A stretch of DNA of 64,000 nt from Paracoccus seriniphilus (GTDB lineage: Bacteria > Pseudomonadota > Alphaproteobacteria > Rhodobacterales > Rhodobacteraceae): assembly GCF_028553745.1 (NCBI RefSeq), contig NZ_CP067130.1, positions 62,001 to 126,000 on the forward strand. The letters are read 5' to 3'. Positions 1-64,000 of this stretch are shown in pieces; within the stretch, counting starts at the first letter, position 1, and each line of letters begins with the position of its first letter. Under the pieces are notes generated by a model. That model worked only from the letters and a program-made list of their open reading frames with translations. It searched no databases and was not told the DNA's origin. Both the position numbers and the translations under genes were made by a program.

Positions 1-396
1 CCGCCGGTCGCGCTGGCCGCCATTACCGCCGCGAATGTGGCCGGGTCGAAACCGATGCAGACCGGGCTGCACGCCATGCGTCTGGGGATGCCGCTTTTCG
101 TGCTGCCCTTCATCTTCGTCTATGATCCCGCGCTGATCATGGATGGGACATGGTTGCAGATCTTTGAACGTGTCCTGCTGACCCTGGTGGCAATCTGGGC
201 GATCACCTCGGCCTTCGAGGCCTGGATCTACAAGGTAGGCCAGATCGGCATGCTGAGCCGGGCTGCCTTTGCCCTTGGTGGCGTTCTCATCCTTTTTCCC
301 GAACTGACCACCAGCCTCGCAGGGGCGGGAATTCTGATGGCAGTGATCGTTGTGAATCGCGGGCTCGGGCGCCGCAGAAACGCCGTCAGGGCGTAA
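1..396 (+). CDS. TRAP transporter fused permease, C-terminal end (5' truncated by window edge)
   Basis: An open frame runs from the first base to the stop at 394-396 without a convincing start, so this is the last 131 residues of a longer protein. It opens with PPVALAAITAANVAGS, then a KPMQTGLHAMRLG stretch and a PFIFVYDPALI segment. That order is typical of the C-terminus of the large fused 4TM/12TM TRAP permeases (DctM-like). Several hydrophobic membrane segments follow, and the tail is basic (RGLGRRRNAVRA). The CoA-transferase genes follow after 22 bp, so the transporter probably brings in the acid they activate. The substrate cannot be read from this fragment. Confidence 0.8.
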   Translation, partial: PPVALAAITAANVAGSKPMQTGLHAMRLGMPLFVLPFIFVYDPALIMDGTWLQIFERVLLTLVAIWAITSAFEAWIYKVGQIGMLSRAAFALGGVLILFPELTTSLAGAGILMAVIVVNRGLGRRRNAVRA

Positions 397-418
397 GACA
401 GAAATCAGGAGAAACGAG

Positions 419-1084
419 ATGGACAAGAGTGTGGCCGACCTGGAAACTGCGGTCGCTCCAATCCCCGACGGTGCTTCGGTGATGATCGGAGGCTTCGGAT
501 CTTCAGGTATTCCCCTTGCCTTGATTGATGCGCTGTTGGCGCAGGGTGCCAGCGGCTTGACGGTGATCTCGAACAATGCCGGTGCCGGTGAGACCGGGAT
601 CGCCAAGCTGCTGAAGGCCGGACGCGTGGCAAAGGTTATCTGTTCCTATCCGCGCACCCCCGGTTCGATCTGGTTCGAAAAACGATATCAGACCGGAGAG
701 GTCGAGCTGGAAGTCGTGCCTCAAGGTACATTGGCCGAGCGCATCCGCGCAGCAGGGGCTGGGCTGGGCGGCTTTCTGACTCCGACCGGCTATGGAACCC
801 TGTTGGCAGAGGGCAAGGAGACCCGCGTGATCGGCGGGCGCGGCTATGTTATGGAGTTGCCGCTACACGCGGATTTCGCGCTGCTGCATGCCGAGCGTGC
901 AGACCGGTGGGGCAATCTCGGCTTTCACGCCACAGCGCGCAATTTCAATCCGGTGATGGCGATGGGCGCGCGACATGCGGTGGCCGAGGTGCGGCAGCTT
1001 TGTGCGACCCCGCTTGATCCTGAACATGTGGTGACGCCGGGCATCTTTGTCCAGAGCGTCGTGGAATGCGGAGTGCAGGCATGA
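419..1084 (+). CDS. 3-oxoacid/3-oxoadipate-type CoA-transferase, subunit A
   Basis: This 221-residue protein matches the usual length of the alpha subunit of family I CoA-transferases (ScoA/PcaI/CatI type). It has the glycine-rich VMIGGFGSSGIP segment near residues 20-31, the SNNAG motif, and GGFLTPTGYGT later on, all family marks. The subunit pairs with the next gene to move CoA from a donor such as succinyl-CoA to a carboxylic acid in the cytoplasm. The start ATG at 419 follows a good AGGAGAAACGAG site. The stop overlaps the start of subunit B (ATGA), indicating translational coupling. The acid is unknown; neighbouring TRAP and CitE-like genes suggest a dicarboxylic or branched acid rather than simple acetoacetate. 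Confidence 0.88.
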   Translation: MDKSVADLETAVAPIPDGASVMIGGFGSSGIPLALIDALLAQGASGLTVISNNAGAGETGIAKLLKAGRVAKVICSYPRTPGSIWFEKRYQTGEVELEVVPQGTLAERIRAAGAGLGGFLTPTGYGTLLAEGKETRVIGGRGYVMELPLHADFALLHAERADRWGNLGFHATARNFNPVMAMGARHAVAEVRQLCATPLDPEHVVTPGIFVQSVVECGVQA

Positions 1085-1731
1085 CCGTCATAAATCTGCA
1101 TGCGCTGAGCGATGCCGAACTGGCCGCGCGAGTGGCGCAGGATATTCCCGATGGGTCCTATGTGAATCTGGGGATCGGCAAGCCGACCCATGTCTCGGCC
1201 CATATGCCGGAAGGTCGCGAGGTGATCTATCACTCGGAAAACGGGATTCTGGGCGTGGGGCCGGTGCCCGCCGCGGGCGAGGAAGATCCGGAACTGATTG
1301 ACGCCAGCAAACGCTATGTCACTGCCGCGCCCGGCGCTTCCTATTTTGAACATTCGGACAGTTTTGCCATGATGCGCGGCGGGCATATCGATATTGCCGT
1401 TCTTGGCGCCTATCAGGTGGCCGAAAACGGCGATCTGGCGAACTGGGCGACGCTGGACGAAAGCTATCCGCCTGCGGTCGGCGGGGCGATGGATCTTGTC
1501 GTCGGAGTGCCCCGGATCTTCGTGATGATGCGGCACAGGAATCGTGATGGCACGCCAAAGCTGTTGCAACGCTGCAGCTATCCGCTGACCGGTCTTGGGG
1601 TCGTAAGTCGTGTCTATACCGAACTTGCGGTTCTGGATGTGACGCCGGCCGGCTTCCGCCTTGTCGAACTGACACCAGGCAACCGCCTGGAAGAAGTTCA
1701 GGCGGTGACCGGGGCCAGAATTCTGACCTGA
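1081..1731 (+). CDS. 3-oxoacid/3-oxoadipate-type CoA-transferase, subunit B
   Basis: This 216-residue protein begins at the ATG that overlaps the subunit A stop. An upstream in-frame ATG at 1066 would extend it by five residues and is less likely, because the overlap arrangement is standard for these pairs. It carries YVNLGIGKPTHVS near the N-terminus and the SENGILG motif, whose glutamate is the residue that forms the acyl-CoA thioester intermediate in family I CoA-transferases. PPAVGGAMDLV and a C-terminal LVELTPG also fit. With subunit A it should form the working cytoplasmic enzyme. The specific acid cannot be assigned from sequence alone. Confidence 0.88.
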   Translation: MTVINLHALSDAELAARVAQDIPDGSYVNLGIGKPTHVSAHMPEGREVIYHSENGILGVGPVPAAGEEDPELIDASKRYVTAAPGASYFEHSDSFAMMRGGHIDIAVLGAYQVAENGDLANWATLDESYPPAVGGAMDLVVGVPRIFVMMRHRNRDGTPKLLQRCSYPLTGLGVVSRVYTELAVLDVTPAGFRLVELTPGNRLEEVQAVTGARILT

Positions 1732-1742
1732 AGGACAAGATC

Positions 1743-2630
1743 ATGCCGATACATGAATGCGGCTCGCAGCACCAAATGCCACGTTGGCGGGGGAATGGCA
1801 TGGATCTGAGCTTCCCGCTTTTTGTCTCGGCTGCCCGTCCTGACGCCTTTGCTGCAGCTTGCAGGGCGGGCAGCGATACCGTGGTCATAGACCTTGAGGA
1901 TTCCGTGCCAGCCGACAGCAAGGCGGCGGTGCGGCGCATTCCGCAAAGCGCGATGCCACAGGAACGCTCGGTGTTGCTCTTCCTGCGTGTGAATGGTGTG
2001 GGGACACTCTGGCATCGGGACGATGTGGCCTTTGCGCGCATGTCCGGGGTCGAAGGGGTGTTCCTGCCGAAAAGCGAAAGTGCCGCGCAGATCAACAAAC
2101 TGCGCGCGGCGTTGGGTCCGGGGCAGAAGATCGTCGCGCTGATCGAGACCGTCAAGGGGTTGTCGCGGGCCGAGGAAATCGCCGAGGCGGCCGATCGTCT
2201 GGCCTTTGGTTCAATCGACCTCTCGGAAGATCTGGGCTGCGCGCATACACGTCTGGCCCTGCTGCCCTTGCGCAGCCGCATCGTGCAAGCGGCACGGTTG
2301 GCGGAACGCCCGCCGCCCCTTGATGGTGTCTCGGTGACGGTCACGGATGCGGCCGCCATTGCGGATGATGCAATGCATGCCTGCGAGTTGGGATTTGGCG
2401 GCAAATGTCTGATCCATCCTCGACAGCTGGTGCCGGCGCAGACCGGATTCAGCATTGTGCCACAGGATCTCGATTGGGCGCGCAATGCGCTTGCAGCGGA
2501 AGATGGCGCGCCGCCGGATGTCGCGGATGAGATGCTGCGCTCGCCGGTCGTGGCCCGCGCCAAACGTCTTTTCCTTCGCGCCCAGACAAGGTTGGCCCAG
2601 GCCTCCACAGGAAATGCCGGTGATGCCTGA
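1743..2630 (+). CDS. HpcH/HpaI aldolase / citrate lyase beta (CitE)-like protein
   Basis: This 295-residue frame (276 from the internal ATG at 1800) has the CitE-like order: LFVSAARPDAF near the start, DTVVIDLEDSVP with the metal-binding acid pair, VFLPKSES, the catalytic-type VALIETVKGL, and FGSIDLSEDLG. Relatives cleave malyl-CoA, citramalyl-CoA or related hydroxyacyl-CoA thioesters in the cytoplasm, so it would act after the CoA-transferase upstream. The ATG at 1743 has a good AAGGA site six bases before it, but family members normally start close to MDLSFPLFV, which favours 1800. The C-terminal GKCLIHPRQL is also a family mark. The exact thioester substrate is not determined. Confidence 0.85.
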   Translation: MPIHECGSQHQMPRWRGNGMDLSFPLFVSAARPDAFAAACRAGSDTVVIDLEDSVPADSKAAVRRIPQSAMPQERSVLLFLRVNGVGTLWHRDDVAFARMSGVEGVFLPKSESAAQINKLRAALGPGQKIVALIETVKGLSRAEEIAEAADRLAFGSIDLSEDLGCAHTRLALLPLRSRIVQAARLAERPPPLDGVSVTVTDAAAIADDAMHACELGFGGKCLIHPRQLVPAQTGFSIVPQDLDWARNALAAEDGAPPDVADEMLRSPVVARAKRLFLRAQTRLAQASTGNAGDA

Positions 2631-2684
2631 GGGGCAGCACGGCCTGCCCGACACCAGACAGAGCATCAGGAAAGTGAGATTTGC

Positions 2685-3668
2685 ATGAATGAGCAAAGCC
2701 ATGTCGCAAAACAGGACCGGGCTGCGGCCTTGTGGCCGGGTCTGAAATTGCCCTTGATCGGCGCCCCCATGTTCCTCGCCTCGGGCGTCGAACTGGTGGT
2801 GGCGCAATGCAAGGCGAGGGTCGTCGGTACGTTTCCGGCGCTCAATGCGCGACCTGCCGAGCAACTCGACATCTGGCTGACCGAGATCAAGCGCCGCCTC
2901 GATGCGTATCGGCGCGACAGCGGTGAAGTTCCGGCACCGTTTGGCGTCAATCTGATCGTCAACACATATAACACCCGTCTGGAAGAGGATCTGGCGACCA
3001 TTGTGCGCCATGAGGTGCCGTTGGTCATCACCTCGCTGTCCGCGCCCGACAAGGTGGTCGAAGCGGTGCATGGCTATGGCGGTCTGGTGTTTCATGATGT
3101 CGTCAAGGCGCGTCATGCGCGCCGCGCGGTGGCGGCAGGAGTTGATGGGCTGGTGCTTGTCTGTTCCGGTGCCGGGGGACATGCTGGCACGCTCAGTCCC
3201 TTTGCACTGGTCGAGGAGGTTCGCGAATTTTACGACGGGCCGCTGGCCCTGTCGGGAGCCATCGCAAATGGTCGCGCGATACTCGCGGCGCAGATATTGG
3301 GTTGTGACTTTGCCTATGCCGGGACGGTGTTCATTCCCAGCGAAGAAGCGATCGCGCCCCAGGGCCACAAACAGATGATCATCGGGTCCAACTCGGAAGA
3401 AATTCTGTATACTCCTTTATTTTCAGGTACATATGCAAACTACCTTACGCAAAGCATAGAGGCGGCGGGAGTCGATACGGACGAGGCAAGGCTGGCGCAG
3501 CCGCGCCGGATGGCCGACAAGTCGGCCCCTGATCGTCCCAAGGCATGGTCCCAGGTCTGGAGCGCCGGACAGGCCGTGGCACAATCGCGGAGTGTGGAGC
3601 CGACATCTGTCATCGTGGCACGGCTGGCGCGGGAATATCAGGCGGCCAAATCCGCAATTTGCGGCTGA
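2685..3668 (+). CDS. Nitronate monooxygenase / 2-nitropropane dioxygenase-family flavoprotein
   Basis: This 327-residue TIM-barrel protein begins LKLPLIGAPMFLASG and has the LVCSGAGGHAG phosphate-binding segment near residues 160-170, both typical of FMN-dependent nitronate monooxygenases. The same fold also includes FMN enoyl-reductase-like members, so the reaction is open. It follows the lyase by 54 bp and lies in the same orientation, so it is probably in the same operon. If it is a true nitronate oxidase, the cluster could detoxify an acid such as propionate-3-nitronate and the dehydrogenases could take the semialdehyde. That is inference. No membrane segments or signal peptide are seen. 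Confidence 0.8.
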   Translation: MNEQSHVAKQDRAAALWPGLKLPLIGAPMFLASGVELVVAQCKARVVGTFPALNARPAEQLDIWLTEIKRRLDAYRRDSGEVPAPFGVNLIVNTYNTRLEEDLATIVRHEVPLVITSLSAPDKVVEAVHGYGGLVFHDVVKARHARRAVAAGVDGLVLVCSGAGGHAGTLSPFALVEEVREFYDGPLALSGAIANGRAILAAQILGCDFAYAGTVFIPSEEAIAPQGHKQMIIGSNSEEILYTPLFSGTYANYLTQSIEAAGVDTDEARLAQPRRMADKSAPDRPKAWSQVWSAGQAVAQSRSVEPTSVIVARLAREYQAAKSAICG

Positions 3669-3756
3669 TGGAAGATCCCGACGTTACTGCATCGTTGTCG
3701 GCTCGGCGCGGTCGCGACGCCGAGACCACCCAGTACATATTGTAGTGAAGGACCTC

Positions 3757-5106
3757 ATGACAGTTGCACAAACCCTTGCCAGATTTGCTTCGACCTCAAC
3801 AGTTCAGGACGAGCGGATGCGTAACTTCCTGCGTCTGTCTTTGTTCGACTGGGCGACGGTTGGCATTGCCGGACGGGAGGAACCAGTGGCACGCATTGTC
3901 CGGAGGATGGTGCGGGAAACCGCTGCGGCCTCGTCGGGGGCGACATTGTTTGGAGGTGGTTGCGCCAGCGCCGCGATGGCCGCCCTTGCCAATGGGGCAG
4001 CAAGCCACGCGCTCGACTATGACGACACGCATTTCGGCCATATCGGCCATCCAAGTGTGGCGGTCATTCCTGCCGCGCTTGCTGCTGCTGAGACCGCACA
4101 GGCGGGGGAGAGTGTGTTTCTGGATGCCGTGGCGGTGGGGCTGGAAACTGCTTGCAGGATTGGCGCATGGCTGGGGCGGTCCCATTACGAGGCCGGATTT
4201 CACCAGACCGGAACTTCCGGTGCTTTTGGGGCGACTGCGGCGGCAGGGCGCGCATTCGGCCTTGGTCCCGAGAGGATGGCCGAGGCTCTTCGCCTGACCG
4301 CGTCGCGCGCCGCCGGGTTGAAAAGCCAGTTTGGCACCATGGGAAAGCCGTTGAATGCGGGTTTTGCAGCCGAGGTGGGGATCATCTCGGCCTCGTTGGC
4401 GCGGGCGGGTGCGACCTCTGCGCCGGACGCGCTGGAAGGCGCACAAGGATTCGCGATGACCCATGCTGGCAATGCTGATGCCACGGCGCTAGCGGGACTT
4501 GGGAGTGACTGGGTGTTTCCGCATATCTCATATAAATTCCATGCCTGTTGCCACGGCCTGCATGCAATGCTTGAAGCCGCGCGAAACCTGCGAGCGGAGG
4601 GCCTGATGGCCGATGAAATCGAAAGCGTCACGATCCGCACGCATCCCCGCTGGCTGGCGGTTTGCAATCAGCGAGAACCTGAGACAGGCCTGCAGGCAAA
4701 GTTCAGCTATCGCCTGACCGCAGCGATGATGCTGTCAGGTGTCGATACTGCATCGCTGAAGGTCTATAGCGACGCAACCTGCATGAGGGGTGACCTTATG
4801 GCGCTGCGCGATCTTGTGACGGTCCAACCCGACGACCGCCTGACCGACAGCGAGGCCTGGATATCGGTGGTTGCGGCCGGAAAAACGCTGGAGGCGCATC
4901 ACGATATTCTTGCCGATGTCGACCCTGTCACTGTCCAACAACGTCTGCGCGCCAAGGCGGCGACTCTGCTCGGCTTCAGAAATGCGGGCGATCTTTGGGC
5001 TGTGGTTTCAGAATTGGGATCGGAACAGAAGTCCTTGGTGAGATTTCTGAAGCTGATTGGTTCAGAGACTGGCCGTGTCGGGGCAGATGGGGCATTTGCG
5101 CCCTAG
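3757..5106 (+). CDS. MmgE/PrpD family protein
   Basis: The protein is 449 residues from the ATG at 3757, which sits behind a GAAGGA site. An open frame extends upstream to 3592, but it overlaps the previous gene and lacks family similarity. Family marks include GGGCASAAMAALANGAASHALDYDD near residues 65-90, GHPS, and the FKFHACCHGLH-type segment (here SYKFHACCHGLHA) near residues 265-275. Members of the family are 2-methylcitrate dehydratase, cis-aconitate decarboxylase, and isomerases or epimerases of di- and tricarboxylic acids. Beside a CoA-transferase, a CitE-like lyase and TRAP transporters it probably handles a small polycarboxylic acid. The precise reaction is unknown. Confidence 0.85.
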   Translation: MTVAQTLARFASTSTVQDERMRNFLRLSLFDWATVGIAGREEPVARIVRRMVRETAAASSGATLFGGGCASAAMAALANGAASHALDYDDTHFGHIGHPSVAVIPAALAAAETAQAGESVFLDAVAVGLETACRIGAWLGRSHYEAGFHQTGTSGAFGATAAAGRAFGLGPERMAEALRLTASRAAGLKSQFGTMGKPLNAGFAAEVGIISASLARAGATSAPDALEGAQGFAMTHAGNADATALAGLGSDWVFPHISYKFHACCHGLHAMLEAARNLRAEGLMADEIESVTIRTHPRWLAVCNQREPETGLQAKFSYRLTAAMMLSGVDTASLKVYSDATCMRGDLMALRDLVTVQPDDRLTDSEAWISVVAAGKTLEAHHDILADVDPVTVQQRLRAKAATLLGFRNAGDLWAVVSELGSEQKSLVRFLKLIGSETGRVGADGAFAP

Positions 5107-5585
5107 GACCCCAAAATCCTTCAGGGCCGCTGCCCTGCCTTCAGCGTGAATTTTCGCAGTCCATAGCGGTTGCTGTGCAACCTCTTGATCGGACGGGCGA
5201 TGCAACCGGTCCTCCTGATCTGAATTCCCGCCGTTTTTTGGTTCGCAGAAATAGCGCGCGTTCAGATTGCGGGCTGCTGGCGCGGCGGCAACGCAAGAAC
5301 TGACAATATTTTCCTTGCCGAATGTTATTTATTATGGAGAATGATGAAAGGCCCATGTTTGCGAATGATTCTTGTCGGGGTGCAGAGAAACAGACCCGCT
5401 GAACGGTCTTGTTGGTCTGGTGCGGCGCTGGGGTCATTGGGGACGACAAGTCTATCGTGCTGGCGCGACGGCTTCGAATTTGATCCGGCACCTGGGGGAA
5501 TGTTGGAGGTCGGGCTGCGGGGTCATTGGCCCATGCCCGCCCGCATATCTTCAGTGTCGGAATTACTGTCTGGGAGGAAAGAAAT
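5107..5585 (+). promoter_or_regulatory. Intergenic region (479 bp) with likely promoter for the ADH/TRAP/aldehyde-dehydrogenase block
   Basis: No convincing gene is seen here. It is AT-richer than its neighbours around 5290-5340. A plausible promoter is CTGACA at 5300-5305 with TGTTAT 17 bp downstream at 5323-5328. The start codon of the dehydrogenase lies another 250 bp on, so the leader would be long. Short open frames in the interval have no recognisable products. The region holds an 11-bp exact direct repeat that is listed separately. Confidence 0.45.
5430..5529. repeat. Two copies of GGGGTCATTGG, 89 bp apart
   Basis: The 11-mer GGGGTCATTGG occurs at 5430-5440 and again at 5519-5529, upstream of the alcohol dehydrogenase. 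The flanks are also GC-rich and partly alike. It could be a regulator site repeated in phase (89 bp is about 8.5 helical turns) or chance. Confidence 0.35.
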
Positions 5586-6641
5586 ATGTATTGCCAATGT
5601 CTTCGGGTATTTGGTCAGTCACTTGAGGGGGAGGAGCGACCCGACATGGTTCCGCAGGGGACCGAGGTCATCATCAATGTGACGGCCGCAGGGGTGTGCC
5701 ACACGGATCTGCATATTCGTGAGGGGGGCTTCGATCTTGGGCATGGACGCCGCATGAACTATGCTGAACGTGGCGTTGCGCTTCCGAAGATCGCAGGGCA
5801 CGAGGTGGCGGGTGTCGTTGCTGCGGTTGGGCCGGATGCCGGGCCGGTCGATATGTCAAAAGCATATGTCGTCTATCCTTGGGGCGGCTGCGGTACATGT
5901 GATTTCTGCGCCGCCGGAGAAGAACAGCTTTGCACACAGCCACAGTTTTTGGGCATCCATCGCGATGGAGGCTACGCGACTCAGGTCCGCGTGGCTCATC
6001 CCAGATATCTGTTCGATGCAGGTGATCTGGCTCCGGAAATTGCTGCGCCGCTGGGATGTTCGGGTCTGACCACCTATGCCGCGCTGAAAAAGATATCGTC
6101 CACTTCCGGCACGCATACGCCTGTCCTGATCGGTGGCGGCGGGCTCGGACTGATGTGCCTGCAACTCCTCAAGGCTCAAAAGCTGAAAATGCCTGTGGTC
6201 GTGGATCTTGCTCGCGACAAGCGTGAGGCGGCCTTGGCGGCGGGCGCGGTGGCGGCCATCGATCCAACGGACGCGGATGCCATCGAGCAGGTTCACAGGG
6301 CCTGCGGGGGCGCGCCACTTGCCGTGATTGATTTTGTCGGTGCCGAACAGACAGCCGAATTCGCGATGAATGTGGTTGGCAAAGGCGCGACGATCATCGT
6401 TGTAGGGCTGTTCGGCGGGGCGACACCCTGGGCCATTCCGATGCTGCCGCTGAAATCCGTTACCGTTCGTGGCAGCTATACCGGCTCGTTGTCCGAATTC
6501 GGAGAATTGATGGAATTTGCTCGCAACGGCGCCATCACACCTATTCCGACAAAATCATATCTGCTGACCCAAGCCGACGAGGTGTTGGACCTGCTGGAAA
6601 CGGGAAAAGTGATTGGCCGCGCCATTCTGGCGAATGGTTGA
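5586..6641 (+). CDS. Zinc-dependent alcohol dehydrogenase (MDR family)
   Basis: The 351-residue protein starts at the ATG at 5586, which has a strong GGGAGGAAAG site. An upstream in-frame start at 5526 lacks one. The catalytic zinc site is marked by GVCHTDLHIREGG and GHEVAG, the structural zinc by four cysteines in CGTCDFCAAGEEQLC, and the NAD(P) fold by VLIGGGGLGLMCLQLL. These are the marks of medium-chain alcohol dehydrogenases. It opens the block with the TRAP transporter and aldehyde dehydrogenase, so alcohol to aldehyde to acid oxidation of an imported compound is likely. Cofactor and substrate are not clear. Confidence 0.85.
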   Translation: MYCQCLRVFGQSLEGEERPDMVPQGTEVIINVTAAGVCHTDLHIREGGFDLGHGRRMNYAERGVALPKIAGHEVAGVVAAVGPDAGPVDMSKAYVVYPWGGCGTCDFCAAGEEQLCTQPQFLGIHRDGGYATQVRVAHPRYLFDAGDLAPEIAAPLGCSGLTTYAALKKISSTSGTHTPVLIGGGGLGLMCLQLLKAQKLKMPVVVDLARDKREAALAAGAVAAIDPTDADAIEQVHRACGGAPLAVIDFVGAEQTAEFAMNVVGKGATIIVVGLFGGATPWAIPMLPLKSVTVRGSYTGSLSEFGELMEFARNGAITPIPTKSYLLTQADEVLDLLETGKVIGRAILANG

Positions 6642-6695
6642 CATGTTCTGCGGCCGTCACCGGCCCTGAAATCACGACATGGGAGGAAATATAAA

Positions 6696-7841
6696 ATGAT
6701 GAATTACAAAGCCTTGGCGCTTCTTTCGACAATTCTCTACGCTGCCTTTCCGGGCGATGCGGCACAGGCCGAGACGCTGCGCTATGCGATCGGCTTTCCA
6801 CCTGGCGGTTCCGTGACCGATGGTCTTCATGAGTTCAATGACCGACTGAAAGCGGAAACGGATCTTGAATTGAAGATCTATGAGCTTTCGCTTCTGGATC
6901 TGAAGGAAACACCGCCGGGTGTGCGCGACGGCTTGGCTGATGCGGGCTATATCATCACGCCCTATTACGCAGCCGAATATTCCGAAACAAACCTTCCGGC
7001 AAATATGTCGATGCTGGCAACCGTCGGAACGCCCGCGAAGTCCTCGGGGGCCGTCATGGCCGGCGTGATGACCGAATATGTCATGCTGCATTGCGATGAA
7101 TGCCAACAGCAGTACAAGGCGCAGAACCAGATATTCCTGGGGGCTATCGGCACACCAGAATATGTGCAGCTTTGTACGACGCCGATCCGCAGCATCGAAG
7201 ACCTGAAGGGCAAGAAGATGAGGTCCTCGGTGGACGCGATGGGCCGTTGGGCTGAGAATTTCGGAGCCACCAAGGTTTCGATCCCTGCCAATGATATCTA
7301 CGAAGCCATGTCGCAGGGCGTTGTCGACTGCACGATGTTCTCTGCTCCTGAACTGGGCAATTTCCAGCTGTTCGATGTGACCAAATACATCACGCTCGGT
7401 TTGCCTGGGGGGAGCTTCGCTGGCGTTGGCGCGATGAACGTGAACCTTGATACTTGGCAATCGCTGTCGAAAGAGCAGCGTTCGGAAATGCTGCGGCTGG
7501 CACCTTTCAACGCGGCGGCCATCACCGTCAACTATCACCGCGCCGCCGAGCAGGATATCGAGAAGGCCCGCCAGAACGGCACCGAGATCATCGAGCGGCC
7601 CGAGGCGATGGCCAAGGCGACCGAGGAATTCGTTCGCGATGACGCTGCGGTCATCAAGGCCAGTTTCCAAAACGACTACGGTTTGGAGAATGTCGATGAG
7701 AAATACGATCTTATCGCCGGTCTGATCGAGAAATGGAAAGGTCTGACGGAAGATAGCCATAACGACAAGGATGCAATGACCGAGTTGCTCTGGACCGAGG
7801 TGTTCTCGAAAATGGATGCCGCAACCTATGGCATGAACTGA
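6696..7841 (+). CDS. TRAP transporter periplasmic solute-binding protein (DctP family)
   Basis: The 381-residue protein starts behind GGGAGGAAATATAAA. It has a cleavable signal peptide over about residues 1-25 (hydrophobic LALLSTILYAAF, then AQA). The mature part has the DctP pattern: LRYAIGFPPGG, IEDLKGKKMRSSVDAMGRWAENFGA with the conserved arginine region, and a middle segment WQSLSKEQRSEML. It would catch an organic anion in the periplasm for the two membrane subunits encoded just downstream. Cysteine-containing HCDECQQQ near residue 130 is unusual for the family and may form a disulfide. The ligand is unknown; carboxylate is the family norm. Confidence 0.88.
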   Translation: MMNYKALALLSTILYAAFPGDAAQAETLRYAIGFPPGGSVTDGLHEFNDRLKAETDLELKIYELSLLDLKETPPGVRDGLADAGYIITPYYAAEYSETNLPANMSMLATVGTPAKSSGAVMAGVMTEYVMLHCDECQQQYKAQNQIFLGAIGTPEYVQLCTTPIRSIEDLKGKKMRSSVDAMGRWAENFGATKVSIPANDIYEAMSQGVVDCTMFSAPELGNFQLFDVTKYITLGLPGGSFAGVGAMNVNLDTWQSLSKEQRSEMLRLAPFNAAAITVNYHRAAEQDIEKARQNGTEIIERPEAMAKATEEFVRDDAAVIKASFQNDYGLENVDEKYDLIAGLIEKWKGLTEDSHNDKDAMTELLWTEVFSKMDAATYGMN

Positions 7842-7895
7842 TGGCTGTGGCGGGTCGAAACACCGGCGCGCCACGCTGATATCCAAGAGGCTGCA

Positions 7896-8447
7896 ATGCA
7901 AAAAACAGACAAGCTTCTGCGGGCGATCATCGCGGTTTACGGAGGGATTGGTGCGGTCATCATCTTTTTGATGATGCTGCACATCACGGCCGATGTGATA
8001 AGCAAATTCGTCTTCAATCAACCGCTTCCCGGCACGATTCAGATTGTCTCACAATACTATATGGTTGCCGCAGCATTCCTGCCGCTTGCCATGGTGGAGC
8101 GGCTGACCGGACATATTTCGGTCGAAATTCTCTACAATGTACTTCCGGGCACGCTGCGCGGTATTCTCGCCATGTTTTCAACCGCTTTGGGGGCCGTCGT
8201 TTTTGCGGCCATGGCCTGGGCAAGCTGGGGCGAGGCGGTCAAGAAATATACCATCGGTTCATTCAGCTATGAACAGGGCGTCAAGATAGCCATCTGGCCA
8301 TCCTATTTCATCCTGCCGGCAGGCACAGCCTTGCTGGCGCTGGTGTTCCTGTGGCGGCTCATTGCCTATGTGATGCGCGCCGAGGATCCTTCGGCCCTCA
8401 CTCCGGGACAGGCGCAGGCAAGCAGTGAGGGTGTTTCCATTGACTGA
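7896..8447 (+). CDS. TRAP transporter small permease (DctQ family)
   Basis: This 183-residue protein has four predicted hydrophobic membrane segments (roughly residues 10-32, 48-65, 85-110, 130-155), the size and topology of DctQ subunits. It includes DVISKFVFNQPLPGTIQI and LPLAMVERLTGHISVEI, which resemble the conserved DVxxRxxFxxPxxWxxE and AxxxxxHIxV regions. It lies between the binding protein and the large permease and overlaps the latter by 8 to 23 bases depending on its start, so the three subunits are coexpressed. Confidence 0.86.
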   Translation: MQKTDKLLRAIIAVYGGIGAVIIFLMMLHITADVISKFVFNQPLPGTIQIVSQYYMVAAAFLPLAMVERLTGHISVEILYNVLPGTLRGILAMFSTALGAVVFAAMAWASWGEAVKKYTIGSFSYEQGVKIAIWPSYFILPAGTALLALVFLWRLIAYVMRAEDPSALTPGQAQASSEGVSID

Positions 8448-9747
8448 TATCCAGATTGGTTTCGCCGGAATTGCCATCCTGCTGACCCTGATTGCCCTGC
8501 GCGTTCCCATTGCGATCGCCTTGATCAGCGTGTCCTTCATGGGCATCTCGGAATTGGTTTCATACAAGGCTGCCTGGGGCGCGCTGGGGAATATCCCCTA
8601 TAATTTCACCGCCACCTGGCATCTGTCCTCTATCCCGATGTTCGTCCTGATGGGGTTCTTTTGCTATCATGCCGGGCTGACGACGGGGTTGTTCAAGGCT
8701 GCGCGGATGTGGCTTTCGGCGCTGCCCGGCGGGCTGGCGGTGGCGGGTGTTCTGGGTTGTGCCGGATTTGCCGCTGTTACCGGCTCTTCCATTGCCTGCG
8801 CGGCTGCCATGGGGCGCATCGCCGCGCCCGAGATGCTGCGCTATCGTTATGACGAGGGTCTTGCTACGGGCACCATCGCCGCGGCAGGCACCATCGGGGC
8901 CTTGATCCCGCCATCCATCCTGTTCATTCTTTACGGCATCATCGCGCAGGTTCAGGTCAGCCAGCTTTTTCTGGCCGGATCGGTGATCGGGCTGATCACT
9001 GTTGTGGCCTACACGCTGGTGATCGTGATCCGCGTCAAGCTCAACCCCGCGCTGGCCCCGGCAATCGAGGAGCATGTCGGGTGGGCGGAACGCTTTGCGG
9101 TCTTGCGAGAGGTCTGGCCGGTTCTGACGCTTGTTGTCGGTGTGTTTGGCGGCCTGTTTACCGGGATATTCACACCGACCGAGGCAGGCGGGGTCGGTGC
9201 GGCAATGTCCCTGGTGATCGCTTTTGCGCGCCGATCAATGACGCTGAAAGGAATCTGGTCCTCGCTGATGGAGACCCTGACCATTTCCTCTTCGATTTTC
9301 ATCATTGCTGTCGGGGCCAGCATGTTGACGCGATTTTTCACCTTTTCCGGTGTCAGCGATGCAATTGCCGACAGCGTATTGGGGCTGGGGGTTTCGCCTC
9401 TTCTGCTGATTTTGGCGATCACGCTGCTGTATCTGGTGTTGGGAATGTTCCTGGAACCGATCGGTGCGATGTTGCTGACCTTGCCGATCTTGCTGCCACT
9501 TGTCCAAGCGGCAGGCATCGAGCTGCTTTGGTTTGGCGTTCTGGTCGCAAAGCTCCTTGAGATCGGAATGATCACCCCTCCCATCGGGTTGAATGTCTTT
9601 GTCCTGAAAGGCGTGATGGGAGAGCGTATCTCGATCGGAAAGATATTCTCGGGCGTGACCTATTTCATCTTCGCGGATTTCGCGATCATCGCGCTGCTGG
9701 TGGCCTTCCCCGGAATCATCCTCTTCACACAAAACATTCTGCACTGA
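8440..9747 (+). CDS. TRAP transporter large permease (DctM family)
   Basis: About 435 residues and a dozen hydrophobic segments match the DctM ion-coupled permease. Conserved pieces include VLMGFFCYHAGL, AAVTGSSIACAAAMGRIAAPEM, TIGALIPPSI, FTPTEAGGVGA and GMITPPIGLNVFV. The start is uncertain: a TTG at 8440 gives the usual MTDIQIGFAGIA beginning and has GAGGGTG upstream, while GTG at 8425 would add five residues. Either way it overlaps dctQ, which is the usual arrangement. It moves the solute delivered by the DctP protein using a sodium or proton gradient. Confidence 0.87.
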   Translation: MTDIQIGFAGIAILLTLIALRVPIAIALISVSFMGISELVSYKAAWGALGNIPYNFTATWHLSSIPMFVLMGFFCYHAGLTTGLFKAARMWLSALPGGLAVAGVLGCAGFAAVTGSSIACAAAMGRIAAPEMLRYRYDEGLATGTIAAAGTIGALIPPSILFILYGIIAQVQVSQLFLAGSVIGLITVVAYTLVIVIRVKLNPALAPAIEEHVGWAERFAVLREVWPVLTLVVGVFGGLFTGIFTPTEAGGVGAAMSLVIAFARRSMTLKGIWSSLMETLTISSSIFIIAVGASMLTRFFTFSGVSDAIADSVLGLGVSPLLLILAITLLYLVLGMFLEPIGAMLLTLPILLPLVQAAGIELLWFGVLVAKLLEIGMITPPIGLNVFVLKGVMGERISIGKIFSGVTYFIFADFAIIALLVAFPGIILFTQNILH

Positions 9748-9773
9748 CTTACCGATCACGAAGGAACGACTTC

Positions 9774-11204
9774 ATGCTTACGGATACGAAACTCTTCATC
9801 AATGGTGCCTGGCGTCCCGCGTCGGACGGTGCGCGAAACGAGGTGCATGATCCCGCCACGGGCGAAGTGTCGGGTCACCATGCCGTGGCGACCAGAGAGG
9901 ATATGCTGGAAGCTGTAAGCGCAGCTGAAAGGGCCTTTCCGCTGTGGCGCGACACCCCGGCCATGGAACGTGCGGCAATCATGAAACGCGCTGCCGCACT
10001 TTTGCGGGAACGTGCAGCCGAGGTGGCCGCGATACTGACCTTGGAAATGGGGAAGCCTATTGCCGAAGCCGAAACGGAATTGCGTTCGTCGGCAGATATT
10101 CTGGATTGGTTCGCCGAAGAAGCGCGGCGCGTCTATGGTCGGGTCATCCCTCCGCGCAGTCCGGATGTAATGCAACTGGCGCTTAAGCAGCCGGTCGGGC
10201 CGGTTGCGGCCTTTACGCCCTGGAATTTCCCGGTCTCGCAGCTAGTCCGCAAGGTCGGCCCGGCGCTTGCCGCAGGCTGCACCGTCGTCGCCAAACCGCC
10301 AGAGGACGCACCGGCCAGTCCGGCGGCTATCGCCGAAGTGTTGTCAGAGGCCGGGCTGCCGGCAGGGGTGTTGAACCTGCTTTACGGAAATCCGCCAGAC
10401 ATTTCGAATTTCCTGATCCCGCATCCCGCCATTCGCAAGGTCTCGTTTACCGGCTCGGTCCCGGTCGGCAAGCAACTTGCCTCTCTTGCGGGACGGCATA
10501 TGAAGCGCATCACGATGGAGCTGGGCGGTCACAGTCCGGTTCTGGTCTTTGATGATGCCGACATCGAGGACGCGGCTCGCAGCATCGCTGCCTTCAAGTT
10601 CCGCAATGCCGGGCAGGTTTGCATTTCGCCGACCAGAATTCTGGTGCAGCGCGGAATCTATGATCGCTTTGTCAGGCAGTTGCGTAAAGAGGTCGATAAG
10701 ATCGTGACCGGACCGGGGATCGATCCGGCAACCGTGATGGGGCCGCTGGTTAGCCAACGCCGGATCGAGGCGGTCGGCACGCTCATCGATGAGGCCGTTT
10801 CCGAAGGAGCGACTCTGCTGACCGGGGGGGAACGGATGGATCACAGCGGCTTCTTCTACCGGCCGACGCTTCTTGAGAATGTCCCCGTCAAAGCCCGGAT
10901 CCTGAACGAAGAGCCTTTCGGGCCGGTCGCACTGCTTGCGCAATTCGATACGATCGAGGAAGCCGTCACGGAAGCAAATCGTCTGGCCTATGGGCTTGCA
11001 GCCTATGCCTATACGACCTCGATTCGGATTTCGCAGATACTTCAAAATCAGGTGGAAACTGGGATGTTGGCGATCAACCACACAGCGCTGGGATTGCCCG
11101 AACTGCCTCTGGGTGGGGTCAAGGATTCCGGTTTTGGTTCCGAGGGTGGATCGGAAGCTGTGGAAACCTATCTGTTCACAAAGCTGGTGACCCAGAAATC
11201 CTGA
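9774..11204 (+). CDS. NAD(P)-dependent aldehyde dehydrogenase, succinate-semialdehyde type
   Basis: The 476-residue protein has the full aldehyde dehydrogenase set: FTPWNFP, the nucleotide-binding VSFTGSVPVGKQL, the general base Glu249 in MELGGHSPV, and the nucleophile Cys283 in NAGQVCISPTR. The NAGQVCISPTR form and overall pattern are closest to GabD-like succinate-semialdehyde dehydrogenases, but related ones oxidise other semialdehydes. It ends the catabolic block and probably finishes the oxidation started by the zinc dehydrogenase. The start has GAAGGAACGACTTC before it. A stem-loop follows the stop. Confidence 0.87.
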   Translation: MLTDTKLFINGAWRPASDGARNEVHDPATGEVSGHHAVATREDMLEAVSAAERAFPLWRDTPAMERAAIMKRAAALLRERAAEVAAILTLEMGKPIAEAETELRSSADILDWFAEEARRVYGRVIPPRSPDVMQLALKQPVGPVAAFTPWNFPVSQLVRKVGPALAAGCTVVAKPPEDAPASPAAIAEVLSEAGLPAGVLNLLYGNPPDISNFLIPHPAIRKVSFTGSVPVGKQLASLAGRHMKRITMELGGHSPVLVFDDADIEDAARSIAAFKFRNAGQVCISPTRILVQRGIYDRFVRQLRKEVDKIVTGPGIDPATVMGPLVSQRRIEAVGTLIDEAVSEGATLLTGGERMDHSGFFYRPTLLENVPVKARILNEEPFGPVALLAQFDTIEEAVTEANRLAYGLAAYAYTTSIRISQILQNQVETGMLAINHTALGLPELPLGGVKDSGFGSEGGSEAVETYLFTKLVTQKS

Positions 11205-11213
11205 AGCAAAAAG

Positions 11214-11242
11214 GCCGGAGCGCGGCGAATATGCGCTCCGGC
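11214..11242 (+). terminator. Stem-loop after the aldehyde dehydrogenase
   Basis: A perfect 10-bp stem (GCCGGAGCGC / GCGCTCCGGC) with a 9-base loop lies 10 bases after the stop. No T-run follows, so it may stabilise the 3' end or be a weak terminator of the organic-acid operon. Confidence 0.6.
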
Positions 11243-12160
11243 AAACCGAAACCATTCTCAGGCCCTGGTTCCGGTTCAGGCAACTCGGGATCGTCAATTT
11301 GTTGCCCGCGGTCGAAGGTGGCTGTGCGCTACCGCCTTTCACGCGGCCATGCTGTTTGCGCAGTCGTTCCAGCGCTCGAACGCGGTGGCGAAGTTCTGAC
11401 GGTATGCGGAGGCGGTCATCTTGTGGCGGCGAGGGCGGAACAGGTCTGCGGTTTCATCGTAACCGCCCGATTGGCATTGCTGGACTGCTCGAACACCAGG
11501 GCTGCCTACCGTTTCTTTTCCAACGGGAACGTCAGCGAAATGCATAAAACCCCCGACCCTGACCGCAACATTTAGCTTTAACTCATTGTTTTTCTGTATC
11601 TGTGCGTCAAATTTGGGCTGTGAGGGCCTGAACATTTCAAAGTTGATCTGTTGTTTTGATACAGTTTGTTTGCCATGCAGATGTCCTCGTTCCAACTGAT
11701 ATCGCGGCTTCCCGAGCGTCGGGGGGGGGATTACCCCCCTGACCGGTTAGACGGACGGTGATGCCCCCTGCGTGGCGGCACTCGAAACGCTTGATGACGC
11801 ACGGCGACAGGTGCTGTTCGGAAATGCCCCGACACTGCACAGCACCGACGCGCCTGCGCCCGCAGCTCCTGTGACAGAGCAAGCAGATGCCTGGCGCATG
11901 GTCCCGGTTTGGGACGCGACGGGCATCGAGGCGCAGAGCTCGACGAGATTACCATCGGCGGTCGTCCCGCGCCCTACAACGGGCGGCAGGGCGACACGGC
12001 TTTTGCACTCTTTGACGGAGGCGCGCGTGCGCAACTCGTCTCCGGCGCCTCCATCGGTCGGTGTCGCGTAGCCCCTAATTGTGAGATGCGAAATCCAACG
12101 AAATCAACGGCTACACTTTGCCCTTAAACCCGAAACAGGGTTCACAGACTTGTTCGGCAA
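11243..12160. other. Gene-poor debris between the organic-acid operon and the broken transposase
   Basis: No intact gene is convincing over this 0.9 kb. On the minus strand 11339-11695 could encode 118 residues ending DLFRPRRHKMTASAYRQ and FATAFERWNDCANSMAA, a basic end that could be a transposase remnant, but I do not recognise the family. On the plus strand, joining two frames around 11905-11945 gives a stretch VAALETLDDARRQVLFGN followed by DEITIGGRPAPYNGRQ, which looks like a once-coding frame with a shift, also unrecognised. Base use is less GC3-biased than in the flanks. I read the region as decayed mobile DNA. Confidence 0.5.
11719..11736. repeat. G9-ATTA-C6 tract resembling an insertion-sequence end
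   Basis: A run of G's, ATTA and a run of C's lies at about 11719-11738, followed by CTGACCGGTTAGACGG. The core GGGGGGATTACC also occurs at the right end of the IS3-family element at 21616-21628 and in reverse at its left end at 19213-19227. It may be a solo or orphan terminal repeat. Confidence 0.35.
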
Positions 12161-13125
12161 ATGTCGATGGATGATGATGATGGCGAGGACTCCGCTGCCG
12201 TTGGTGCTGAGGAGGCTCGCAGGGCCGTCGTGCTGCGCCCTCTCGTTCAGGCATGTCTCAATGGGACTGGCAGTCTGGAAAGTGGCATCAATGATGCCGT
12301 TTGGGAGCTTGGTGTCAGTAGGGCGACGGTCTGGCGTTGGATAAAGCGGCTAGCTGAGGAGGGTGGCGCACCAGCGCTCTGGTACCGCGGAAGCGGGGCC
12401 GCCCGACAGGTAGGGTTTTGATATCCAGCAAGGTCGAAGCGGTGATCGAATAGCATCTTCGCCTCTATTTCTTGCGCCGGGAGCGATCTAGCCTGTCGCG
12501 TGTTGTGACAGAGATCCGCAGCGCCTGCTGGCAACAAGGCTTGCAGCCGCAGACACGGCGGACGGTTCTGCGTCGTCTGGATGCGATGGATACCCGCGAA
12601 ATTGCGAAGGCACGGGAGGGCGCAAAGGCGGCCGGTCAGAAATTTGCGCCAGTCATAGGCGAGAACAAGGCCAGTCAGCCACTCGAGATCGTGCAAATCG
12701 ACCATACGCCCGCGGACATCATTCTTGTCGACAGTCTTGAGCGTCAACCAATTGGCCGGCCTTGGGTCACGCTGGCGATCGACATCGCAACGCGGATGGT
12801 AACTGGATACTACACCTCTCTGGAGGCCCCTTCGCGTCTGTCCGTGTCGCTTTGACTGACAAAGGCGGTTGCCCCGAAGGCGGAACTTCTGAGGGAATTG
12901 AGGTGCAATATTCCTTGGCCCGCGCAGGGCAAACCGCTCAGCCTCCACGTCGACAATGGCCGCGATTTCCGCTCGCGGGCCTTTCGGTCGGCATGCGCGG
13001 AATGGGGGATCGATTTGGTCTATCGGCCACCGGGAAGCCCTCATTTCGGAGGGCACATCGAACGGCTGATCGGGACGATGATGGGGGCCGTTCACCTGTT
13101 GCCGGGAACAACGCAATCCTCGGTC
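12161..13125 (+). pseudogene. Broken TniA/TnsB/Mu-type DDE transposase
   Basis: Three collinear pieces together make a TniA-like transposase. The N-terminal piece (12161-12421) has a helix-turn-helix, INDAVWELGVSRATVWRWIKRL. The next piece (from about 12412, other frame) reads RVLISSKVEAVIE, then a TAG at 12451, then YFLRRERSSLSRVVTEIR and the first catalytic aspartate in IVQIDHTPADI. A TGA at 12853 interrupts SVSL/LTKAVAPKAEL. The last piece has the second aspartate in HVDNGRDFRS and the glutamate in HFGGHIERLIGT, exactly 35 residues apart as in DDE enzymes. Similarity stops near 13125 after LLPGTTQSSVA. One frameshift, two nonsense codons and a lost C-terminus mean it is dead. No tniB or tniQ partner is seen. 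Confidence 0.82.
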
Positions 13126-13218
13126 GCGGCCACCCAACGCCGAACCAAGCGCTGCACTGCAAACAAGTTGGCAATGCCCAGACGTCAAAAAGGCCATGGC
13201 TCGGATTCAGAATGCGTT

Positions 13219-14106
13219 TCATCGATCAAGCCCCAATTGATCTAGGAACTGTTCATCTCGGGAGCGCAGCTTACGGGTGCCATCAAAGAATACCCCAATG
13301 TTTTCTGATCGAAACAAGTGCTGGAGCTTCTTGGTGCGCATGTCTTTGGGAAGGTCGACCAACATTTCGTCACAACATAAGGCAAAAAATATGCCCATCC
13401 CATTGCGCGCATACTCGATACATCGGTCATTGCTGGATGCTTCTAGCGTCACGTTGAACGGCAATCCCTTTTTCGACAGAGCAGACAGCAGCGCGCTTCC
13501 GGTTTGTGCGTATTCGGTGATCGGCGGCAGGATCAGGTTGTACCGGGAGATGGATTCAAGGTTGACCGGCGTGTTCCAGATGTCGTGGCTATCGTGGGCG
13601 ATGATGTAGTGATGCATCGGCAGCCACCTGATCTGCGTCAGGTCGGACGGCACATGCGTGAGCAGCCCTAGCCCCAAGTCGAATTCCTGGGAGCGGATGC
13701 CCTTGACCACCGCGTCCATTGAACATTCGATCAGCCGCAGCTTCACATCCGGCCGGGATTTCCAGAACGCCTTCACGTAGGACGGCAAAACCTTGGACAT
13801 CGTGTCGATGGGGGCCGCGATGACCAGCTTCCTTTCGGTCTCGTCCCTGATGTCGTGGATTCGTTCCACAACGGCTCGCTGTTCGCGCATGTACATCTCG
13901 GCGAACTGGAACAACTCCTTGCCTTCCGTGGTCGCCACGACGACGCCGCGCGAAACCTGCTCCACCAGTTTGCAGCCCAATTCCTGTTCCAGCGCGCGTA
14001 TTTGCTGGGTCACGGCCGATTGTGTCCGGTAGGTCGCCTCGGCCGCCTTGGTGAAGCTGCCGAGCTTGATCAGGTGATAAAACCCGACGATTTGGTGCTG
14101 TTGCAT
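13219..14106 (-). CDS. LysR-family transcriptional regulator (divergent from sulfatase)
   Basis: The 295-residue protein has the N-terminal LysR helix-turn-helix (FYHLIKLGSFTKAAEATYRTQSAVTQQI, residues 9-36) and a C-terminal effector domain beginning KLVIAAPIDT near residue 93. The N-terminal sequence and FDLGLGLLTH are reminiscent of the CysB/Cbl branch, which senses sulfur compounds, but I hold that loosely. It is transcribed away from the sulfatase, with 120 bp between starts and a perfect inverted repeat 14 bp in front of its own start. LysR proteins in this layout usually control both directions. The gene ends just where the transposase debris begins. Confidence 0.87.
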   Translation of the reverse strand: MQQHQIVGFYHLIKLGSFTKAAEATYRTQSAVTQQIRALEQELGCKLVEQVSRGVVVATTEGKELFQFAEMYMREQRAVVERIHDIRDETERKLVIAAPIDTMSKVLPSYVKAFWKSRPDVKLRLIECSMDAVVKGIRSQEFDLGLGLLTHVPSDLTQIRWLPMHHYIIAHDSHDIWNTPVNLESISRYNLILPPITEYAQTGSALLSALSKKGLPFNVTLEASSNDRCIEYARNGMGIFFALCCDEMLVDLPKDMRTKKLQHLFRSENIGVFFDGTRKLRSRDEQFLDQLGLDR

Positions 14107-14119
14107 GAGAATCCAAATT

Positions 14120-14158
14120 ATTAGAACGTCTAATATTTATGCCGACTTAAATTAATTT
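14120..14158. promoter_or_regulatory. LysR-type operator in the lysR/sulfatase divergent region
   Basis: ATTAGAACGTCTAAT at 14120-14134 is a perfect inverted repeat (5-bp arms, 5-bp centre) and fits the T-N11-A LysR box. A second AT-rich palindrome, AAATTAATTT, lies at 14149-14158. Both sit in the AT-rich 120-bp interval between divergent starts, where the LysR product is expected to bind. Confidence 0.6.
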
Positions 14159-14226
14159 GACGCTAGGTAATTGTCACGCTCTAATCTTGGTAACAGCGCG
14201 ACAACCATCACCAACTGGATAAGAAC

Positions 14227-15777
14227 ATGCCCAAGTCTCCCAACATCGTAATGATTTGTACCGATCAGCTTCGCTTTGACGGTCTGGGGTGCACCGGAAA
14301 CTCGGTCGCGCGCACGCCCAATATCGACAGCATCGCGAAGAGGGGCACGTCCTTTGCCAACCATATCACGCCTTGCCAGATATGCGCGCCGAGCCGGGGG
14401 TCGATGTTCACCGGGCTCTACCCTCGCCACCACGGTATGACCCGCAACGGTCTGATCCTCGACCCGTCCAAGGAACACTTTACGCATGTGCTGAAGAAGG
14501 CCGGCTATCGCACCTACGGCCTGGGCAAGTTCCACTTCCAGCCGACCCATGCGCCTGCCGAATACGGCCTGCCGGAATCGAACGGTTTCTGGACCCTGCC
14601 GCAAAGCGAAGGGTGGGACGGGCCGTTCTATGGCTTCGACAAGGTCGACTTCGTGATCGGCGATTCCTTCACGACTGCACGGGGCGGGCATTATGCCACC
14701 TGGCTGAACACCAACCATCCGGGGGCGGCGGACCTGTACCTGCCAGAAAACAGCCTTGATGACGAACCCGACGAGATGGAAGAACTCTGGAAGGCCAGCA
14801 TTCCGGCGGAGCTGCATTACAATCACTGGATGGCTGACCGCGCGGCGGACTACATCGAGAAGCACACCGACGACAACCCGTTCTTCCTGTTCATGTCAAC
14901 GCCTGACCCGCACCATCCCTGGTGCCCGCCGGCACCATATTGCGACCGCTTCGACCCCAACGACATGCCGATGCCGAGGGCGGTCACCGGCGAGCTGGAC
15001 AAGATGCCCAACTACATCCGGGATGAAATCTGGACCGACGGGTCGAACGGTGAGACGACCTACAAGGACTTCGTGGACGCCGGGACCTTCCCGATCGAGC
15101 AGGGCAGCTGGCAGAATACGACTGCTTTCGGCGAAATGAGCCTGAGAAAGATCATCGCCTACAACCACGCCCTGATGAACATGATCGACGATTGCGTGGG
15201 CAAGGTACTCGCCGCACTGGAAGCGCGCGGGATCACCGACGACACGATCATCATTTTCACCTCCGACCATGGCGAGTTGATGGGCGATCACGGTCTCATT
15301 CGCAAAGGACCCATGCCCTACAGGGAGCTGATCCAGATCCCGCTGCTGGTCGCGGGGCCCGGTATTCCCGAAGGTCGCCAGATCGACGCGATGACGAGCC
15401 ACCTCGATCTCAAGGACACGATTGTTGATCTGGTAGGACACACGGGACAGCCGACCGATGGAACCAGCCTGAAGCCCCTGATCGACGGTACAAAAGAGCA
15501 GGTGCGTGACGTCGCTTACGGCGAGTATTACACGCGCGCCGTCGACAACCAGTACAACAAGACGATAATCACCAACGACGACCGCCTCACCATCTATCCT
15601 CTCGCCGAGGAAGACAACTGGGGTGAATATTTCGACTATGCAAGTGACCCCGGCGAGCACGACAATCGCTTTGCGGACCGAGGCAAAAGTGAGCGCATCG
15701 CGCAGTTGTCGGCGCAACTGGAAACTGCCTTGCCCGGCACACCTCCGGCAACCGGGAGCATCCTGGGCTTCTTCTGA
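14227..15777 (+). CDS. Formylglycine-dependent sulfatase (alkaline phosphatase superfamily), cytosolic
   Basis: The 516-residue protein carries the sulfatase signature CAPSRGSMFTG; Cys53 is the residue converted to formylglycine. CTDQLRFDGLG near the N-terminus and FTSDHGELMGDHG near residue 340 supply metal ligands. GKFHFQP and PDPHHPW are also seen. There is no signal peptide, so it should act in the cytoplasm on an imported ester. The size and DQLR form recall choline sulfatases, arylsulfatases and phosphonate monoester hydrolases; sequence alone does not separate them. It diverges from a LysR gene and is followed after 95 bp by a polar-amino-acid-type ABC importer. No sulfatase-modifying enzyme is encoded nearby, so one must exist elsewhere. 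A small GGCCC/GGGCC hairpin at 15782-15795 follows the stop. Confidence 0.86.
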   Translation: MPKSPNIVMICTDQLRFDGLGCTGNSVARTPNIDSIAKRGTSFANHITPCQICAPSRGSMFTGLYPRHHGMTRNGLILDPSKEHFTHVLKKAGYRTYGLGKFHFQPTHAPAEYGLPESNGFWTLPQSEGWDGPFYGFDKVDFVIGDSFTTARGGHYATWLNTNHPGAADLYLPENSLDDEPDEMEELWKASIPAELHYNHWMADRAADYIEKHTDDNPFFLFMSTPDPHHPWCPPAPYCDRFDPNDMPMPRAVTGELDKMPNYIRDEIWTDGSNGETTYKDFVDAGTFPIEQGSWQNTTAFGEMSLRKIIAYNHALMNMIDDCVGKVLAALEARGITDDTIIIFTSDHGELMGDHGLIRKGPMPYRELIQIPLLVAGPGIPEGRQIDAMTSHLDLKDTIVDLVGHTGQPTDGTSLKPLIDGTKEQVRDVAYGEYYTRAVDNQYNKTIITNDDRLTIYPLAEEDNWGEYFDYASDPGEHDNRFADRGKSERIAQLSAQLETALPGTPPATGSILGFF

Positions 15778-15872
15778 TCGAGGCCCGGCGGGGCCGTATG
15801 AGAAGCCTCAAACCCCGCAACCAAAAATCGGCCATTCGTGCCGGTGAAAGAAACCACAACAGGGAAAAACCT

Positions 15873-16709
15873 ATGCAGAAACTGATGAAACTGACCGCGG
15901 CTCTTGCTGCCATGGCGATACCGGTTCAGGCCGTTGCCCAGGAATGTACCAACGACGTCTGGAACAAGGTGATGGAGCGCGGAAAGCTCGTCGCCGGTGT
16001 CAAGGCGGACTACAAGCCGTGGGGCTATCGCGATACAGATGGCTCCATCGTCGGGATGGAGGTCGACTTGGTCGCCGATGTGGCCGCCAAGATGGGCGTC
16101 GACTACGAACTAGTGCCCGTCGTCGGCTCCAACCGCCTGGCATTCCTGGAGCAGGGCCAGATCGACATGTTCATCGCCACAATGACCGACCTGCACGACC
16201 GGCGGAAGATCGTCGGCATTCCCAGCCCGAACTACTACAGCTCCGGTACCAACATCCTGTCGCCCAAGGCGCTTGGCTTCAAGGAATGGGTCCAACTGCG
16301 CGACAAGCCGGTCTGTGCGGTCCAGGGCGCGTTTTTCAACAAGCTCATCGAAGAACGCTATGGCGCGAACATCGTTGCCTTCCAGGGGACTGCCGAGGCG
16401 AAGCAGGCTCTCAGGGACAAGAAATGCGTGGCCTTTGCCTTTGACGACAGTGGCCTGATGTCGACCCTCGCCACCGGTGACTGGGAAGATTTCGAAATGC
16501 CGCTGCCGACCGAGGACGCCGCATCATGGGGGCTCGCGGTTCCGAAAGCTGAAGAAAACTGCATCTTCGGGCGCTTCATGTCGGGCATGCAGTACTACTG
16601 GCACCGCGAAGGCAGGCTGATCGCGTTGGAAGACAAATGGGGCATCCGGCAGACAGCCTATCTAGCTGAGCAGGCCGAGAAGTTCAAAGACCACCTTCCC
16701 GCAGAATAA
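15873..16709 (+). CDS. ABC transporter substrate-binding protein, polar amino acid (PAAT) type
   Basis: From the ATG at 15873, which has AGGGAAAAACC before it, the protein is 278 residues. A signal peptide covers about residues 1-23 (LMKLTAALAAMAIPVQAVAQ). The mature part matches family 3 solute-binding proteins: GKLVAGVKADYKPWGYRDTDGSIVGMEVDLVADVAAKMG, then FIATMTDLHDRR. Compared with the classic family, the usual TITPERxxxVxFS motif is replaced by TMTDLHDRRKIVGIPS, which hints at an unusual ligand. It should deliver the ligand to the two permeases downstream; the neighbouring sulfatase suggests that ligand is a sulfate ester. That is inference. Confidence 0.85.
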   Translation: MQKLMKLTAALAAMAIPVQAVAQECTNDVWNKVMERGKLVAGVKADYKPWGYRDTDGSIVGMEVDLVADVAAKMGVDYELVPVVGSNRLAFLEQGQIDMFIATMTDLHDRRKIVGIPSPNYYSSGTNILSPKALGFKEWVQLRDKPVCAVQGAFFNKLIEERYGANIVAFQGTAEAKQALRDKKCVAFAFDDSGLMSTLATGDWEDFEMPLPTEDAASWGLAVPKAEENCIFGRFMSGMQYYWHREGRLIALEDKWGIRQTAYLAEQAEKFKDHLPAE

Positions 16710-16728
16710 GAGAGGGGCGACTTCCGTC

Positions 16729-17484
16729 ATGAACGGCTTGGAAGACTTCTTCGTACAATTGGCGGATGATTACCCCCGCTGGAACTTCATCTGGCTTTAC
16801 GATGCAAGGCAGGCCGATCGAATTTTGACCGGCCTGTGGATGACCATCAAGCTGAGCATCGCCTGCGTTCTGCTGTCGGTCGTCATCGGCGTAGTTGGCG
16901 CGTTGCTGCAAGGCAGCAAGAACGCATTGGTTCGATCCCTTATTCAGGGCTACATCCAGTTCTTTCGCAACACGCCGCCGCTGGTGCAATTGTTGTTCTT
17001 CTATTTCGCGTTGGGACAATTCACCCCCGTGGTGGTGGGCCCCGACGGCTGGACCGAACAACCCATCATCTCCAACGTGGGCTGGGCCATAATCTCCCTG
17101 TCGTTCTTTGCCGGAGCTTTCAACGTCGAGATTTTCCGCGCCGGGATCGAGGCGGTCCCGAACACCACGCGCGAGGCTGCAACCTCCCTGGGAATGGGAA
17201 ACCTGCAGACCTTTGCCTACGTGGTGTTTCCGCTCTCGCTCAGGGTGTCCATTCCCGCACTGAACAACAATCTGGTCAATCTGGTGAAAACCACAACGCA
17301 GGCCTACGCCGTAGCGGTCCCCGAACTGCTTTATGAATCCGTGTCTGTCTGGAACGATTACCCCTCTGCGCAGAACCCGACGATGCTGTTGTTGCTCGTC
17401 ACCTACCTTGCGCTTGTCGGTGTGCTCGTTTTCGGAATGAACACTTGGGAAAGAAACATGAGGATCCCCGGATATGGCAATTAA
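16729..17484 (+). CDS. ABC transporter permease 1, polar amino acid (HisM/GlnP) type
   Basis: The 251-residue membrane protein has the His/Glu/Gln permease pattern: ILTGLWMTIKLSIA, QFFRNTPPLVQLLFFYF, and the EAA loop EAATSLGMGNLQTFAYVVFPLSLR that contacts the ATPase. About five hydrophobic segments are present. It overlaps the second permease by 11 bases, so the two are translated together and form the membrane pore. An insertion after the NTPP region (TPVVVGPDGWTEQP) is typical of the longer members that act on arginine, lysine or related ligands. Confidence 0.86.
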   Translation: MNGLEDFFVQLADDYPRWNFIWLYDARQADRILTGLWMTIKLSIACVLLSVVIGVVGALLQGSKNALVRSLIQGYIQFFRNTPPLVQLLFFYFALGQFTPVVVGPDGWTEQPIISNVGWAIISLSFFAGAFNVEIFRAGIEAVPNTTREAATSLGMGNLQTFAYVVFPLSLRVSIPALNNNLVNLVKTTTQAYAVAVPELLYESVSVWNDYPSAQNPTMLLLLVTYLALVGVLVFGMNTWERNMRIPGYGN

Positions 17485-18361
17485 TTCCATTCCAGGCCTT
17501 GCGTCGGGCAGGCAAACGGACCTTCCGGTGATGAAACCGTTTCGTCCGCGAGGTCCAGCCTACGACGAGATGTATCTCGTTCGCTGGTTGGCCAGTATCC
17601 GGGCACGACACATCGTGCTGTTGCTGATGCTCTGGCCGGCTGTCGCATATGCGCAAGGCGGCAACTACGGGCTGGGCGACGCATTCAAGGCGCTCTGGCG
17701 CTGGATCCCCTTCATCACCTTGCAGGGGTTCGTGTTCAACGTCCTGATCTCGATCTTTGCCATGGCGATCGGGACATTCGCCGGTGCCGCCCTCGGATTG
17801 GCGCAGTTGTCCAAGATCACCATTTTGCGCCGGATCGCCTATTTTGTCACTCAGATGTTCAGAAACTCGCCATGGCTGGTGTTGCTGTTCGTCGTCCTGC
17901 TGGCGTTTCCTTACGAAATTGTCATCTTCGGTTTTGTCATACCAATCCCTTCGTGGATGAAAGCCGTTGTGGGCCTGTCTCTCCCGGTCATGGCAAACAT
18001 TTCCGAAATCGTGCGGGGAGCGGTGAAATCCGTGCCTTCCGCCCAATGGGAAGCTGCGGAAGCGCTGTCCTTCACCAGAACGCAAACCATGTGGCAGATC
18101 ATCCTGCCGCAATGCTTCAAGCGAATGATCCCGCCATGGATGAACTGGTACGCAATCCTGACGATGGCCACGCCGCTGTGTTCTTTGCTGGGGGTTGGGG
18201 AAATCATTACCTACTCGCGCCAGGCGATGGAGGCAGAGAACAACTATCCCGAATTGCTGGTTCCCTTCTACGGTTACACCCTTCTTCTGTTCTTTGCCTA
18301 TTGCTACCCGATCGCACGGATGACCATCGCGCTTGAACGCCGTTTTGCCGTAAAGTTTTGA
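17474..18361 (+). CDS. ABC transporter permease 2, polar amino acid type
   Basis: The 295-residue protein is the second PAAT permease. It has a long N-terminal extension of about 50 residues before the first membrane segment, then MFRNSPWLVLLFVVLLAFP (the equivalent of FRNTPxxVQ), and an EAA loop WEAAEALSFTRTQTMWQIILPQCFKRMIPP. The ATG at 17474 lies within the end of permease 1. An alternative start further in, near residue 33 (MYLVRW), would remove the extension; I see no better ribosome site there. The C-terminus overlaps the region leading into the ATPase gene. Confidence 0.83.
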   Translation: MAINSIPGLASGRQTDLPVMKPFRPRGPAYDEMYLVRWLASIRARHIVLLLMLWPAVAYAQGGNYGLGDAFKALWRWIPFITLQGFVFNVLISIFAMAIGTFAGAALGLAQLSKITILRRIAYFVTQMFRNSPWLVLLFVVLLAFPYEIVIFGFVIPIPSWMKAVVGLSLPVMANISEIVRGAVKSVPSAQWEAAEALSFTRTQTMWQIILPQCFKRMIPPWMNWYAILTMATPLCSLLGVGEIITYSRQAMEAENNYPELLVPFYGYTLLLFFAYCYPIARMTIALERRFAVKF

Positions 18362-18372
18362 GAGACACTGAC

Positions 18373-19122
18373 ATGACCAACTGGACTCCCGACCAACCGA
18401 TCATCTCGATTCACAACGTCCATAAATCCTTTGGTACTTTCAAGGTTCTCAAGGGCGTCAGCATCGACGTCATGAAAGGCGAGGTGATCTGCATCATCGG
18501 GCCTTCGGGCTCGGGCAAATCAACGTTGATCCGGTGCATCAACGCATTGAATGACATCCAGGGTGGTTCGATCACTGTCGAAGGGCAGGAGGTGCACGAC
18601 GACAAGCTCGACAAGCTGGCGCTGCGGAAAAAGGTGGGAATGGTCTTTCAACAGTACAATCTGTTTCCGCACAAGACCGCCCTCCAAAACGTCATGATGG
18701 CACCAATCAAGGTTTTGAAAGAACCAAAGGCCGAGGTCGAACAGCGTGCGCGCGCCTTGATCAAGAAGGTCCGGCTGGAAGGTAAGGAAGACAGCTATCC
18801 GGGCGAATTGTCGGGTGGTCAGCAACAGCGCGTCGCCATCGCGCGGTCATTGGCAATGCGGCCGGATGTGATGCTGTTCGACGAAGTGACCGCGGCACTC
18901 GACCCCGAGACGGTGAAGGAGGTGCTGATCACGATCAAGGATCTGGCGGCCGAAGGCATGACCTGCATTCTCGTGACCCATGAAATGAAGTTTGCCGAGG
19001 AAGTCGCCGACCACATCTACTTTACCGACAAGGGCGTGATCGTCGAGCATGGGCCCCCGGCCGAATTCTTCAAGATGGCAAGCGACCCGCGCACGCGGGA
19101 ATTCCTGTCGCAGGTTCTCTGA
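18373..19122 (+). CDS. ABC transporter ATP-binding protein, polar amino acid (GlnQ/HisP) type
   Basis: The 249-residue protein has Walker A GPSGSGKST, Q-loop VFQQYNLFPH, signature LSGGQQQRVAIAR, Walker B VMLFDEVTAALD and switch histidine VTHEM. The start is the ATG at 18373 with GAGAG upstream; an in-frame TTG at 18358 is possible but poorer. Walker B reads DEVTAALD where DEPTSALD is usual; this variant occurs in functional family members, so it is not a defect. It powers the two permeases and completes the sulfatase operon. Just past the stop the sequence turns into insertion-sequence material. Confidence 0.88.
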   Translation: MTNWTPDQPIISIHNVHKSFGTFKVLKGVSIDVMKGEVICIIGPSGSGKSTLIRCINALNDIQGGSITVEGQEVHDDKLDKLALRKKVGMVFQQYNLFPHKTALQNVMMAPIKVLKEPKAEVEQRARALIKKVRLEGKEDSYPGELSGGQQQRVAIARSLAMRPDVMLFDEVTAALDPETVKEVLITIKDLAAEGMTCILVTHEMKFAEEVADHIYFTDKGVIVEHGPPAEFFKMASDPRTREFLSQVL

Positions 19123-19182
19123 AATGAACGGCACAAAAATTCGAGAGTCGCTGTGTCTGTCGCGGGCCTTGTCACATTAACT

Positions 19183-19203
19183 GGTTCTGTCGCAAACTTT
19201 GCC
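19183..19203 (+). repeat. IS6-like terminal inverted repeat remnant
   Basis: GGTTCTGTCGCAAACTTTGC closely resembles the ends of IS6/IS26-family elements (GGTTCTGTTGCAAA and variants). No IS6 transposase is present nearby, so it is a solo end left by a deletion or by a former cointegrate. Confidence 0.45.
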
Positions 19204-19205
19204 GA

Positions 19206-19689
19206 GTGTCGGGGGTAATCCCCCCCGATCTTAGGGGGCTGCGGAAGTGGAATTTTCTCGGCAGGATGAACGAGCAGATCGCCGACCTGCTGCTTGGGCT
19301 GACGAAGGCGAAGAAGACCTGGGGCTTTGGCCTGTGCTTTCTCTACCTGCGCAATGTCCAGGGCCATGGCTGGAACCACAAGCGGGTCTACCGGATCTAC
19401 CGCGAGCTGGAGCTGAACCTCAGGATCAAGCCGCGCAAACGGCTGAAACGGGAGAAGCCCGACGAGTTGGCCGTGCCAGAACAGCCGAACGAAGTCTGGT
19501 CCATGGACTTCATGGCAGATCGCCTCGGGGACGGACGCCAGTTCCGGCTGCTGAATGTCCTGGACGACTTCAACCGTGAAGGGCTGGGTATCGAGGTCGA
19601 CTTCTCGCTACCCGCGGAACGCGTCGTCAGGGCGCTGAACCAGATCATCGAATGGCGTGGTGCGCCTCGAACCATACGAGTCGACAACG
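19206..19689 (+). pseudogene. IS3-family transposase orfB, 5' part (interrupted)
   Basis: From [17 protein letters not shown] (ATG at 19266) the frame reads as an IS3-family orfB with [24 protein letters not shown] and the rve integrase domain: first catalytic aspartate in [12 protein letters not shown] and the run-up to the second in TIRVDN. It stops matching after ACAACG at 19689, where an IS110 element is inserted. The 5' part of orfB and all of its orfA are missing: only about 40 bases separate the terminal repeat at 19213 from the first homologous residue. The rest of the gene is at 21317-21589. Confidence 0.82.
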
Positions 19690-19924
19690 TCCTATGTCAG
19701 GAAAATCTGGCTGCTTAGGTCAGCAGGTCGTGTGGCATCCGGCTGTCCGGATACCCTGATAAGGTTGCCCAGACGGGCTCTGCCGTCAAGAAATGATCTC
19801 ATCCATAGCAAACACAGGGTACGCGCGCTGGCGGCCCTCACCGTCCTTAATACGAGATCCCAAATCCCAAGCAGAAGGCCCGAACATTATCTACGAGGTC
19901 AGATTGACTGCCTCCACGGCTCAG
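19690..19924 (-). ncRNA. Candidate IS110-type bridge RNA region (3' of the transposase)
   Basis: IS110-family elements encode a guide (bridge) RNA in a non-coding end. In the IS1111 group it lies 3' of the transposase, which here is the longer end (235 bp). Two adjacent hairpins are visible: ATCCGG-CTGT-CCGGAT at 19737-19752 and GACGG-GCTCTG-CCGTC at 19772-19787. The guide loops themselves cannot be identified by eye, so this is a positional candidate only. Confidence 0.35.
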
Positions 19925-21181
19925 TCAGAGAGAGGTCCTTCCGCCTGGGCTCACCCCCTCGAAGAAGGGGCGATAGGGTTCGCCGTGATTGACCACAGCG
20001 TGTACGGTGCGCGCCATCTTGGCCGCGATCGCGGTGTAGGCCTTGCGGCGCAGATGAGCGTTGTGTCGGTCTTTCGAGATGTAGCGTTCGAACTTGTCCC
20101 GAAAGCTGTTGGTCTTTGTCTGGACCGCCGTCTGGCCGGCCATCCATAGCGTGCGGCGCAGCCGGGCATTGCCGTACTTCGAGATCCGGCTCTGCCCGCG
20201 AAACATGCCGGACTGCACGGTGGCAAGATCCATGCCGCAGAACTTCAGGAACTGCCGATGATGCCGAAATCGGCGTAGGTCACCGGCCTCGGCCAAGATG
20301 GTCATGGCATTGATCGGACCAATGCCGGGGATGGTTGTCAGTAGCTGATAATCCGGCAGATCGGAGAGCAGCGCGACCGCCCGGGCCTCGATCTCGTTGC
20401 GCTGGCGGACGAGGCTTCTACCTTCGGAAAGGACCAGGCGGAACATGCGAACGGCGTCGGAATCCGGTTCCACGGGCAATCCAACAGAGTTGACCGCCGT
20501 AGCGTAAATATCTGAAAGCAGGCGCTCCTTGGCGACCTTCCTGCCCACCACCTGCCAAGCGTCTGCGATGAAGGTTTCCTGGCTCATGGCCGTGATCATC
20601 GTCGGTGTCGGATACTTCTCGAGGAAGGCCAGGAACCAATCGGTTCGTGAGCTTCGGTGAAACCGTTCGGCCTCTGGGAAATAGAGCGGCAGGTAATGGG
20701 TCAGGATGCGGTGCCAGAGCTCGGTCTTCGAGCGTGAAACGATCTCGTGCGTCTTTGACAATTCCTGGATGTCGGCGGTCCCGACGACCAGCGGATCATG
20801 AAAGAACTGCACGGCGCCAATCTCCAGCATGTGCAGGATGACCTGGGCATCCTTCGGGTCGTTCTTGTCCCAACTGTTGTGCAGGGCCTCGCGCGTCCGG
20901 GCGAGCCCGACAGAAGGGATGAGCTTCAAGTCAAACCCGGCCTGCCCGAGATGATGTGCCAGTGGCCTGTGATAGTTGCCGGTCGCCTCGAACCCGACCC
21001 GCACAGGCAGGCCGTAGCTGGCCAGGCTCGCGGACAAGCGCTGGAAGTCTTCCAACGTGTTCATGATCGTCATGCGACGACGGCGCTTCTTGCCCGGTAC
21101 CTCGATCAAGACCTCGTGGCGGTGCTTGGAAATGTCGATGGCGACAAGCACAGTCGCAGCAGTAGAATGGTTGGCGGGCAT
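19925..21181 (-). CDS. IS110-family transposase (DEDD recombinase)
   Basis: The 418-residue protein starts at the ATG at 21181 behind a GAGGAG site; an in-frame start at 21247 would add 22 residues running into the inverted repeat. The N-terminal RuvC-like DEDD domain has the first acid in VAIDISKHRHEV, Glu in VGFEATGNYHRPLA, and the last two in SWDKNDPKDAQVI. The C-terminal Transposase_20 region has IPGIGPINAMTILAEAGDL and FRGQSRISKYGNARLRR, which holds the serine used for DNA cleavage in this family. No lesions are visible, so it may be active. It recombines DNA under direction of a bridge RNA from the element's own end. Confidence 0.88.
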   Translation of the reverse strand: MPANHSTAATVLVAIDISKHRHEVLIEVPGKKRRRRMTIMNTLEDFQRLSASLASYGLPVRVGFEATGNYHRPLAHHLGQAGFDLKLIPSVGLARTREALHNSWDKNDPKDAQVILHMLEIGAVQFFHDPLVVGTADIQELSKTHEIVSRSKTELWHRILTHYLPLYFPEAERFHRSSRTDWFLAFLEKYPTPTMITAMSQETFIADAWQVVGRKVAKERLLSDIYATAVNSVGLPVEPDSDAVRMFRLVLSEGRSLVRQRNEIEARAVALLSDLPDYQLLTTIPGIGPINAMTILAEAGDLRRFRHHRQFLKFCGMDLATVQSGMFRGQSRISKYGNARLRRTLWMAGQTAVQTKTNSFRDKFERYISKDRHNAHLRRKAYTAIAAKMARTVHAVVNHGEPYRPFFEGVSPGGRTSL

Positions 21182-21235
21182 AGCCGGTCTCCTCAGCGGT
21201 GTGGTTCTGCAAAACCACTGTTGAGACCTGAGACC

Positions 21236-21286
21236 GGTTATGGCCACACGCTGCGCTATTTGGGGGCTACGCGCGTGGCCATAACC
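21236..21286. repeat. 16-bp inverted repeat near the IS110 transposase start
   Basis: GGTTATGGCCACACGC (21236-21251) faces GCGCGTGGCCATAACC (21271-21286), one mismatch in 16, with a 19-base spacer. An adjacent hairpin GTGGTT-CTGCAA-AACCAC lies closer to the gene, around 21200-21217. They sit in the 5' non-coding end of the element, where sub-terminal repeats or a junction promoter are expected. Confidence 0.6.
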
Positions 21287-21316
21287 TTAAAACAGCGCTT
21301 CTTCCCGACGTGCTAC

Positions 21317-21589
21317 GGCCCAGAATACATCAGCGGCACCCTCATGGAATGGGCCGAAAACAAGGGCATCTCCTTGGCCCACATACAGCCGGGGAAACCG
21401 CAGCAGAACGCTTATGTCGAGCGCTACAACCGGACGGTCCGGCACGAATGGCTGGACCTCCACATCTTCGAAAGCATCGACGAGGTGCAGCAGATTGCCA
21501 CCGAATGGCTCTGGTCCTACAACAATGAACGCCCGAACATGGGCAACGGCGGGATGACACCCGCACAGAAACTGAGAATGGCCGCGTAA
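21317..21589 (+). pseudogene. IS3-family transposase orfB, 3' part
   Basis: This piece continues the interrupted frame with GPEYISGTLMEWAENKGI, IQPGKPQQNAYVERYNRTVR carrying the catalytic glutamate, and the usual C-terminal WLWSYNNERPN and GGMTPAQKL. It ends with a TAA shortly before the right terminal repeat. The gene is split from its 5' part by the IS110 element. Confidence 0.85.
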
Positions 21590-21625
21590 ATTCTACGACC
21601 AAGCCCCCGTAAAAACGGGGGGATT

Positions 21626-21827
21626 ACCGTCGAAGCCGCTCATTCTCTTTGGCGAGGCTCAAATCTTCTTTGGAAACCACGTCTGTATCTCGGTGCGCGG
21701 CGATCCATTTGTTCAGCGTCGACATCCCAACACCCAGATCGTCAGCCAACTGCTTGCGTGTAAGCCCGCTGGTCAGCGCGATACGCACCGCGTCCTTGCG
21801 GAATTCGTCCGTTCCTTTCAGTCCCAT
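21626..21827 (-). pseudogene. IS3-family orfA (HTH) fragment of a second element
   Basis: The 67-residue frame MGLKGTDEFRKDAV...LTRKQLADDLGVGMSTLNKWI has the helix-turn-helix of IS3-family orfA proteins and ends abruptly at ENERLRR, where the leucine zipper should continue. The cut coincides with the right terminal repeat of the neighbouring IS3 element. Its missing 3' half is not present on the other side (before 19213), so a rearrangement or deletion followed the insertion. It belongs to a different IS3 subgroup from the orfB pieces. Confidence 0.72.
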
Positions 21828-22345
21828 AGTTCATCTCCTTTGGTGCATTAAATGCTATCAAAGGAGCGGCATCAAACCGCGACAGATCCATACATTGAAG
21901 ACGACCAGCACCGAAAACCATGATGAGGCACAACATGCGTGACCTCGGAGAGAACCATGACCCTGGACGGACGGCTCGCTTTCCCGATTGACAATGCCGC
22001 AATCAGAGAACGGTCCGCGACATCTGTGAGGTCGCATCATTAGGCCGGACATATGTCAGTACCCGACGACGCGTCAGAAAAGCTCTGAACATATCTTTTG
22101 CGTTTGGGGCGGTTACATATGTTGTGTTGCGCGTTTGGAGAAGTCCGACCCCGCGACGACATGTCTCAACCTGCAACGAGGCGGTTCCGACCACGGCAAT
22201 CCGCTTGCGCCAGGCGGCATTTCCGGGGTGGGTTTCACGATGGCAAGCACCACGGGAACCCGCAAACGGAACTTCCGTGACCAAAGATTTCGGGAATTCG
22301 GGGGCTTCGGGCGATGCTGCGATTTCGCATGGCATTCGCCTGAAC
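21828..22345. other. Non-coding stretch between IS debris and wecC
   Basis: No gene is supported. The first part (to about 21860) is the leader of the orfA fragment. The rest has short open frames on both strands without recognisable products and a slightly lower GC content than the wec genes. It is probably the scar of earlier insertions. Confidence 0.5.
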
Positions 22346-22380
22346 AAAAAGGGCGCCCGGACAGTTTCTGCCGGACGCCC
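22346..22380 (-). terminator. Rho-independent terminator of the wecBC operon
   Basis: On the minus strand a strong stem (GGGCGTCCGGCAG / CTGTCCGGGCGCCC with one bulge) and an AAA loop is followed by TTTTTG. It lies about 65 bp after the wecC stop. A second GC hairpin, ACCCGCGC-GCA-GCGCGGGT at 22406-22424, lies between the stop and this terminator. Confidence 0.8.
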
Positions 22381-22443
22381 CTTGCTGTTGGTGTTGGGCT
22401 GACCAACCCGCGCGCAGCGCGGGTCGATTCTGCCGCGCTGTGG

Positions 22444-23784
22444 TCAGGCGGGCTGCAGCTCTTTGACAGCCGCTTCGACGGGCTCTGCCTTGGCCGGGGC
22501 CGCAGCCGGGGTCACCGCATCATGACCGACCCAGACACCGCGAGTGTCGATGACGGTGCTGTTGCGAGGCGCAGGCATGGATTTGAAATCATCGTGGTCG
22601 ACCAGCAGGACGATGATGTCGCAGGTCTCGGCCGCCACACTCGGGCGCAGCAGTTGCGTCTTGCCTTCCAGCTGCGCCGGCAGGCTTTCGATATAGGGTT
22701 CGACAATGTCGACCTGCCCGGGATAGGTCTGCACCAACCGCGTCGCGATGGACAGGGCAGGGCTTTCGCGCAGGTCGTCGATATTGGGTTTGAAGGCCAG
22801 ACCGAAGCAGGCAATCCGCGCGGGCGCGCCGCCCTTGGCGGCATGTTCGGCGACGGCCTGATGAACCTTGGCCAGAACCCATTCGGGCTTGTTGTCATTG
22901 ATCTCGCGCGCGGCGCGGATGATCCGGGCCTCTTCAGGGGATTGGCTGACAATGAACCAGGGATCGACCGCGATGCAATGTCCGCCGACGCCGGGGCCGG
23001 GCTGCAGGATGTTCACGCGCGGATGGCGGTTGGCCAGGCGGATCAGCTCCCACACATTGATGTTCTGGCGGTCACAGATCAGCGACAGCTCATTGGCAAA
23101 GGCGATATTCACGTCGCGGAAGCTGTTTTCCGTCAGCTTCGCCATTTCGGCGGTGCGGCAATCGGTTTCAATGCAATCGCCTTCAACGGCCAGCTTGTAA
23201 AGCTTGCGCGCGCGGGTCGAGCAAGCCTCGGTCATGCCGCCGATGATGCGGTCATTGGTGACCAGCTCGGTCAATGCATGGCCGGGCAGGATCCGTTCGG
23301 GGCAATGGGCCACGCGGATATCCGAGTCTTCGCCAGCGTCCTGCGGGAAGGTCAGATCGGGGCGCGCTGCGGACAACCAGGCGGCCATTTGCTCGGTCGC
23401 GCCGACGGGGCTGGTCGATTCCAGAATGACCAGATCGCCCTTTTTCAGCACCGGCGCAATCGCAAGCGCTGCCGATTTGACATAGGACAGGTCCGGGTCA
23501 TGGCCCTCGCCCTCTGACAGGAAGGGTGTCGGCACCGCGATCAGAAAGGCGTCGGCGGGCTCGGGCGTGGTGGTGGCACGCAGGCGCCCCGCCTGAACGG
23601 TGCGGCGCAGCGCGTCATCCAGTCCCGGCTCGACGATATGGGTCTTGCCCTGGTTGATCGTCTCGACCGCCCTGGCGTTGACATCCAGGCCGATCACATC
23701 GACGCCGCGCAGTGCAAAGACAACAGCCGTCGGCAGTCCGATATAGCCCAGGCCAACCATGCAGATATTCTTGAAGTCGTTCAT
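22444..23784 (-). CDS. wecC: UDP-N-acetyl-D-mannosamine dehydrogenase
   Basis: The 446-residue protein has the UDP-sugar dehydrogenase order: Rossmann VGLGYIGLPTA at the N-terminus, VPTPF, ESTSPVGATEQ, ERILPGHALTEL, the catalytic cysteine Cys270 in GPGVGGHCIAVDPWF, and FKPNIDDLRESPA. The VGGHCIAVDPWF form is that of WecC, which oxidises UDP-ManNAc twice to UDP-ManNAcA using NAD. It overlaps the wecB stop (ATGA), so both are made together. The alanine/proline-rich C-terminal tail of about 25 residues is extra to the family core. The product feeds surface polysaccharide, but no glycosyltransferase is in the window. Confidence 0.9.
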   Translation of the reverse strand: MNDFKNICMVGLGYIGLPTAVVFALRGVDVIGLDVNARAVETINQGKTHIVEPGLDDALRRTVQAGRLRATTTPEPADAFLIAVPTPFLSEGEGHDPDLSYVKSAALAIAPVLKKGDLVILESTSPVGATEQMAAWLSAARPDLTFPQDAGEDSDIRVAHCPERILPGHALTELVTNDRIIGGMTEACSTRARKLYKLAVEGDCIETDCRTAEMAKLTENSFRDVNIAFANELSLICDRQNINVWELIRLANRHPRVNILQPGPGVGGHCIAVDPWFIVSQSPEEARIIRAAREINDNKPEWVLAKVHQAVAEHAAKGGAPARIACFGLAFKPNIDDLRESPALSIATRLVQTYPGQVDIVEPYIESLPAQLEGKTQLLRPSVAAETCDIIVLLVDHDDFKSMPAPRNSTVIDTRGVWVGHDAVTPAAAPAKAEPVEAAVKELQPA

Positions 23785-24914
23785 TATTTCTTGTCCTTGA
23801 ATTGCGCGAGTGCATCAAGAATCCGGGCGACGGCCTTGCCGTCGCCATAGGGATTATGTGCAAAGCTCATCTGGTCATAGGCGGACTGATCGCTCAGCAG
23901 CAGCGAGACCTGCTGCACGATCAGATCGGTATCCGTGCCCACCAGCCTGACCGTGCCGGCATCGACGGCTTCGGGACGTTCGGTCGTGTCGCGCATGACC
24001 AGAACCGGCTTGCCAAGCGAGGGGGCCTCTTCCTGGATGCCGCCCGAGTCGGTGACGATGATATCGGACCGGCTCATCAGCCAGACGAAGGGCAGATAGT
24101 CCAGCGGTTCGATCAGGTGGATATTGTCCGCCCCGCCCAGAATGCGCTGCACGGGTTCACGCACATTGGGGTTCATATGCATCGGATAGACCAGATCCAC
24201 ATCGGGGAAACGGTCCGCGATCTGGCGCAACGCCTGACAGATCCGCTCGAACCCGCCGCCAAAGCTTTCCCTGCGGTGGCCGGTGACCAGCACAACGCGA
24301 CGGCCGGGTTCGATAAAGCTGAAACGCTCGGCCAGTTCTGCGCTCAGCGCAGCATCGTTGCGGATCCGCTCGACAACCTGCAGCAGGGCATCAATGACGG
24401 TGTTTCCGGTGACGATGATCTGGTCATCGGGCGTATTCTCGCGGCGCAGACTGGCCCGCGAAGTCTCGGTCGGGGCGAAATGCAGATCCGCCAGTGCACC
24501 CGTCACGCGCCGGTTGCCCTCTTCAGGCCAGGGCGAATACAGGTCACCGGTCCGCAGCCCGGCCTCGACATGACCAATCGGAATGCGGGCATAATAGGCG
24601 GCAAGCGTGGCCGACAATGTGGTTGCCGTATCGCCATGCACGAGCACCATGTCCGGGCGTGCCTCGGCCAGGACATCGCGCAGTCCCAGCAGGATGTCCG
24701 AGGTGACGCCCGTCAGGTCCTGACCCGGCTTCATCACGTCCAGATCATATTCGGGGCGAATGCCGAAAAGACTGGTCACCTGATCCAGCATCTCGCGGTG
24801 CTGGGCGGTGATGCAGACTTGGCTTTCAAAACGCTCATCGGATGCAAGACCCGTGACCACAGGTGCCATCTTGATGGCCTCGGGGCGGGTCCCGAAGATT
24901 GTAAGAACGCGCAA
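23784..24914 (-). CDS. wecB: UDP-N-acetylglucosamine 2-epimerase (non-hydrolysing)
   Basis: The 376-residue protein opens with [20 protein letters not shown], the hallmark of WecB/Mna[48 protein letters not shown], and [27 protein letters not shown] follow in the usual order with the catalytic acids and histidine. It interconverts UDP-GlcNAc and UDP-ManNAc in the cytoplasm and supplies WecC, which is translationally coupled to it. It is divergent from glmU and glmS, whose pathway makes its substrate, so the four genes read as one amino-sugar nucleotide locus. Confidence 0.92.
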
Positions 24915-25198
24915 ATTCTGTCCCTAACCGTTTACTGGTGTCTATTTGTGCGCGTCTTTTAATCACGTGCGAGCAGTATTTCCAGACGCCAATTCAACCC
25001 GAATGAAATCGTTGTCAAACTGTCACGATCCGCCAAGTTAAGGCGCTAACATTATCAAAAATTTTATGCCTGACATGAAAACTTCATTTGCTCCTGCCAA
25101 ACGGCCTTTGGGATAGGCCTTCGGAAAAACAGCCCTTTTCCCTTCCGTCTGTCCGTGTTTATGACGCGCTGAGCAAAAATTTCAAAACTGAGGTGGAG
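24915..25198. promoter_or_regulatory. Divergent promoter region wecB / glmU
   Basis: The 284 bp between divergent starts are AT-rich around 25010-25085 (TTGTCAAACTGTCACG and ATTATCAAAAATTTTATG) and should hold promoters for both directions. The exact -35/-10 boxes are not clear by eye. No gene or known riboswitch pattern is seen. Confidence 0.5.
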
Positions 25199-26235
25199 AT
25201 GTCGGGTTCATTAGCGGTTGTCGTGCTGGCGGCAGGACAGGGCAGTCGAATGCGATCTAGTCTTCCCAAGGTCCTGCACCGTCTCGGCGGTTTTCCGCTT
25301 GTAGGGCACGCGCTGTCTGCGGCGCGCAATCTGACGCCCGCGCAGGTGATCGTGGTGACCGGTCATGGCGCCGCTGCGGTGACGCAGGAGGTCGCGCGGC
25401 TGGAACCGGAAGCGTCGACGATATTGCAGGCCGAACAACTGGGAACTGGCCATGCCGTGCGCCAGACCCTGCCGCTTCTGGAGGGGTTCGAGGGGCGTGT
25501 GATCGTTCTGTATGGCGATACGCCCTTTATCAGGGACGACACATTGGCGGCTCTGGCCAACCATGGGGCGGATCTGGTCGTGCTGGGCTTCGAAGCTGCG
25601 GATCCGGGCCGCTATGGCCGGCTGGTAGTCGGCGATCAGGGGCTGGACCGCATCGTTGAATGGAAGGACGCGGATGACGCCACGCGCCAGATTTCGCTGT
25701 GCAATTCAGGCGTGATGGCACTGGATGCGGCGTTGCTGCGTCGGCTGATCGTCCAGTTGGGCAACGACAATGCCTCGGGCGAATATTATCTGACCGATCT
25801 GGTTGCTCTGGCCCGCGCCGAAGGCCGTCGCGCCGATGTGGTTGTCTGTGATGAAAGCGAGACGCTTGGCATCAACACCCGCGCCGAACTTGCCGATGCC
25901 GAGGCCGCCTTTCAGGCCCGCGCCCGCCGTCGCGTGATGGAGGATGGCGTGACGCTGACGGACCCGGCCAGCACATTCCTGTCGCTGGATACGGTGATCG
26001 GCGCAGACACGGTGATCGGCCCACATGTGGTGTTCGGACCCGGTGTGACCGTCGAGGCAGGGGCCGAGATCCTGCCTTTCTGCCATCTGGAAAACTGCCA
26101 TGTCAGCGCCGGTGCGAAGGTCGGTCCCTTCGCCGGTGTGCCTTTCGGTGATGGGGCGCGCGGCAGCGCAATGACGGGCAACCCGGCAGGTCAGGGGACC
26201 ATGCCAGAGCTGCAAATGAACAAGGAGACAGGCTG

Positions 26236-26236
<1 letters not shown>
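25199..26236 (+). CDS. glmU: GlmU-like N-acetylglucosamine-1-phosphate uridylyltransferase lacking the acetyltransferase C-terminus
   Basis: Start ATG at 25199 follows AGGTGGAG. The 345-residue product has the complete GlmU uridylyltransferase domain: VVLAAGQGSRMRSSLPKVLH, QAEQLGTGHAV, YGDTPFI, and the NSGVMA and SGEYYLTD segments (residues 1-230). The left-handed beta-helix begins (TVIGADTVIGPHVVFGPG) but stops after GAKVGPFAG near residue 316. The remaining residues (VPFGDGARGSAMTG...NKETG) do not match. Normal GlmU is about 450 residues and has its acetyl-CoA site and catalytic histidine in the missing part. So it may transfer UMP but should not acetylate GlcN-1-P. The stop overlaps the glmS start. 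Another, full-length glmU is expected elsewhere. Confidence 0.85.
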
Positions 26237-28053
<1,817 letters not shown>

Positions 28054-28219
28054 CGGGGCGGCTCTGTCGCCGCAATATGACCAACCGACCTGCGCGGAAG
28101 TCGCCTGAAAAGGTGCCGCGCAGGTTTTCGCCGCGCGATCAACGCGCCCCGCGACCAAAGTCGACGCTGGCAAATCCTGACTTTGTGCTAACCTCTTCCC
28201 CCAAGGGGGAGAGGGCGCG

Positions 28220-29950
28220 ATGGCGAGAAGTCAGCATGTCGATGAGATCGAACAGGTTCTGGGCGGTGGCCAGACCGGGCGGGACAGCTTTGTCTCCGAA
28301 TCCTGGCGGCGCTGCGTCGAGTTGTATGGCATGGACCCGACGCGCCACGAACCCGCCCATATTGTGACCGAGGCAGAACTGCGCGACCATCGCATGCAGG
28401 CCGAACGGATGATCGGCGCGGCGCGCACCAGCATGCAAGCCTTGTTCCGGCAGGTCGCCGGGCAGAATTATGTCCTGCTGCTGACCGATGCGCAGGGGGT
28501 CTGCGTCGATTTCTTTGGCGACGATATGTTCATTGATGAGTTGCGCAAATCCGGTCTGTATCTGGGCGCGAACTGGTCCGAAAATCTGGCCGGAACCTGT
28601 GGCGTCGGGGCCTGTATCGTGACGCAGGAGCCGGTCACCATCCATCAGGACGATCATTTCGACAACGCACATACCACGCTCAGCTGCACGGCCGCGCCGA
28701 TCTTTGACAGTCTTGGCGCGCTGGCGGCGGTGCTGGATATTTCGCTTTTGCGATCGCCCTCGCTGAAACGCAGCCAGAATCTGGCGATGAGTCTGGTCAC
28801 CAATGCCGTCCGCCGGGTCGAGATGGCCAATCTGATGGCGGAAAGCCGCCGGGACTGGGTGCTGCGCCTGTCCGACAGCCCGGAATTTCTGGATGTCGAC
28901 CCTGAAACGGCCATCCGGCTGGATGGTTCGGGCCGGATTCTGGGCTATACGCGCGGCGCGCGGCGGTTGTTTCCCGAAGGTGGCCCGATCATCGGACGGC
29001 GCGTGGATGAGGCGCTTGGGCTGAGCGTGGACGATCTGCCCAATCTGATGCGCGACCGGCGCACCGAAGAACGGGTGATTGAAATGCGCGATGGCGGGGC
29101 GCTGTTTGGCCATGCCATTGCGCCCCAGGCCCCGCGCACCGCGCTGCGCCCACCCCGGCAGGGCGGCCCCATTGACGGGCTTTCGGGCAATGATCCGGTG
29201 ATGGCGCGGCTTCAGGCGCAGGCCGGAAAACTGGCCCCGACACAGGTGCCATTGCTGATCACCGGCGAAACCGGCACCGGCAAGACCAAGCTGGCCCGCG
29301 CGATTCACATGGTTGGCCGGTCCCGCGGTTTTCTGGCGCTGGATTGTGCCGGGTTGACGGTGGAGCGTCTGGACGAAGCCTGTCGCGATTTGAGCGGGCC
29401 GACAACGCTGTTGCTGCGTCGCATCGAAGAGCTGGAAGAGCGGGTCGCCGTGGCGCTGACCTCGGTTCTGGACGGGCAAAGCGATCTGCGACCGATCTCG
29501 ACCAGTTGCCTGAATGTCGGCACATTGGATCTGCCGCGCACGCTGATCCATCGCCTTGCCGGTGCGGTGCTGCATCTGCCGCCACTGCGCCAGCGGCAGG
29601 ATCTTGGCTGGCTGTTGGAACGCTTGTTGCGCCGCCGCGCCCCTGATGAGATTCGCCTGTCACCCTCGGCGCGTGCGACATTGCTGGGGCGGGACTGGCC
29701 GGGAAATCTGCGCGAGTTGGAGCAGGTGCTGGATGTGGCCATCGCCTTGTGTGATGGCGATGTGATCGATCAGCCGGACCTGCCGCCGCCGCTGGAAATG
29801 TCGCCGGACATGGGCGAGGCCGAAGAACCATTGGAACAGGTGATGGAGGCCTGTGGCTGGAACATGTCGCGTGCCGCACGCCGTCTGGGGGTCAATCGGT
29901 CAACCGTGTTGCGCCGTTTGCGCCGCGCCGGGTTGCGTTCTCCGGCCTGA
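28220..29950 (+). CDS. AcoR-like GAF / degenerate AAA+ / Fis-type regulator
   Basis: The 576-residue protein has an N-terminal region like acetoin regulators (SESWRRCVELYGMDPTRHEPAHIVTEAEL), a GAF domain around residues 75-200 with GANWSENLAGTCGVGACIVTQEP and HTTLSCTAAPIFD, then an AAA+ domain from about residue 320 and a C-terminal Fis helix-turn-helix (MSRAARRLGVNRSTVLRRLRRAG). Walker A, GETGTGKTKLA, is intact. The GAFTGA loop that touches sigma-54 is absent, and the Walker B acids are replaced (TTLLLRRIEELE instead of LFLDEI). It therefore cannot be a classical sigma-54 activator and probably works with another sigma factor or as a repressor. It precedes the monooxygenase and butanediol-dehydrogenase-like genes it likely controls. 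Confidence 0.85.
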   Translation: MARSQHVDEIEQVLGGGQTGRDSFVSESWRRCVELYGMDPTRHEPAHIVTEAELRDHRMQAERMIGAARTSMQALFRQVAGQNYVLLLTDAQGVCVDFFGDDMFIDELRKSGLYLGANWSENLAGTCGVGACIVTQEPVTIHQDDHFDNAHTTLSCTAAPIFDSLGALAAVLDISLLRSPSLKRSQNLAMSLVTNAVRRVEMANLMAESRRDWVLRLSDSPEFLDVDPETAIRLDGSGRILGYTRGARRLFPEGGPIIGRRVDEALGLSVDDLPNLMRDRRTEERVIEMRDGGALFGHAIAPQAPRTALRPPRQGGPIDGLSGNDPVMARLQAQAGKLAPTQVPLLITGETGTGKTKLARAIHMVGRSRGFLALDCAGLTVERLDEACRDLSGPTTLLLRRIEELEERVAVALTSVLDGQSDLRPISTSCLNVGTLDLPRTLIHRLAGAVLHLPPLRQRQDLGWLLERLLRRRAPDEIRLSPSARATLLGRDWPGNLRELEQVLDVAIALCDGDVIDQPDLPPPLEMSPDMGEAEEPLEQVMEACGWNMSRAARRLGVNRSTVLRRLRRAGLRSPA

Positions 29951-29953
29951 TCT

Positions 29954-29977
29954 GTTGCGCGGCGTTGCGTGGGCAAC
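29954..29977. promoter_or_regulatory. Candidate operator upstream of the flavin monooxygenase
   Basis: GTTGC-GTGG-GCAAC at 29964-29977 is a perfect inverted repeat, preceded by another GTTGCG half-site at 29954-29959. It sits 112 bp upstream of the monooxygenase start and 4 bp after the regulator stop, where the Fis-type regulator would be expected to bind. Confidence 0.4.
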
Positions 29978-30088
29978 ATGCCGCATTGCAGCACCGCTCT
30001 TTCAGGCGCATTGCTTGCGATATTGATGGATCGCGACTGTGACGCGCCGCGATACTCCACCCTGCAGAGGCTCAGAGGAGGAGAGACA

Positions 30089-31888
30089 ATGCTTGATTCA
30101 GCCGTGACCGCCCGCACGCAGCAGGTGCTGGATACGCTCAACACCGCGCTGGAGGCGGGGGATGTCGATGGCGCCAGTGCGCTGTTTGCCACCGACAGCT
30201 ATTGGCGCGACCTCGTGGCCGTCACATGGAACCTGAAAACGGTCGAAGGCCCCGGCGGTGTGGCCGATATGCTGAACCATCAGCTGACCCATACCCAACC
30301 CGGAAATTTCCAGATTCAGGATGGAGAGATGCCCGCCGAGGAGGGCGGCGTGATCACCGCCTGGCTGACATTCGAAACCAGGGCCGGACGTGGCTGGGGG
30401 CTGATGCGGCTGAAGGATGACCGGATCTGGACCTTGCTGACCGCATTGCAGGAACTGAAGGGCTACGAGGAAAACCGCGGCAAGCGCCGCCCGATGGGGG
30501 CCGAGCATGGCGCGAAAAAGAACCGCGCCAGCTGGAAGGAACGGCGTGAGGCCGAACAGGCCACGCTTGGCTATGATACCCAGCCTTACACGGTAATCGT
30601 CGGCGGCGGGCAGGGTGGTATCGCGCTGGGGGCGCGGATGCGGCAGTTGGGCGTGCCGACCATCGTTCTGGACAAGCATGACCGCCCCGGCGACCAGTGG
30701 CGCAGCCGCTACAAGTCGCTCTGCCTGCATGATCCGGTCTGGTATGACCACATGCCCTATCTGAAATTTCCCGACAACTGGCCGGTCTTTACCCCCAAGG
30801 ACAAGGTCGGTGACTGGCTGGAAATGTATACCAAGGTCATGGAGATCAACTATTGGACCCGCTCGACCGTCGAAAGCGCCAGCTTTGACGAGGCGACGGG
30901 CAAATGGACGGTCAATGTGATGCGCGATGGCGAACGCGTGGTGCTGCAACCGACGCAGCTGGTGCTGGCCACCGGCATGTCGGGCAAGCCGAACATGCCT
31001 GATTTCCCCGGCATGGACAGCTTCAAGGGGGAAATCCAGCATTCATCCCAGCATGAAGGCCCCGATGCCTGGAGCGGCAAGAAGGTGGTCGTGGTCGGCT
31101 CGAACAACTCGGCCCATGATATCTGCGCCGCCCTGTGGGAGGCCGATGCCGACGTCACCATGGTGCAGCGGTCCTCGACCCATATCGTCCGCTCGGACAG
31201 TCTGATGGAGATCGGGCTGGGCGGGCTTTACTCGGAAGACGCGGTGGCAAACGGGGTGACGACCGAAAAGGCCGACATGATCTTTGCCTCGCTGCCCTAT
31301 CGGATCATGCATGAATTCCAGATTCCGCTCTATGACCAGATGCGCGAACGCGATGCGGAATTCTATGCGGGGCTGGAAAAGGCCGGATTCGAACTGGACT
31401 GGGGCGATGACGGCTCGGGGCTGTTCATGAAATACCTGCGCCGTGGCTCGGGCTATTACATCGATGTGGGGGCCAGCCAGCTGATCATTGATGGCGAGGT
31501 CAAGCTGGCCAAAGGGCAGGTCGATCATTTCGAGGAAGACGCCGTGGTCCTGTCCGACGGCACCCGGCTGGAGGCGGATCTGGTGGTGATGGCCACGGGC
31601 TATGGCTCGATGAACGGATGGGCCGCCGATCTGATCAGCCAGGAGGTCGCCGACAAGGTCGGCAAGGTCTGGGGGCTTGGCTCGGACACGACCAAGGACC
31701 CCGGCCCATGGGAGGGAGAACAACGGAATATGTGGAAGCCGACCCAGCAAGAGAACCTGTGGTTCCATGGCGGCAATCTGCATCAGTCGCGCCATTACTC
31801 GCTATATCTGGCGCTGCAACTGAAGGCGCGGATGGAGGGGCTGGAAACCTCTGTCTACGGCTTGCAGGAGGTGCATCACCTCTCGTGA
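30089..31888 (+). CDS. Flavin-containing monooxygenase with N-terminal NTF2/SnoaL-like domain
   Basis: The 599-residue protein starts at the ATG at 30089 behind AGGAGGAGAG. Residues 1-125 form a SnoaL/NTF2-like domain (VLDTLNTALEAGDVDGASALFATDSYWRDLV). From about residue 165 comes an FAD-binding Rossmann motif, VIVGGGQGGIALGARM, then DKHDRPGDQWRSRYKSLCLHDPV, a monooxygenase-type FKGEIQHSSQ fingerprint, the NADPH motif VVVVGSNNSAHDI, and VMATGYG. These mark class B flavin monooxygenases (FMO/Baeyer-Villiger type), which insert oxygen next to ketones or on heteroatoms. With the next gene resembling butanediol dehydrogenase and an AcoR-like regulator, a C4 hydroxyketone or diol is a plausible substrate. 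That is inference. Confidence 0.85.
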   Translation: MLDSAVTARTQQVLDTLNTALEAGDVDGASALFATDSYWRDLVAVTWNLKTVEGPGGVADMLNHQLTHTQPGNFQIQDGEMPAEEGGVITAWLTFETRAGRGWGLMRLKDDRIWTLLTALQELKGYEENRGKRRPMGAEHGAKKNRASWKERREAEQATLGYDTQPYTVIVGGGQGGIALGARMRQLGVPTIVLDKHDRPGDQWRSRYKSLCLHDPVWYDHMPYLKFPDNWPVFTPKDKVGDWLEMYTKVMEINYWTRSTVESASFDEATGKWTVNVMRDGERVVLQPTQLVLATGMSGKPNMPDFPGMDSFKGEIQHSSQHEGPDAWSGKKVVVVGSNNSAHDICAALWEADADVTMVQRSSTHIVRSDSLMEIGLGGLYSEDAVANGVTTEKADMIFASLPYRIMHEFQIPLYDQMRERDAEFYAGLEKAGFELDWGDDGSGLFMKYLRRGSGYYIDVGASQLIIDGEVKLAKGQVDHFEEDAVVLSDGTRLEADLVVMATGYGSMNGWAADLISQEVADKVGKVWGLGSDTTKDPGPWEGEQRNMWKPTQQENLWFHGGNLHQSRHYSLYLALQLKARMEGLETSVYGLQEVHHLS

Positions 31889-31990
31889 CGCGACGGTCGC
31901 CCCGGATTATATTTGCGGGGCGTTTCATCCTGATCGACGGCGGTGCGGCCACTGGCGGCCGCCGTCAACCGAGCAAGGAAAGGAAAAGCC

Positions 31991-33043
31991 ATGAAAGCAG
32001 CCCGTTGGCATGGTGTGAAGGATATCCGGGTCGAAGATGTCGACAAGCCGGAACCCGGCCCCGGAGAGGTGCGGCTGAAGGTCGCATGGACCGGAATCTG
32101 CGGCAGCGACCTGCATGAATATCTGGCTGGTCCGATCTTTATTCCGGTGGCCGAAAATCACCCGCTCAGCCATGACAAGGCCCCCGTCACCATGGGGCAT
32201 GAATATTGCGGCACCGTGACCGGGTTGGGCGCGGGTGTTCAGGATCTGGCACTGGGGGACCGCGTGGCCATCGAGCCGATCTTTGCCTGTGGCACCTGTC
32301 CGGCCTGTCGCGACGGCAAATACAATCTGTGCGACAAGCTGGGCTTTGTCGGACTGTCGGGTGGCCATGGCGGCTTCGCGGCATTCTCGGTGGTGCCCGC
32401 CCGCATGGTGCACAAGATTCCCGACAGCCTGTCGCTGGAACAGGGTGCGCTGATCGAACCTTCGGCGGTGGCCCTGCATGCGGTTCGCCTGTCCAATATC
32501 AAGGCCGGAGATACGGCGGCGGTCTTCGGCGCCGGCCCGATCGGCTTGCTGGTGGTCGAGGCGCTGCGCGTGGCCGGGGCGGGTCAGATCCATGTGGTCG
32601 AACCCTCTGAAGTGCGGCGGAAAAAGGCGCTGGAGCTTGGCGCAAGCTCGGCGCTGGATCCAACGGAATGCGATGTCGTTTCGACGATCCGCGCGGCAAC
32701 GGGTGGTGTGCATGTTGCCTTCGAGGTGACTGGCGTGCCGCAGGTTCTGTCGCAATGTATCGACAGCACCCGCTATGACGGCCAGACGATGATCGTGTCG
32801 ATCTGGGAGAAAGAGGCCTCGTTCCAGCCCAATACGGTGGTGCTGAAGGAACGCGAGCTGAAAGGCTCGATCGCCTATCGCAATGTCTATCCCGCGGTCA
32901 TGGAACTGATGACCCAGGGCTATTTCAGCGCCGACAAGCTGGTCACCAAGCGCATTGATATCGACGATATCGTGGCCGAGGGGTTCGAGACGCTGGTTGC
33001 CGACAAATCCCAGGTCAAGATCCTTGTGAAAGCGCCAGACTGA
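31991..33043 (+). CDS. 2,3-butanediol dehydrogenase-like zinc dehydrogenase
   Basis: The 350-residue protein starts at the ATG at 31991, preceded by AAGGAAAGGAAAAG. It has the MDR zinc pattern: GICGSDLHEYLAGPIFIP, the catalytic zinc GHEYCG, structural zinc cysteines in CGTCPACRDGKYNLC, LIEPSAVALHAVR, and the NAD fold VFGAGPIGLLVVEALR. The MKAARWHGVKDIRVE beginning and HEYLAGPIFIP are characteristic of (R,R)-butanediol dehydrogenases, which oxidise 2,3-butanediol to acetoin with NAD. It is probably in one operon with the flavin monooxygenase. A strong bidirectional terminator follows. Confidence 0.86.
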   Translation: MKAARWHGVKDIRVEDVDKPEPGPGEVRLKVAWTGICGSDLHEYLAGPIFIPVAENHPLSHDKAPVTMGHEYCGTVTGLGAGVQDLALGDRVAIEPIFACGTCPACRDGKYNLCDKLGFVGLSGGHGGFAAFSVVPARMVHKIPDSLSLEQGALIEPSAVALHAVRLSNIKAGDTAAVFGAGPIGLLVVEALRVAGAGQIHVVEPSEVRRKKALELGASSALDPTECDVVSTIRAATGGVHVAFEVTGVPQVLSQCIDSTRYDGQTMIVSIWEKEASFQPNTVVLKERELKGSIAYRNVYPAVMELMTQGYFSADKLVTKRIDIDDIVAEGFETLVADKSQVKILVKAPD

Positions 33044-33060
33044 TCGGTCGGAAAGATATG

Positions 33061-33091
33061 GCCTGCCCCCGGATCGTCTCCGGGGGCAGGC
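33061..33091. terminator. Bidirectional stem-loop between bdh-like gene and lacI
   Basis: A perfect 12-bp stem (GCCTGCCCCCGG / CCGGGGGCAGGC) with the 7-base loop ATCGTCT lies between two convergent genes, 17 bp after one stop and 12 bp from the other. It should terminate both. Confidence 0.75.
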
Positions 33092-33103
33092 AATCGCGGC
33101 GGG

Positions 33104-34132
33104 CTATGCGCTGTTGCGTATGATCAGCTGGCCCTGGAATTGTCGGTCAAGGCAGGTTCCATCTGCATTTTCCAGAACATCGACAAGATAGTTTGACATG
33201 TCGGTCAGCGGCTGGCGATAGGTGGTCAGGCAATAGTTGGGGCTGGCCGCCTGAGGAATGTCGTCGAAACCGATGACGGCGACATCCTCGGGGACGCGCA
33301 GGCCAAGGCAATGGCGCAGGGTGTCGATGACACCCAGAGCAAGCGCATCATTCTCGCAGACGATGATATCGGGAAGATCGTCGCGCCGACGCGCCTTCAA
33401 TGTGTCCAGCGCGATATTCGCCGCAAGGGTGGCATCATAGCGGGGCACGGTGACGCTGTCGGGCGTCTGGGCGAAGCGGTCCTGCCAGATCGCTGCAAAG
33501 GTCTCTTTGCGCAGAAGATGCGCCGAAACGGTGGCCGGACCGGCGATATACAGCGGATTGCGATAGCCCCTTTCGATCACATAGGCGGTGATTTCGCGCG
33601 TGGCGGCCTCGTCATCGACGGCAATCGAGATGGTATCGGGATTCTGCGATTGCCGGGCAAAGATGATAAGTTTCTTGAAGCGGCGCGCGCGATGTGCCGT
33701 GGCAAGAACCTCGTCATCGAACTGGATGCCGATCAGGATCGTCGCATCGACACGACGCTGGCTGGCATTGAGCAGGGCGGGCTGGGTATCGTCGCGATCC
33801 AGCGTGTTGACCAGAAGCGTGTCCCAGCCGCGGCTGCGCAGGGCGCGGGTCAGGCGTTCAAGCATCACCAGCTTGTGCGGATTGGCAAAATCGTCGATCA
33901 GCAGCGCCACCAGATTTGACCGGGTCGAGGCCAGCGCCGCCGCACTGAGGTCGGGCACATAGCCAAGCGTCTGCGCCGCCGACATCACTTTCGCCCGTGT
34001 CTTGGGTGAAATCGACGCATCCTTCTTGAATGCGCGATTGACCGTCCATCTTGAAACGCCTGCCGAAGCAGCGACGTCATCAGCGGTTACATTGGCAAAA
34101 CTGTCAGATTTTGGCACTTGCGCGCTTTCCAT
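33104..34132 (-). CDS. LacI-family repressor of the inositol operon
   Basis: From the ATG at 34132 the protein is 342 residues; an in-frame TTG at 34150 is less likely. The helix-turn-helix and hinge are at the N-terminus (VTADDVAASAGVSRWTVNRAFKKDASISPKTRAKV) and the periplasmic-binding-like effector domain follows (LVALLIDDFANPHKL..., VIGFDDIPQAASP). The usual YxPNxxAR hinge reads YVPDLSAAAL. It is divergent from iolG, and two identical 14-bp palindromes lie in between, so it most likely represses the inositol genes until the inducer (an inositol catabolite) appears. The inducer is not visible from sequence. Confidence 0.85.
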   Translation of the reverse strand: MESAQVPKSDSFANVTADDVAASAGVSRWTVNRAFKKDASISPKTRAKVMSAAQTLGYVPDLSAAALASTRSNLVALLIDDFANPHKLVMLERLTRALRSRGWDTLLVNTLDRDDTQPALLNASQRRVDATILIGIQFDDEVLATAHRARRFKKLIIFARQSQNPDTISIAVDDEAATREITAYVIERGYRNPLYIAGPATVSAHLLRKETFAAIWQDRFAQTPDSVTVPRYDATLAANIALDTLKARRRDDLPDIIVCENDALALGVIDTLRHCLGLRVPEDVAVIGFDDIPQAASPNYCLTTYRQPLTDMSNYLVDVLENADGTCLDRQFQGQLIIRNSA

Positions 34133-34209
34133 TATTCGGTGGTGAGCCAATCGACCCGGTTCTTCCCAGCATCTAGCCTAATGGCTGCCGGGTGAAAATG
34201 CACCAAAAA

Positions 34210-34247
34210 TGCACGCGCGTGCAAAATTGTCTTGCACGCGCGTGCAA
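34210..34247. promoter_or_regulatory. Two identical palindromic LacI-type operators upstream of iolG
   Basis: TGCACGCGCGTGCA occurs at 34210-34223 and again at 34233-34246, the second extended to the 16-bp palindrome TTGCACGCGCGTGCAA (34232-34247). The centres are 23 bp apart, about two helical turns, so two repressor dimers can bind the same face. The second copy lies right after a plausible -35 box, TTGTCT, at 34227-34232. Confidence 0.85.
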
Positions 34248-34305
34248 AGAATGTATTTCTGTTGCTGCGGCGCGGGGAGTTCCGCCACGGATTCGGGAGG
34301 ACAGA

Positions 34306-35307
34306 ATGCTTAAGGTTGGTTTGTTGGGCGCCGGCAGGATCGGTCAGGTTCATGCGATGAATATCGCGGGAAACGTGCGTTCGACGCTGGTCGCGGTCTC
34401 GGACATGTATGAAGACGCCGCCCGAAAGCTGGCCGCCACACATGGCGCAGAGGCACGCAGTTCAGAGGCGATCCTGTCGGATCCCGAAATCGATGCGGTG
34501 CTGATTGCCACCTCGACCGACACCCATTCCGATCTGATCGAGGCTGCGGCCAAGGCAGGCAAGGCGGTGCTGTGCGAAAAGCCGGTCGATCTGTCGCTGG
34601 AACGCGCGCAGCAATGCCTGCGCAATGTCGCGGGAACGGGCAAGCCGGTGATGATCGGTTTCAACCGCCGCTTTGATCCCAATTTCGCCGCATTGAAGGC
34701 ATCAATGCAAAAGGGCGAGATCGGCAAGCCGGAATTGCTGTCGCTGACCTCCTTTGATCCGGCACCGCCTCCGGTTTCCTATATCAAGGTCTCGGGCGGG
34801 CTGTTCCGCGACATGATGATCCATGATTTCGACATGGCAAATTTCCTGATGGGCGAGGCGCCGGTGGCGCTGCGCGCGGTGGGCAGCAGCCTTGTCGATC
34901 CCGAAATCGGCGCTGCGGGCGATGTCGATACCGCCGTCGTGACGCTGACCTATGCCGATGGCCGTATCGCGGTGATCAAGAACAGCCGCCGCGCTGTTTA
35001 CGGCTATGACCAGCGGGTCGAGATGCTGGGCTCGGAAGGCCTGTTGCAGGCTGGAAACGTGCTGGAAAACACCGTGGTGCGTTCGACCGCGGATGGCGTG
35101 TTGTCAGGCAAGCCGACATATTTTTTCCTGGAACGCTACATGCCCGCCTATGCTGCCGAGTGGGAGGCCTTTCTGGCCGCCGCACTGGACGGGCAGGCGA
35201 TGCCGGTGACGCTGGAGGACGGCATTTCGGCGTTGGCCCTGGCCGAGGCCGCGACCGAATCCGCCAGAAGCGGTCAGGCTGTGGCGCTGAACGGACAAGC
35301 GAATTGA
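34306..35307 (+). CDS. iolG: Inositol 2-dehydrogenase
   Basis: The start is the ATG at 34306 behind GGGAGGACAGA, giving 333 residues; the open frame extends further up through the operators but cannot be coding there. The N-terminal Rossmann fold is VGLLGAGRIGQVHAMNI, the EKP motif with the catalytic lysine is CEKPVDLS near residue 97, and GGLFRDMMIHDFDMANFL supplies the catalytic aspartate and histidine. These are marks of GFO/IDH/MocA-family inositol dehydrogenases. It oxidises myo-inositol to scyllo-inosose with NAD, the first step of the pathway encoded downstream. Confidence 0.9.
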   Translation: MLKVGLLGAGRIGQVHAMNIAGNVRSTLVAVSDMYEDAARKLAATHGAEARSSEAILSDPEIDAVLIATSTDTHSDLIEAAAKAGKAVLCEKPVDLSLERAQQCLRNVAGTGKPVMIGFNRRFDPNFAALKASMQKGEIGKPELLSLTSFDPAPPPVSYIKVSGGLFRDMMIHDFDMANFLMGEAPVALRAVGSSLVDPEIGAAGDVDTAVVTLTYADGRIAVIKNSRRAVYGYDQRVEMLGSEGLLQAGNVLENTVVRSTADGVLSGKPTYFFLERYMPAYAAEWEAFLAAALDGQAMPVTLEDGISALALAEAATESARSGQAVALNGQAN

Positions 35308-35427
35308 CAGATCGTCGCGCCGGAGGAGACGGCGCGGCGGTCGTCATGACATCCGGCAGATCTTGATGCCGGAGCACGGGCAGGGCCAGCAGGGTCGCTG
35401 CATATGAACCCATAGGGAGGGTAAATC

Positions 35428-36348
35428 ATGAAGAAATTTCTTGCTTCGGTCGCTGCGGCCGCGGCCTTGACCGCGATGCCGGTCGCCGCAGCCGATATCA
35501 TTGTCGTCGCCCATGGTCAGGCCAATGATCCGTTCTGGTCGGTGGTCAAGAACGGCGTCCAGCAGGCGGGCGAGGATTCCGGCGCCAATGTCGAATTCCG
35601 GTCGCCCGAAACCTTCGACATGGTTCAGATGAGCCAGTTGATCGATGCCGCCGTGAACCAGGAGCCTGACGGGCTGGTCGTGTCGATCCCCGATGTCGAT
35701 GCGCTTGGTCCGTCAATCCGGCGCGCGGTCGAGGCCGGGATTCCGGTGATCTCGATGAACTCCGGTTCGGATGTTGCGCGCGAACTGGGCGCATTGCTGC
35801 ATGTCGGCCAGTCGGAATATGACGCAGGCAAGGCCGCAGGCGAGAAGCTGGCAGAAATGGGCGGCACCAAGGGCATCTGTGTCAACCACGAGGTGGGCAA
35901 TGTCTCGCTGGACCTGCGTTGTGACGGCTTTGCCGAGGGGTTCGGCCAGGAAGTGAACGTCATTCCGACGCAGAACGACCCGACCGAGGTTCAGTCCAAG
36001 GTCCGCGCGGCGCTGGAGTCCGATCCTGATGTGGATACGGTTCTGGGGCTGGGTGCCTCTCTGGTCGGTGAACCCGCCGTTGCCGCCGTCAAGGCGCTGG
36101 GTCGCGACGATGTTCTGGTCGCCAGCTTCGATTTGTCGGCGGGCTTTCTGCAATCGGTCGCCGATGGCGATGCGGCCTTCGCCATCGACCAGCAGCAGTT
36201 CCTGCAAGGTTATCTGCCGGTCATGTTCCTTGCGCTGAATGCCGAATACGGCCTGGTGCCGGGCGGTGATGTCGCCTCGGGGCCCAACCTGGTGACCAAG
36301 GAGGCCGCGGAGCAGGTCATCGAGCTGTCGGCTCAGGGCATCCGCTGA
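35428..36348 (+). CDS. Sugar (inositol) ABC transporter substrate-binding protein
   Basis: The 306-residue protein starts behind GGGAGGGTAAATC and has a signal peptide over residues 1-21 (FLASVAAAAALTAMPVAA). It belongs to the ribose/galactose-type periplasmic-binding family (Peripla_BP_4): IIVVAHGQANDPFWSVVKNGVQQAGED, IDAAVNQEPDGLVVSIPD, GIPVISMNSG. Placed between iolG and the rest of the iol genes with its permease and ATPase, it most likely binds myo-inositol in the periplasm. Confidence 0.87.
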   Translation: MKKFLASVAAAAALTAMPVAAADIIVVAHGQANDPFWSVVKNGVQQAGEDSGANVEFRSPETFDMVQMSQLIDAAVNQEPDGLVVSIPDVDALGPSIRRAVEAGIPVISMNSGSDVARELGALLHVGQSEYDAGKAAGEKLAEMGGTKGICVNHEVGNVSLDLRCDGFAEGFGQEVNVIPTQNDPTEVQSKVRAALESDPDVDTVLGLGASLVGEPAVAAVKALGRDDVLVASFDLSAGFLQSVADGDAAFAIDQQQFLQGYLPVMFLALNAEYGLVPGGDVASGPNLVTKEAAEQVIELSAQGIR

Positions 36349-36407
36349 TGTGAAACCCGAGGGGGCGCGCCTTTCTGCGCGACCTCTCATCCGAACCGGA
36401 GGTGACC

Positions 36408-37514
36408 ATGTCTGCAGAAAATCTTTCGCAACCGGATGAGCGTATGCGCGCGGAATCCCTGGCGACCAAACTGATGAAAAAGCCGGAACTGGGGGCAATC
36501 GGCGGCGTGGTGCTGGTGACGCTGTTCTTCCTGTTCACCGCTGACAGCACGATGTTCACGCTGTCGGGCATCATGAACTTCATGACCCCCGCCGCACAGC
36601 TGGGCATTCTGGGCATCGCGGCGGCCATGCTGATGATCGGCGGTGAATTCGATCTGTCGATCGGCTCGATGGTGGCATTTGCCGGGATGGTCTTTGGCGT
36701 GCTGACGGTCAACATGGGCTTGCCACTGATTTTCGCGATCCCGCTGACCATGGCATTTGCCGCCGGCATCGGCGCGGTGAATGGGACCATCGTGCTGCGC
36801 ACGGGGCTGCCATCCTTCATCGTGACGCTGGCGGGGCTGTTCATTCTGCGTGGCGCGGCGCTGGTCGGGCTGAAGCTGTTCACCGGCGGATCGACCCAGC
36901 TGCGCGGCGTGCGTGATGCGGTCGAGGGCGACTGGCTGGCTCCGCTGTTTTCGGGCGATGCCTTTCCGGGGCTGTTTGCCTGGCTGTCCGGCCTTGGCCT
37001 GATTGACAGCTTCAAGTCCGGCATGCCGAAGGTGCCGGGCATTCCGGTCGAGATCATCTGGTGCCTGCTGATCGCCCTGGTGGCGACCTATGTTCTGGTG
37101 CGCACCCCGGTCGGGAACTGGATCTTTGCCACTGGCGGCGACAGCAATGCCGCCAAGAACTCGGGCGTGCCGGTGCGCGGCGTCAAGATCTCGTTGTTCA
37201 TGCTGACGGCCTGCGCGGCCAGCCTGGTTGCCATCATCACCGTGATGGATGCCGGATCGACCGATGCGCGCCGTGGCTTCATGAAGGAATTCGAGGCCAT
37301 CATCACGGCGGTGATCGGGGGCTGCCTGCTGACCGGGGGCTATGGTTCGGCCATCGGGGCGTTCTTCGGGGCCATCATCTTCGGCATGGTGACGATCGGC
37401 CTGACCTATACCAGTTTCGACCAGGACTGGTTCCAGATCTTCCTTGGCGGAATGCTGTTGCTGGCGGTGGTGTTCAACAATGTGATCCGCAAGCGCGTGA
37501 CGGGAGAGCGGTAA
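36408..37514 (+). CDS. Sugar (inositol) ABC transporter permease, RbsC family
   Basis: From the ATG at 36408, just after GGAGGTGACC, the protein has 368 residues and about nine to ten hydrophobic segments. [28 protein letters not shown] and [20 protein letters not shown] are typical of RbsC-like permeases (BPD_transp_2 family), as is [19 protein letters not shown] near the C-terminus. It forms the channel for the binding protein upstream and contacts the ATPase encoded 1 bp downstream. Confidence 0.88.
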
Positions 37515-37515
37515 G

Positions 37516-38295
37516 ATGACCCAGCCGATCATCCATATGGAAAACATCAAGAAGCATTTCGGCAATGTGATTGCGCTGAACGGTGTGACCTTCGATGTCA
37601 CCCCGGGTGAATGCCACTGCCTTCTGGGCGACAACGGCGCCGGAAAATCCACCTTCATCAAGACCATGTCAGGGGTGCACAAGCCGACCTCGGGAGAGAT
37701 CTTCTTCGAGGGCAGGCCGATGTCCTTCGACAGCCCGCGCGAGGCGATGGAGGCCGGGATCGCCACGGTCTTTCAGGATCTGGCCATGATCCCGCTGATG
37801 TCGGTCACGCGCAATTTCTTCATGGGGCGCGAACCCACCAAGGGCCGCGGGTTGACCAAGCGGCTGGATATCGAACGTGCCAATGAGATCACCATGGAAG
37901 AAATGCGCAAGATGGGCATCAGCCTTCGCGCCCCCGATCAGGCGGTCGGCACGCTGTCGGGGGGCGAGCGCCAGACGGTGGCCATCGCCCGCGCGGTCTA
38001 TTTCGGCGCCAAGGTGCTGATCCTTGACGAGCCGACCTCGGCCCTTGGCGTGCGCCAGACCTCGAATGTGCTGTCCACCATCGCACGGGTCCGCCAACAG
38101 GGGGTGGGCGTCGTGTTCATCAGCCACAATGTCCGTCACGCACTGGCCGTCGGCGACCGCTTCACGGTGCTGAACCGGGGCCAGACCCTCGGCACGGCCG
38201 TCCGGGGCGAGATCACGGCATCCGAGCTGCAGGACCTGATGGCCGGTGGTCAGGAAATGGCCGAGCTGGAAGGCTCGCTCGGCGGAACGATCTGA
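37516..38295 (+). CDS. Sugar (inositol) ABC transporter ATP-binding protein, single domain
   Basis: The 259-residue protein has Walker [12 protein letters not shown], signature [14 protein letters not shown], Walker [13 protein letters not shown] and switch histidine FISHNVRHA. It carries only one nucleotide-binding domain; the RbsA/MglA type has two. Single-domain forms work as homodimers and are known for carbohydrate importers of this class in alphaproteobacteria. Walker B continues TSALGVRQ instead of TSALDxxx, a common feature of the sugar subfamily. It couples ATP hydrolysis to the inositol permease. Confidence 0.88.
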
Positions 38296-38425
38296 ATGGC
38301 TTTCGGCGGGCAAGCTTTTGGCATTGCCCGCCAATTTCGTCCTGTGCCCCACGCCGAGACGAGGGTAAGGACTAGCGAGCCGGGCGGGTTGGAAGGATCC
38401 GCGCGGCAAGAAACTGACAGGATGA

Positions 38426-40351
38426 ATGACGATGAAGACGCTTGATGTTGTAACGATTGGTCGGTCTTCGGTTGATTTATACGGCCAGCAGGTCGGCGGC
38501 CGTCTGGAAGATATGGGATCATTCGCGAAATATATCGGCGGATCTCCGACGAATATCGCCTGTGGCACGGCGCGGCTGGGGCTGCGCTCGGCAGTGATCA
38601 CCCGGGTCGGCGATGAACATATGGGGCGCTTCATCCGTGAACAGCTGGCACGTGAAGGTGTCGAGACCAGCGGCGTCGTGACCGATCCCGAGCGGCTGAC
38701 CGCGCTGGTGCTGCTGGGCATTCGCGACGAGGACAGTTTCCCGCTGATCTTCTATCGTGAAAATTGCGCCGATATGGCGCTGTCTGAATCCGATATCGAC
38801 GAGGATCTCATCGCCAGCGCCCGCAGCGTATTGGTCACTGGCACGCATCTGAGCCATCCCCGCACCGAGGCCGCCGTGATGAAGGCGCTGGAACTGGCGC
38901 GCAAACATGGTGCCCGCACGGCGCTGGATATCGACTACCGGCCCAATCTCTGGGGCGTCGCGGGGCATGGCGATGGCGAAAGCCGTTTCGTGGAAAGCGC
39001 CGCCGTGACCGCGCGCTTGCAGAAGACGCTGCATCTCTTTGACCTGATCGTGGGCACCGAAGAAGAATTCCACATTGCTGGCGGCACGACCGATACGCTT
39101 GCTGCGCTGCGCGCCCTGCGGGCGGTGTCGGATGCGACCCTGATCTGCAAACGTGGTGCGAAAGGGGCTGTCGCCTTTACCGGCGCCATCCCCGACGGTC
39201 TGGATGATGGCGAGGCCGGTCCGGGTTTCCCGATCGAGGTCTTCAATGTGCTGGGCGCAGGCGACGGGTTCTTTTCGGGGCTGCTCAAGGGCTGGCTGGA
39301 AGATGCCGACTGGCCGACGGCGCTGAAATACGCCAATGCCTGTGGCGCTTTCGCGGTCAGCCGGCATGGCTGTACCCCGGCCTATCCCAGCCTTGACGAG
39401 CTGGAATTCTTTCTTGAACGCGGCGTGATCCGCCCCGATCTGCGCAATGATGCCGAATTGGAGCAACTCCACTGGTCCACCACCCGTCACAGCCGTACCG
39501 CTGGCGACTGGACCGAGATGCGCGTCTTTGCCTTTGACCACCGCATCCAGCTGGAGGAAATGCCCGGCTATGACCTGGCCAAGGGTGGCCGGTTCAAGGA
39601 ATTGTGCCTTGAGGCCGCCTTGCAGGTGCAGGACGGGCGTGCGGGCTATGGCATCCTTTGCGACAACCGCATCGGGCGCGCGGCCCTGCATCGTGCCAGC
39701 GGAACGGGGCTGTGGATCGGGCGGCCCTGTGAATGGCCGGGATCGCGGCCGCTGGAGCTGGAACCGGAACTGGGCAGTGATTGCGGGACGCTGGTCGAAT
39801 GGGCGCGCGAGAATGTCATCAAGGTGCTGTGCTTCTGCCATCCCGATGATGACGCCGCCACCCGCGCCGCGCAGGAAACGACCGTCAAACGCCTCTATGA
39901 GGCCGGGCGTCGCAACCAGCTGGAATTCCTGCTGGAAGTGATCCCCTCGAAGGTCGGCCCGGTCGATGACATGACCACCGCGACGCTGATCCGGCAATTC
40001 TACGCCGCCGGAATTTACCCCGACTGGTGGAAGCTGGAGCCGATGAAGACCCGCGCGGGCTGGCAGAATGCCATTGCCGCCATCGAGGAACATGATCGCA
40101 ATACGCGCGGGATCGTGGTTCTTGGTCTTGATGCGCCCGAGGCCGAGCTGCAGGCCAGCTTTGACGTTGCCGCCAGCTTTGAGCTGGTGAGGGGGTTTGC
40201 CGTCGGGCGCACGATCTTTGGCGATGCGGCGCGTGCCTGGATGCAGGGGCAGTTGTCGGATGGCGATGCGGTGGCGCAGATGGCCGAACGCTATGCCCGT
40301 CTTGCCGGGTTCTGGGACAAGGCCCGCGCCGCGGCGAAGGCTGGCGGGTGA
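38426..40351 (+). CDS. iolC: Bifunctional 5-dehydro-2-deoxygluconokinase / DUF2090 (IolC-IolJ-like)
   Basis: The 641-residue protein is a fusion. Residues 1-325 are a PfkB kinase (VVTIGRSSVDLYGQQ, KYIGGSPTNIACGTARLGL, and the catalytic NVLGAGDGFFSGLL). The part from about 350 on is DUF2090 (MRVFAFDHRIQLEEM, VIPSKVGPVDDMTT, PDWWKLEPMK, GLDAPEAEL), an aldolase-like domain. The kinase phosphorylates 5-dehydro-2-deoxygluconate, and the second half is thought to cleave the product to DHAP and malonate semialdehyde. An alternative start at 38432 would trim two residues. It follows the ABC genes by 130 bp. Confidence 0.9.
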   Translation: MTMKTLDVVTIGRSSVDLYGQQVGGRLEDMGSFAKYIGGSPTNIACGTARLGLRSAVITRVGDEHMGRFIREQLAREGVETSGVVTDPERLTALVLLGIRDEDSFPLIFYRENCADMALSESDIDEDLIASARSVLVTGTHLSHPRTEAAVMKALELARKHGARTALDIDYRPNLWGVAGHGDGESRFVESAAVTARLQKTLHLFDLIVGTEEEFHIAGGTTDTLAALRALRAVSDATLICKRGAKGAVAFTGAIPDGLDDGEAGPGFPIEVFNVLGAGDGFFSGLLKGWLEDADWPTALKYANACGAFAVSRHGCTPAYPSLDELEFFLERGVIRPDLRNDAELEQLHWSTTRHSRTAGDWTEMRVFAFDHRIQLEEMPGYDLAKGGRFKELCLEAALQVQDGRAGYGILCDNRIGRAALHRASGTGLWIGRPCEWPGSRPLELEPELGSDCGTLVEWARENVIKVLCFCHPDDDAATRAAQETTVKRLYEAGRRNQLEFLLEVIPSKVGPVDDMTTATLIRQFYAAGIYPDWWKLEPMKTRAGWQNAIAAIEEHDRNTRGIVVLGLDAPEAELQASFDVAASFELVRGFAVGRTIFGDAARAWMQGQLSDGDAVAQMAERYARLAGFWDKARAAAKAGG

Positions 40352-40467
40352 GAAATTTGGAACTGGCGTCGGGAGGGGCTTTGCCCCTCTTGGCCGCTGG
40401 CCAATTCACCCCGGGTATTTGAACGAAGAAGACGCCGGCAGAGGCGAGGATAGCAAGAGGATTCGAA

Positions 40468-42300
40468 ATGGGTGGGACGGTTCGACTGACCGCGGCGCAG
40501 GCGATGACGCGCTGGTTGTCGGTGCAACAGAACGAGACGGGCGAGCGCTTTGTCGAGGGCGTCTGGGCGATCTTTGGCCATGGCAATGTGGCTGGGCTGG
40601 GCGAGGCATTGCAGGGCATGGGCGATGCGCTGCCGACCTGGCGTGGACAGAATGAACAGACCATGGCGCATGCCGCCATCGCCTTTGCCAAGGGGCATGC
40701 AAGGCGGCGGGCGCAGGCGGTGACGACCTCGATCGGGCCGGGGGCCACGAATGTGGTGACGGCGGCGGCGCTGGCGCATGTGAACCGCCTTCCATTGCTG
40801 GTCATTGCCGGGGATGTCTTTGCCAATCGCCGCCCCGATCCGGTCTTGCAGCAGATCGAGGATTTCGATGACGGCACGGTCAGCGCCAATGACTGTTTTC
40901 GTCCGGTCAGCCGCTATTTCGACCGCATCACCAGGCCCGAGCATCTGTTGACGGCGCTGCCGCGTGCCATGCGGGTGATGACCGATCCGGCGAATTGCGG
41001 GCCGGTCACGCTGGCCTTTTGTCAGGATGTGCAGGCCGAGGCCCATGATTGGCCCGAAGAATTTTTCGAACCCCGCATATGGCGCATTCGTCGCCCTGAA
41101 CCCGATGCGCAGGAGCTGGCCGAGGTGGCTGGGCTGATCCGTGCGGCAAAATCGCCAGTGATCGTGGCCGGCGGCGGTGTGATCTATTCGGAGGCAGGGG
41201 AGGTGCTGGGGGAATTTGCCAGCCGTCACAATATTGCGGTGATCGAGACACAGGCCGGAAAGTCGGCGTTGGCACAATCCCATCCGATGAATTTCGGGGC
41301 GGCCGGTGTCGATGGATCGGCGGCGGCGAATGCGGCTGCCGCGGCCGCGGATCTGGTGATTGCGGTCGGCACGCGCCTGCAGGATTTCACCACCGGCTCG
41401 CGGACATTGTTCGGCGATGCCAGAATTGCTGCGGTGAATGTGCAGCCCTATGACGCGGCGAAACATGGCGCGGTCAGCCTGGTTGCCGATGCTCGTGTCG
41501 CGCTGGAAAAGCTGACGGCGGAGCTGGGCGACTATCACGGCGAAGCTGCGGATGCGGGGGCGCGTGCAGCCTGGCTGACCGCAGTCGATGCGCATTGCGC
41601 GGCGCCTGCCGGGGACGAGGGTCTGCCCACCGATGCGCAGGTGATTGGTGCCGTGCAGCGCGCTACCGGGGATGACGCCATTGCGATGTGCGCGGCGGGC
41701 ACCATGCCCGGTGCGCTGAAGCTGCTGTGGCAGCCCAGTCAGGGCGGCTATCACATGGAGTATGGCTATAGCTGCATGGGTTATGAGATCGCCGGGGCGA
41801 TGGGGCTGAAACTGGCCCGGCCCGAGCGCGAGGTGATCTGCTTTGTCGGCGATGGCAGCTATATGATGGCGAACTCCGAGCTGGCGACGGCGGTGATGCG
41901 GCGGGTGCCCTTCACGGTGGTGCTGACCGACAATCGCGGCTTTGGCTGCATCAACCGTCTGCAGCAGGGCTGTGGGGGCGAGGAGTTCAACAATCTCTAC
42001 AAGGATTGCAATATCGAGGCACAGCCGCAGATCGATTATGTCGCTCATGCGGGGGCGATGGGGGCCCATGCGGTGAAGGCGGCCAGCATTGCCGATCTGG
42101 AGGCACAGATTGCCGCGGCGCGGGGGCGTGACATTCCGACGGTGATCGTGATCGAGACCACGGCCGAACCCGGTCCGGGCTTTGGCGAGGCCGGGCATTG
42201 GTGGGATGTTGCCGTGCCGGAAGTCGGGCGGAGCGAGAAACTGAAACAGGCCTATGTGGCCTATCTGAACAACAGGGCGCACCAGCGCCTTGTGAACTGA
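40468..42300 (+). CDS. iolD: 3D-(3,5/4)-trihydroxycyclohexane-1,2-dione hydrolase
   Basis: The 610-residue protein has the three domains of thiamine-diphosphate enzymes. The N-terminal domain includes MTRWLSVQQNETGERFVEGVWAIFGHGNVAGLGEAL with the catalytic glutamate region (WRGQNEQTMAHAA). The C-terminal ThDP motif is GDGSYMMANSELATAVMRRVPFTVVLTDN. FGHGNVAGLG and YSCMGYEIAGAMG are typical for IolD. It opens the ring of the dione made by IolE. The start ATG at 40468 lies 116 bp after iolC and is preceded by AAGAGGATTCGAA. Confidence 0.92.
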   Translation: MGGTVRLTAAQAMTRWLSVQQNETGERFVEGVWAIFGHGNVAGLGEALQGMGDALPTWRGQNEQTMAHAAIAFAKGHARRRAQAVTTSIGPGATNVVTAAALAHVNRLPLLVIAGDVFANRRPDPVLQQIEDFDDGTVSANDCFRPVSRYFDRITRPEHLLTALPRAMRVMTDPANCGPVTLAFCQDVQAEAHDWPEEFFEPRIWRIRRPEPDAQELAEVAGLIRAAKSPVIVAGGGVIYSEAGEVLGEFASRHNIAVIETQAGKSALAQSHPMNFGAAGVDGSAAANAAAAAADLVIAVGTRLQDFTTGSRTLFGDARIAAVNVQPYDAAKHGAVSLVADARVALEKLTAELGDYHGEAADAGARAAWLTAVDAHCAAPAGDEGLPTDAQVIGAVQRATGDDAIAMCAAGTMPGALKLLWQPSQGGYHMEYGYSCMGYEIAGAMGLKLARPEREVICFVGDGSYMMANSELATAVMRRVPFTVVLTDNRGFGCINRLQQGCGGEEFNNLYKDCNIEAQPQIDYVAHAGAMGAHAVKAASIADLEAQIAAARGRDIPTVIVIETTAEPGPGFGEAGHWWDVAVPEVGRSEKLKQAYVAYLNNRAHQRLVN

Positions 42301-42338
42301 GGGTGCGGGCATTGCCCGACCATGACGGAGAGACGAAG

Positions 42339-43235
42339 ATGATCCAGTTTGGCACCAACCCGATCGCCTGGGCCAATGATGACGACCAGACGCTGGGGGC
42401 GGATATCCCGACCGAGCGGATCCTTGAAGAGGCCGGGCGCCTGATCGGGTTTGACGGGATCGAGAACGGCCATCGCTGGCCGCAGGACGACCCGCAGGCG
42501 CTGAAGGAACTTCTGGGCAGCCATGGGTTGGCCTTCGTGTCGGGCTGGCATTCGCTGAACCTGCTGGATCATTCGGTCGAGGCAGAGAAACAGGCCATCC
42601 AGCCGCATCTGGACAAGCTGAAGCACAACGGCTGCAAGGTCTGCATTACCTGCGAGACCTCGAACAGCGTGCAGGGGCTGGACCAGCCCCTGAGCGAACG
42701 TCCGGTTCTGGACGCCGCCGGCATGGCCGATTTCGGTGCCAGGGTCGAAGAGATCGCCCGCTATTGCGCCGATCAGGGCATTGCGCTGGTCTATCACCAC
42801 CATATGGGCACGGTGGTCCAATCACCCGAGGATATCGACCTGTTCATGGCCTCGACCGGCCCGGCGACCAGGCTGTTGTTCGACGCAGGTCATTGCTATT
42901 TCGGGGGCGGTGATCCCTCCGAAGTGCTGGCCCGCCATATCGACAGGGTCGGGCATTTCCATGCCAAGAATGTCCGTCCTGCCATTCGCGCGAAGGTCGA
43001 AGGCGAAGGGCTGTCCTTCATGGACGGGGTGCGCGCCGGAGTCTTTACCGTGCCAGGCGATCAGGAGGGCGCGATTGATTTCGCGCCACTGTTGCAGATC
43101 CTGAAGGATCATGGCTATGAGGGCTGGATCGTGATCGAGGCCGAGCAGGACCCCGATCAGCGCAATCCGCTGCTGTATCAGACGCTTGGCCTGCATACCT
43201 TGAAACGCATCGCCCGCGATACCGGCCTGATTTGA
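42339..43235 (+). CDS. iolE: Inosose dehydratase
   Basis: The 298-residue protein starts at the ATG at 42339 (MIQFGTNPIAWANDDDQTLG), behind GGAGAGACGAAG. It is a TIM-barrel of the xylose-isomerase-like superfamily with FDGIENGHRWP, VYHHHMGTVVQSPEDID, LLFDAGHCYFGGGDP, VGHFHAKNVRP and WIVIEAEQDP, which hold the metal-binding glutamates, aspartate and histidines of IolE. It dehydrates scyllo-inosose to the dione used by IolD. It follows iolD after 38 bp and precedes iolB by 11 bp. Confidence 0.92.
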   Translation: MIQFGTNPIAWANDDDQTLGADIPTERILEEAGRLIGFDGIENGHRWPQDDPQALKELLGSHGLAFVSGWHSLNLLDHSVEAEKQAIQPHLDKLKHNGCKVCITCETSNSVQGLDQPLSERPVLDAAGMADFGARVEEIARYCADQGIALVYHHHMGTVVQSPEDIDLFMASTGPATRLLFDAGHCYFGGGDPSEVLARHIDRVGHFHAKNVRPAIRAKVEGEGLSFMDGVRAGVFTVPGDQEGAIDFAPLLQILKDHGYEGWIVIEAEQDPDQRNPLLYQTLGLHTLKRIARDTGLI

Positions 43236-43246
43236 AAGGAAGCCCC

Positions 43247-44041
43247 ATGCCCGATCTTTTGAAACGTCCCTTTGGCACCCATGGCAAGGTTCATCAGATC
43301 ACGCCCGAAAGCGCCGGCTGGCGCTATGTCGGCTTTGATCTGATCCGGCTGCGCGCCGGTGAAAGCTGGGCCGAGGCCACCGGCGAGAACGAGGTCATTC
43401 TGGTGATGATCGAAGGGCGGGCCAAATTCCAGGCCGCCGGTCAGGACTGGGGTGAGCTGGGACAGCGGATGAATGTCTTTGAAAAGACACCGCCGCATTG
43501 TCTCTATGTGCCCAATGGTCAGGACTGGTCGCTGGAAACCACGACAGAGGCGACCATCGCGGTCTGCAAGGCACCGGGCCGGGGCGGGCATCAGGCGCGG
43601 CGCATTGGTCCCGATGGCATCACCCTGACCCAGCGCGGCGAGGGAACCAATTCCCGCTTCATCAACAATATCGCCATGGAGGCCGAGGACTACTGCGACA
43701 GCCTGCTGGTGACCGAGGTCTTTACCCCGGCGGGCAACTGGTCCTCTTATCCCAGCCATCGCCATGACGAGGATGACTTCCCCCGGATCACCTATCTGGA
43801 GGAAACCTATTACCATCGCCTGAATCCCGCCAATGGCTTTGGCATCCAGCGCGTCTATACGGATGATCTGTCCCTGAACGAGACCATGGCCGTGCATGAC
43901 GGTGATGTGGTCTGTGTGCCGCGCGGCCATCACCCCTGTGGCGCGCCGCATGGATTCGAGATGTATTATCTGAATGTCATGGCCGGACCGCGCAGGAACT
44001 GGCGCTTTGTCGCAGCGCCCGAGGTCGAACATCTGATGTGA
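43247..44041 (+). CDS. iolB: 5-deoxy-glucuronate isomerase
   Basis: The 264-residue cupin protein starts at the ATG at 43247 after AAAGGAAGCCCC. Family marks are the metal-binding SSYPSHRHDEDDFPR, the tyrosine-rich YLEETYYHRLNPANGFGIQRVYTDD, and VPRGHHPCGAPHGFEMYYLNVMAGP. It converts 5-deoxy-glucuronate, the product of IolD, to 5-dehydro-2-deoxygluconate for IolC. It is the last gene of the inositol operon and a strong terminator follows. Confidence 0.92.
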   Translation: MPDLLKRPFGTHGKVHQITPESAGWRYVGFDLIRLRAGESWAEATGENEVILVMIEGRAKFQAAGQDWGELGQRMNVFEKTPPHCLYVPNGQDWSLETTTEATIAVCKAPGRGGHQARRIGPDGITLTQRGEGTNSRFINNIAMEAEDYCDSLLVTEVFTPAGNWSSYPSHRHDEDDFPRITYLEETYYHRLNPANGFGIQRVYTDDLSLNETMAVHDGDVVCVPRGHHPCGAPHGFEMYYLNVMAGPRRNWRFVAAPEVEHLM

Positions 44042-44047
44042 CCCTAT

Positions 44048-44073
44048 GGCCTGCCCGGGCAACAGGGCAGGCC
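44048..44073. terminator. Stem-loop terminator between iolB and the helicase gene
   Basis: A perfect 9-bp stem (GGCCTGCCC / GGGCAGGCC) with an 8-base loop lies 6 bp after iolB and 11 bp from the convergent helicase stop, so it can serve both. Confidence 0.65.
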
Positions 44074-44084
44074 GCAGGTGGCGC

Positions 44085-47000
44085 TTACAGGCTGGGCAGG
44101 GCGCAGAGCGTGTTGACCAGCCGCATCTGTTCGACCGTATCGCATTTCGCCTCGCGCAGGCGGGGTGCGCCAAAGATCAGTGCCAGACCCTTGGCACGCG
44201 AGACGGCCACATTGATGCGGTTGAGCGAGAACAGGAACTCCATCCCGCGCGAGGTTTCCTCGGCCGAGGATGCGGTCATCGACACCAGACAGACCGGAGC
44301 CTCCTGTCCCTGGAACTTGTCGACCGTGCCGACGCGGATATCCGGGGGCAGGGCCTCGCGCAGCGCATTGACCTGCGCGTTATAGGGCGCGACGACAATG
44401 ATGTCGGATTGGCGCATGGGGCGGGTGGTCCCGTCCTTGTCGGTCCATTCTCCGCGCAGCAGTTCGGTCGCGGCGGCCTTGATGGCGGCGGTTTCCTCGG
44501 GCGCGATCTGGGCATTGCCGTCATGGGGAACAGGCACCCAAAAGGCACCGCTGGCAGGATAATCGGTGCCGGTGACCTGCTGGCTTGCGGTGTCGGGATG
44601 GCTGGTCAGCCGCCCGTCATAGACCTGATCGGAAATGAAATCGCAGACATCGGGATGCATCCGCCGCGAGACAGGCAGGAAAATTCCCCGGTCAGCCGGG
44701 ATGGTGGCATGATCGCCCAGCATCCAGTCCAGACAGGACAGATTGGCTGGTTCGGGATGTGCGCCCTGAATGACCTGCGGCAACTGGCGCGGATCGCCGA
44801 CCAGCACGATATTGCGCGCCGCCCGTCCCATCGCGGCCATATTGGCCAGCCCGACCTGTCCGGCCTCATCCACGAACAGCCAGTCGAAGGCCTGCAGATT
44901 TTCATCACGCGCAAAGAAAAACGCCGTTCCGCCCACCACATGCCCGCCGCTGGACGCCGCGCTGTTGTCGGTGACGCGCCGGATCGGGCAGTCATCGGGA
45001 TAGCCGTCATTTCCCGCCGAGAGCTTGTGCACCAGATCCAGTGCAAACGGCAGGTCATCCTCCTGCGCTGCGGCCAGACAGCCCATCAGGACATTGCGGA
45101 TGGCCTCGTGGCTGTTCGAGGCCACCCCGACGCGCGCGCCCTTGCGCAACAGCGACAGGATCGCCCGCGCGGTGACAAAGGTCTTGCCGGTGCCCGGCGG
45201 TCCCTGAATCGGCAGCAGGGTTTCATCCATCGCCCCGACTGCCGCGATGGTGCCCGCCACCGGATCGCTGATCGGCTGCAAGGGGCCGGTGGTCAGGCGC
45301 GGTGCGCAGCGCGACAACAGGTCATCCACGGCGCGATAGCTGCGCGTGCCGCATTGATCGGCGATCACATCGCGCAGGGCATCGGAGATGACACGGGTAT
45401 TCAGTGGCGCATCTGGATGCAGGGTCAGCCGGTCGCGTAGAAGCCCGGCCTTCTTCGCGCCGATCTTCAGCCGCACGGTCCGGGCAGCGCGGTCCAGATC
45501 ATCGATCGTGACCCCGTCAAAACCCTCGGGCGAGGGGATGCTGGCGCGCTTGCCACGGCGCAGCTTGGTTTCCTGCGGAGGAAAGGCATAGGTCCGGGTG
45601 ACCGAGCGTTGGACAGGCTGGGCCGGACCTGTCGCCCGCAACCCGCCCATGGCATCAAGATCGTCGATCAGATCCTCGTCATCGCTGGCAAGGCTGTCAA
45701 AGATCGCCCACCACGCCGGTTTGGCCTCGCGCTGATGGAACAGGCCCAGATTGAACAGCATCTTCTGGCGTTCCTCGGGCAGATGCGATGCCGCCAGTGC
45801 GTCCTGCAATGCCTGGGTTTCGGTGTCCTCCTCGGCCTCCTTCTCTGCGTGATCAGGGGCCAGCTCGGGCCAGGGAATGGCAGGGCGGATCGACACCAGC
45901 CAATCGCGCAGTTCCTCGGTCGAGATACAGTCGATGCGATTGTAGTCCTCGATTTCGTCAAGAATGTGCTGATCGCCCGTTTCGCGCCAGTTTTCATAGG
46001 CGACGACCGAGCCGCCGGCGGTCTTGACCTCGCCGTCGCGCTTGCGCCCGTAAAATGCTTCCATCGACTTGATCGAGTAATTTGCCTCCGAGCAGATCAG
46101 CCCGCCCCTGACCACGGCGAACAGATCGACAAAGCGGCGCTCGCGCAGCAGGCGGTCCAGATATGCCTCGCCAATGCCGTATTTCGTGGTCAGGCGCTTC
46201 AGCGCGGTGATCTCATAGGGCGCATAATGGTAGATGCGCGCATCGGGATGCGCGGCCAGCCTGTCGCGGAAAAACGCGAAGAGATCGGTCAGCGCCTGCG
46301 CTTCGGCCTGATGATCATGCGCCCAGAAGGCGTGGAACTGGCCATCGCACCAGAGCCCGTGCAGATATTCCAGTCCGCCGTCGAAATGCGGGTCGCCCTC
46401 GATATCATAGAAGATGTCGCCGGGCTGCGGCTGGGGCAGCAGGTCAAACCCCTTGCCCGGCTGGGACGGGCGCAATTCATAGGTGGGATCGCCGGTCTTG
46501 CGGGCATGTTGCAGACGCGCCTGCGTGACCAGACGCTGACGGGTGCTTTCGGCCATGCCGCGAATGGGGTGATCCAGCTGCGCCAGACCGGCCATGGTGG
46601 TGATCCCGGCGGCTTCCAGCTTCTTGACCTGTCCCCTGGCGATATTGGCCACATTGAACAGGCTGTCCTCGGCCTCCCAGATGCTGCTGCAATGATCGGC
46701 CCAACGGCACAGGGCGCAATCGGCACAGGGGACAGGGCGCGTTTGCGGCGGATCGGCCACGAAAGCCTCCAGACGGGCGCGGGCGGCGCGGGCATAATGG
46801 GCGTAATCAGACAGCCGCAGCGTTGCTCTTTCGCCCGAGCCCAGTTCGACATGGGCAAACTCGGGGGCCTTGCCCTGAATCTCGGCCAGCAGATCGGAAT
46901 AGAGAACCAGCTGCAGCACATGTTTCGGATGGGGTTTGCGCTTCAGCTTGGTGTCGGCAACCTCATAGCTGAAGGGCCCAAGCGCCGAAGGGCTGTCCAC

Positions 47001-47348
47001 CCGTATCAGGAAATCGGACCAGCCGCCCCAATTGCCCGACAGGAAAGCACCCTGAAAAACGACCTCGGCCCCCTCCGCCAGCGCCGCGCGGGTCTCGGCC
47101 GCGTTCTGCGCCAGATCGTGGCGCGCGATTTCAATGACATCTTTTCCCTCGGCCTTCAGCCGTTCCAGATGCGCGGCCTCATGGGCATCGCCCTGTTTCT
47201 GCAGCAGGGCGGTGTCCTCGCTGTCCTCGCCCGGCGTCGGACCCAACCCGCGCAGGCGCAGCAGATCCAGCGAGGTCGCATGCTGACAGCCCATGAAACG
47301 CATCAGATCGGTGGCAGAGAACAGAATGGTGTTGTCGACGTCCCGCAT
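44085..47348 (-). CDS. TM0106-type RecB-like nuclease / RNase H-like / superfamily 1 helicase fusion
   Basis: From the ATG at 47348 (behind CAGGAACCC) the protein has 1087 residues; 23 more could be added upstream without support. The N-terminal third is RecB-like: FMGCQHATSLDL, then YEVADTKLKRKPHPKHVLQLVLYSDLL with the PD-(D/E)XK residues and a cysteine cluster CADCALCRWADHC that may hold an iron-sulfur site with the early cysteine. The middle has an RNase H/DnaQ-like exonuclease pattern (DIFYDIEGDP, IYHYAPYE, YNRIDCISTEELRDWL). The C-terminal third is a DNA2/UPF1-type helicase: Walker A IQGPPGTGKTF, WLFVDEAGQV, VLVGDPRQLPQ, GTVDKFQGQEAPV, LNRINVAVSRAK. It should unwind and cut nucleic acid in the cytoplasm. 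It lies by a small unknown gene and a WYL regulator. Confidence 0.87.
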   Translation of the reverse strand: MRDVDNTILFSATDLMRFMGCQHATSLDLLRLRGLGPTPGEDSEDTALLQKQGDAHEAAHLERLKAEGKDVIEIARHDLAQNAAETRAALAEGAEVVFQGAFLSGNWGGWSDFLIRVDSPSALGPFSYEVADTKLKRKPHPKHVLQLVLYSDLLAEIQGKAPEFAHVELGSGERATLRLSDYAHYARAARARLEAFVADPPQTRPVPCADCALCRWADHCSSIWEAEDSLFNVANIARGQVKKLEAAGITTMAGLAQLDHPIRGMAESTRQRLVTQARLQHARKTGDPTYELRPSQPGKGFDLLPQPQPGDIFYDIEGDPHFDGGLEYLHGLWCDGQFHAFWAHDHQAEAQALTDLFAFFRDRLAAHPDARIYHYAPYEITALKRLTTKYGIGEAYLDRLLRERRFVDLFAVVRGGLICSEANYSIKSMEAFYGRKRDGEVKTAGGSVVAYENWRETGDQHILDEIEDYNRIDCISTEELRDWLVSIRPAIPWPELAPDHAEKEAEEDTETQALQDALAASHLPEERQKMLFNLGLFHQREAKPAWWAIFDSLASDDEDLIDDLDAMGGLRATGPAQPVQRSVTRTYAFPPQETKLRRGKRASIPSPEGFDGVTIDDLDRAARTVRLKIGAKKAGLLRDRLTLHPDAPLNTRVISDALRDVIADQCGTRSYRAVDDLLSRCAPRLTTGPLQPISDPVAGTIAAVGAMDETLLPIQGPPGTGKTFVTARAILSLLRKGARVGVASNSHEAIRNVLMGCLAAAQEDDLPFALDLVHKLSAGNDGYPDDCPIRRVTDNSAASSGGHVVGGTAFFFARDENLQAFDWLFVDEAGQVGLANMAAMGRAARNIVLVGDPRQLPQVIQGAHPEPANLSCLDWMLGDHATIPADRGIFLPVSRRMHPDVCDFISDQVYDGRLTSHPDTASQQVTGTDYPASGAFWVPVPHDGNAQIAPEETAAIKAAATELLRGEWTDKDGTTRPMRQSDIIVVAPYNAQVNALREALPPDIRVGTVDKFQGQEAPVCLVSMTASSAEETSRGMEFLFSLNRINVAVSRAKGLALIFGAPRLREAKCDTVEQMRLVNTLCALPSL

Positions 47349-47480
47349 GGGTTCCTGCAATGATTTGTGGGCGCAACCGACGCAAGATGGCCCTTTCGGC
47401 GGTCGCCCCGTCTTCAATATCTGCCATGGGTGTCAGGAACTGTCGGGTATGGCAAGATATTGACCGAGGGGTGGGCCGCG

Positions 47481-47759
47481 TCAGGTCGTCTGAGGATTGT
47501 CGCCGCGCACAATCCGCAGGCTTTTGGGCGCAATCAGAGAGGGGCTCTTGCCCTTTGCACCCATTCGCAAGGAAAAGCCTTTCTCGACAAGCGCGGCAGC
47601 TTCATCCAGGGTTTGGGCATAGACAGCGTATTTGGCGTGATGCTTGGCACTGCCGTGCGCAGGATCCCCGAGCTGATATCCTTTGCTGGTCAGGACTGGC
47701 TCTTCGATAACGCCCGGTCGTGAAGAAATCCGCTCGATCCTGATCACCTTTCCATTCAT
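47481..47759 (-). CDS. Small protein of unknown function (92 residues)
   Basis: From the ATG at 47759 (preceded by AGGAAATGCG) it encodes 92 residues, MNGKVIRIERISSRPG..., with a VYAQTLDEAAALVEKGFSLRM segment and a basic C-terminus. I do not recognise the family. There is no signal peptide or membrane segment. It is upstream of the nuclease-helicase on the same strand with 132 bp between, and diverges from the WYL regulator with 140 bp between starts. Codon use matches the neighbours, so I take it as real. Confidence 0.6.
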   Translation of the reverse strand: MNGKVIRIERISSRPGVIEEPVLTSKGYQLGDPAHGSAKHHAKYAVYAQTLDEAAALVEKGFSLRMGAKGKSPSLIAPKSLRIVRGDNPQTT

Positions 47760-47899
47760 CGCATTTCCTTTCCTCTGGTTCATGCGCTTGTCGAGCCTTG
47801 GAACCCGCAACAGAAAGCACTCGTCAGAATCGGCTCGACAGGACGCGTCTGGCTTCCTAGCGTGACTGGGTGACAAATGCTGACAGGGAGGAGCGCGCT

Positions 47900-48874
47900 A
47901 TGTCTTTTTCCAAGGCCCGGGATCTGATCCGTCTTGCCCAGATGGCCGCTGTGCGGCGCAATGGGATCAGTCTTGAGGAAATATCGGCCGAGTTCGGCGT
48001 TTCCCACCGGACCGCACAGCGCATGACCGATGCTCTGGAGCTGACTTTCGGAAATGTGGCCGCCGAGGCTGGAGAGGATCGCAAGCGGCGTTGGCGGCTG
48101 GTCGATCCGGGGCTTGACCGGCTGCAACTGCGCCATGAAACCGCGCTTGAGGCATTGGAGATCGCAACCCGCAGCGCCGAGTCCGAGGGCAGGTTGCGCC
48201 ACGCGCGGGCGCTGAGCGATCTGCGCGACGGGATGCTGGCCCGTGTTCCGGCGCGTGCCCGCGTCGAGGCGGATGCCGAAGCCGTGCTGACCGCCATGGG
48301 GCAGGTCACGCGTCCGGGGCCGCGGGTCAGTCTGGCCCCTGACATTCTTGATGCCATCATCGAAGCCCTGCGCGGCCCCTTTCGTTTGCGCGTGCGCTAC
48401 AACCGTGATCCCGGATCGCGCATTCTGGAACCCCATGGGGTGCTTCTGGGGCATCGGACCTATCTGGCCGCGCGTGATCCCGCCAAGGCTGACGAGGTGC
48501 GCAACTTTCGCATCGACCTGATCCATGAGGCGGAAACACTGAATGAAAGCTTTGCGCTGAAAGACGGATTTACCATCGCCGATTATGCCGCCAATGCCTT
48601 TGGCGTCTGGCAGGACCCGCGACAATATGGCGAAGTGGTCTGGCGTTTCGCGCCCGAGGCTGCCGAACGCGCCGCCGGATTTCAATTTCATCCGAAACAG
48701 TTGCTGGAATATCAGGATGATGGCAGTCTTGTCGTGCGCTTTCACGCCGCGGGTTGGCTGGAAATGGCCTGGCACCTGTATCAATGGGGCGACAAGGTCG
48801 AGGTCATTGCGCCGCCAGCCCTGCGGGACATGGTAGACGGGTATCGTCGGTCCGATTTCGTGGCCATGCCGTGA
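47900..48874 (+). CDS. WYL-domain transcriptional regulator
   Basis: From the ATG at 47900 after AGGGAGGAGCGCGCT, the protein is 324 residues. An N-terminal winged helix (DLIRLAQMAAVRRNGISLEEISAEFGVSHRTAQRMTDAL, residues 5-45) precedes a WYL-type region (LRVRYNRDPGSRILEPHGVLLGHRTYLAARDPAKADEVRNFRIDLI) near residues 160-205 and a C-terminal WCX-like part with VWRFAPEAAERAAGFQFHPKQ and LEMAWHLYQWGDKVEV. WYL proteins often sense nucleic acids or nucleotides and regulate DNA repair or defence genes. It is divergent from the small gene and the nuclease-helicase and may control them. Confidence 0.85.
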   Translation: MSFSKARDLIRLAQMAAVRRNGISLEEISAEFGVSHRTAQRMTDALELTFGNVAAEAGEDRKRRWRLVDPGLDRLQLRHETALEALEIATRSAESEGRLRHARALSDLRDGMLARVPARARVEADAEAVLTAMGQVTRPGPRVSLAPDILDAIIEALRGPFRLRVRYNRDPGSRILEPHGVLLGHRTYLAARDPAKADEVRNFRIDLIHEAETLNESFALKDGFTIADYAANAFGVWQDPRQYGEVVWRFAPEAAERAAGFQFHPKQLLEYQDDGSLVVRFHAAGWLEMAWHLYQWGDKVEVIAPPALRDMVDGYRRSDFVAMP

Positions 48875-48906
48875 TCCCTCTGTCCAGGCAGGGTTGCGAA
48901 GCGTGA

Positions 48907-49935
48907 TTACATCCGAACCTGTGTCGTCAGCATCGGCGGCAGCATGACGCGCAGCACCGCGCCCTGTGCGGGCATGGGCACCGTGCCGCGGCTGTGAACC
49001 GACATGAAGCTTTGACAGGCGTGGCGGATATCCTCGGCCAGATCGTGATACAGCACCGCGTCCAGTTGCTCTTGCGCCAGAAGGGCGCGGTTCTCCGGGT
49101 CGAGATCATGGCCGATCATCAGCGGTCGGGGCAGATCCGCCGCGGCCAGTGCGGCCAGCAAATTGCGGTTTCCCCCGCCGATGGAATAGATCGCTGCCAC
49201 CGGATGCGCGGCCAGATCTGTGGCCAGCCGTCTGGCGAAATCGGGGCCTTCCTCGCCCTGCACCTCGACGTTGACTTCGGCGGCGGGCCATTGCTGTGCC
49301 ATGGCGGCGCGAAAGCCCTTTTCGCGGTCGGTCTCACCATGAAATGCCTCGTTGCGCTTGATCACCAGAACCCGTCGCGGCGCATCGGGCCTTGCCCATT
49401 TGCGGATCAGCCAGGCGGCGGTCTCGCCGGCGCGGAAATTGTCCAGCCCGACATAGCCCACGCGACCGGTGGCCGGCATGTCGGTGGCCAGCGTGACGAC
49501 GGGGATGCCTGCCGAGGTCAGCCGGTCCACGGCCCTGCGCAGGGGGGCGGTATCAGGGGCCATGACGATCACGCCGTCGCTTTTCAACCGCGCGGCGCGA
49601 TCAAGGGCGCTGGCCATTGCCTGTGCGGGAAAGCGCGCCCGCAGATCGCTGCGCACCCGAAAGATCGCGGTCTGGATCAGGGGCAGTTCGCGTGCCACCG
49701 CATCCTGCAAGGCGTTCAGGAAGGCAGGCGGTGCCTCGACCAGCAGATCGATCATCAGCTTGCGCCCGGCCATGGACAACTGCGCCTCTTGCGCCTCCAG
49801 CTCGCGGATCGCGGTCATCACGCGGTTCGCGGTCTGTCGCCGCACGCCGGGGCGCTGATTCATCACGCGGTCAACCGTGGCGGTGCTCAGTCCGGCCTGA
49901 CGGGCGATCTCTTTGATCGGAAAGGGATGAGGCAT
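48907..49935 (-). CDS. LacI-family transcriptional regulator (divergent from PhyH-like gene)
   Basis: The 342-residue protein begins with a LacI helix-turn-helix (IKEIARQAGLSTATVDRVMNQRPGVRRQTANRVMTAI, residues 7-43). The effector domain is of the sugar-binding Peripla_BP_4 type (VIVMAPDTAPLRRAVDRLTSAGIPVVTLATDMP, GYVGLDNFRAGETAAWLI, IYSIGGGNRNLLAAL, GHDLDPENRALL). These resemble regulators that bind polyols or pentoses. It is divergent from the dioxygenase gene with 95 bp between, and it is probably its repressor. No operator is obvious except a GC-rich imperfect palindrome around 49970. Confidence 0.85.
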   Translation of the reverse strand: MPHPFPIKEIARQAGLSTATVDRVMNQRPGVRRQTANRVMTAIRELEAQEAQLSMAGRKLMIDLLVEAPPAFLNALQDAVARELPLIQTAIFRVRSDLRARFPAQAMASALDRAARLKSDGVIVMAPDTAPLRRAVDRLTSAGIPVVTLATDMPATGRVGYVGLDNFRAGETAAWLIRKWARPDAPRRVLVIKRNEAFHGETDREKGFRAAMAQQWPAAEVNVEVQGEEGPDFARRLATDLAAHPVAAIYSIGGGNRNLLAALAAADLPRPLMIGHDLDPENRALLAQEQLDAVLYHDLAEDIRHACQSFMSVHSRGTVPMPAQGAVLRVMLPPMLTTQVRM

Positions 49936-50030
49936 TGGGCTTGATGTATTTCTGATGGATCGGACCGGCGACGGCGCCGCCGCCCGGACCTAGCATGGAA
50001 CGAGGAGAGATGAAATCAGGAGGAGAAACC

Positions 50031-51218
50031 ATGTTCGATCAGAACAAGCCGCAGGAACCGGTCTGGCTGGATGACAGCCATTGTGACATTGCCGAATTCG
50101 AACGTCATGTCTCGCAGGAAACCCGCGCCGAAGACTATCCCCATGCGGTCGAGATTGCGCGCAACATTCCCATCTATGACGGCGATGCGATGCGCCGGGC
50201 GATGGCGGATGAGCCGCAGGCCCGCGTGGTGATGGCGGAATGGAACCGCGCCTTTGCGGGCGGGCCGGGCATCATCGCCATTCGTCGCGGCTATGACGAT
50301 CCGGCGCTGGTCGATGCCGTCACCGAGGCGCTCGGCGAGATCATTGCCGACGAAGAGGCCAGCGCATCGGGGAAGGGCGACCATTTCGCTGCTGCCGGTG
50401 CCAACAGTCGGGTCTGGAATGCCCATGAAAAGCTGGCCGTGCGCGCGCCCGAACTGTTCGCGCGCTACAATGCCAATGAACTGGTGCGCCGTGTCAGTGA
50501 ATCCTGGCTGGGTTCGGGCTATCAGATCACCACTCAGGTCAATGTCGTGCGCCCCGGCGGCAAGTCGCAGACCTGCCACCGCGACTATCACATGGGCTTT
50601 CAGGATGTCGAAACGCTGAAGGGCTATCCGGCCTCGCAACATGCGCTGTCGGCCTCGCTGACCTTGCAGGGTGCCGTGGCGCACAGCGAAATGCCCCTGG
50701 AAAGCGGACCGACCAAGCTGCTGCCCTATTCGCAAAGCTATCTGCCCGGCTATATCGCCGTGCTGCTGCCGCGTTTCCGTGAATTCTTCGAAGAGCACCA
50801 TGTGCAATTGCCGCTGGAAAAAGGCGACATGCTGTTCTTCAACCCGGCCACCTTCCACGCTGCAGGCGAGAATTGCAGCAGCGACATTCACCGCTTTGCC
50901 AATCTGATGCAGATCGGGTCGGCCTATGGGCGTTCGATCGAGATCGTCGATCGCAGCCGCATCACGCTGGCGGTTTATGGTGACGTGAAACGGCTGCTGG
51001 AGGCAGGCAGCGTCACCATGCGCGAAGCTGACAATATCGTTGCCGCCATGGCCGAGGGCTATCCTTTCCCGGCCAATCTGGACATCGACTCGCCGCTGTC
51101 GGGCATGGCCCCGCCCAGCCAGCAGGATGTGGTCCGGCAGGCCCTGGCCGAAGGCTGGGACGAGGCGCGGCTGACGCAGGCGATCACCGAACAGAACGCC
51201 CGCAAGCGTTCCCACTGA
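50031..51218 (+). CDS. Phytanoyl-CoA dioxygenase (PhyH) family Fe(II)/2-oxoglutarate oxygenase
   Basis: From the ATG at 50031 (after AGGAGGAGAAACC) the protein is 395 residues. The iron ligands appear as HRD in TCHRDYHMG near residue 182 and a later histidine in NPATFHAAGENCSSDIHRFA; the arginine that binds 2-oxoglutarate is probably in DIHRF. QVNVVRPGGKSQTCHRDYH and AHSEMPLESGPTKLLPYSQS are characteristic of a PhyH subgroup often found near sugar regulators. It should hydroxylate a small organic substrate in the cytoplasm. The substrate is unknown. It stands alone with a LacI regulator on the edge of the inositol/nuclease region. Confidence 0.83.
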   Translation: MFDQNKPQEPVWLDDSHCDIAEFERHVSQETRAEDYPHAVEIARNIPIYDGDAMRRAMADEPQARVVMAEWNRAFAGGPGIIAIRRGYDDPALVDAVTEALGEIIADEEASASGKGDHFAAAGANSRVWNAHEKLAVRAPELFARYNANELVRRVSESWLGSGYQITTQVNVVRPGGKSQTCHRDYHMGFQDVETLKGYPASQHALSASLTLQGAVAHSEMPLESGPTKLLPYSQSYLPGYIAVLLPRFREFFEEHHVQLPLEKGDMLFFNPATFHAAGENCSSDIHRFANLMQIGSAYGRSIEIVDRSRITLAVYGDVKRLLEAGSVTMREADNIVAAMAEGYPFPANLDIDSPLSGMAPPSQQDVVRQALAEGWDEARLTQAITEQNARKRSH

Positions 51219-51378
51219 TCGGGCCTTGCCCCATCTCATTTACCTCTGTCCTGGTTCGGTCAGAGGTGAATTTCGCTGCCGGGAGGCTCCACCGCCTGGC
51301 AGCGATTTTCTGCGCATTGACGTGTTTCCAACCTGCCGACCGGTAGATCCCGACCATGCAGGGCTTGCGATGGCATAG

Positions 51379-51396
51379 CAGTTAGCATACTAACTG
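51379..51396. promoter_or_regulatory. MarR-type operator just upstream of marR
   Basis: CAGTTAG-CATA-CTAACTG is a perfect inverted repeat with 7-bp arms and ends 5 bp before the ATG of the MarR gene. A dimeric MarR repressor bound here would block transcription or translation start and so regulate its own operon. Confidence 0.75.
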
Positions 51397-51401
51397 TAAG
51401 T

Positions 51402-51866
51402 ATGGAAACTGAACTGCTGCTCTTGCATCCCCTGCTGCATTCCGCCGATCTGGTCGAGGAAGCCTTGCGCCGTCGTCTTGACATGATCGGTCTGCGCCCG
51501 CGTCAGGCACGTGTCATTGATGCCCTGTCGCGGATGGAGCCGGCCTCACAGGTCGCTCTGGCACGCGAATTCGCGATCACCCCTGCCAGCATGAGCACGA
51601 TGACCGCGCGTCTGATCGATGCCGGTCTGATCAGCCGCGAGGTCGATCCCTCGGAGGCGCGTAGCAATCTGTTGCGCCTCACCGACCGGGGACGTGGCCT
51701 GCTATCGGAAATTCATATTGCCTGGAGCGAGATTGACGCGATGATTTCGCAGCTTGTCGGTCCCGAAAATGCTGCCGAACTATCACGGCAGACCAAGAAT
51801 CTGCGCGAAAAACTGGGCGGCCATGTGCCCGGTCAATGCAAATCGCCCTCCGAAAGGACCCGGTGA
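51402..51866 (+). CDS. MarR-family transcriptional regulator
   Basis: The 154-residue protein has the winged helix-turn-helix of MarR: LRPRQARVIDALSRMEPASQVALAREFAITPASMSTMTARLIDAGLISREVDPSEARSNLLRLTDRGRGLL (residues 25-100), with the conserved D-x-R wing in modified form. The stop overlaps the ATG of the next gene (TGATG), so it is coupled to the secreted proteins downstream. The palindrome immediately upstream suggests autoregulation. The signal it senses may be a metal or redox compound, given the P-type ATPase and cytochrome b561 in the same cluster, but this is inference. Confidence 0.88.
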   Translation: METELLLLHPLLHSADLVEEALRRRLDMIGLRPRQARVIDALSRMEPASQVALAREFAITPASMSTMTARLIDAGLISREVDPSEARSNLLRLTDRGRGLLSEIHIAWSEIDAMISQLVGPENAAELSRQTKNLREKLGGHVPGQCKSPSERTR

Positions 51867-52642
51867 TGTCTTCATGCGTGACGTGCCTGCCCCTGGCCAC
51901 GCTTGCCGCCCTTGCGCTGGCGACGTCGGCCATGGCCCATTCCGATCACATGGGCTTTGCAGACCCCGATTTCGTCGAGGCCCCCCATATTGTCGATTGC
52001 ACGTTGGAAAATGGCGATGCGGCGCAATGTCAGGAATTCACGGTCGCCTATCAGCCCGAAGGGTTGGAGATCGGGCCGTTCTGTCCTGCAACGCTGGATG
52101 ACACCGGCGGGCTGTGGGACTGGGATGGTGAAAATGCCGGGCTATACCGGCTGGACCGCGCATTTTTCGAGATGCTGGAAGATCTGGGCTATCGCTTCTA
52201 TGACGAGGATGGCAACGTCTATTCGGTCGACATCCGCACCGAACAGCCGACGGTTGCCCATACCTGTCTGACCGCTTCGCCCGATGACAGCGTCACCATC
52301 ACCATGCGCCTGCCCATCGCGCCGGTGATGGCTGACAGTCCCAGCGATCTGGGCACTGTCGCCAAGGTAGCGGTCGCGCTGGATGGTGTGCCGATCTTTG
52401 CCGATGCGCCTTCGGTTCTGGACCGCGATCACCTGCCCGCACTGGATGACTGTGGCGGGCATATCGATCCCGGCGGCATGCCCCCGGGTTTTGACGAAGC
52501 AGCCGCCCGATTGGGTGTCACCGCTGATGCGCTGATGCAGACCCTGGAGGCCGCCGGCGGGCCGGGTGCCGATCTGGCCGAGACGCTTGATCTGGACGAG
52601 GCGGCTCTTCGCGCTGCATTGCCCGCGCCGCCCAGCCCGTAA
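51866..52642 (+). CDS. Secreted protein related to YHYH-domain proteins, lacking the YHYH motif
   Basis: From the ATG at 51866 (coupled to marR) it is 258 residues with a signal peptide (LATLAALALATSAMA, cut near residue 23). The mature part matches the paralogue encoded next: CTLENGDAAQCQEFTVAY, GPFCPATLDDTGGLWDW, DEDGNVYSVD, VALDGVPIFADAPS, and DDCGGHIDPGG. Where the paralogue has paired YHYH motifs this one has GGMPPGFDEAAARLG and an extra alpha-helical tail. Cysteines are in equivalent places, suggesting disulfides in the periplasm. The function is unknown. The start of the protein (AHSDHMGFADPDF) is histidine/aspartate-rich and could bind a metal. Confidence 0.75.
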   Translation: MSSCVTCLPLATLAALALATSAMAHSDHMGFADPDFVEAPHIVDCTLENGDAAQCQEFTVAYQPEGLEIGPFCPATLDDTGGLWDWDGENAGLYRLDRAFFEMLEDLGYRFYDEDGNVYSVDIRTEQPTVAHTCLTASPDDSVTITMRLPIAPVMADSPSDLGTVAKVAVALDGVPIFADAPSVLDRDHLPALDDCGGHIDPGGMPPGFDEAAARLGVTADALMQTLEAAGGPGADLAETLDLDEAALRAALPAPPSP

Positions 52643-52682
52643 CCCGAACATCCCAGGACAGTTGATCGAAATGGAGTTCCCC

Positions 52683-53687
52683 GTGACACGCATGATCCTT
52701 CCTTCCCTGCTCTTGGCAGGCAGCGCCGGCATGGCCTCGGCCCATGCGGGGGCCCATGACGACGACGCGCTGGCCCGCGTTGCAGCCTTTTTCGAAACGG
52801 CGAATGTTGTCGCCGGCCCCGAACTGGTCGATTGCACCTTGTCGGGCGGTGCCGAGACGCGCTGTTTCAGGATCACCGTCACACCAGACCCGCAGGATTA
52901 TACCCCCGGCCCATGGTGCCCCAGCAATATCGCAGATGGGGCCGATGCCGGCGGAATCTGGCTGGAGGATGGCAAGGTTCTTGATGTCGACGGCGATTTC
53001 ATCGCCAATCTTGCCGAATTCTATGGCGATGCGAACTGGCAGTTGTTCGACCCCGAGACCGGCGACATCCGCTATACGGGCACGCTGGAGGCTTGCGAGG
53101 CAGCGGCGCGCCCCGATGTGGATCCGGCCTATCATAACTATTGCGTTCAATGCCTGCCGGAATATCTGCCCGAGGATGCTTCGGTCACCTATGTCATCCC
53201 GGTCGAGCCGGTGGAATCGAACAGACCGATGCCCACCAATCAGACCGGTTCCGGCATTGCCTATAACGGCGTCCGCCTGGATGGGCCGGCGCCTCTGGAT
53301 GCGATCCTTTCGGCCCATACGGTTGCGCCCTTCGACGATTGCGGCGGCCATGTGAACCCGCATGTCGGCTATCACTATCACGCGGTGACCGATTGTCTGG
53401 ATCATGCACCGGGCACGACGGCAGCCGCGCTTGGGACCGGCCACGGGTCGCAGATCGGCATAGCCATGGACGGCCATCCCATCTTTCAGCATCTGCTTGG
53501 CGATGGCTCTGGGCCAGAAGACCTTGATGCCTGCAATGGGCATCTGGCATCGGACGGCAGCTATCATTATCACGCGGGTGCGGCGGGTTCGAACGCCATC
53601 CTCGGCTGTCTCGTGGCTCAGGCCGGCTGCACGCTGGAGGATCCCGACGGCAGTTGTGATGCTTCGCAGCGCAGGCCGCATCCCTGA
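52683..53687 (+). CDS. Secreted YHYH-domain protein
   Basis: A GTG at 52683 preceded by GGAG gives 334 residues with a signal peptide (MILPSLLLAGSAGMASA). An in-frame ATG at 52671 is an alternative. Two YHYH signatures are seen, VGYHYHAVTDC and GSYHYHAGAAGS, separated by IGIAMDGHPIFQH and ACNGHL, the hallmark order of the YHYH family. About ten cysteines suggest disulfides. The N-terminal AHAGAHDDD is histidine-rich. The biochemical role of YHYH proteins is not settled; metal binding is plausible. It is followed by a cytochrome b561 gene after 38 bp. Confidence 0.82.
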   Translation: MTRMILPSLLLAGSAGMASAHAGAHDDDALARVAAFFETANVVAGPELVDCTLSGGAETRCFRITVTPDPQDYTPGPWCPSNIADGADAGGIWLEDGKVLDVDGDFIANLAEFYGDANWQLFDPETGDIRYTGTLEACEAAARPDVDPAYHNYCVQCLPEYLPEDASVTYVIPVEPVESNRPMPTNQTGSGIAYNGVRLDGPAPLDAILSAHTVAPFDDCGGHVNPHVGYHYHAVTDCLDHAPGTTAAALGTGHGSQIGIAMDGHPIFQHLLGDGSGPEDLDACNGHLASDGSYHYHAGAAGSNAILGCLVAQAGCTLEDPDGSCDASQRRPHP

Positions 53688-53725
53688 ACGCATCATTTCA
53701 AGTCAGGACATACACGGAGATCCTC

Positions 53726-54262
53726 ATGACACAACTTACGGACCGGCCCGACCGGTACGGGCTTGTCAGCCGGGTGCTGCACTGGGGCATGGCCGCCATG
53801 TTTGCCGCACAGTTCCTTTCGGCATGGGCGCATTGGGCGCTGCCGCGCGAAGACGCCTTGCGCGGCATCCTGTGGAGCTGGCATTTCGACCTTGGAATGA
53901 CGCTGTTCATTCTGGTTTTGCTGCGCGGAGCCTGGGGACTGGCCAATCTGGCGCGGCGCCCCTCTCATTCGGGGCTGATGGGTCAGGCCACCGCGATCGG
54001 CCATCTGGCCATCTATGCGCTGATGGTGATCGTTCCTCTGGTGCGGATCGTGGCAGGTGCCGGGGGCGAGCACGGGCTGCACTATCTGGGACTGCAGATC
54101 TTTCCCGCCCGTGAAACGCCCATTGCCTGGACGCAGGCCGTCGCCGAATGGCATGGGGAAATGGGCTGGATCCTTGCGGTGCTGGTCTTGGGACATATCG
54201 CCGTGGCGGTCCTCTGGCACCGGGTAGTCCGGCACGATGATGTCCTGAGCCGCATGGCCTGA
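53726..54262 (+). CDS. Cytochrome b561
   Basis: The 178-residue protein has four membrane segments and the haem-binding histidines typical of bacterial cytochrome b561: RVLHWGMAAMF at the first segment, WHFDLGMTLF at the second, and EWHGEMGWILAVLVLGHIAVAVLWH in the last two. It passes electrons across or within the inner membrane. In this cluster it may serve the secreted YHYH proteins or deal with redox stress linked to the metal handled by the P-type ATPase. Confidence 0.86.
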   Translation: MTQLTDRPDRYGLVSRVLHWGMAAMFAAQFLSAWAHWALPREDALRGILWSWHFDLGMTLFILVLLRGAWGLANLARRPSHSGLMGQATAIGHLAIYALMVIVPLVRIVAGAGGEHGLHYLGLQIFPARETPIAWTQAVAEWHGEMGWILAVLVLGHIAVAVLWHRVVRHDDVLSRMA

Positions 54263-54473
54263 CAACACGACCGCTTCTCTGGCGGGGGCCGGACAATATC
54301 TGGCCCCGCCCTGATCCGGCATAGTTCGGCTTGCGCCCATGCCACAGGCACAAGACCCTCGACGCATTCATTTTCCTGCGCGAAGATGAAGCCACGGTCC
54401 GAAACGCGGGGATGGGCCCGCGATTGTGCAATACTGCGGAAATGACCGGCCTGCCGCAGATGAAGTGAACCTC

Positions 54474-56327
54474 ATGGAAATCGTCCGCGATGAATGGCTG
54501 AAAACGGGGCTTTTGCTGTTCGCGCTGCTGGGCCTGTCGCTGGGGCTGGGGTTTTACTTTGCCGACATGGATGGGCCTTCGCATCTGGTCTGGACCGTTA
54601 CGGTTCTGCCGGTTCTGGCGGCGCTATGCGTTCAGATCCTGCGCAGCCTGTCGCGCGGAGAGGTCGGGCTGGATATCGTAGCCGCCCTGTCGATGAGCGC
54701 GGCGCTGATCTTTGGCGAGACGCTGGCGGCGGCTGTGGTCGCCGTGATGTATTCGGGCGGAAATGTCCTTGAAAGCTTTGCCGAAGGGCGCGCCCGTCGC
54801 GAGATGCGCGCCCTGCTGTCGCGGGTGCCGCGCACGGCCTATCGCTATCAGGCGGGCGGGCTGGAGGATGTCCCGCTGGATGAGATTGCGCCGGGCGACC
54901 GGCTGCTGATCCGGCAGGGTGACGTGGTGCCGGTGGATGGCGCGGTGGCCTCGGATATGGCTTTTCTGGACAGTTCCGCCCTGACCGGGGAATCCCTGCC
55001 TGCGCGGCTGGCACGCGGGGCCGAGGTCATGAGCGGCGCGACCAATGCGGGCGAACCCTTCGATCTGATCGCCGCGCGCCGGGCCAGCGACAGCACTTAT
55101 GCCGGGATCGTGCGGCTGGTCGAGCAGGCGCAGCGATCCAAGGCGCCGATGGCACGTCTGGCGGACCGCTGGTCGCTGGGTTTTCTGGCCGTGACCGTGG
55201 TCATCGCAATGGCGGCATGGGGGCTGACCGGCGACCCGATCCGCGCGGTGGCGGTGCTGGTTGTGGCAACGCCATGCCCGTTGATCCTTGCAGTGCCGGT
55301 GGCGCTGGTTGCCGGGCTGTCGCGGGCGGCGCATTTCGGGGTGCTGATCAAGGGCGCTGCGCCGCTGGAGGCCATGGCCCGCATTCACACGCTGATCCTC
55401 GACAAGACCGGCACCCTGACCGATGGCCGCCCGCAGATCATCTCGATCGACGCAAGCGGCGATCTGGATGAGGCAGAGATCCTGCGCCTTGCTGCCTCGC
55501 TGGACCAGGCCTCGAAACATCCCGTTGCCCAGTCCCTTGTCGCGGCGGCAAAGGCCCGCGGTGCGGCGCTGTCGGTGCCTTCGGCGGTTACAGAGATTCC
55601 TGGTGAAGGGGTCGAAGGCACGGTTGACGGGCATCAGGTCGTGGTCGGCGGCAATGATTACGTGGCGCGGCGCATCGGGCAGGAGGCGGGCGATGACCCG
55701 GTGCTGGAAGCGGGCGCGTTGCTGGTTGCGGTGGCGGTCGATGGAAGACCGGCGGGGCGTCTGATCATGGCCGATCCGTTGCGTCAGGGCACGGCGGCGA
55801 TGCTGGCGGGGCTGCGCGGACAGGGCGTCATGCGCATTCTTCTGGCCACGGGTGATCGCGCCGCCGTGGCCGAGCGCGTGACCCATGGGCTTGAACTGGA
55901 CGGTCTGCGCGCCGGTCTGACCCCCGATCAGAAGGTTCTTCTGGTGCTGTCCGAACGCCAGAACGGGCCGGTGATGATGGTCGGTGACGGGGTGAATGAT
56001 GCCCCCGCGCTGGCTGCGGCCAATGTTGGTGTGGCCATGGGTGCGCGCGGCGCTGCCGCATCGGCCGAGGCCGCCGATGTCGTGCTGCTGGTGGACCGGG
56101 TAGATCGTCTTGGTCCGGGAATCGAGATCGCGCGCCGTTCCCGCCATATCGCGCTGGAAAGCGTGGTCGTGGGAATTGGCCTGTCGGTCGCAGGCATGAT
56201 CGCGGCCGCGTTCGGCTTTCTGACGCCGGTTCAGGGGGCGGTGTTGCAAGAGGTGATCGATGTCGCCGTGATCCTGAACGCCCTGCGTGCGCTGAGGATT
56301 GCGCCCTGTGATACGGCCAGCGCCTGA
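54474..56327 (+). CDS. P-type ATPase of the P1B (heavy-metal) class with a CPL motif
   Basis: From the ATG at 54474 the protein is 617 residues; a GTG at 54426 would add 16. It has the actuator TGES (ALTGESLPARL), phosphorylation Asp310 in DKTGTLTDGRP, the P1B-specific SKHP (DQASKHPVAQS), and GDGVNDAPALAAANVGVAMG. The membrane motif is TPCPLILAVPVALVAGLSRAAHFGVLIKG, with CPL rather than CPC. The N-terminal soluble metal-binding (HMA) domain is absent, and the first membrane segment begins within 12 residues. The transported ion is not readable from CPL alone. It ends the marR cluster, 211 bp after the cytochrome gene, so it may have its own promoter. Confidence 0.85.
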   Translation: MEIVRDEWLKTGLLLFALLGLSLGLGFYFADMDGPSHLVWTVTVLPVLAALCVQILRSLSRGEVGLDIVAALSMSAALIFGETLAAAVVAVMYSGGNVLESFAEGRARREMRALLSRVPRTAYRYQAGGLEDVPLDEIAPGDRLLIRQGDVVPVDGAVASDMAFLDSSALTGESLPARLARGAEVMSGATNAGEPFDLIAARRASDSTYAGIVRLVEQAQRSKAPMARLADRWSLGFLAVTVVIAMAAWGLTGDPIRAVAVLVVATPCPLILAVPVALVAGLSRAAHFGVLIKGAAPLEAMARIHTLILDKTGTLTDGRPQIISIDASGDLDEAEILRLAASLDQASKHPVAQSLVAAAKARGAALSVPSAVTEIPGEGVEGTVDGHQVVVGGNDYVARRIGQEAGDDPVLEAGALLVAVAVDGRPAGRLIMADPLRQGTAAMLAGLRGQGVMRILLATGDRAAVAERVTHGLELDGLRAGLTPDQKVLLVLSERQNGPVMMVGDGVNDAPALAAANVGVAMGARGAAASAEAADVVLLVDRVDRLGPGIEIARRSRHIALESVVVGIGLSVAGMIAAAFGFLTPVQGAVLQEVIDVAVILNALRALRIAPCDTASA

Positions 56328-56385
56328 GCCCGGAATTCCCGGTTGCGGATCACATGCAAGAATGCCTAGCCAAGCGCTGCAAGTT

Positions 56386-56414
56386 TTGATACCAACGAAT
56401 TGGTAGTAACAAAT
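56386..56414 (+). promoter_or_regulatory. Promoter/operator of the MFS-thiolase-ligase operon
   Basis: TACCAA-CGAA-TTGGTA at 56390-56405 is a perfect palindrome, and AATTGGTAGTAACAAAT at 56398-56414 matches ATTGGTNNNNACNAAT, a pattern that recurs at 60825-60841. TTGATA at 56386-56391 could be a -35 box. The GTG start of the MFS gene lies 18 bp after the last base, so a bound repressor would block this operon. Confidence 0.6.
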
Positions 56415-56431
56415 ACTGCGGGGAGCGAGGC

Positions 56432-57625
56432 GTGGCGGCAACTGGCGAAAGCACCGGTCGGGATCTGCGCGCGGATCGCATCTTCGTCCTGCGTCACGCG
56501 GTGGCGCAGCTGCTGTTCTGGTCATCCTTCTATTACCTGATGCCTGCGCTCTTGCCGCATTTGCTGGCCCAGAGCGGCTGGTCTGATGTCGCCGTTTCGG
56601 GCGCGATGAGCTCGGGCGTTCTGGTCTGGGCGGTATTATGTCCTTTTGCAGGAGGCGTTGTGGACCGGGGCGGCGCGGGGCGTGCCATGCGGCTTGCCGG
56701 AATCTGCGGCGCCGTGCTGTTGCTGCTTGCGGCCTGGGCGCAGACCTTGTGGTTGCTTGCGGTGGCGCTTGTGCTGCTGGGCGGGCCGATGGCGATGACG
56801 CTGTATGATCCCTGTTTCAGCCTGATGATCCGCCGTTTCGGCCCTGAGGCCCGCCGCCCGATCACCCTGATCACCCTGATTGCCGGTTTTGCGACCCTGC
56901 TGATCTTTCCGCTGGTCAGTGCCTTGGCGGCGGCAGGGCTTGGCTGGCGCTGGATCGTCGTGATCTTCGCCGTCATCGCCTTGCTTGCAACGGCGATCCT
57001 GCCCTCTGATCCACAAGGCGATGAAAACCTGCAGGCGACCGCCTGCGCCCCGCCCGGCAAGGAGCAGCGCGCGCGGACCATTGCCTTTGGCATGGCCTTT
57101 GCGCTGATGATGTTCGGCCATGCCGCGCTGTTGTTCCAGCTGCCCGCGCAACTGGTCGAGGCGCGCGGCCTGTCGGGGGCGCTGATGCTGCCGATGGTGC
57201 TTGGCCCGGCGCAGGTTGCCGGACGGTTGATGTGGGAACGGGTGCAGGGCCGGCTGCACTCGGAACCGGCGGCGCTGCTGCTGTTCACGGCGATGCTGTT
57301 GCCGCCACTGCTGCTGTTTCTGGGCGGCGGCATGGGAATGGCGCTGCTGGCGCTGGTGATACAGGGCGGCTGTTATGGGGTTTTGACGATCCTGCGGCCC
57401 TTGCTGGGCGCGCGCTGGCTGCCCGGCGCGGGATTTGCCCGCCGGCTGGGTGTGGTCGCGATGATCGGCCTGTTGATGATGGGCGTCGCGCCAACCGTGG
57501 CGGCATGGGTCACATCGGGCTTTGGTCTGGTGGGCTTGCTGGTGCTGGTGTTGCTGGCGGACGGGGCCGGTCTGGCACTGCTGGCCGGATTCATGCGCCG
57601 GGCGCGGCGGGAGGAATGGACATGA
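56432..57625 (+). CDS. MFS transporter
   Basis: The 397-residue protein has about twelve hydrophobic segments and the major-facilitator features SGVLVWAVLCPFAGGVVDRGGAGRAM (loop 2-3, with the DR... motif) and a central cytoplasmic loop SDPQGDENLQATACAPPGKEQRAR near residues 190-215. It starts at a GTG at 56432 with GGGAGCGAGG upstream. It is the first gene of an operon for a thiolase-like protein, a DUF35 protein and an acyl-CoA ligase, so it most likely imports the acid that the ligase activates. The stop overlaps the next start (ATGA). Confidence 0.82.
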   Translation: MAATGESTGRDLRADRIFVLRHAVAQLLFWSSFYYLMPALLPHLLAQSGWSDVAVSGAMSSGVLVWAVLCPFAGGVVDRGGAGRAMRLAGICGAVLLLLAAWAQTLWLLAVALVLLGGPMAMTLYDPCFSLMIRRFGPEARRPITLITLIAGFATLLIFPLVSALAAAGLGWRWIVVIFAVIALLATAILPSDPQGDENLQATACAPPGKEQRARTIAFGMAFALMMFGHAALLFQLPAQLVEARGLSGALMLPMVLGPAQVAGRLMWERVQGRLHSEPAALLLFTAMLLPPLLLFLGGGMGMALLALVIQGGCYGVLTILRPLLGARWLPGAGFARRLGVVAMIGLLMMGVAPTVAAWVTSGFGLVGLLVLVLLADGAGLALLAGFMRRARREEWT

Positions 57626-58782
57626 GCGATGTGTTGATCGGGGGCGGCGCGATGACCGTCTTCAACCGCCGCAAGGATGGCAGTTCATGGCGCGACTGGT
57701 GTCTTGAGGCCTTTCACGGCGCGCTGGATGACGCGGGTCTGGCATCGGGCGATATTGATGCGTTGGTGGTGGCCAGCGAAAGCGACTTCTTTTCCCTGCA
57801 ACTGAACCCTGCTGCGCTGATCGCAGATGAGCTTGGCCTGCAGGGCATCCGGCTGTTGCGGGCAGAAGGCGGCGGCGCGACCGGACATCTGGCGGTGCAG
57901 GCTGGCGCGGCGCTGGTGGCCTCGGGGCAGGCGCGGCGCGTGGCGGTGCTGGGATTCGAGGCCTCGGCCGCACATCTGGATGGGGCCAGCGTCGGGGCGC
58001 TGTACAGCCTGTCCTATGACGCATGGTCTGAAGGAGCGCTCGGCATTGGCTCGGCCTCGATCTATGCCTTGTCGGCGCTGGCCTTCATGCAGGACAGCGG
58101 CGCGACGGCACAGGATTTCGCCCGCGTGGCCGCCCGCAACCGGCAGAATGCGCGACAGAACCGCTATGCCCATCTGCCGCTTGATGTCAGCGAGGCCGAT
58201 GTGCTGGCCTCGCCTCTGGTATCTGCGCCTTACAGGCGGCTGGATTGTTCGCCGCTCAGCGATGGCGCGGCATGCGTCATTCTGGGGCGCGGCGCGGATC
58301 TGCCGCAAAGGTCGGGTCGGGCGCGGCTGGCAGGCATGGCCGTGGCCAATGACCGGGTGCGGCTGGGTGATCGTGCGGCTCCGGGGCGCTTTGCTGCCAA
58401 GACCGTGGCCATGCGTGCGGCGCTGACTCAGGCCGGATGTGCGCCTGATGCCATCGGGCTGGTCGAGCTGTATGACAGCTTTTCCGGTGCGCAATTGCAG
58501 GCACTGGATGCGCTGGGTCTGACCGACAACGTCCTGACCGCTGAACGCGACGGGTGCTTTGCGGCCGATGGGGCGCTGCCGGTCAATCTGTCCGGCGGGT
58601 TGCTGGGGCAGGGCGCGCCGGTCGGGGCGACCGGCGTGGCGCAGATTCTGGCCGCCGCGCAACAGATCGAGGGGCGCTATCACGGTTGCCGCCCCGCCCA
58701 ACCGCCCCGATTTGCGCTGGTCGATACCCATGGCGGTATCGCCACCCTTTGCGCGCTGTCGATCCTGGAGGGCAGCGCATGA
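57622..58782 (+). CDS. Thiolase-like protein lacking the catalytic cysteine and histidine
   Basis: The 386-residue protein starts at the ATG that overlaps the MFS stop. It is an SCP2/thiolase-superfamily member (DIDALVVASESDF, GLVELYDSFSGAQLQALDALG, LSGGLLGQGAPVGATGVAQI, VDTHGGIATLCAL). Catalytic residues are missing: the nucleophile segment that normally reads CASG is GGGATGHLA near residues 83-91, and the GHPxGATG histidine is alanine in GQGAPVGATG. It cannot be an ordinary thiolase. Thiolase-like proteins beside DUF35 partners can act as ketosteroid-type aldolases or carriers in side-chain degradation; here the role is unknown. It is coupled to the DUF35 gene. Confidence 0.8.
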   Translation: MSDVLIGGGAMTVFNRRKDGSSWRDWCLEAFHGALDDAGLASGDIDALVVASESDFFSLQLNPAALIADELGLQGIRLLRAEGGGATGHLAVQAGAALVASGQARRVAVLGFEASAAHLDGASVGALYSLSYDAWSEGALGIGSASIYALSALAFMQDSGATAQDFARVAARNRQNARQNRYAHLPLDVSEADVLASPLVSAPYRRLDCSPLSDGAACVILGRGADLPQRSGRARLAGMAVANDRVRLGDRAAPGRFAAKTVAMRAALTQAGCAPDAIGLVELYDSFSGAQLQALDALGLTDNVLTAERDGCFAADGALPVNLSGGLLGQGAPVGATGVAQILAAAQQIEGRYHGCRPAQPPRFALVDTHGGIATLCALSILEGSA

Positions 58783-59156
58783 AACGCATCCTGCATCTGG
58801 AATACGCCCAGCCCACGGGCCGTCTTGCCCCGCATTTCGAGGCTTTGGACAGGGGCCACGCGCTGGCCCGGCGATGTGGGGGCTGCGGCCATGTCGCCTT
58901 TCCGCCCTCGCTGACCTGTGGCACTTGCGGTGCGCGTGACGGTGCATGGGTCGCGCTGAGCGGGCGGGCCGCGCTGATTCAGCGCAGCGACACGCCTGAT
59001 GCGGCCTATGCCCTTGTGCGGTTCGACGGTGCCGGTAACGCGGCCATGGTCCGCCTGAAAAATCCTGAAATCACAACGCAACGCGGCGCGCTGCTGCCGC
59101 CTGAAAACGAAGCCGGCCTGTGGCTGGAACTAGAGGAACCCCGCAATGATGACTGA
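58779..59156 (+). CDS. DUF35 / OB-fold protein with rubredoxin-like zinc ribbon
   Basis: The 125-residue protein starts at the ATG that overlaps the thiolase stop. It has the DUF35 layout: a zinc ribbon with two CxxC pairs (CGGCGHVAFPPSLTCGTCG, residues 33-51), then an OB-fold (WVALSGRAALIQRSDT, YALVRFDGAGNAAMVRLKN). Such proteins partner thiolase-like subunits and bind acyl-CoA or its CoA moiety. The overlap with both neighbours suggests a stable complex with the preceding protein. Confidence 0.85.
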   Translation: MKRILHLEYAQPTGRLAPHFEALDRGHALARRCGGCGHVAFPPSLTCGTCGARDGAWVALSGRAALIQRSDTPDAAYALVRFDGAGNAAMVRLKNPEITTQRGALLPPENEAGLWLELEEPRNDD

Positions 59157-60822
59157 TCTGTTCGCTGACTGGAGTGATGACAAACTGGCCGGAATCGGCC
59201 TGCGGCGCAGAGAAGCGGGGATCGAGATCGATATTCCCGAGGATGCCAATATCCATGCCATGACCGTGGGGCGGCAGCTGGCCGAAGGTCGCGCGGATGC
59301 CCCGGCGATGATCTTTGAACGCGGGGAAGATGAGCTGGAGCATTGGAGCTTTGGCCAGATCGACGCGGCCGCGACCGCCTTGGCAGCGCATTTGCGCGCG
59401 CTTGGCTATGGACGCGGTGATCCCGTCGGGCTGCATACCGGGATGCGCCCGGAAACCGCCATCGCCCATATGGCCGTGTGCAAGCTGGGCGGCGTGGCGG
59501 TGACGCTGTCACAGCTATACGGGCCGGATGCGCTGGCCCATGCGCTGAACCATTGTGGCGCGCGTTGCCTGCTGACCACGGAATCGGGCTGGGCAGGGCT
59601 GCGGCCCGAGGCGGCGACGCTGTTTCCGGCGCTGGAACATGTGCTGGTCTCGGAAACTACCGGACCTGAGCGCGATCTGCGCGATGTCCTGGCCGGACCG
59701 ACCCCCGCAGGCTTTGTTCCCGAATATACCGGCGCCGATGATGTGGCGCTGTTGATGTATACGTCCGGCTCGACCGGCATGCCCAAGGGCATCCGCCACG
59801 GGCATCGGGTGCTGGCCTCTTACGTGCCTTCGATCAGCCTGTTTTTCGACCTGTCGATGCATGACGATGATGCGGTGTTCTGGTCGCCTTCGGACTGGGC
59901 CTGGGTTGGCGGGTTGCTGGACATGCTGTTTCCGGCATGGCTGGCAGGACGGCCGGTGGTGACATCCGAGGCGCGCTTCAAGGCCGACTGGGCCTATGCC
60001 TTCATGGCGCGCCACAAGGTCACGCATACATTTCTGGCCCCCACCGCGATCAAGCGGCTGGCGCAAACCCCCAACCCGCGACAGGATCACGATCTGGCGC
60101 TGCGGGTGATCTGCACCGGCGGCGAGGCGCTGGCCGCCGATACGCTGGCCTGGGCCGAGGACCGTCTGGGCGTGGTCTGCAACGAATTCTATGGCATGAC
60201 CGAGGTGAACCATCTGATTGGCAATTGCGCCCGGCTGTATCCGCGCAAGCCCGGTTCTATGGGCGTGGCCTATCCCGGCCACAAGGTCTGTCTGGTCGAT
60301 GCCGAGGGGCGCGAGGTGCCAGATGGCGAGCCGGGCGAGATCGTGACCCCGGCGACGGCCCCGACCCGCTATCTGGGCTATCTGAACAATGCCGAAAAGG
60401 AAGCCGAGCTGCGTCTGGGCGACTGGATGCGGACCCATGATCTGGCGGTGCGCGATAGCGACGGCTATTTCTGGTACAAGGGCCGCTCGGACGATCTGAT
60501 CAAGTCTTCCGGTTTCCGTATCGGTCCGGCAGAGATCGAGGAATGCCTGCTGGCCCATCCCGCCGTGGCCGAAGCTGCGGTGATCGGCAAACCCGATCCC
60601 GAGCGTGGCCAGATCGTCAAGGCCTTTGTCCGTCCCGCCAGTTCCGCCCGGCCCGGTCCCGAACTGGTCAAGGAGTTGCAAGAGCATGTCCGCACCCGGC
60701 TGGCCCCTTACAAGGCGCCGCGTGAAATCGACTTTGTTGACGGGTTTCAGATGACCTCGTCGGGCAAGATCAACAGAAAATCGCTTCGCGCTCAGGAATC
60801 TGCCAATATAAATTTGACATAA
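59146..60822 (+). CDS. Acyl-CoA ligase (acetyl-CoA synthetase-like, AMP-forming)
   Basis: The 558-residue protein has the AMP-forming adenylation motifs LLMYTSGSTGMPKGIRHGH, EFYGMTEVNH, WMRTHDLAVRDSDGYFWYKGRSDDLIKSSGFRIGP and the C-terminal SGKINRK lysine (here SSGKINRKSL). It converts a carboxylic acid and CoA to acyl-CoA with ATP. It is the last gene of the MFS/thiolase/DUF35 operon and overlaps the DUF35 gene by 11 bases. The missing chain-length signature prevents a substrate call; LIGNCARLYPRKPGSMG and the short length are like medium-chain or aromatic acid ligases. Confidence 0.85.
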   Translation: MMTDLFADWSDDKLAGIGLRRREAGIEIDIPEDANIHAMTVGRQLAEGRADAPAMIFERGEDELEHWSFGQIDAAATALAAHLRALGYGRGDPVGLHTGMRPETAIAHMAVCKLGGVAVTLSQLYGPDALAHALNHCGARCLLTTESGWAGLRPEAATLFPALEHVLVSETTGPERDLRDVLAGPTPAGFVPEYTGADDVALLMYTSGSTGMPKGIRHGHRVLASYVPSISLFFDLSMHDDDAVFWSPSDWAWVGGLLDMLFPAWLAGRPVVTSEARFKADWAYAFMARHKVTHTFLAPTAIKRLAQTPNPRQDHDLALRVICTGGEALAADTLAWAEDRLGVVCNEFYGMTEVNHLIGNCARLYPRKPGSMGVAYPGHKVCLVDAEGREVPDGEPGEIVTPATAPTRYLGYLNNAEKEAELRLGDWMRTHDLAVRDSDGYFWYKGRSDDLIKSSGFRIGPAEIEECLLAHPAVAEAAVIGKPDPERGQIVKAFVRPASSARPGPELVKELQEHVRTRLAPYKAPREIDFVDGFQMTSSGKINRKSLRAQESANINLT

Positions 60823-60843
60823 CAAATTGGTTCATACTAATAT
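60814..60843 (+). promoter_or_regulatory. Promoter with internal operator for the epimerase-DhaLK-aldolase operon
   Basis: TTGACA at 60814-60819 and TAATAT at 60838-60843 form a good promoter with an 18-bp spacer. AATTGGTTCATACTAAT at 60825-60841 lies between them and matches the semi-palindrome ATTGGTNNNNACNAAT also seen at 56398-56414. A repressor there would block the polymerase. The -35 box overlaps the last codons of the preceding ligase gene. Confidence 0.7.
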
Positions 60844-60865
60844 GACATGTGAGAGGGAGGGTGCG

Positions 60866-61711
60866 ATGAAATTCGGAATTCACGCCGGTTTGTGGATGGA
60901 CAGATGGACGCAGGATCCTGCGCCATTGTTTGACCGCGCCGCGCGCATCGGTTTTGACGCGGTCGAGCTTTCGCTGCTGGGCATCGGACCCGACAAGGCC
61001 GCCGCCTTGCGCGGGGCCGCCGATGCTGCCGGTGTGGCGCTGAGTTGCTCGACCGGGCTTGGCCCCGAGGCCGATCCGGCCTCGTCCGACCCGGCTGTGC
61101 GACACCAGGCCCGCGAGACGCTGGCCCGCGCGATCGAGACCGCCGCGGCGCTGGGTTCCTCCCGTCTCGCGGGTGTGGTTGCCGCGCCTTGGGGGCTGTT
61201 CGATCCGGCCAACAAGCCCGACCGTGCCAAGCGTTCCGCCGAGACGCTGGGACAGATGCAGGATCATCTGGCGCAGCATGGCGTCACCTTGGGGGTCGAG
61301 GCGCTGAACCGGTTTGAATCCGACCTGACCAGCACTGCCGCCGAGGCCTGCGCCATTGCCCGCGCCAGCGGTGCCGCCAATGTCGGTGTGCTGCTGGACA
61401 GTTTCCATATGAATATCGAGGAGAAAGACCCGCCCGCCGCTCTGCGTGCCGCCGGGGAAACCTTGGTGCATTACCATGTGTCCGACAATGATCGCGGCGT
61501 GCCGGGCAGCGGTCGCTATGATTTTGTCGCCGATGCGCGGGCGCTGGCAGAGATTGGCTACCAGGGCTGGATCGTCGCGGAAATGTTCGTGCGCGCCGGT
61601 CAGCCGACCAGCGCCGATCTGCATATCTGGCGCGATATCGAGCCGGATGCAGACAAGGCCGCGGCTGCGGCGCTGGCTCATATGAAGGAGGTATTTGCCA
61701 ATGTCGGCTGA
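60866..61711 (+). CDS. Sugar phosphate isomerase/epimerase-family TIM barrel (ketose 3-epimerase-like)
   Basis: From the ATG at 60866 (after GAGGGAGGGTGCG) the protein is 281 residues. It has the xylose-isomerase-like barrel with metal ligands as in D-tagatose 3-epimerases: VTLGVEALNRFES near residue 145, VLLDSFHMNIEEKDP near 180-195, VHYHVSDNDRGVPGSG near 205-220, and WIVAEMF near 235. MKFGIHAGLWMDRW is like such epimerases. It should interconvert ketoses at C3 or isomerise related sugars. It overlaps the next gene by 11 bases. The precise sugar is unknown. Confidence 0.82.
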   Translation: MKFGIHAGLWMDRWTQDPAPLFDRAARIGFDAVELSLLGIGPDKAAALRGAADAAGVALSCSTGLGPEADPASSDPAVRHQARETLARAIETAAALGSSRLAGVVAAPWGLFDPANKPDRAKRSAETLGQMQDHLAQHGVTLGVEALNRFESDLTSTAAEACAIARASGAANVGVLLDSFHMNIEEKDPPAALRAAGETLVHYHVSDNDRGVPGSGRYDFVADARALAEIGYQGWIVAEMFVRAGQPTSADLHIWRDIEPDADKAAAAALAHMKEVFANVG

Positions 61712-62246
61712 GCGATATTTCAACGCCCTGCGCGAGAAGGTCGCGGGCGATATGGCCCATCTGAACGCGCTGGACGCCGCGCTTGGCGATGGCGATCACG
61801 GCACCACGCTGCTGCGCGGGCTGACCAGCGCGGCCAGAGCAGCAGAGGGCCAGCGTGCCAAGGCTTTCATGCGCGCATCGGGCGGGGCATCGGGAACGCT
61901 TTTCGGTCTGGTGCTGCATGAGATCGAACAACATCTGGAGGCCGGGGCCGATCTTGGTGCAGGACTGGCACGTGCCGAGGCCCGGATCTGCGATCTGGGG
62001 CAAGTCAAGCCCGGCGACAAAAGCATGATTGATGCGCTGTCACCAGCAGTTCAGGCGCTGCAGGGCGGCGATCTGGCGGCGGCGGTTGCTGCGGCCGGGG
62101 CGGGGCGGGATGCCACCGTCGAAATGATCGCCCGGCGCGGACGGGCGCAATATGTCGAAGGCGGCGGGCAGGGTCACATGGACCCCGGTGCCGTGTCCCT
62201 GACGATGATGCTGGCCCTGCTGGCCGAAACCGAGGCTGCCGCATGA
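61701..62246 (+). CDS. DhaL-family kinase subunit (ATP-binding)
   Basis: The 181-residue protein starts at the ATG at 61701 with AAGGAGG at 61684-61690, in the end of the upstream gene. It has the DhaL nucleotide-binding marks LNALDAALGDGDHGTTLLRGL, RASGGASGTLFGLVL and GDKSMIDALSPAV. DhaL proteins supply ATP to DhaK for phosphorylating small ketoses such as dihydroxyacetone, L-erythrulose or apulose. It is coupled to dhaK downstream (ATGA overlap). Confidence 0.87.
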   Translation: MSAERYFNALREKVAGDMAHLNALDAALGDGDHGTTLLRGLTSAARAAEGQRAKAFMRASGGASGTLFGLVLHEIEQHLEAGADLGAGLARAEARICDLGQVKPGDKSMIDALSPAVQALQGGDLAAAVAAAGAGRDATVEMIARRGRAQYVEGGGQGHMDPGAVSLTMMLALLAETEAAA

Positions 62247-63274
62247 AGAAATTGTTCAACAGTCCGGAAACCATGGTCGACGACATGATCGACGGTTTTG
62301 TCGAGGCCTATCCTCAGGTGCGGCGTGGTGCGATTGATCCGCGTGTGGTGGTGCGTCGTCGTGGCACCAAGAACCCGGATGAAAAGGTCACCCTGCTGAT
62401 CGGCAATGGCGCCGGGCATGAGCCGATTGCCATGGGCTTTGTCGGGCAGGGATTGCTGGATGCCAATGTGGTGGGCGATGTCTTTGCCGCGCCCTCGGCC
62501 GATCTTATCCTGGATGGCGTGCGCGAGGTCACCGGCAAGGCCGGGTCCATCCTGCTGATCTCGCAGCATTCCGGCGATGTCATCAATGGCCGCGCGGCCA
62601 CGATGCTGGCCGAGGAAGACGGGCTGAATGTGCTGCCCCTGCTGATGTATGACGATATTTCCGCCGCTCCGCCCGAGCGTCGGCAGGACCGGCGCGGCGC
62701 CCCCGGCACGATGTTCATCTACAAGATCCTTGGCGCGGCTGCCGAGGAAGGCATGGATCAGGCCGCGCTGATGCGCCTTGGCGAAGAGGTGCGCGACCGC
62801 ACGGTGACGCTGGCTGCCGCTCTTTCTCCGGGCATTTCGCCGCTGACCGGCCTGCCGATGTTCTCGCTGCCGGATGACGAGATATATCTGGGCATGGGCG
62901 TGCATGGCGAGCCGGGCGTCGGGCGGGTCAAGACCGGCCCCGTGCGCGGGCTGGTGGTCGAGATGATCGCCCGCCTGCTGGAGGACCGCCCGATTGACCA
63001 GGGCGGACGCGCTGCGGTGATCATCAATGGCATGGGCGGCACCACGCAGATGGAGCTGTTGACCGTCTGGCGCGAAACCGCCGCCGAGCTGCGCCGTCGT
63101 GGCATCACGCCGCTGGCGCCGATGGTGGGCAGCTTTGTCACCACGCAGGAAATGGGCGGCTTCTCGATTTCGCTGCTTGAGCCAGAGGATGAGATGCTGC
63201 GCCTGTGGTGTGCGCCCCAGGACAGCCCCGCCTTTCCCGAAATTCACATGATCCCCGAGGATGACCAGAAATGA
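62243..63274 (+). CDS. DhaK-family kinase subunit (ketose-binding)
   Basis: The 343-residue protein has the DhaK pattern: LLIGNGAGHEPIAMGFVGQGLLDANVVGDVFAAPSADLI, and His221 in YLGMGVHGEPGVGRVKTG, which is the residue that binds the ketose covalently as a hemiaminal. It starts in the end of the dhaL gene and ends in the start of the aldolase gene. The sequence differs from glycolytic DhaK in several places around the substrate pocket, as expected for tetrulose or pentulose kinases. It should make a ketose 1- or terminal phosphate in the cytoplasm together with DhaL. Confidence 0.87.
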   Translation: MKKLFNSPETMVDDMIDGFVEAYPQVRRGAIDPRVVVRRRGTKNPDEKVTLLIGNGAGHEPIAMGFVGQGLLDANVVGDVFAAPSADLILDGVREVTGKAGSILLISQHSGDVINGRAATMLAEEDGLNVLPLLMYDDISAAPPERRQDRRGAPGTMFIYKILGAAAEEGMDQAALMRLGEEVRDRTVTLAAALSPGISPLTGLPMFSLPDDEIYLGMGVHGEPGVGRVKTGPVRGLVVEMIARLLEDRPIDQGGRAAVIINGMGGTTQMELLTVWRETAAELRRRGITPLAPMVGSFVTTQEMGGFSISLLEPEDEMLRLWCAPQDSPAFPEIHMIPEDDQK

Positions 63275-64000
63275 CCGACATTCCCTTGAGCAAGCGCCGT
63301 CCGATCCATGGCGTCGCGGTCGATCAGGGCAGCGGTCTGGCTACCGCCCTGCGTGAGGCCCGTGGCGCTGCGGCGCGTGATGATGATCTGTTCCGCTTCA
63401 AGCAGCTTGTGGCCCGCACCATGAGCGCCGAGGCCACGACGCTGTTGGTGGATGCCCAATACGGGCGGGCCTTGCTGCCCGAGATCGCCGCGTCCTGCCT
63501 GCCGATGCTGGCCTTCGAGGCCGATGTCTACAAGATCGTCAATGACGACCGCATCACCGTGCTGCCCGACAATCTGCAAGTGGCGGACTACCCTGCCTTG
63601 GGCGTCGATGTGCTGAAATTCTTTCTGTATTACGGCCCCAATGACGATCCCCGGATCAATGACCGCAAACATAAGCTGGTGCAGCAGATCGGCGAGCAAT
63701 GTCGCGAACATGGCATCAGCTTCCTGTTCGAGCCGATCGTCTATGACCGGGCCATCCCCGACAGCGCCTCGGCCGAATTCGCGGATCGGAAACCGGACCT
63801 GGTCGCCCGCGCCACGCGCATCTTTGCCCAGCCGGAATTCAATATCGCCATCCTCAAGGTCGAATTGCCGGTCAATCTCAATTTCGTCGAAGGGATCGGC
63901 ACGGCGCGGATAAGCCGCAAGGATGCCGAGGCCGCCTTCCGCAATGCCGCCGAAGCCGCCGGCAATGTGCCGCTGCTCTATCTCAGCGCCGGGGTCACGT
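63271..64000 (+). CDS. LacD-type (tagatose 1,6-diphosphate aldolase family) class I aldolase, 3' truncated by window edge
   Basis: The frame opens at the ATG overlapping the dhaK stop and is open to the end of the window (243 residues). It matches LacD and its relatives: VAVDQGSGLATALREARG near the N-terminus, LKFFLYYGPNDDPRINDRKHKLVQQIGEQC near 115-145, SFLFEPIVYDRAIP, the Schiff-base lysine Lys196 in ILKVELPVNLNFVEG, and LLYLSAGVT at the edge. Family members cleave ketose phosphates to DHAP and an aldehyde; the YihT branch uses sulfofructose phosphate. Here, next to a DhaK-type kinase, the natural substrate is probably a ketose 1-phosphate rather than a bisphosphate. Confidence 0.86.
   Translation, partial: MTDIPLSKRRPIHGVAVDQGSGLATALREARGAAARDDDLFRFKQLVARTMSAEATTLLVDAQYGRALLPEIAASCLPMLAFEADVYKIVNDDRITVLPDNLQVADYPALGVDVLKFFLYYGPNDDPRINDRKHKLVQQIGEQCREHGISFLFEPIVYDRAIPDSASAEFADRKPDLVARATRIFAQPEFNIAILKVELPVNLNFVEGIGTARISRKDAEAAFRNAAEAAGNVPLLYLSAGVT

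Follow-up and report, generated by a model that had tools for sequence, protein, structure and literature searches.

A six-gene cassette of Paracoccus seriniphilus pairs a formylglycine sulfatase with a polar-amino-acid importer and may serve uptake and desulfation of a small O-sulfated compound

What might a bacterium import through a polar-amino-acid (PAAT) ABC transporter and then expose to a sulfatase? The question is raised by a locus in a 64,000-nucleotide stretch of the Paracoccus seriniphilus genome (the window), in which an earlier note had described a LysR regulator, a sulfatase and a polar-amino-acid importer between transposon remnants. All six genes lie together as described and passed their Pfam cut-offs, forming a compact, self-contained unit: a LysR-family regulator (13219..14106, − strand; Pfam HTH_1 and LysR_substrate) and, on the + strand, a 516-aa class I (formylglycine, Cys53) sulfatase (14227..15777; PF00884, 173.9 bits), a periplasmic substrate-binding protein (SBP) of SBP_bac_3/PAAT type (15873..16709), PAAT permeases 1 (16729..17484; TIGR01726, 68.5 bits) and 2 (17474..18361; TIGR01726, 51.3 bits; cut-off 42.2 for both) and a PAAT ATPase (18358..19122; PF00005, 126.6 bits; best model GlnQ, 311 of 379 bits). 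The importer genes follow the sulfatase gene in one direction, as had been noted, and are presumably co-transcribed with it. An SBP_bac_3 protein (PF00497, 72.8 bits against a cut-off of 26.4) that carries a signal peptide, as judged by eye, two HEQRo-type permeases and an ATPase identify the transporter as a PAAT ABC importer. The true SBP start is probably 15873 rather than 15798, giving 278 aa, as in most relatives, and SBP residues are numbered from it here; the ATPase probably starts at the ATG at 18373.

The same six genes occur in Amphritea atlantica (Gammaproteobacteria) with order and content kept and lysR inverted. Identities range from 66 to 86 % (LysR 66 %, sulfatase 77 %, SBP 74 %, permeases 81 and 75 %, ATPase 86 %), a degree of conservation which argues that the cassette is not a chance assembly. 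Linkage in metagenomes was read from equal contig sizes across the homologue lists, only where identities agreed. On this basis, contigs of 16798 bases join LysR, sulfatase and SBP among the matches listed, those of 16127 and 25164 bases carry sulfatase and SBP (LysR absent among the matches listed) and those of 17442 and 41281 bases carry LysR and SBP (sulfatase absent among the matches listed). The sizes 5331 and 10811 are also common to the sulfatase and SBP lists, which could be coincidence. Sulfatase homologues P0125–P0136 stand at 58–65 % identity.

The sulfatase contains the CAPSR motif (C53-A-P-S-R57) and, by alignment, the metal and catalytic residues of class I (S1, PF00884), the full set being D13, Q14, C53, R57, N74, K101, H103, H229, D347, H348 and K360. 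Counterparts of the active-site residues that PMC5870055 names for SmCS, the choline sulfatase of Sinorhizobium meliloti, were placed by eye from alignments, and each is found in 119–120 of the 120 clade sulfatases. The motif with its Cys53 was thus as the earlier note had read it, and so was the N-terminus: no signal peptide was visible by eye, and the protein opens straight with the first core strand (MPKSPNIVMICTDQ), as does its Amphritea counterpart, from which we infer a cytosolic location. A true formylglycine-generating enzyme (FGE) is encoded in the host genome (321 bits to a solved FGE; cysteine pair GGSYLCHASYC). In the Amphritea genome no FGE was recognised; the only PF03781 match is fused to a kinase and lacks the cysteine pair of an FGE.

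The importer class is unusual for such a sulfatase, as had been suspected: PAAT genes accompany 2 of 118 sulfatase loci, those of the window and of Amphritea. At six of seven loci of relatives at 43–50 % identity, the importer protein close by is of SBP_bac_5 type. The clade branches among relatives whose known neighbours, six in all, belong to that type, so the cassette lineage appears to have switched importer class. The loci of Leisingera thetidis plasmid pBMJM1_4 and Rhizobium leguminosarum CB782, whose sulfatases are 50 and 47 % identical to that of the cassette, illustrate the contrast. Both have an SBP gene downstream of the sulfatase and a divergent LysR-type gene upstream; however, their binding proteins are SBP_bac_5 (PepT-class), the CB782 LysR aligns with the cassette LysR at only 25 % identity over half its length, and the adjacent Leisingera LysR returned no match to it.

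The binding protein gives an indication of the ligand class, although not through the feature first singled out. The earlier note regarded its TMTDLHDRR stretch as an altered signature; this is the family norm, since D106, D109 and R110 are present in 110/110 close SBP relatives, while L107 replaces the usual Arg in six of seven cassette-type SBPs. K44, R88, R110 and D191/D192 align with R47, R98, R120 and D205/D206 of E. coli GltI, of which we take the three arginines to be ligand-pocket residues and the aspartates to bind the amino group. The predicted pocket fits an anionic amino-acid-like ligand. K44, R88, R110 and D191 also occur in SBP relatives next to which no sulfatase was seen; some of these relatives adjoin sarcosine-oxidase-type, MmgE/PrpD or aspartate ammonia-lyase genes. 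What sets the cassette-type SBPs apart is a lack of overlap with the 110 close relatives at at least nine alignment positions (G85, L89, S118, A149, F155, F190, G194, A216 and S218), several of which adjoin the GltI-aligned pocket residues. P0006 and P0009, two SBPs that had been set aside, carry all nine residues; among seven more distant SBPs, A149 recurs in four and F190 in one. The cassette resembles GltIJKL and other acidic amino acid PAAT systems in its SBP_bac_3 protein, two HEQRo permeases, single ATPase and basic pocket positions, but its SBP is only 23 % identical to GltI. Membership of the glutamate/aspartate SBP family was rejected, the NF008063 score of 42.2 bits being below the curated cut-off of 375.

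The regulator, judging by its homologues, is specific to the cassette: among the best 120 of 191 protein clusters, nine stand at 55–100 % identity and the other 111 at 32–37 %. It scored 85 bits against the CysB-type sulfur regulator model (cut-off 402). A near-palindromic candidate box of LysR type (T-N11-A; ATTAGAACGTCTAATA, 14120..14135, + strand, 6/7 pairs) precedes the sulfatase gene, and its Amphritea counterpart (L007:6897-6912) has 5/7 pairs. In both genomes the box lies 104–107 bp before the sulfatase start, despite the inverted lysR. The pattern occurs once in the window and once in the 4.26-Mb genome, with none in the reversed control. The word shared with Amphritea was not significant on its own (27/300 shuffle pairs); significance needs near-palindromy (7/5000 shuffle pairs as good anywhere) together with distance (1/5000 at the same distance), in a test defined after the motif had been seen. 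LysR probably binds this candidate box and switches on the sulfatase–importer operon.

Both borders are mobile-element remnants, in agreement with the earlier note. On the left lies a shortened TniA-type gene (12062..13132, + strand) of a TniA/TniB/TniQ transposon, identified from plasmid matches: of 221 records with a match, the 12 listed are plasmids with homologues at 87.7–89.6 % identity, annotated in 11 of them as 'Mu transposase C-terminal domain', and a complete TniA-TniB-TniQ arrangement is seen in locus L223. On the right, an IS3-family transposase fragment (19206..19718, + strand; NF033516, 102.7 bits, below the cut-off of 160; PF00665, 50.2 bits) is interrupted by an IS110-family transposase (19925..21247, − strand; NF033542, 227.4 bits, cut-off 140), and its C-terminal part resumes, by eye, within ORF 20798-21589. 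Within the genus, a single genome out of 101 carried the cassette. Composition was rejected as proof of transfer. The cassette GC (0.55–0.58 per kb) equals that of the 5–12 kb stretch on its left (0.557–0.611), and its GC3 (0.72–0.78) does not deviate from that of 34 other predicted genes (0.70 ± 0.05), so composition gives no signal of foreign origin; the right part of the window, from 22 kb on, is mostly at 0.60–0.68, above the cassette. The proposed acquisition of the island is hence favoured by rarity and by transposon remnants at both ends, but not by GC or GC3. The interpretation offered by the earlier note is thus supported in part: its coupled unit, its unusual importer and its acquired island gain support, whereas the altered signature falls away.

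Our best explanation, to which we give about even chances, is uptake, under LysR control, of an anionic, O-sulfated small molecule resembling an amino acid, coupled to cytosolic desulfation. In the periplasm, the SBP would capture this amino-acid-like molecule, whose side group is anionic, and the two permeases and the ATPase would bring it in intact. The formylglycine sulfatase would then hydrolyse the sulfate ester to sulfate and a hydroxylated amino acid; as the cassette brings no other catabolic gene, the product would pass to ordinary metabolism. LysR, acting at box 14120-14135, would switch on the sulfatase–importer operon. Import and cytosolic desulfation as one unit, proposed earlier, gain support from the conserved cassette and box, the catalytic set and the host FGE, with the ligand class reasoned from homology. 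Serine-, threonine- and tyrosine-O-sulfate come into question as ligands, as does a related carboxylated sulfate ester. More tentatively, and at somewhat less than even chances, we suggest that the cassette could be devoted to an O-sulfated alpha-amino acid and be spread by horizontal transfer; a PAAT importer would have been retuned from an ancestor of acidic or N-methyl-amino-acid type and placed with a cytosolic sulfatase under one LysR. No such system was found among the literature matches listed, in part as extracts, for serine, threonine or tyrosine sulfate or for sulfatases with amino-acid importers. A likeness in function is offered by the Ruegeria pomeroyi CuyTUVW system (SPO3040-3043), described in the consulted portion of PMC10130141 as a four-gene importer of an anionic sulfur-bearing amino acid (cysteate) in a marine roseobacter; its ligand, however, is a sulfonate and not a sulfate ester.

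The ligand of the same machine could instead lie outside the alpha-amino acids, as a small sulfated carboxylic acid (a hydroxy acid or phenolic acid, for example) or another anion, which we consider unlikely. The wider sulfatase clade adjoins SBP_bac_5-type proteins, which as a class accept a range of ligands, and Arg437, which 114 of the 120 clade sulfatases share, falls in a pairwise alignment at choline sulfatase Glu386, which recognises the ammonium group according to the source extract, suggesting a carboxylate at that place in the ligand. This equivalence is alignment-dependent, though, with a larger alignment placing the column otherwise and Arg filling it in 60 of 158 distant sulfatases; the importer also belongs to the amino-acid class and has retained the DD pair aligned with GltI D205/D206. 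We likewise doubt that importer and sulfatase only travel together, with the importer serving ordinary amino acids, acidic or N-methylated, while the substrate of the sulfatase enters elsewhere. SBP relatives at 41–65 % identity do adjoin sarcosine oxidase, dimethylglycine-dehydrogenase-like, MmgE/PrpD or aspartate ammonia-lyase genes, and plasmid loci of Parasedimentitalea, Paracoccus and Thalassospira, with SBPs 42–58 % identical to that of the cassette beside sarcosine-oxidase-type genes, show the same four-gene importer order but have no annotated sulfatase for about 6 kb around. The mobile-element borders would allow accidental clustering, and the two contigs with LysR and SBP lack a sulfatase among the matches listed. 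Set against this are gene content and order kept across two bacterial classes despite 14–34 % divergence and an inverted lysR, the conserved box before the sulfatase, and an SBP altered at at least nine positions in the cassette-bearing lineage.

Other chemistries fare worse. Phosphonate monoester or phosphodiester hydrolysis, with the cassette handling a phosphorylated amino acid, is very improbable: other superfamily members that carry this formylglycine catalyse such reactions, and the enzyme matches both solved phosphonate monoester hydrolases and the PehA model (NF045661, 186.7 bits), but that score is far under the cut-off of 900, so membership was rejected, and the catalytic residues are those of SmCS, of which the R. 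leguminosarum PMH has 9/11 in the excerpted text of PMC5870055. Choline-O-sulfate import and hydrolysis, the best-known use of a cytosolic sulfatase in this group, we regard as highly improbable here. The cassette sulfatase shares the superfamily and the catalytic residues with BetC (SmCS, 6fny; PMC5870055), which the available part of PMC5066984 places in subfamily S1_12. Membership of the choline sulfatases was nevertheless rejected (TIGR03417, 150.3 bits, cut-off 433.45), and the enzyme is without the long C-terminal tail of SmCS, as far as the extracts describe it. The regulator differs (TIGR03418, 50 bits, cut-off 325), as does the importer, an SBP_bac_3 system with TIGR01726 permeases, and betA/betB are absent from the six genes.

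Within the dissolved sulfur of the sea, small organic sulfate esters have been little charted. One importer and one sulfatase in a compact cassette point to a specific metabolite and a short ligand list, and the contrast with the SBP_bac_5-linked relatives, together with the changed SBP positions, shows where specificity should lie. Since the same six genes occur in the distantly related marine Amphritea, the nutrient of a marine-type host's cassette is open to testing. If the reading as a system for an O-sulfated alpha-amino acid is true, O-sulfo amino acids would be free nutrients in the sea.

All six genes of the cassette exceed their Pfam cut-offs: a lysR gene on the reverse strand (13219–14106), a sulfatase gene on the forward strand (14227–15777) and, also on the forward strand, the four genes of a PAAT importer (15798–19122), in which the gene for the SBP_bac_3-type binding protein (SBP) probably starts at 15873, as its close relatives are approximately 278 aa long. 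The cassette lies on a 599,725-base contig, one of five in the 4.26 Mb host genome. Among the genomes of the collection, the closest relative detected, a locus of Amphritea atlantica C1R06 (L007), carries the same six genes (LysR, 66 % identity; sulfatase, 77 %; SBP, 74 %; permeases, 81 and 75 %; ATPase, 86 %) but with lysR in the opposite orientation. Beyond the Amphritea cassette, positions 12300–15363 of L007 hold a small ORF that resembles a transposase end by eye but has no match in Pfam, followed up by genes for a PhyH-family dioxygenase and another protein of the SBP_bac_3 type.

The LysR-family regulator is specific to the cassette, since nine of the best 120 of 191 protein-database clusters display 55–100 % identity and the rest only 32–37 %. 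Linkage in metagenomes was deduced from equal contig size, comparing the best 120 of 2604, 327 and 191 rows; among the matches listed, LysR, sulfatase and SBP are linked on a 16798-base contig, and sulfatase and SBP on contigs of 16127 and 25164 bases. Speaking against the linkage, the latter two have no LysR among those matches, and two further contigs (17442 and 41281 bases) have LysR and SBP but no listed sulfatase. A near-palindromic T-N11-A box, ATTAGAACGTCTAATA (6/7 pairs), lies 107 bp upstream of the sulfatase ATG, and its Amphritea counterpart, ATTAGAAACGCTAATA (5/7 pairs), lies at 104 bp. A genome-wide scan of the host gave a single match to the pattern and none to its reversed control. 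In a shuffle test devised post hoc, once the motif had been seen, an equally good common near-palindrome arose in 7/5000 pairs of shuffled spacers anywhere and in 1/5000 at the same distance; the common box word by itself was not significant (27/300 shuffle pairs).

The left border of the cassette is the 5′ portion of a TniA-type transposase gene (12062–13132), which shows 87.7–89.6 % identity in the 12 records listed out of 221 plasmid records with a match, including Pseudosulfitobacter, Sulfitobacter and Phaeobacter, with TniB and TniQ downstream in one matching record. On the right is an IS3-family fragment split by an IS110 element. A match above 37 % identity was found in only 1 of 101 genomes of the host genus, the window's own; the best match outside the host in a family draw of 295 genomes was 38 %, and 1 of 17 genomes of the genus of Amphritea returned a match at E ≤ 1e-100. 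Acquisition, as the earlier note proposed, is therefore likely on account of this rarity and the mobile-element borders. Composition was rejected as a sign of acquisition: GC (0.55–0.58 per kb) is lower than in the right part of the window and similar to that of the 5–12 kb stretch on the left, and GC3 is ordinary.

Some neighbouring features were also recorded. The IS110-in-IS3 nesting (19206–21589) may recur at one site, since four plasmid records (Rhodobacteraceae SC52, Sulfitobacter dubius, Loktanella and Sulfitobacter sp. DSM 110093, the last two unbroken) cover >80 % of it. Left of the transposon remnant, we noted by eye a catabolic block (419–11204; CoA-transferase pair, lyase, nitronate-monooxygenase-like, MmgE/PrpD-like, alcohol dehydrogenase, TRAP DctP/DctM and aldehyde dehydrogenase), and myo-inositol catabolism and importer genes at approximately 33000–44000 resemble Paracoccus and Ponticoccus plasmid counterparts.

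The sulfatase carries Cys53 within CAPSR and, judged by eye, has no residues ahead of its first core strand. The same holds for the Amphritea enzyme, and a cytosolic location is therefore expected; both points bear out the earlier reading of a CAPSR-type enzyme without a signal peptide. Its nearest solved relatives include 7oz8 (labelled choline-sulfatase, 157 bits), other sulfatases and phosphonate hydrolases. Neither the choline sulfatase family (150 bits, cut-off 433) nor the PehA family (187 bits, cut-off 900) accommodates it. Counterparts of the active-site residues of the Sinorhizobium meliloti choline sulfatase (SmCS) named in PMC5870055 were placed by eye via alignments, and each is conserved in 119–120 of 120 clade members. 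Arg437 (114/120) may stand in place of the ammonium-binding Glu386 of SmCS, an alignment-dependent assignment given little weight. The host genome has 12 PF00884 places and a single PF03781 protein. The latter is a true formylglycine-generating enzyme (FGE), as shown by its match to an FGE of solved structure (321 bits) and by its GGSYLCHASYC motif. In the Amphritea genome, despite its Cys-type sulfatase, the sole PF03781 match is kinase-fused and lacks the FGE cysteine pair. Unmodified SmCS retains some activity, according to PMC6189696.

The earlier note regarded TMTDLHDRR in the SBP as an altered signature; however, TMTD-x-x-DRR proved to be the norm of the family. Alignment with E. coli K-12 GltI, a glutamate/aspartate binder, pairs K44, R88, R110 and D191/D192 with R47, R98, R120 and D205/D206, positions that we take to contact the ligand's side-chain carboxylate, alpha-carboxylate and amino group; the predicted pocket thus suits a ligand that resembles an amino acid and is anionic. 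SBPs without a sulfatase have these anchors as well. We compared the best 119 clusters of 2604 besides the window's own, dropping the overlong P0004 and setting P0006 and P0009 aside. At least nine positions (G85, L89, S118, A149, F155, F190, G194, A216 and S218) separate, without overlap, seven cassette-type SBPs (the window, P0002, P0003, P0005, P0007, P0008 and P0010; P0003 and P0007 by LysR linkage only) from 110 others. P0006 and P0009 have all nine; among seven more distant SBPs, A149 is present in four and F190 in one.

Neighbours of SBP relatives include sarcosine oxidase and MmgE/PrpD (L164, where soxA exceeds its family cut-off), a dimethylglycine-dehydrogenase (DMGDH)-like enzyme (L166) and aspartate ammonia-lyase (L142), suggesting N-methylated or acidic amino acids as ligands of such relatives. 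Genes of these kinds lie near the SBP relatives at L140, L141, L142, L144, L164, L166, L169 and L170 (the last two assigned by eye), which are perhaps importers of N-methylated acidic amino acids; no such neighbours were seen at L139 and L143 (annotation) or at L161, L162, L167 and L173 (by eye). L168 has an importer whose SBP is 58 % identical, a DMGDH-like gene and, close to them (3801–6030), a different sulfatase-like ORF directly followed by an FGE-like protein; the DMGDH-like and sulfatase-like assignments were made by eye.

Importers were surveyed at 118 sulfatase loci (the window, L004–L086, L183–L196 and L199–L218, the last being widened versions of 20 of the 29 family loci L088–L116), scoring importer genes no more than 6 kb away from the top sulfatase match and classing them by best BLAST hit against a small reference set of proteins. 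The counts are lower bounds, with some loci scored for more than one class: CUT1 sugar-type at least 20, SBP_bac_5-type (PepT) at least 12, TRAP at least 4, PAAT at least 2 (the window and Amphritea), and MFS and CUT2 at least 1 each; by this criterion, no importer gene was detected at 83/118 loci. Seven loci with 43–50 % identical sulfatases (L004, L005 and L183–L187) came from two plasmids and five other genomes of 384 sampled from the class. Six have an SBP_bac_5-type protein near the sulfatase (Pfam-confirmed in L004 and L005, BLAST-based in the rest); in the seventh, L184, the contig ends 0.9 kb from the sulfatase. A phylogeny of 56 sulfatases groups the window's enzyme with four near relatives in a single clade (SH-aLRT 100). 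This clade is nested within a wider set of relatives, six of which have a known neighbour and adjoin SBP_bac_5-type proteins. Importer class has apparently switched within a sulfatase clade. The Leisingera thetidis plasmid locus L004 (6999–17527) holds two neighbouring lysR, SBP and sulfatase modules; in one of them, next to ectoine genes, the sulfatase is labelled choline-sulfatase but is missing the usual active-site Gln and Lys.

Neither a class I sulfatase nor a PAAT importer is unusual by itself; among the papers listed in literature searches, none reported a fixed sulfatase-PAAT pairing with its own LysR, or an importer-class switch in a sulfatase clade. PMC10130141 describes CuyTUVW, a marine four-gene cysteate importer, offering a precedent for four-gene importers of sulfur-bearing anionic amino acids. 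Gene content, conservation, catalytic residues, the FGE and the box are the observed basis of the mechanism proposed here; the ligand class, co-transcription and reaction are what we infer. In the simplest account, the importer would take up an anionic O-sulfated amino-acid-like compound intact, the sulfatase would then free the sulfate inside the cell, and LysR would control the cassette via the T-N11-A box.
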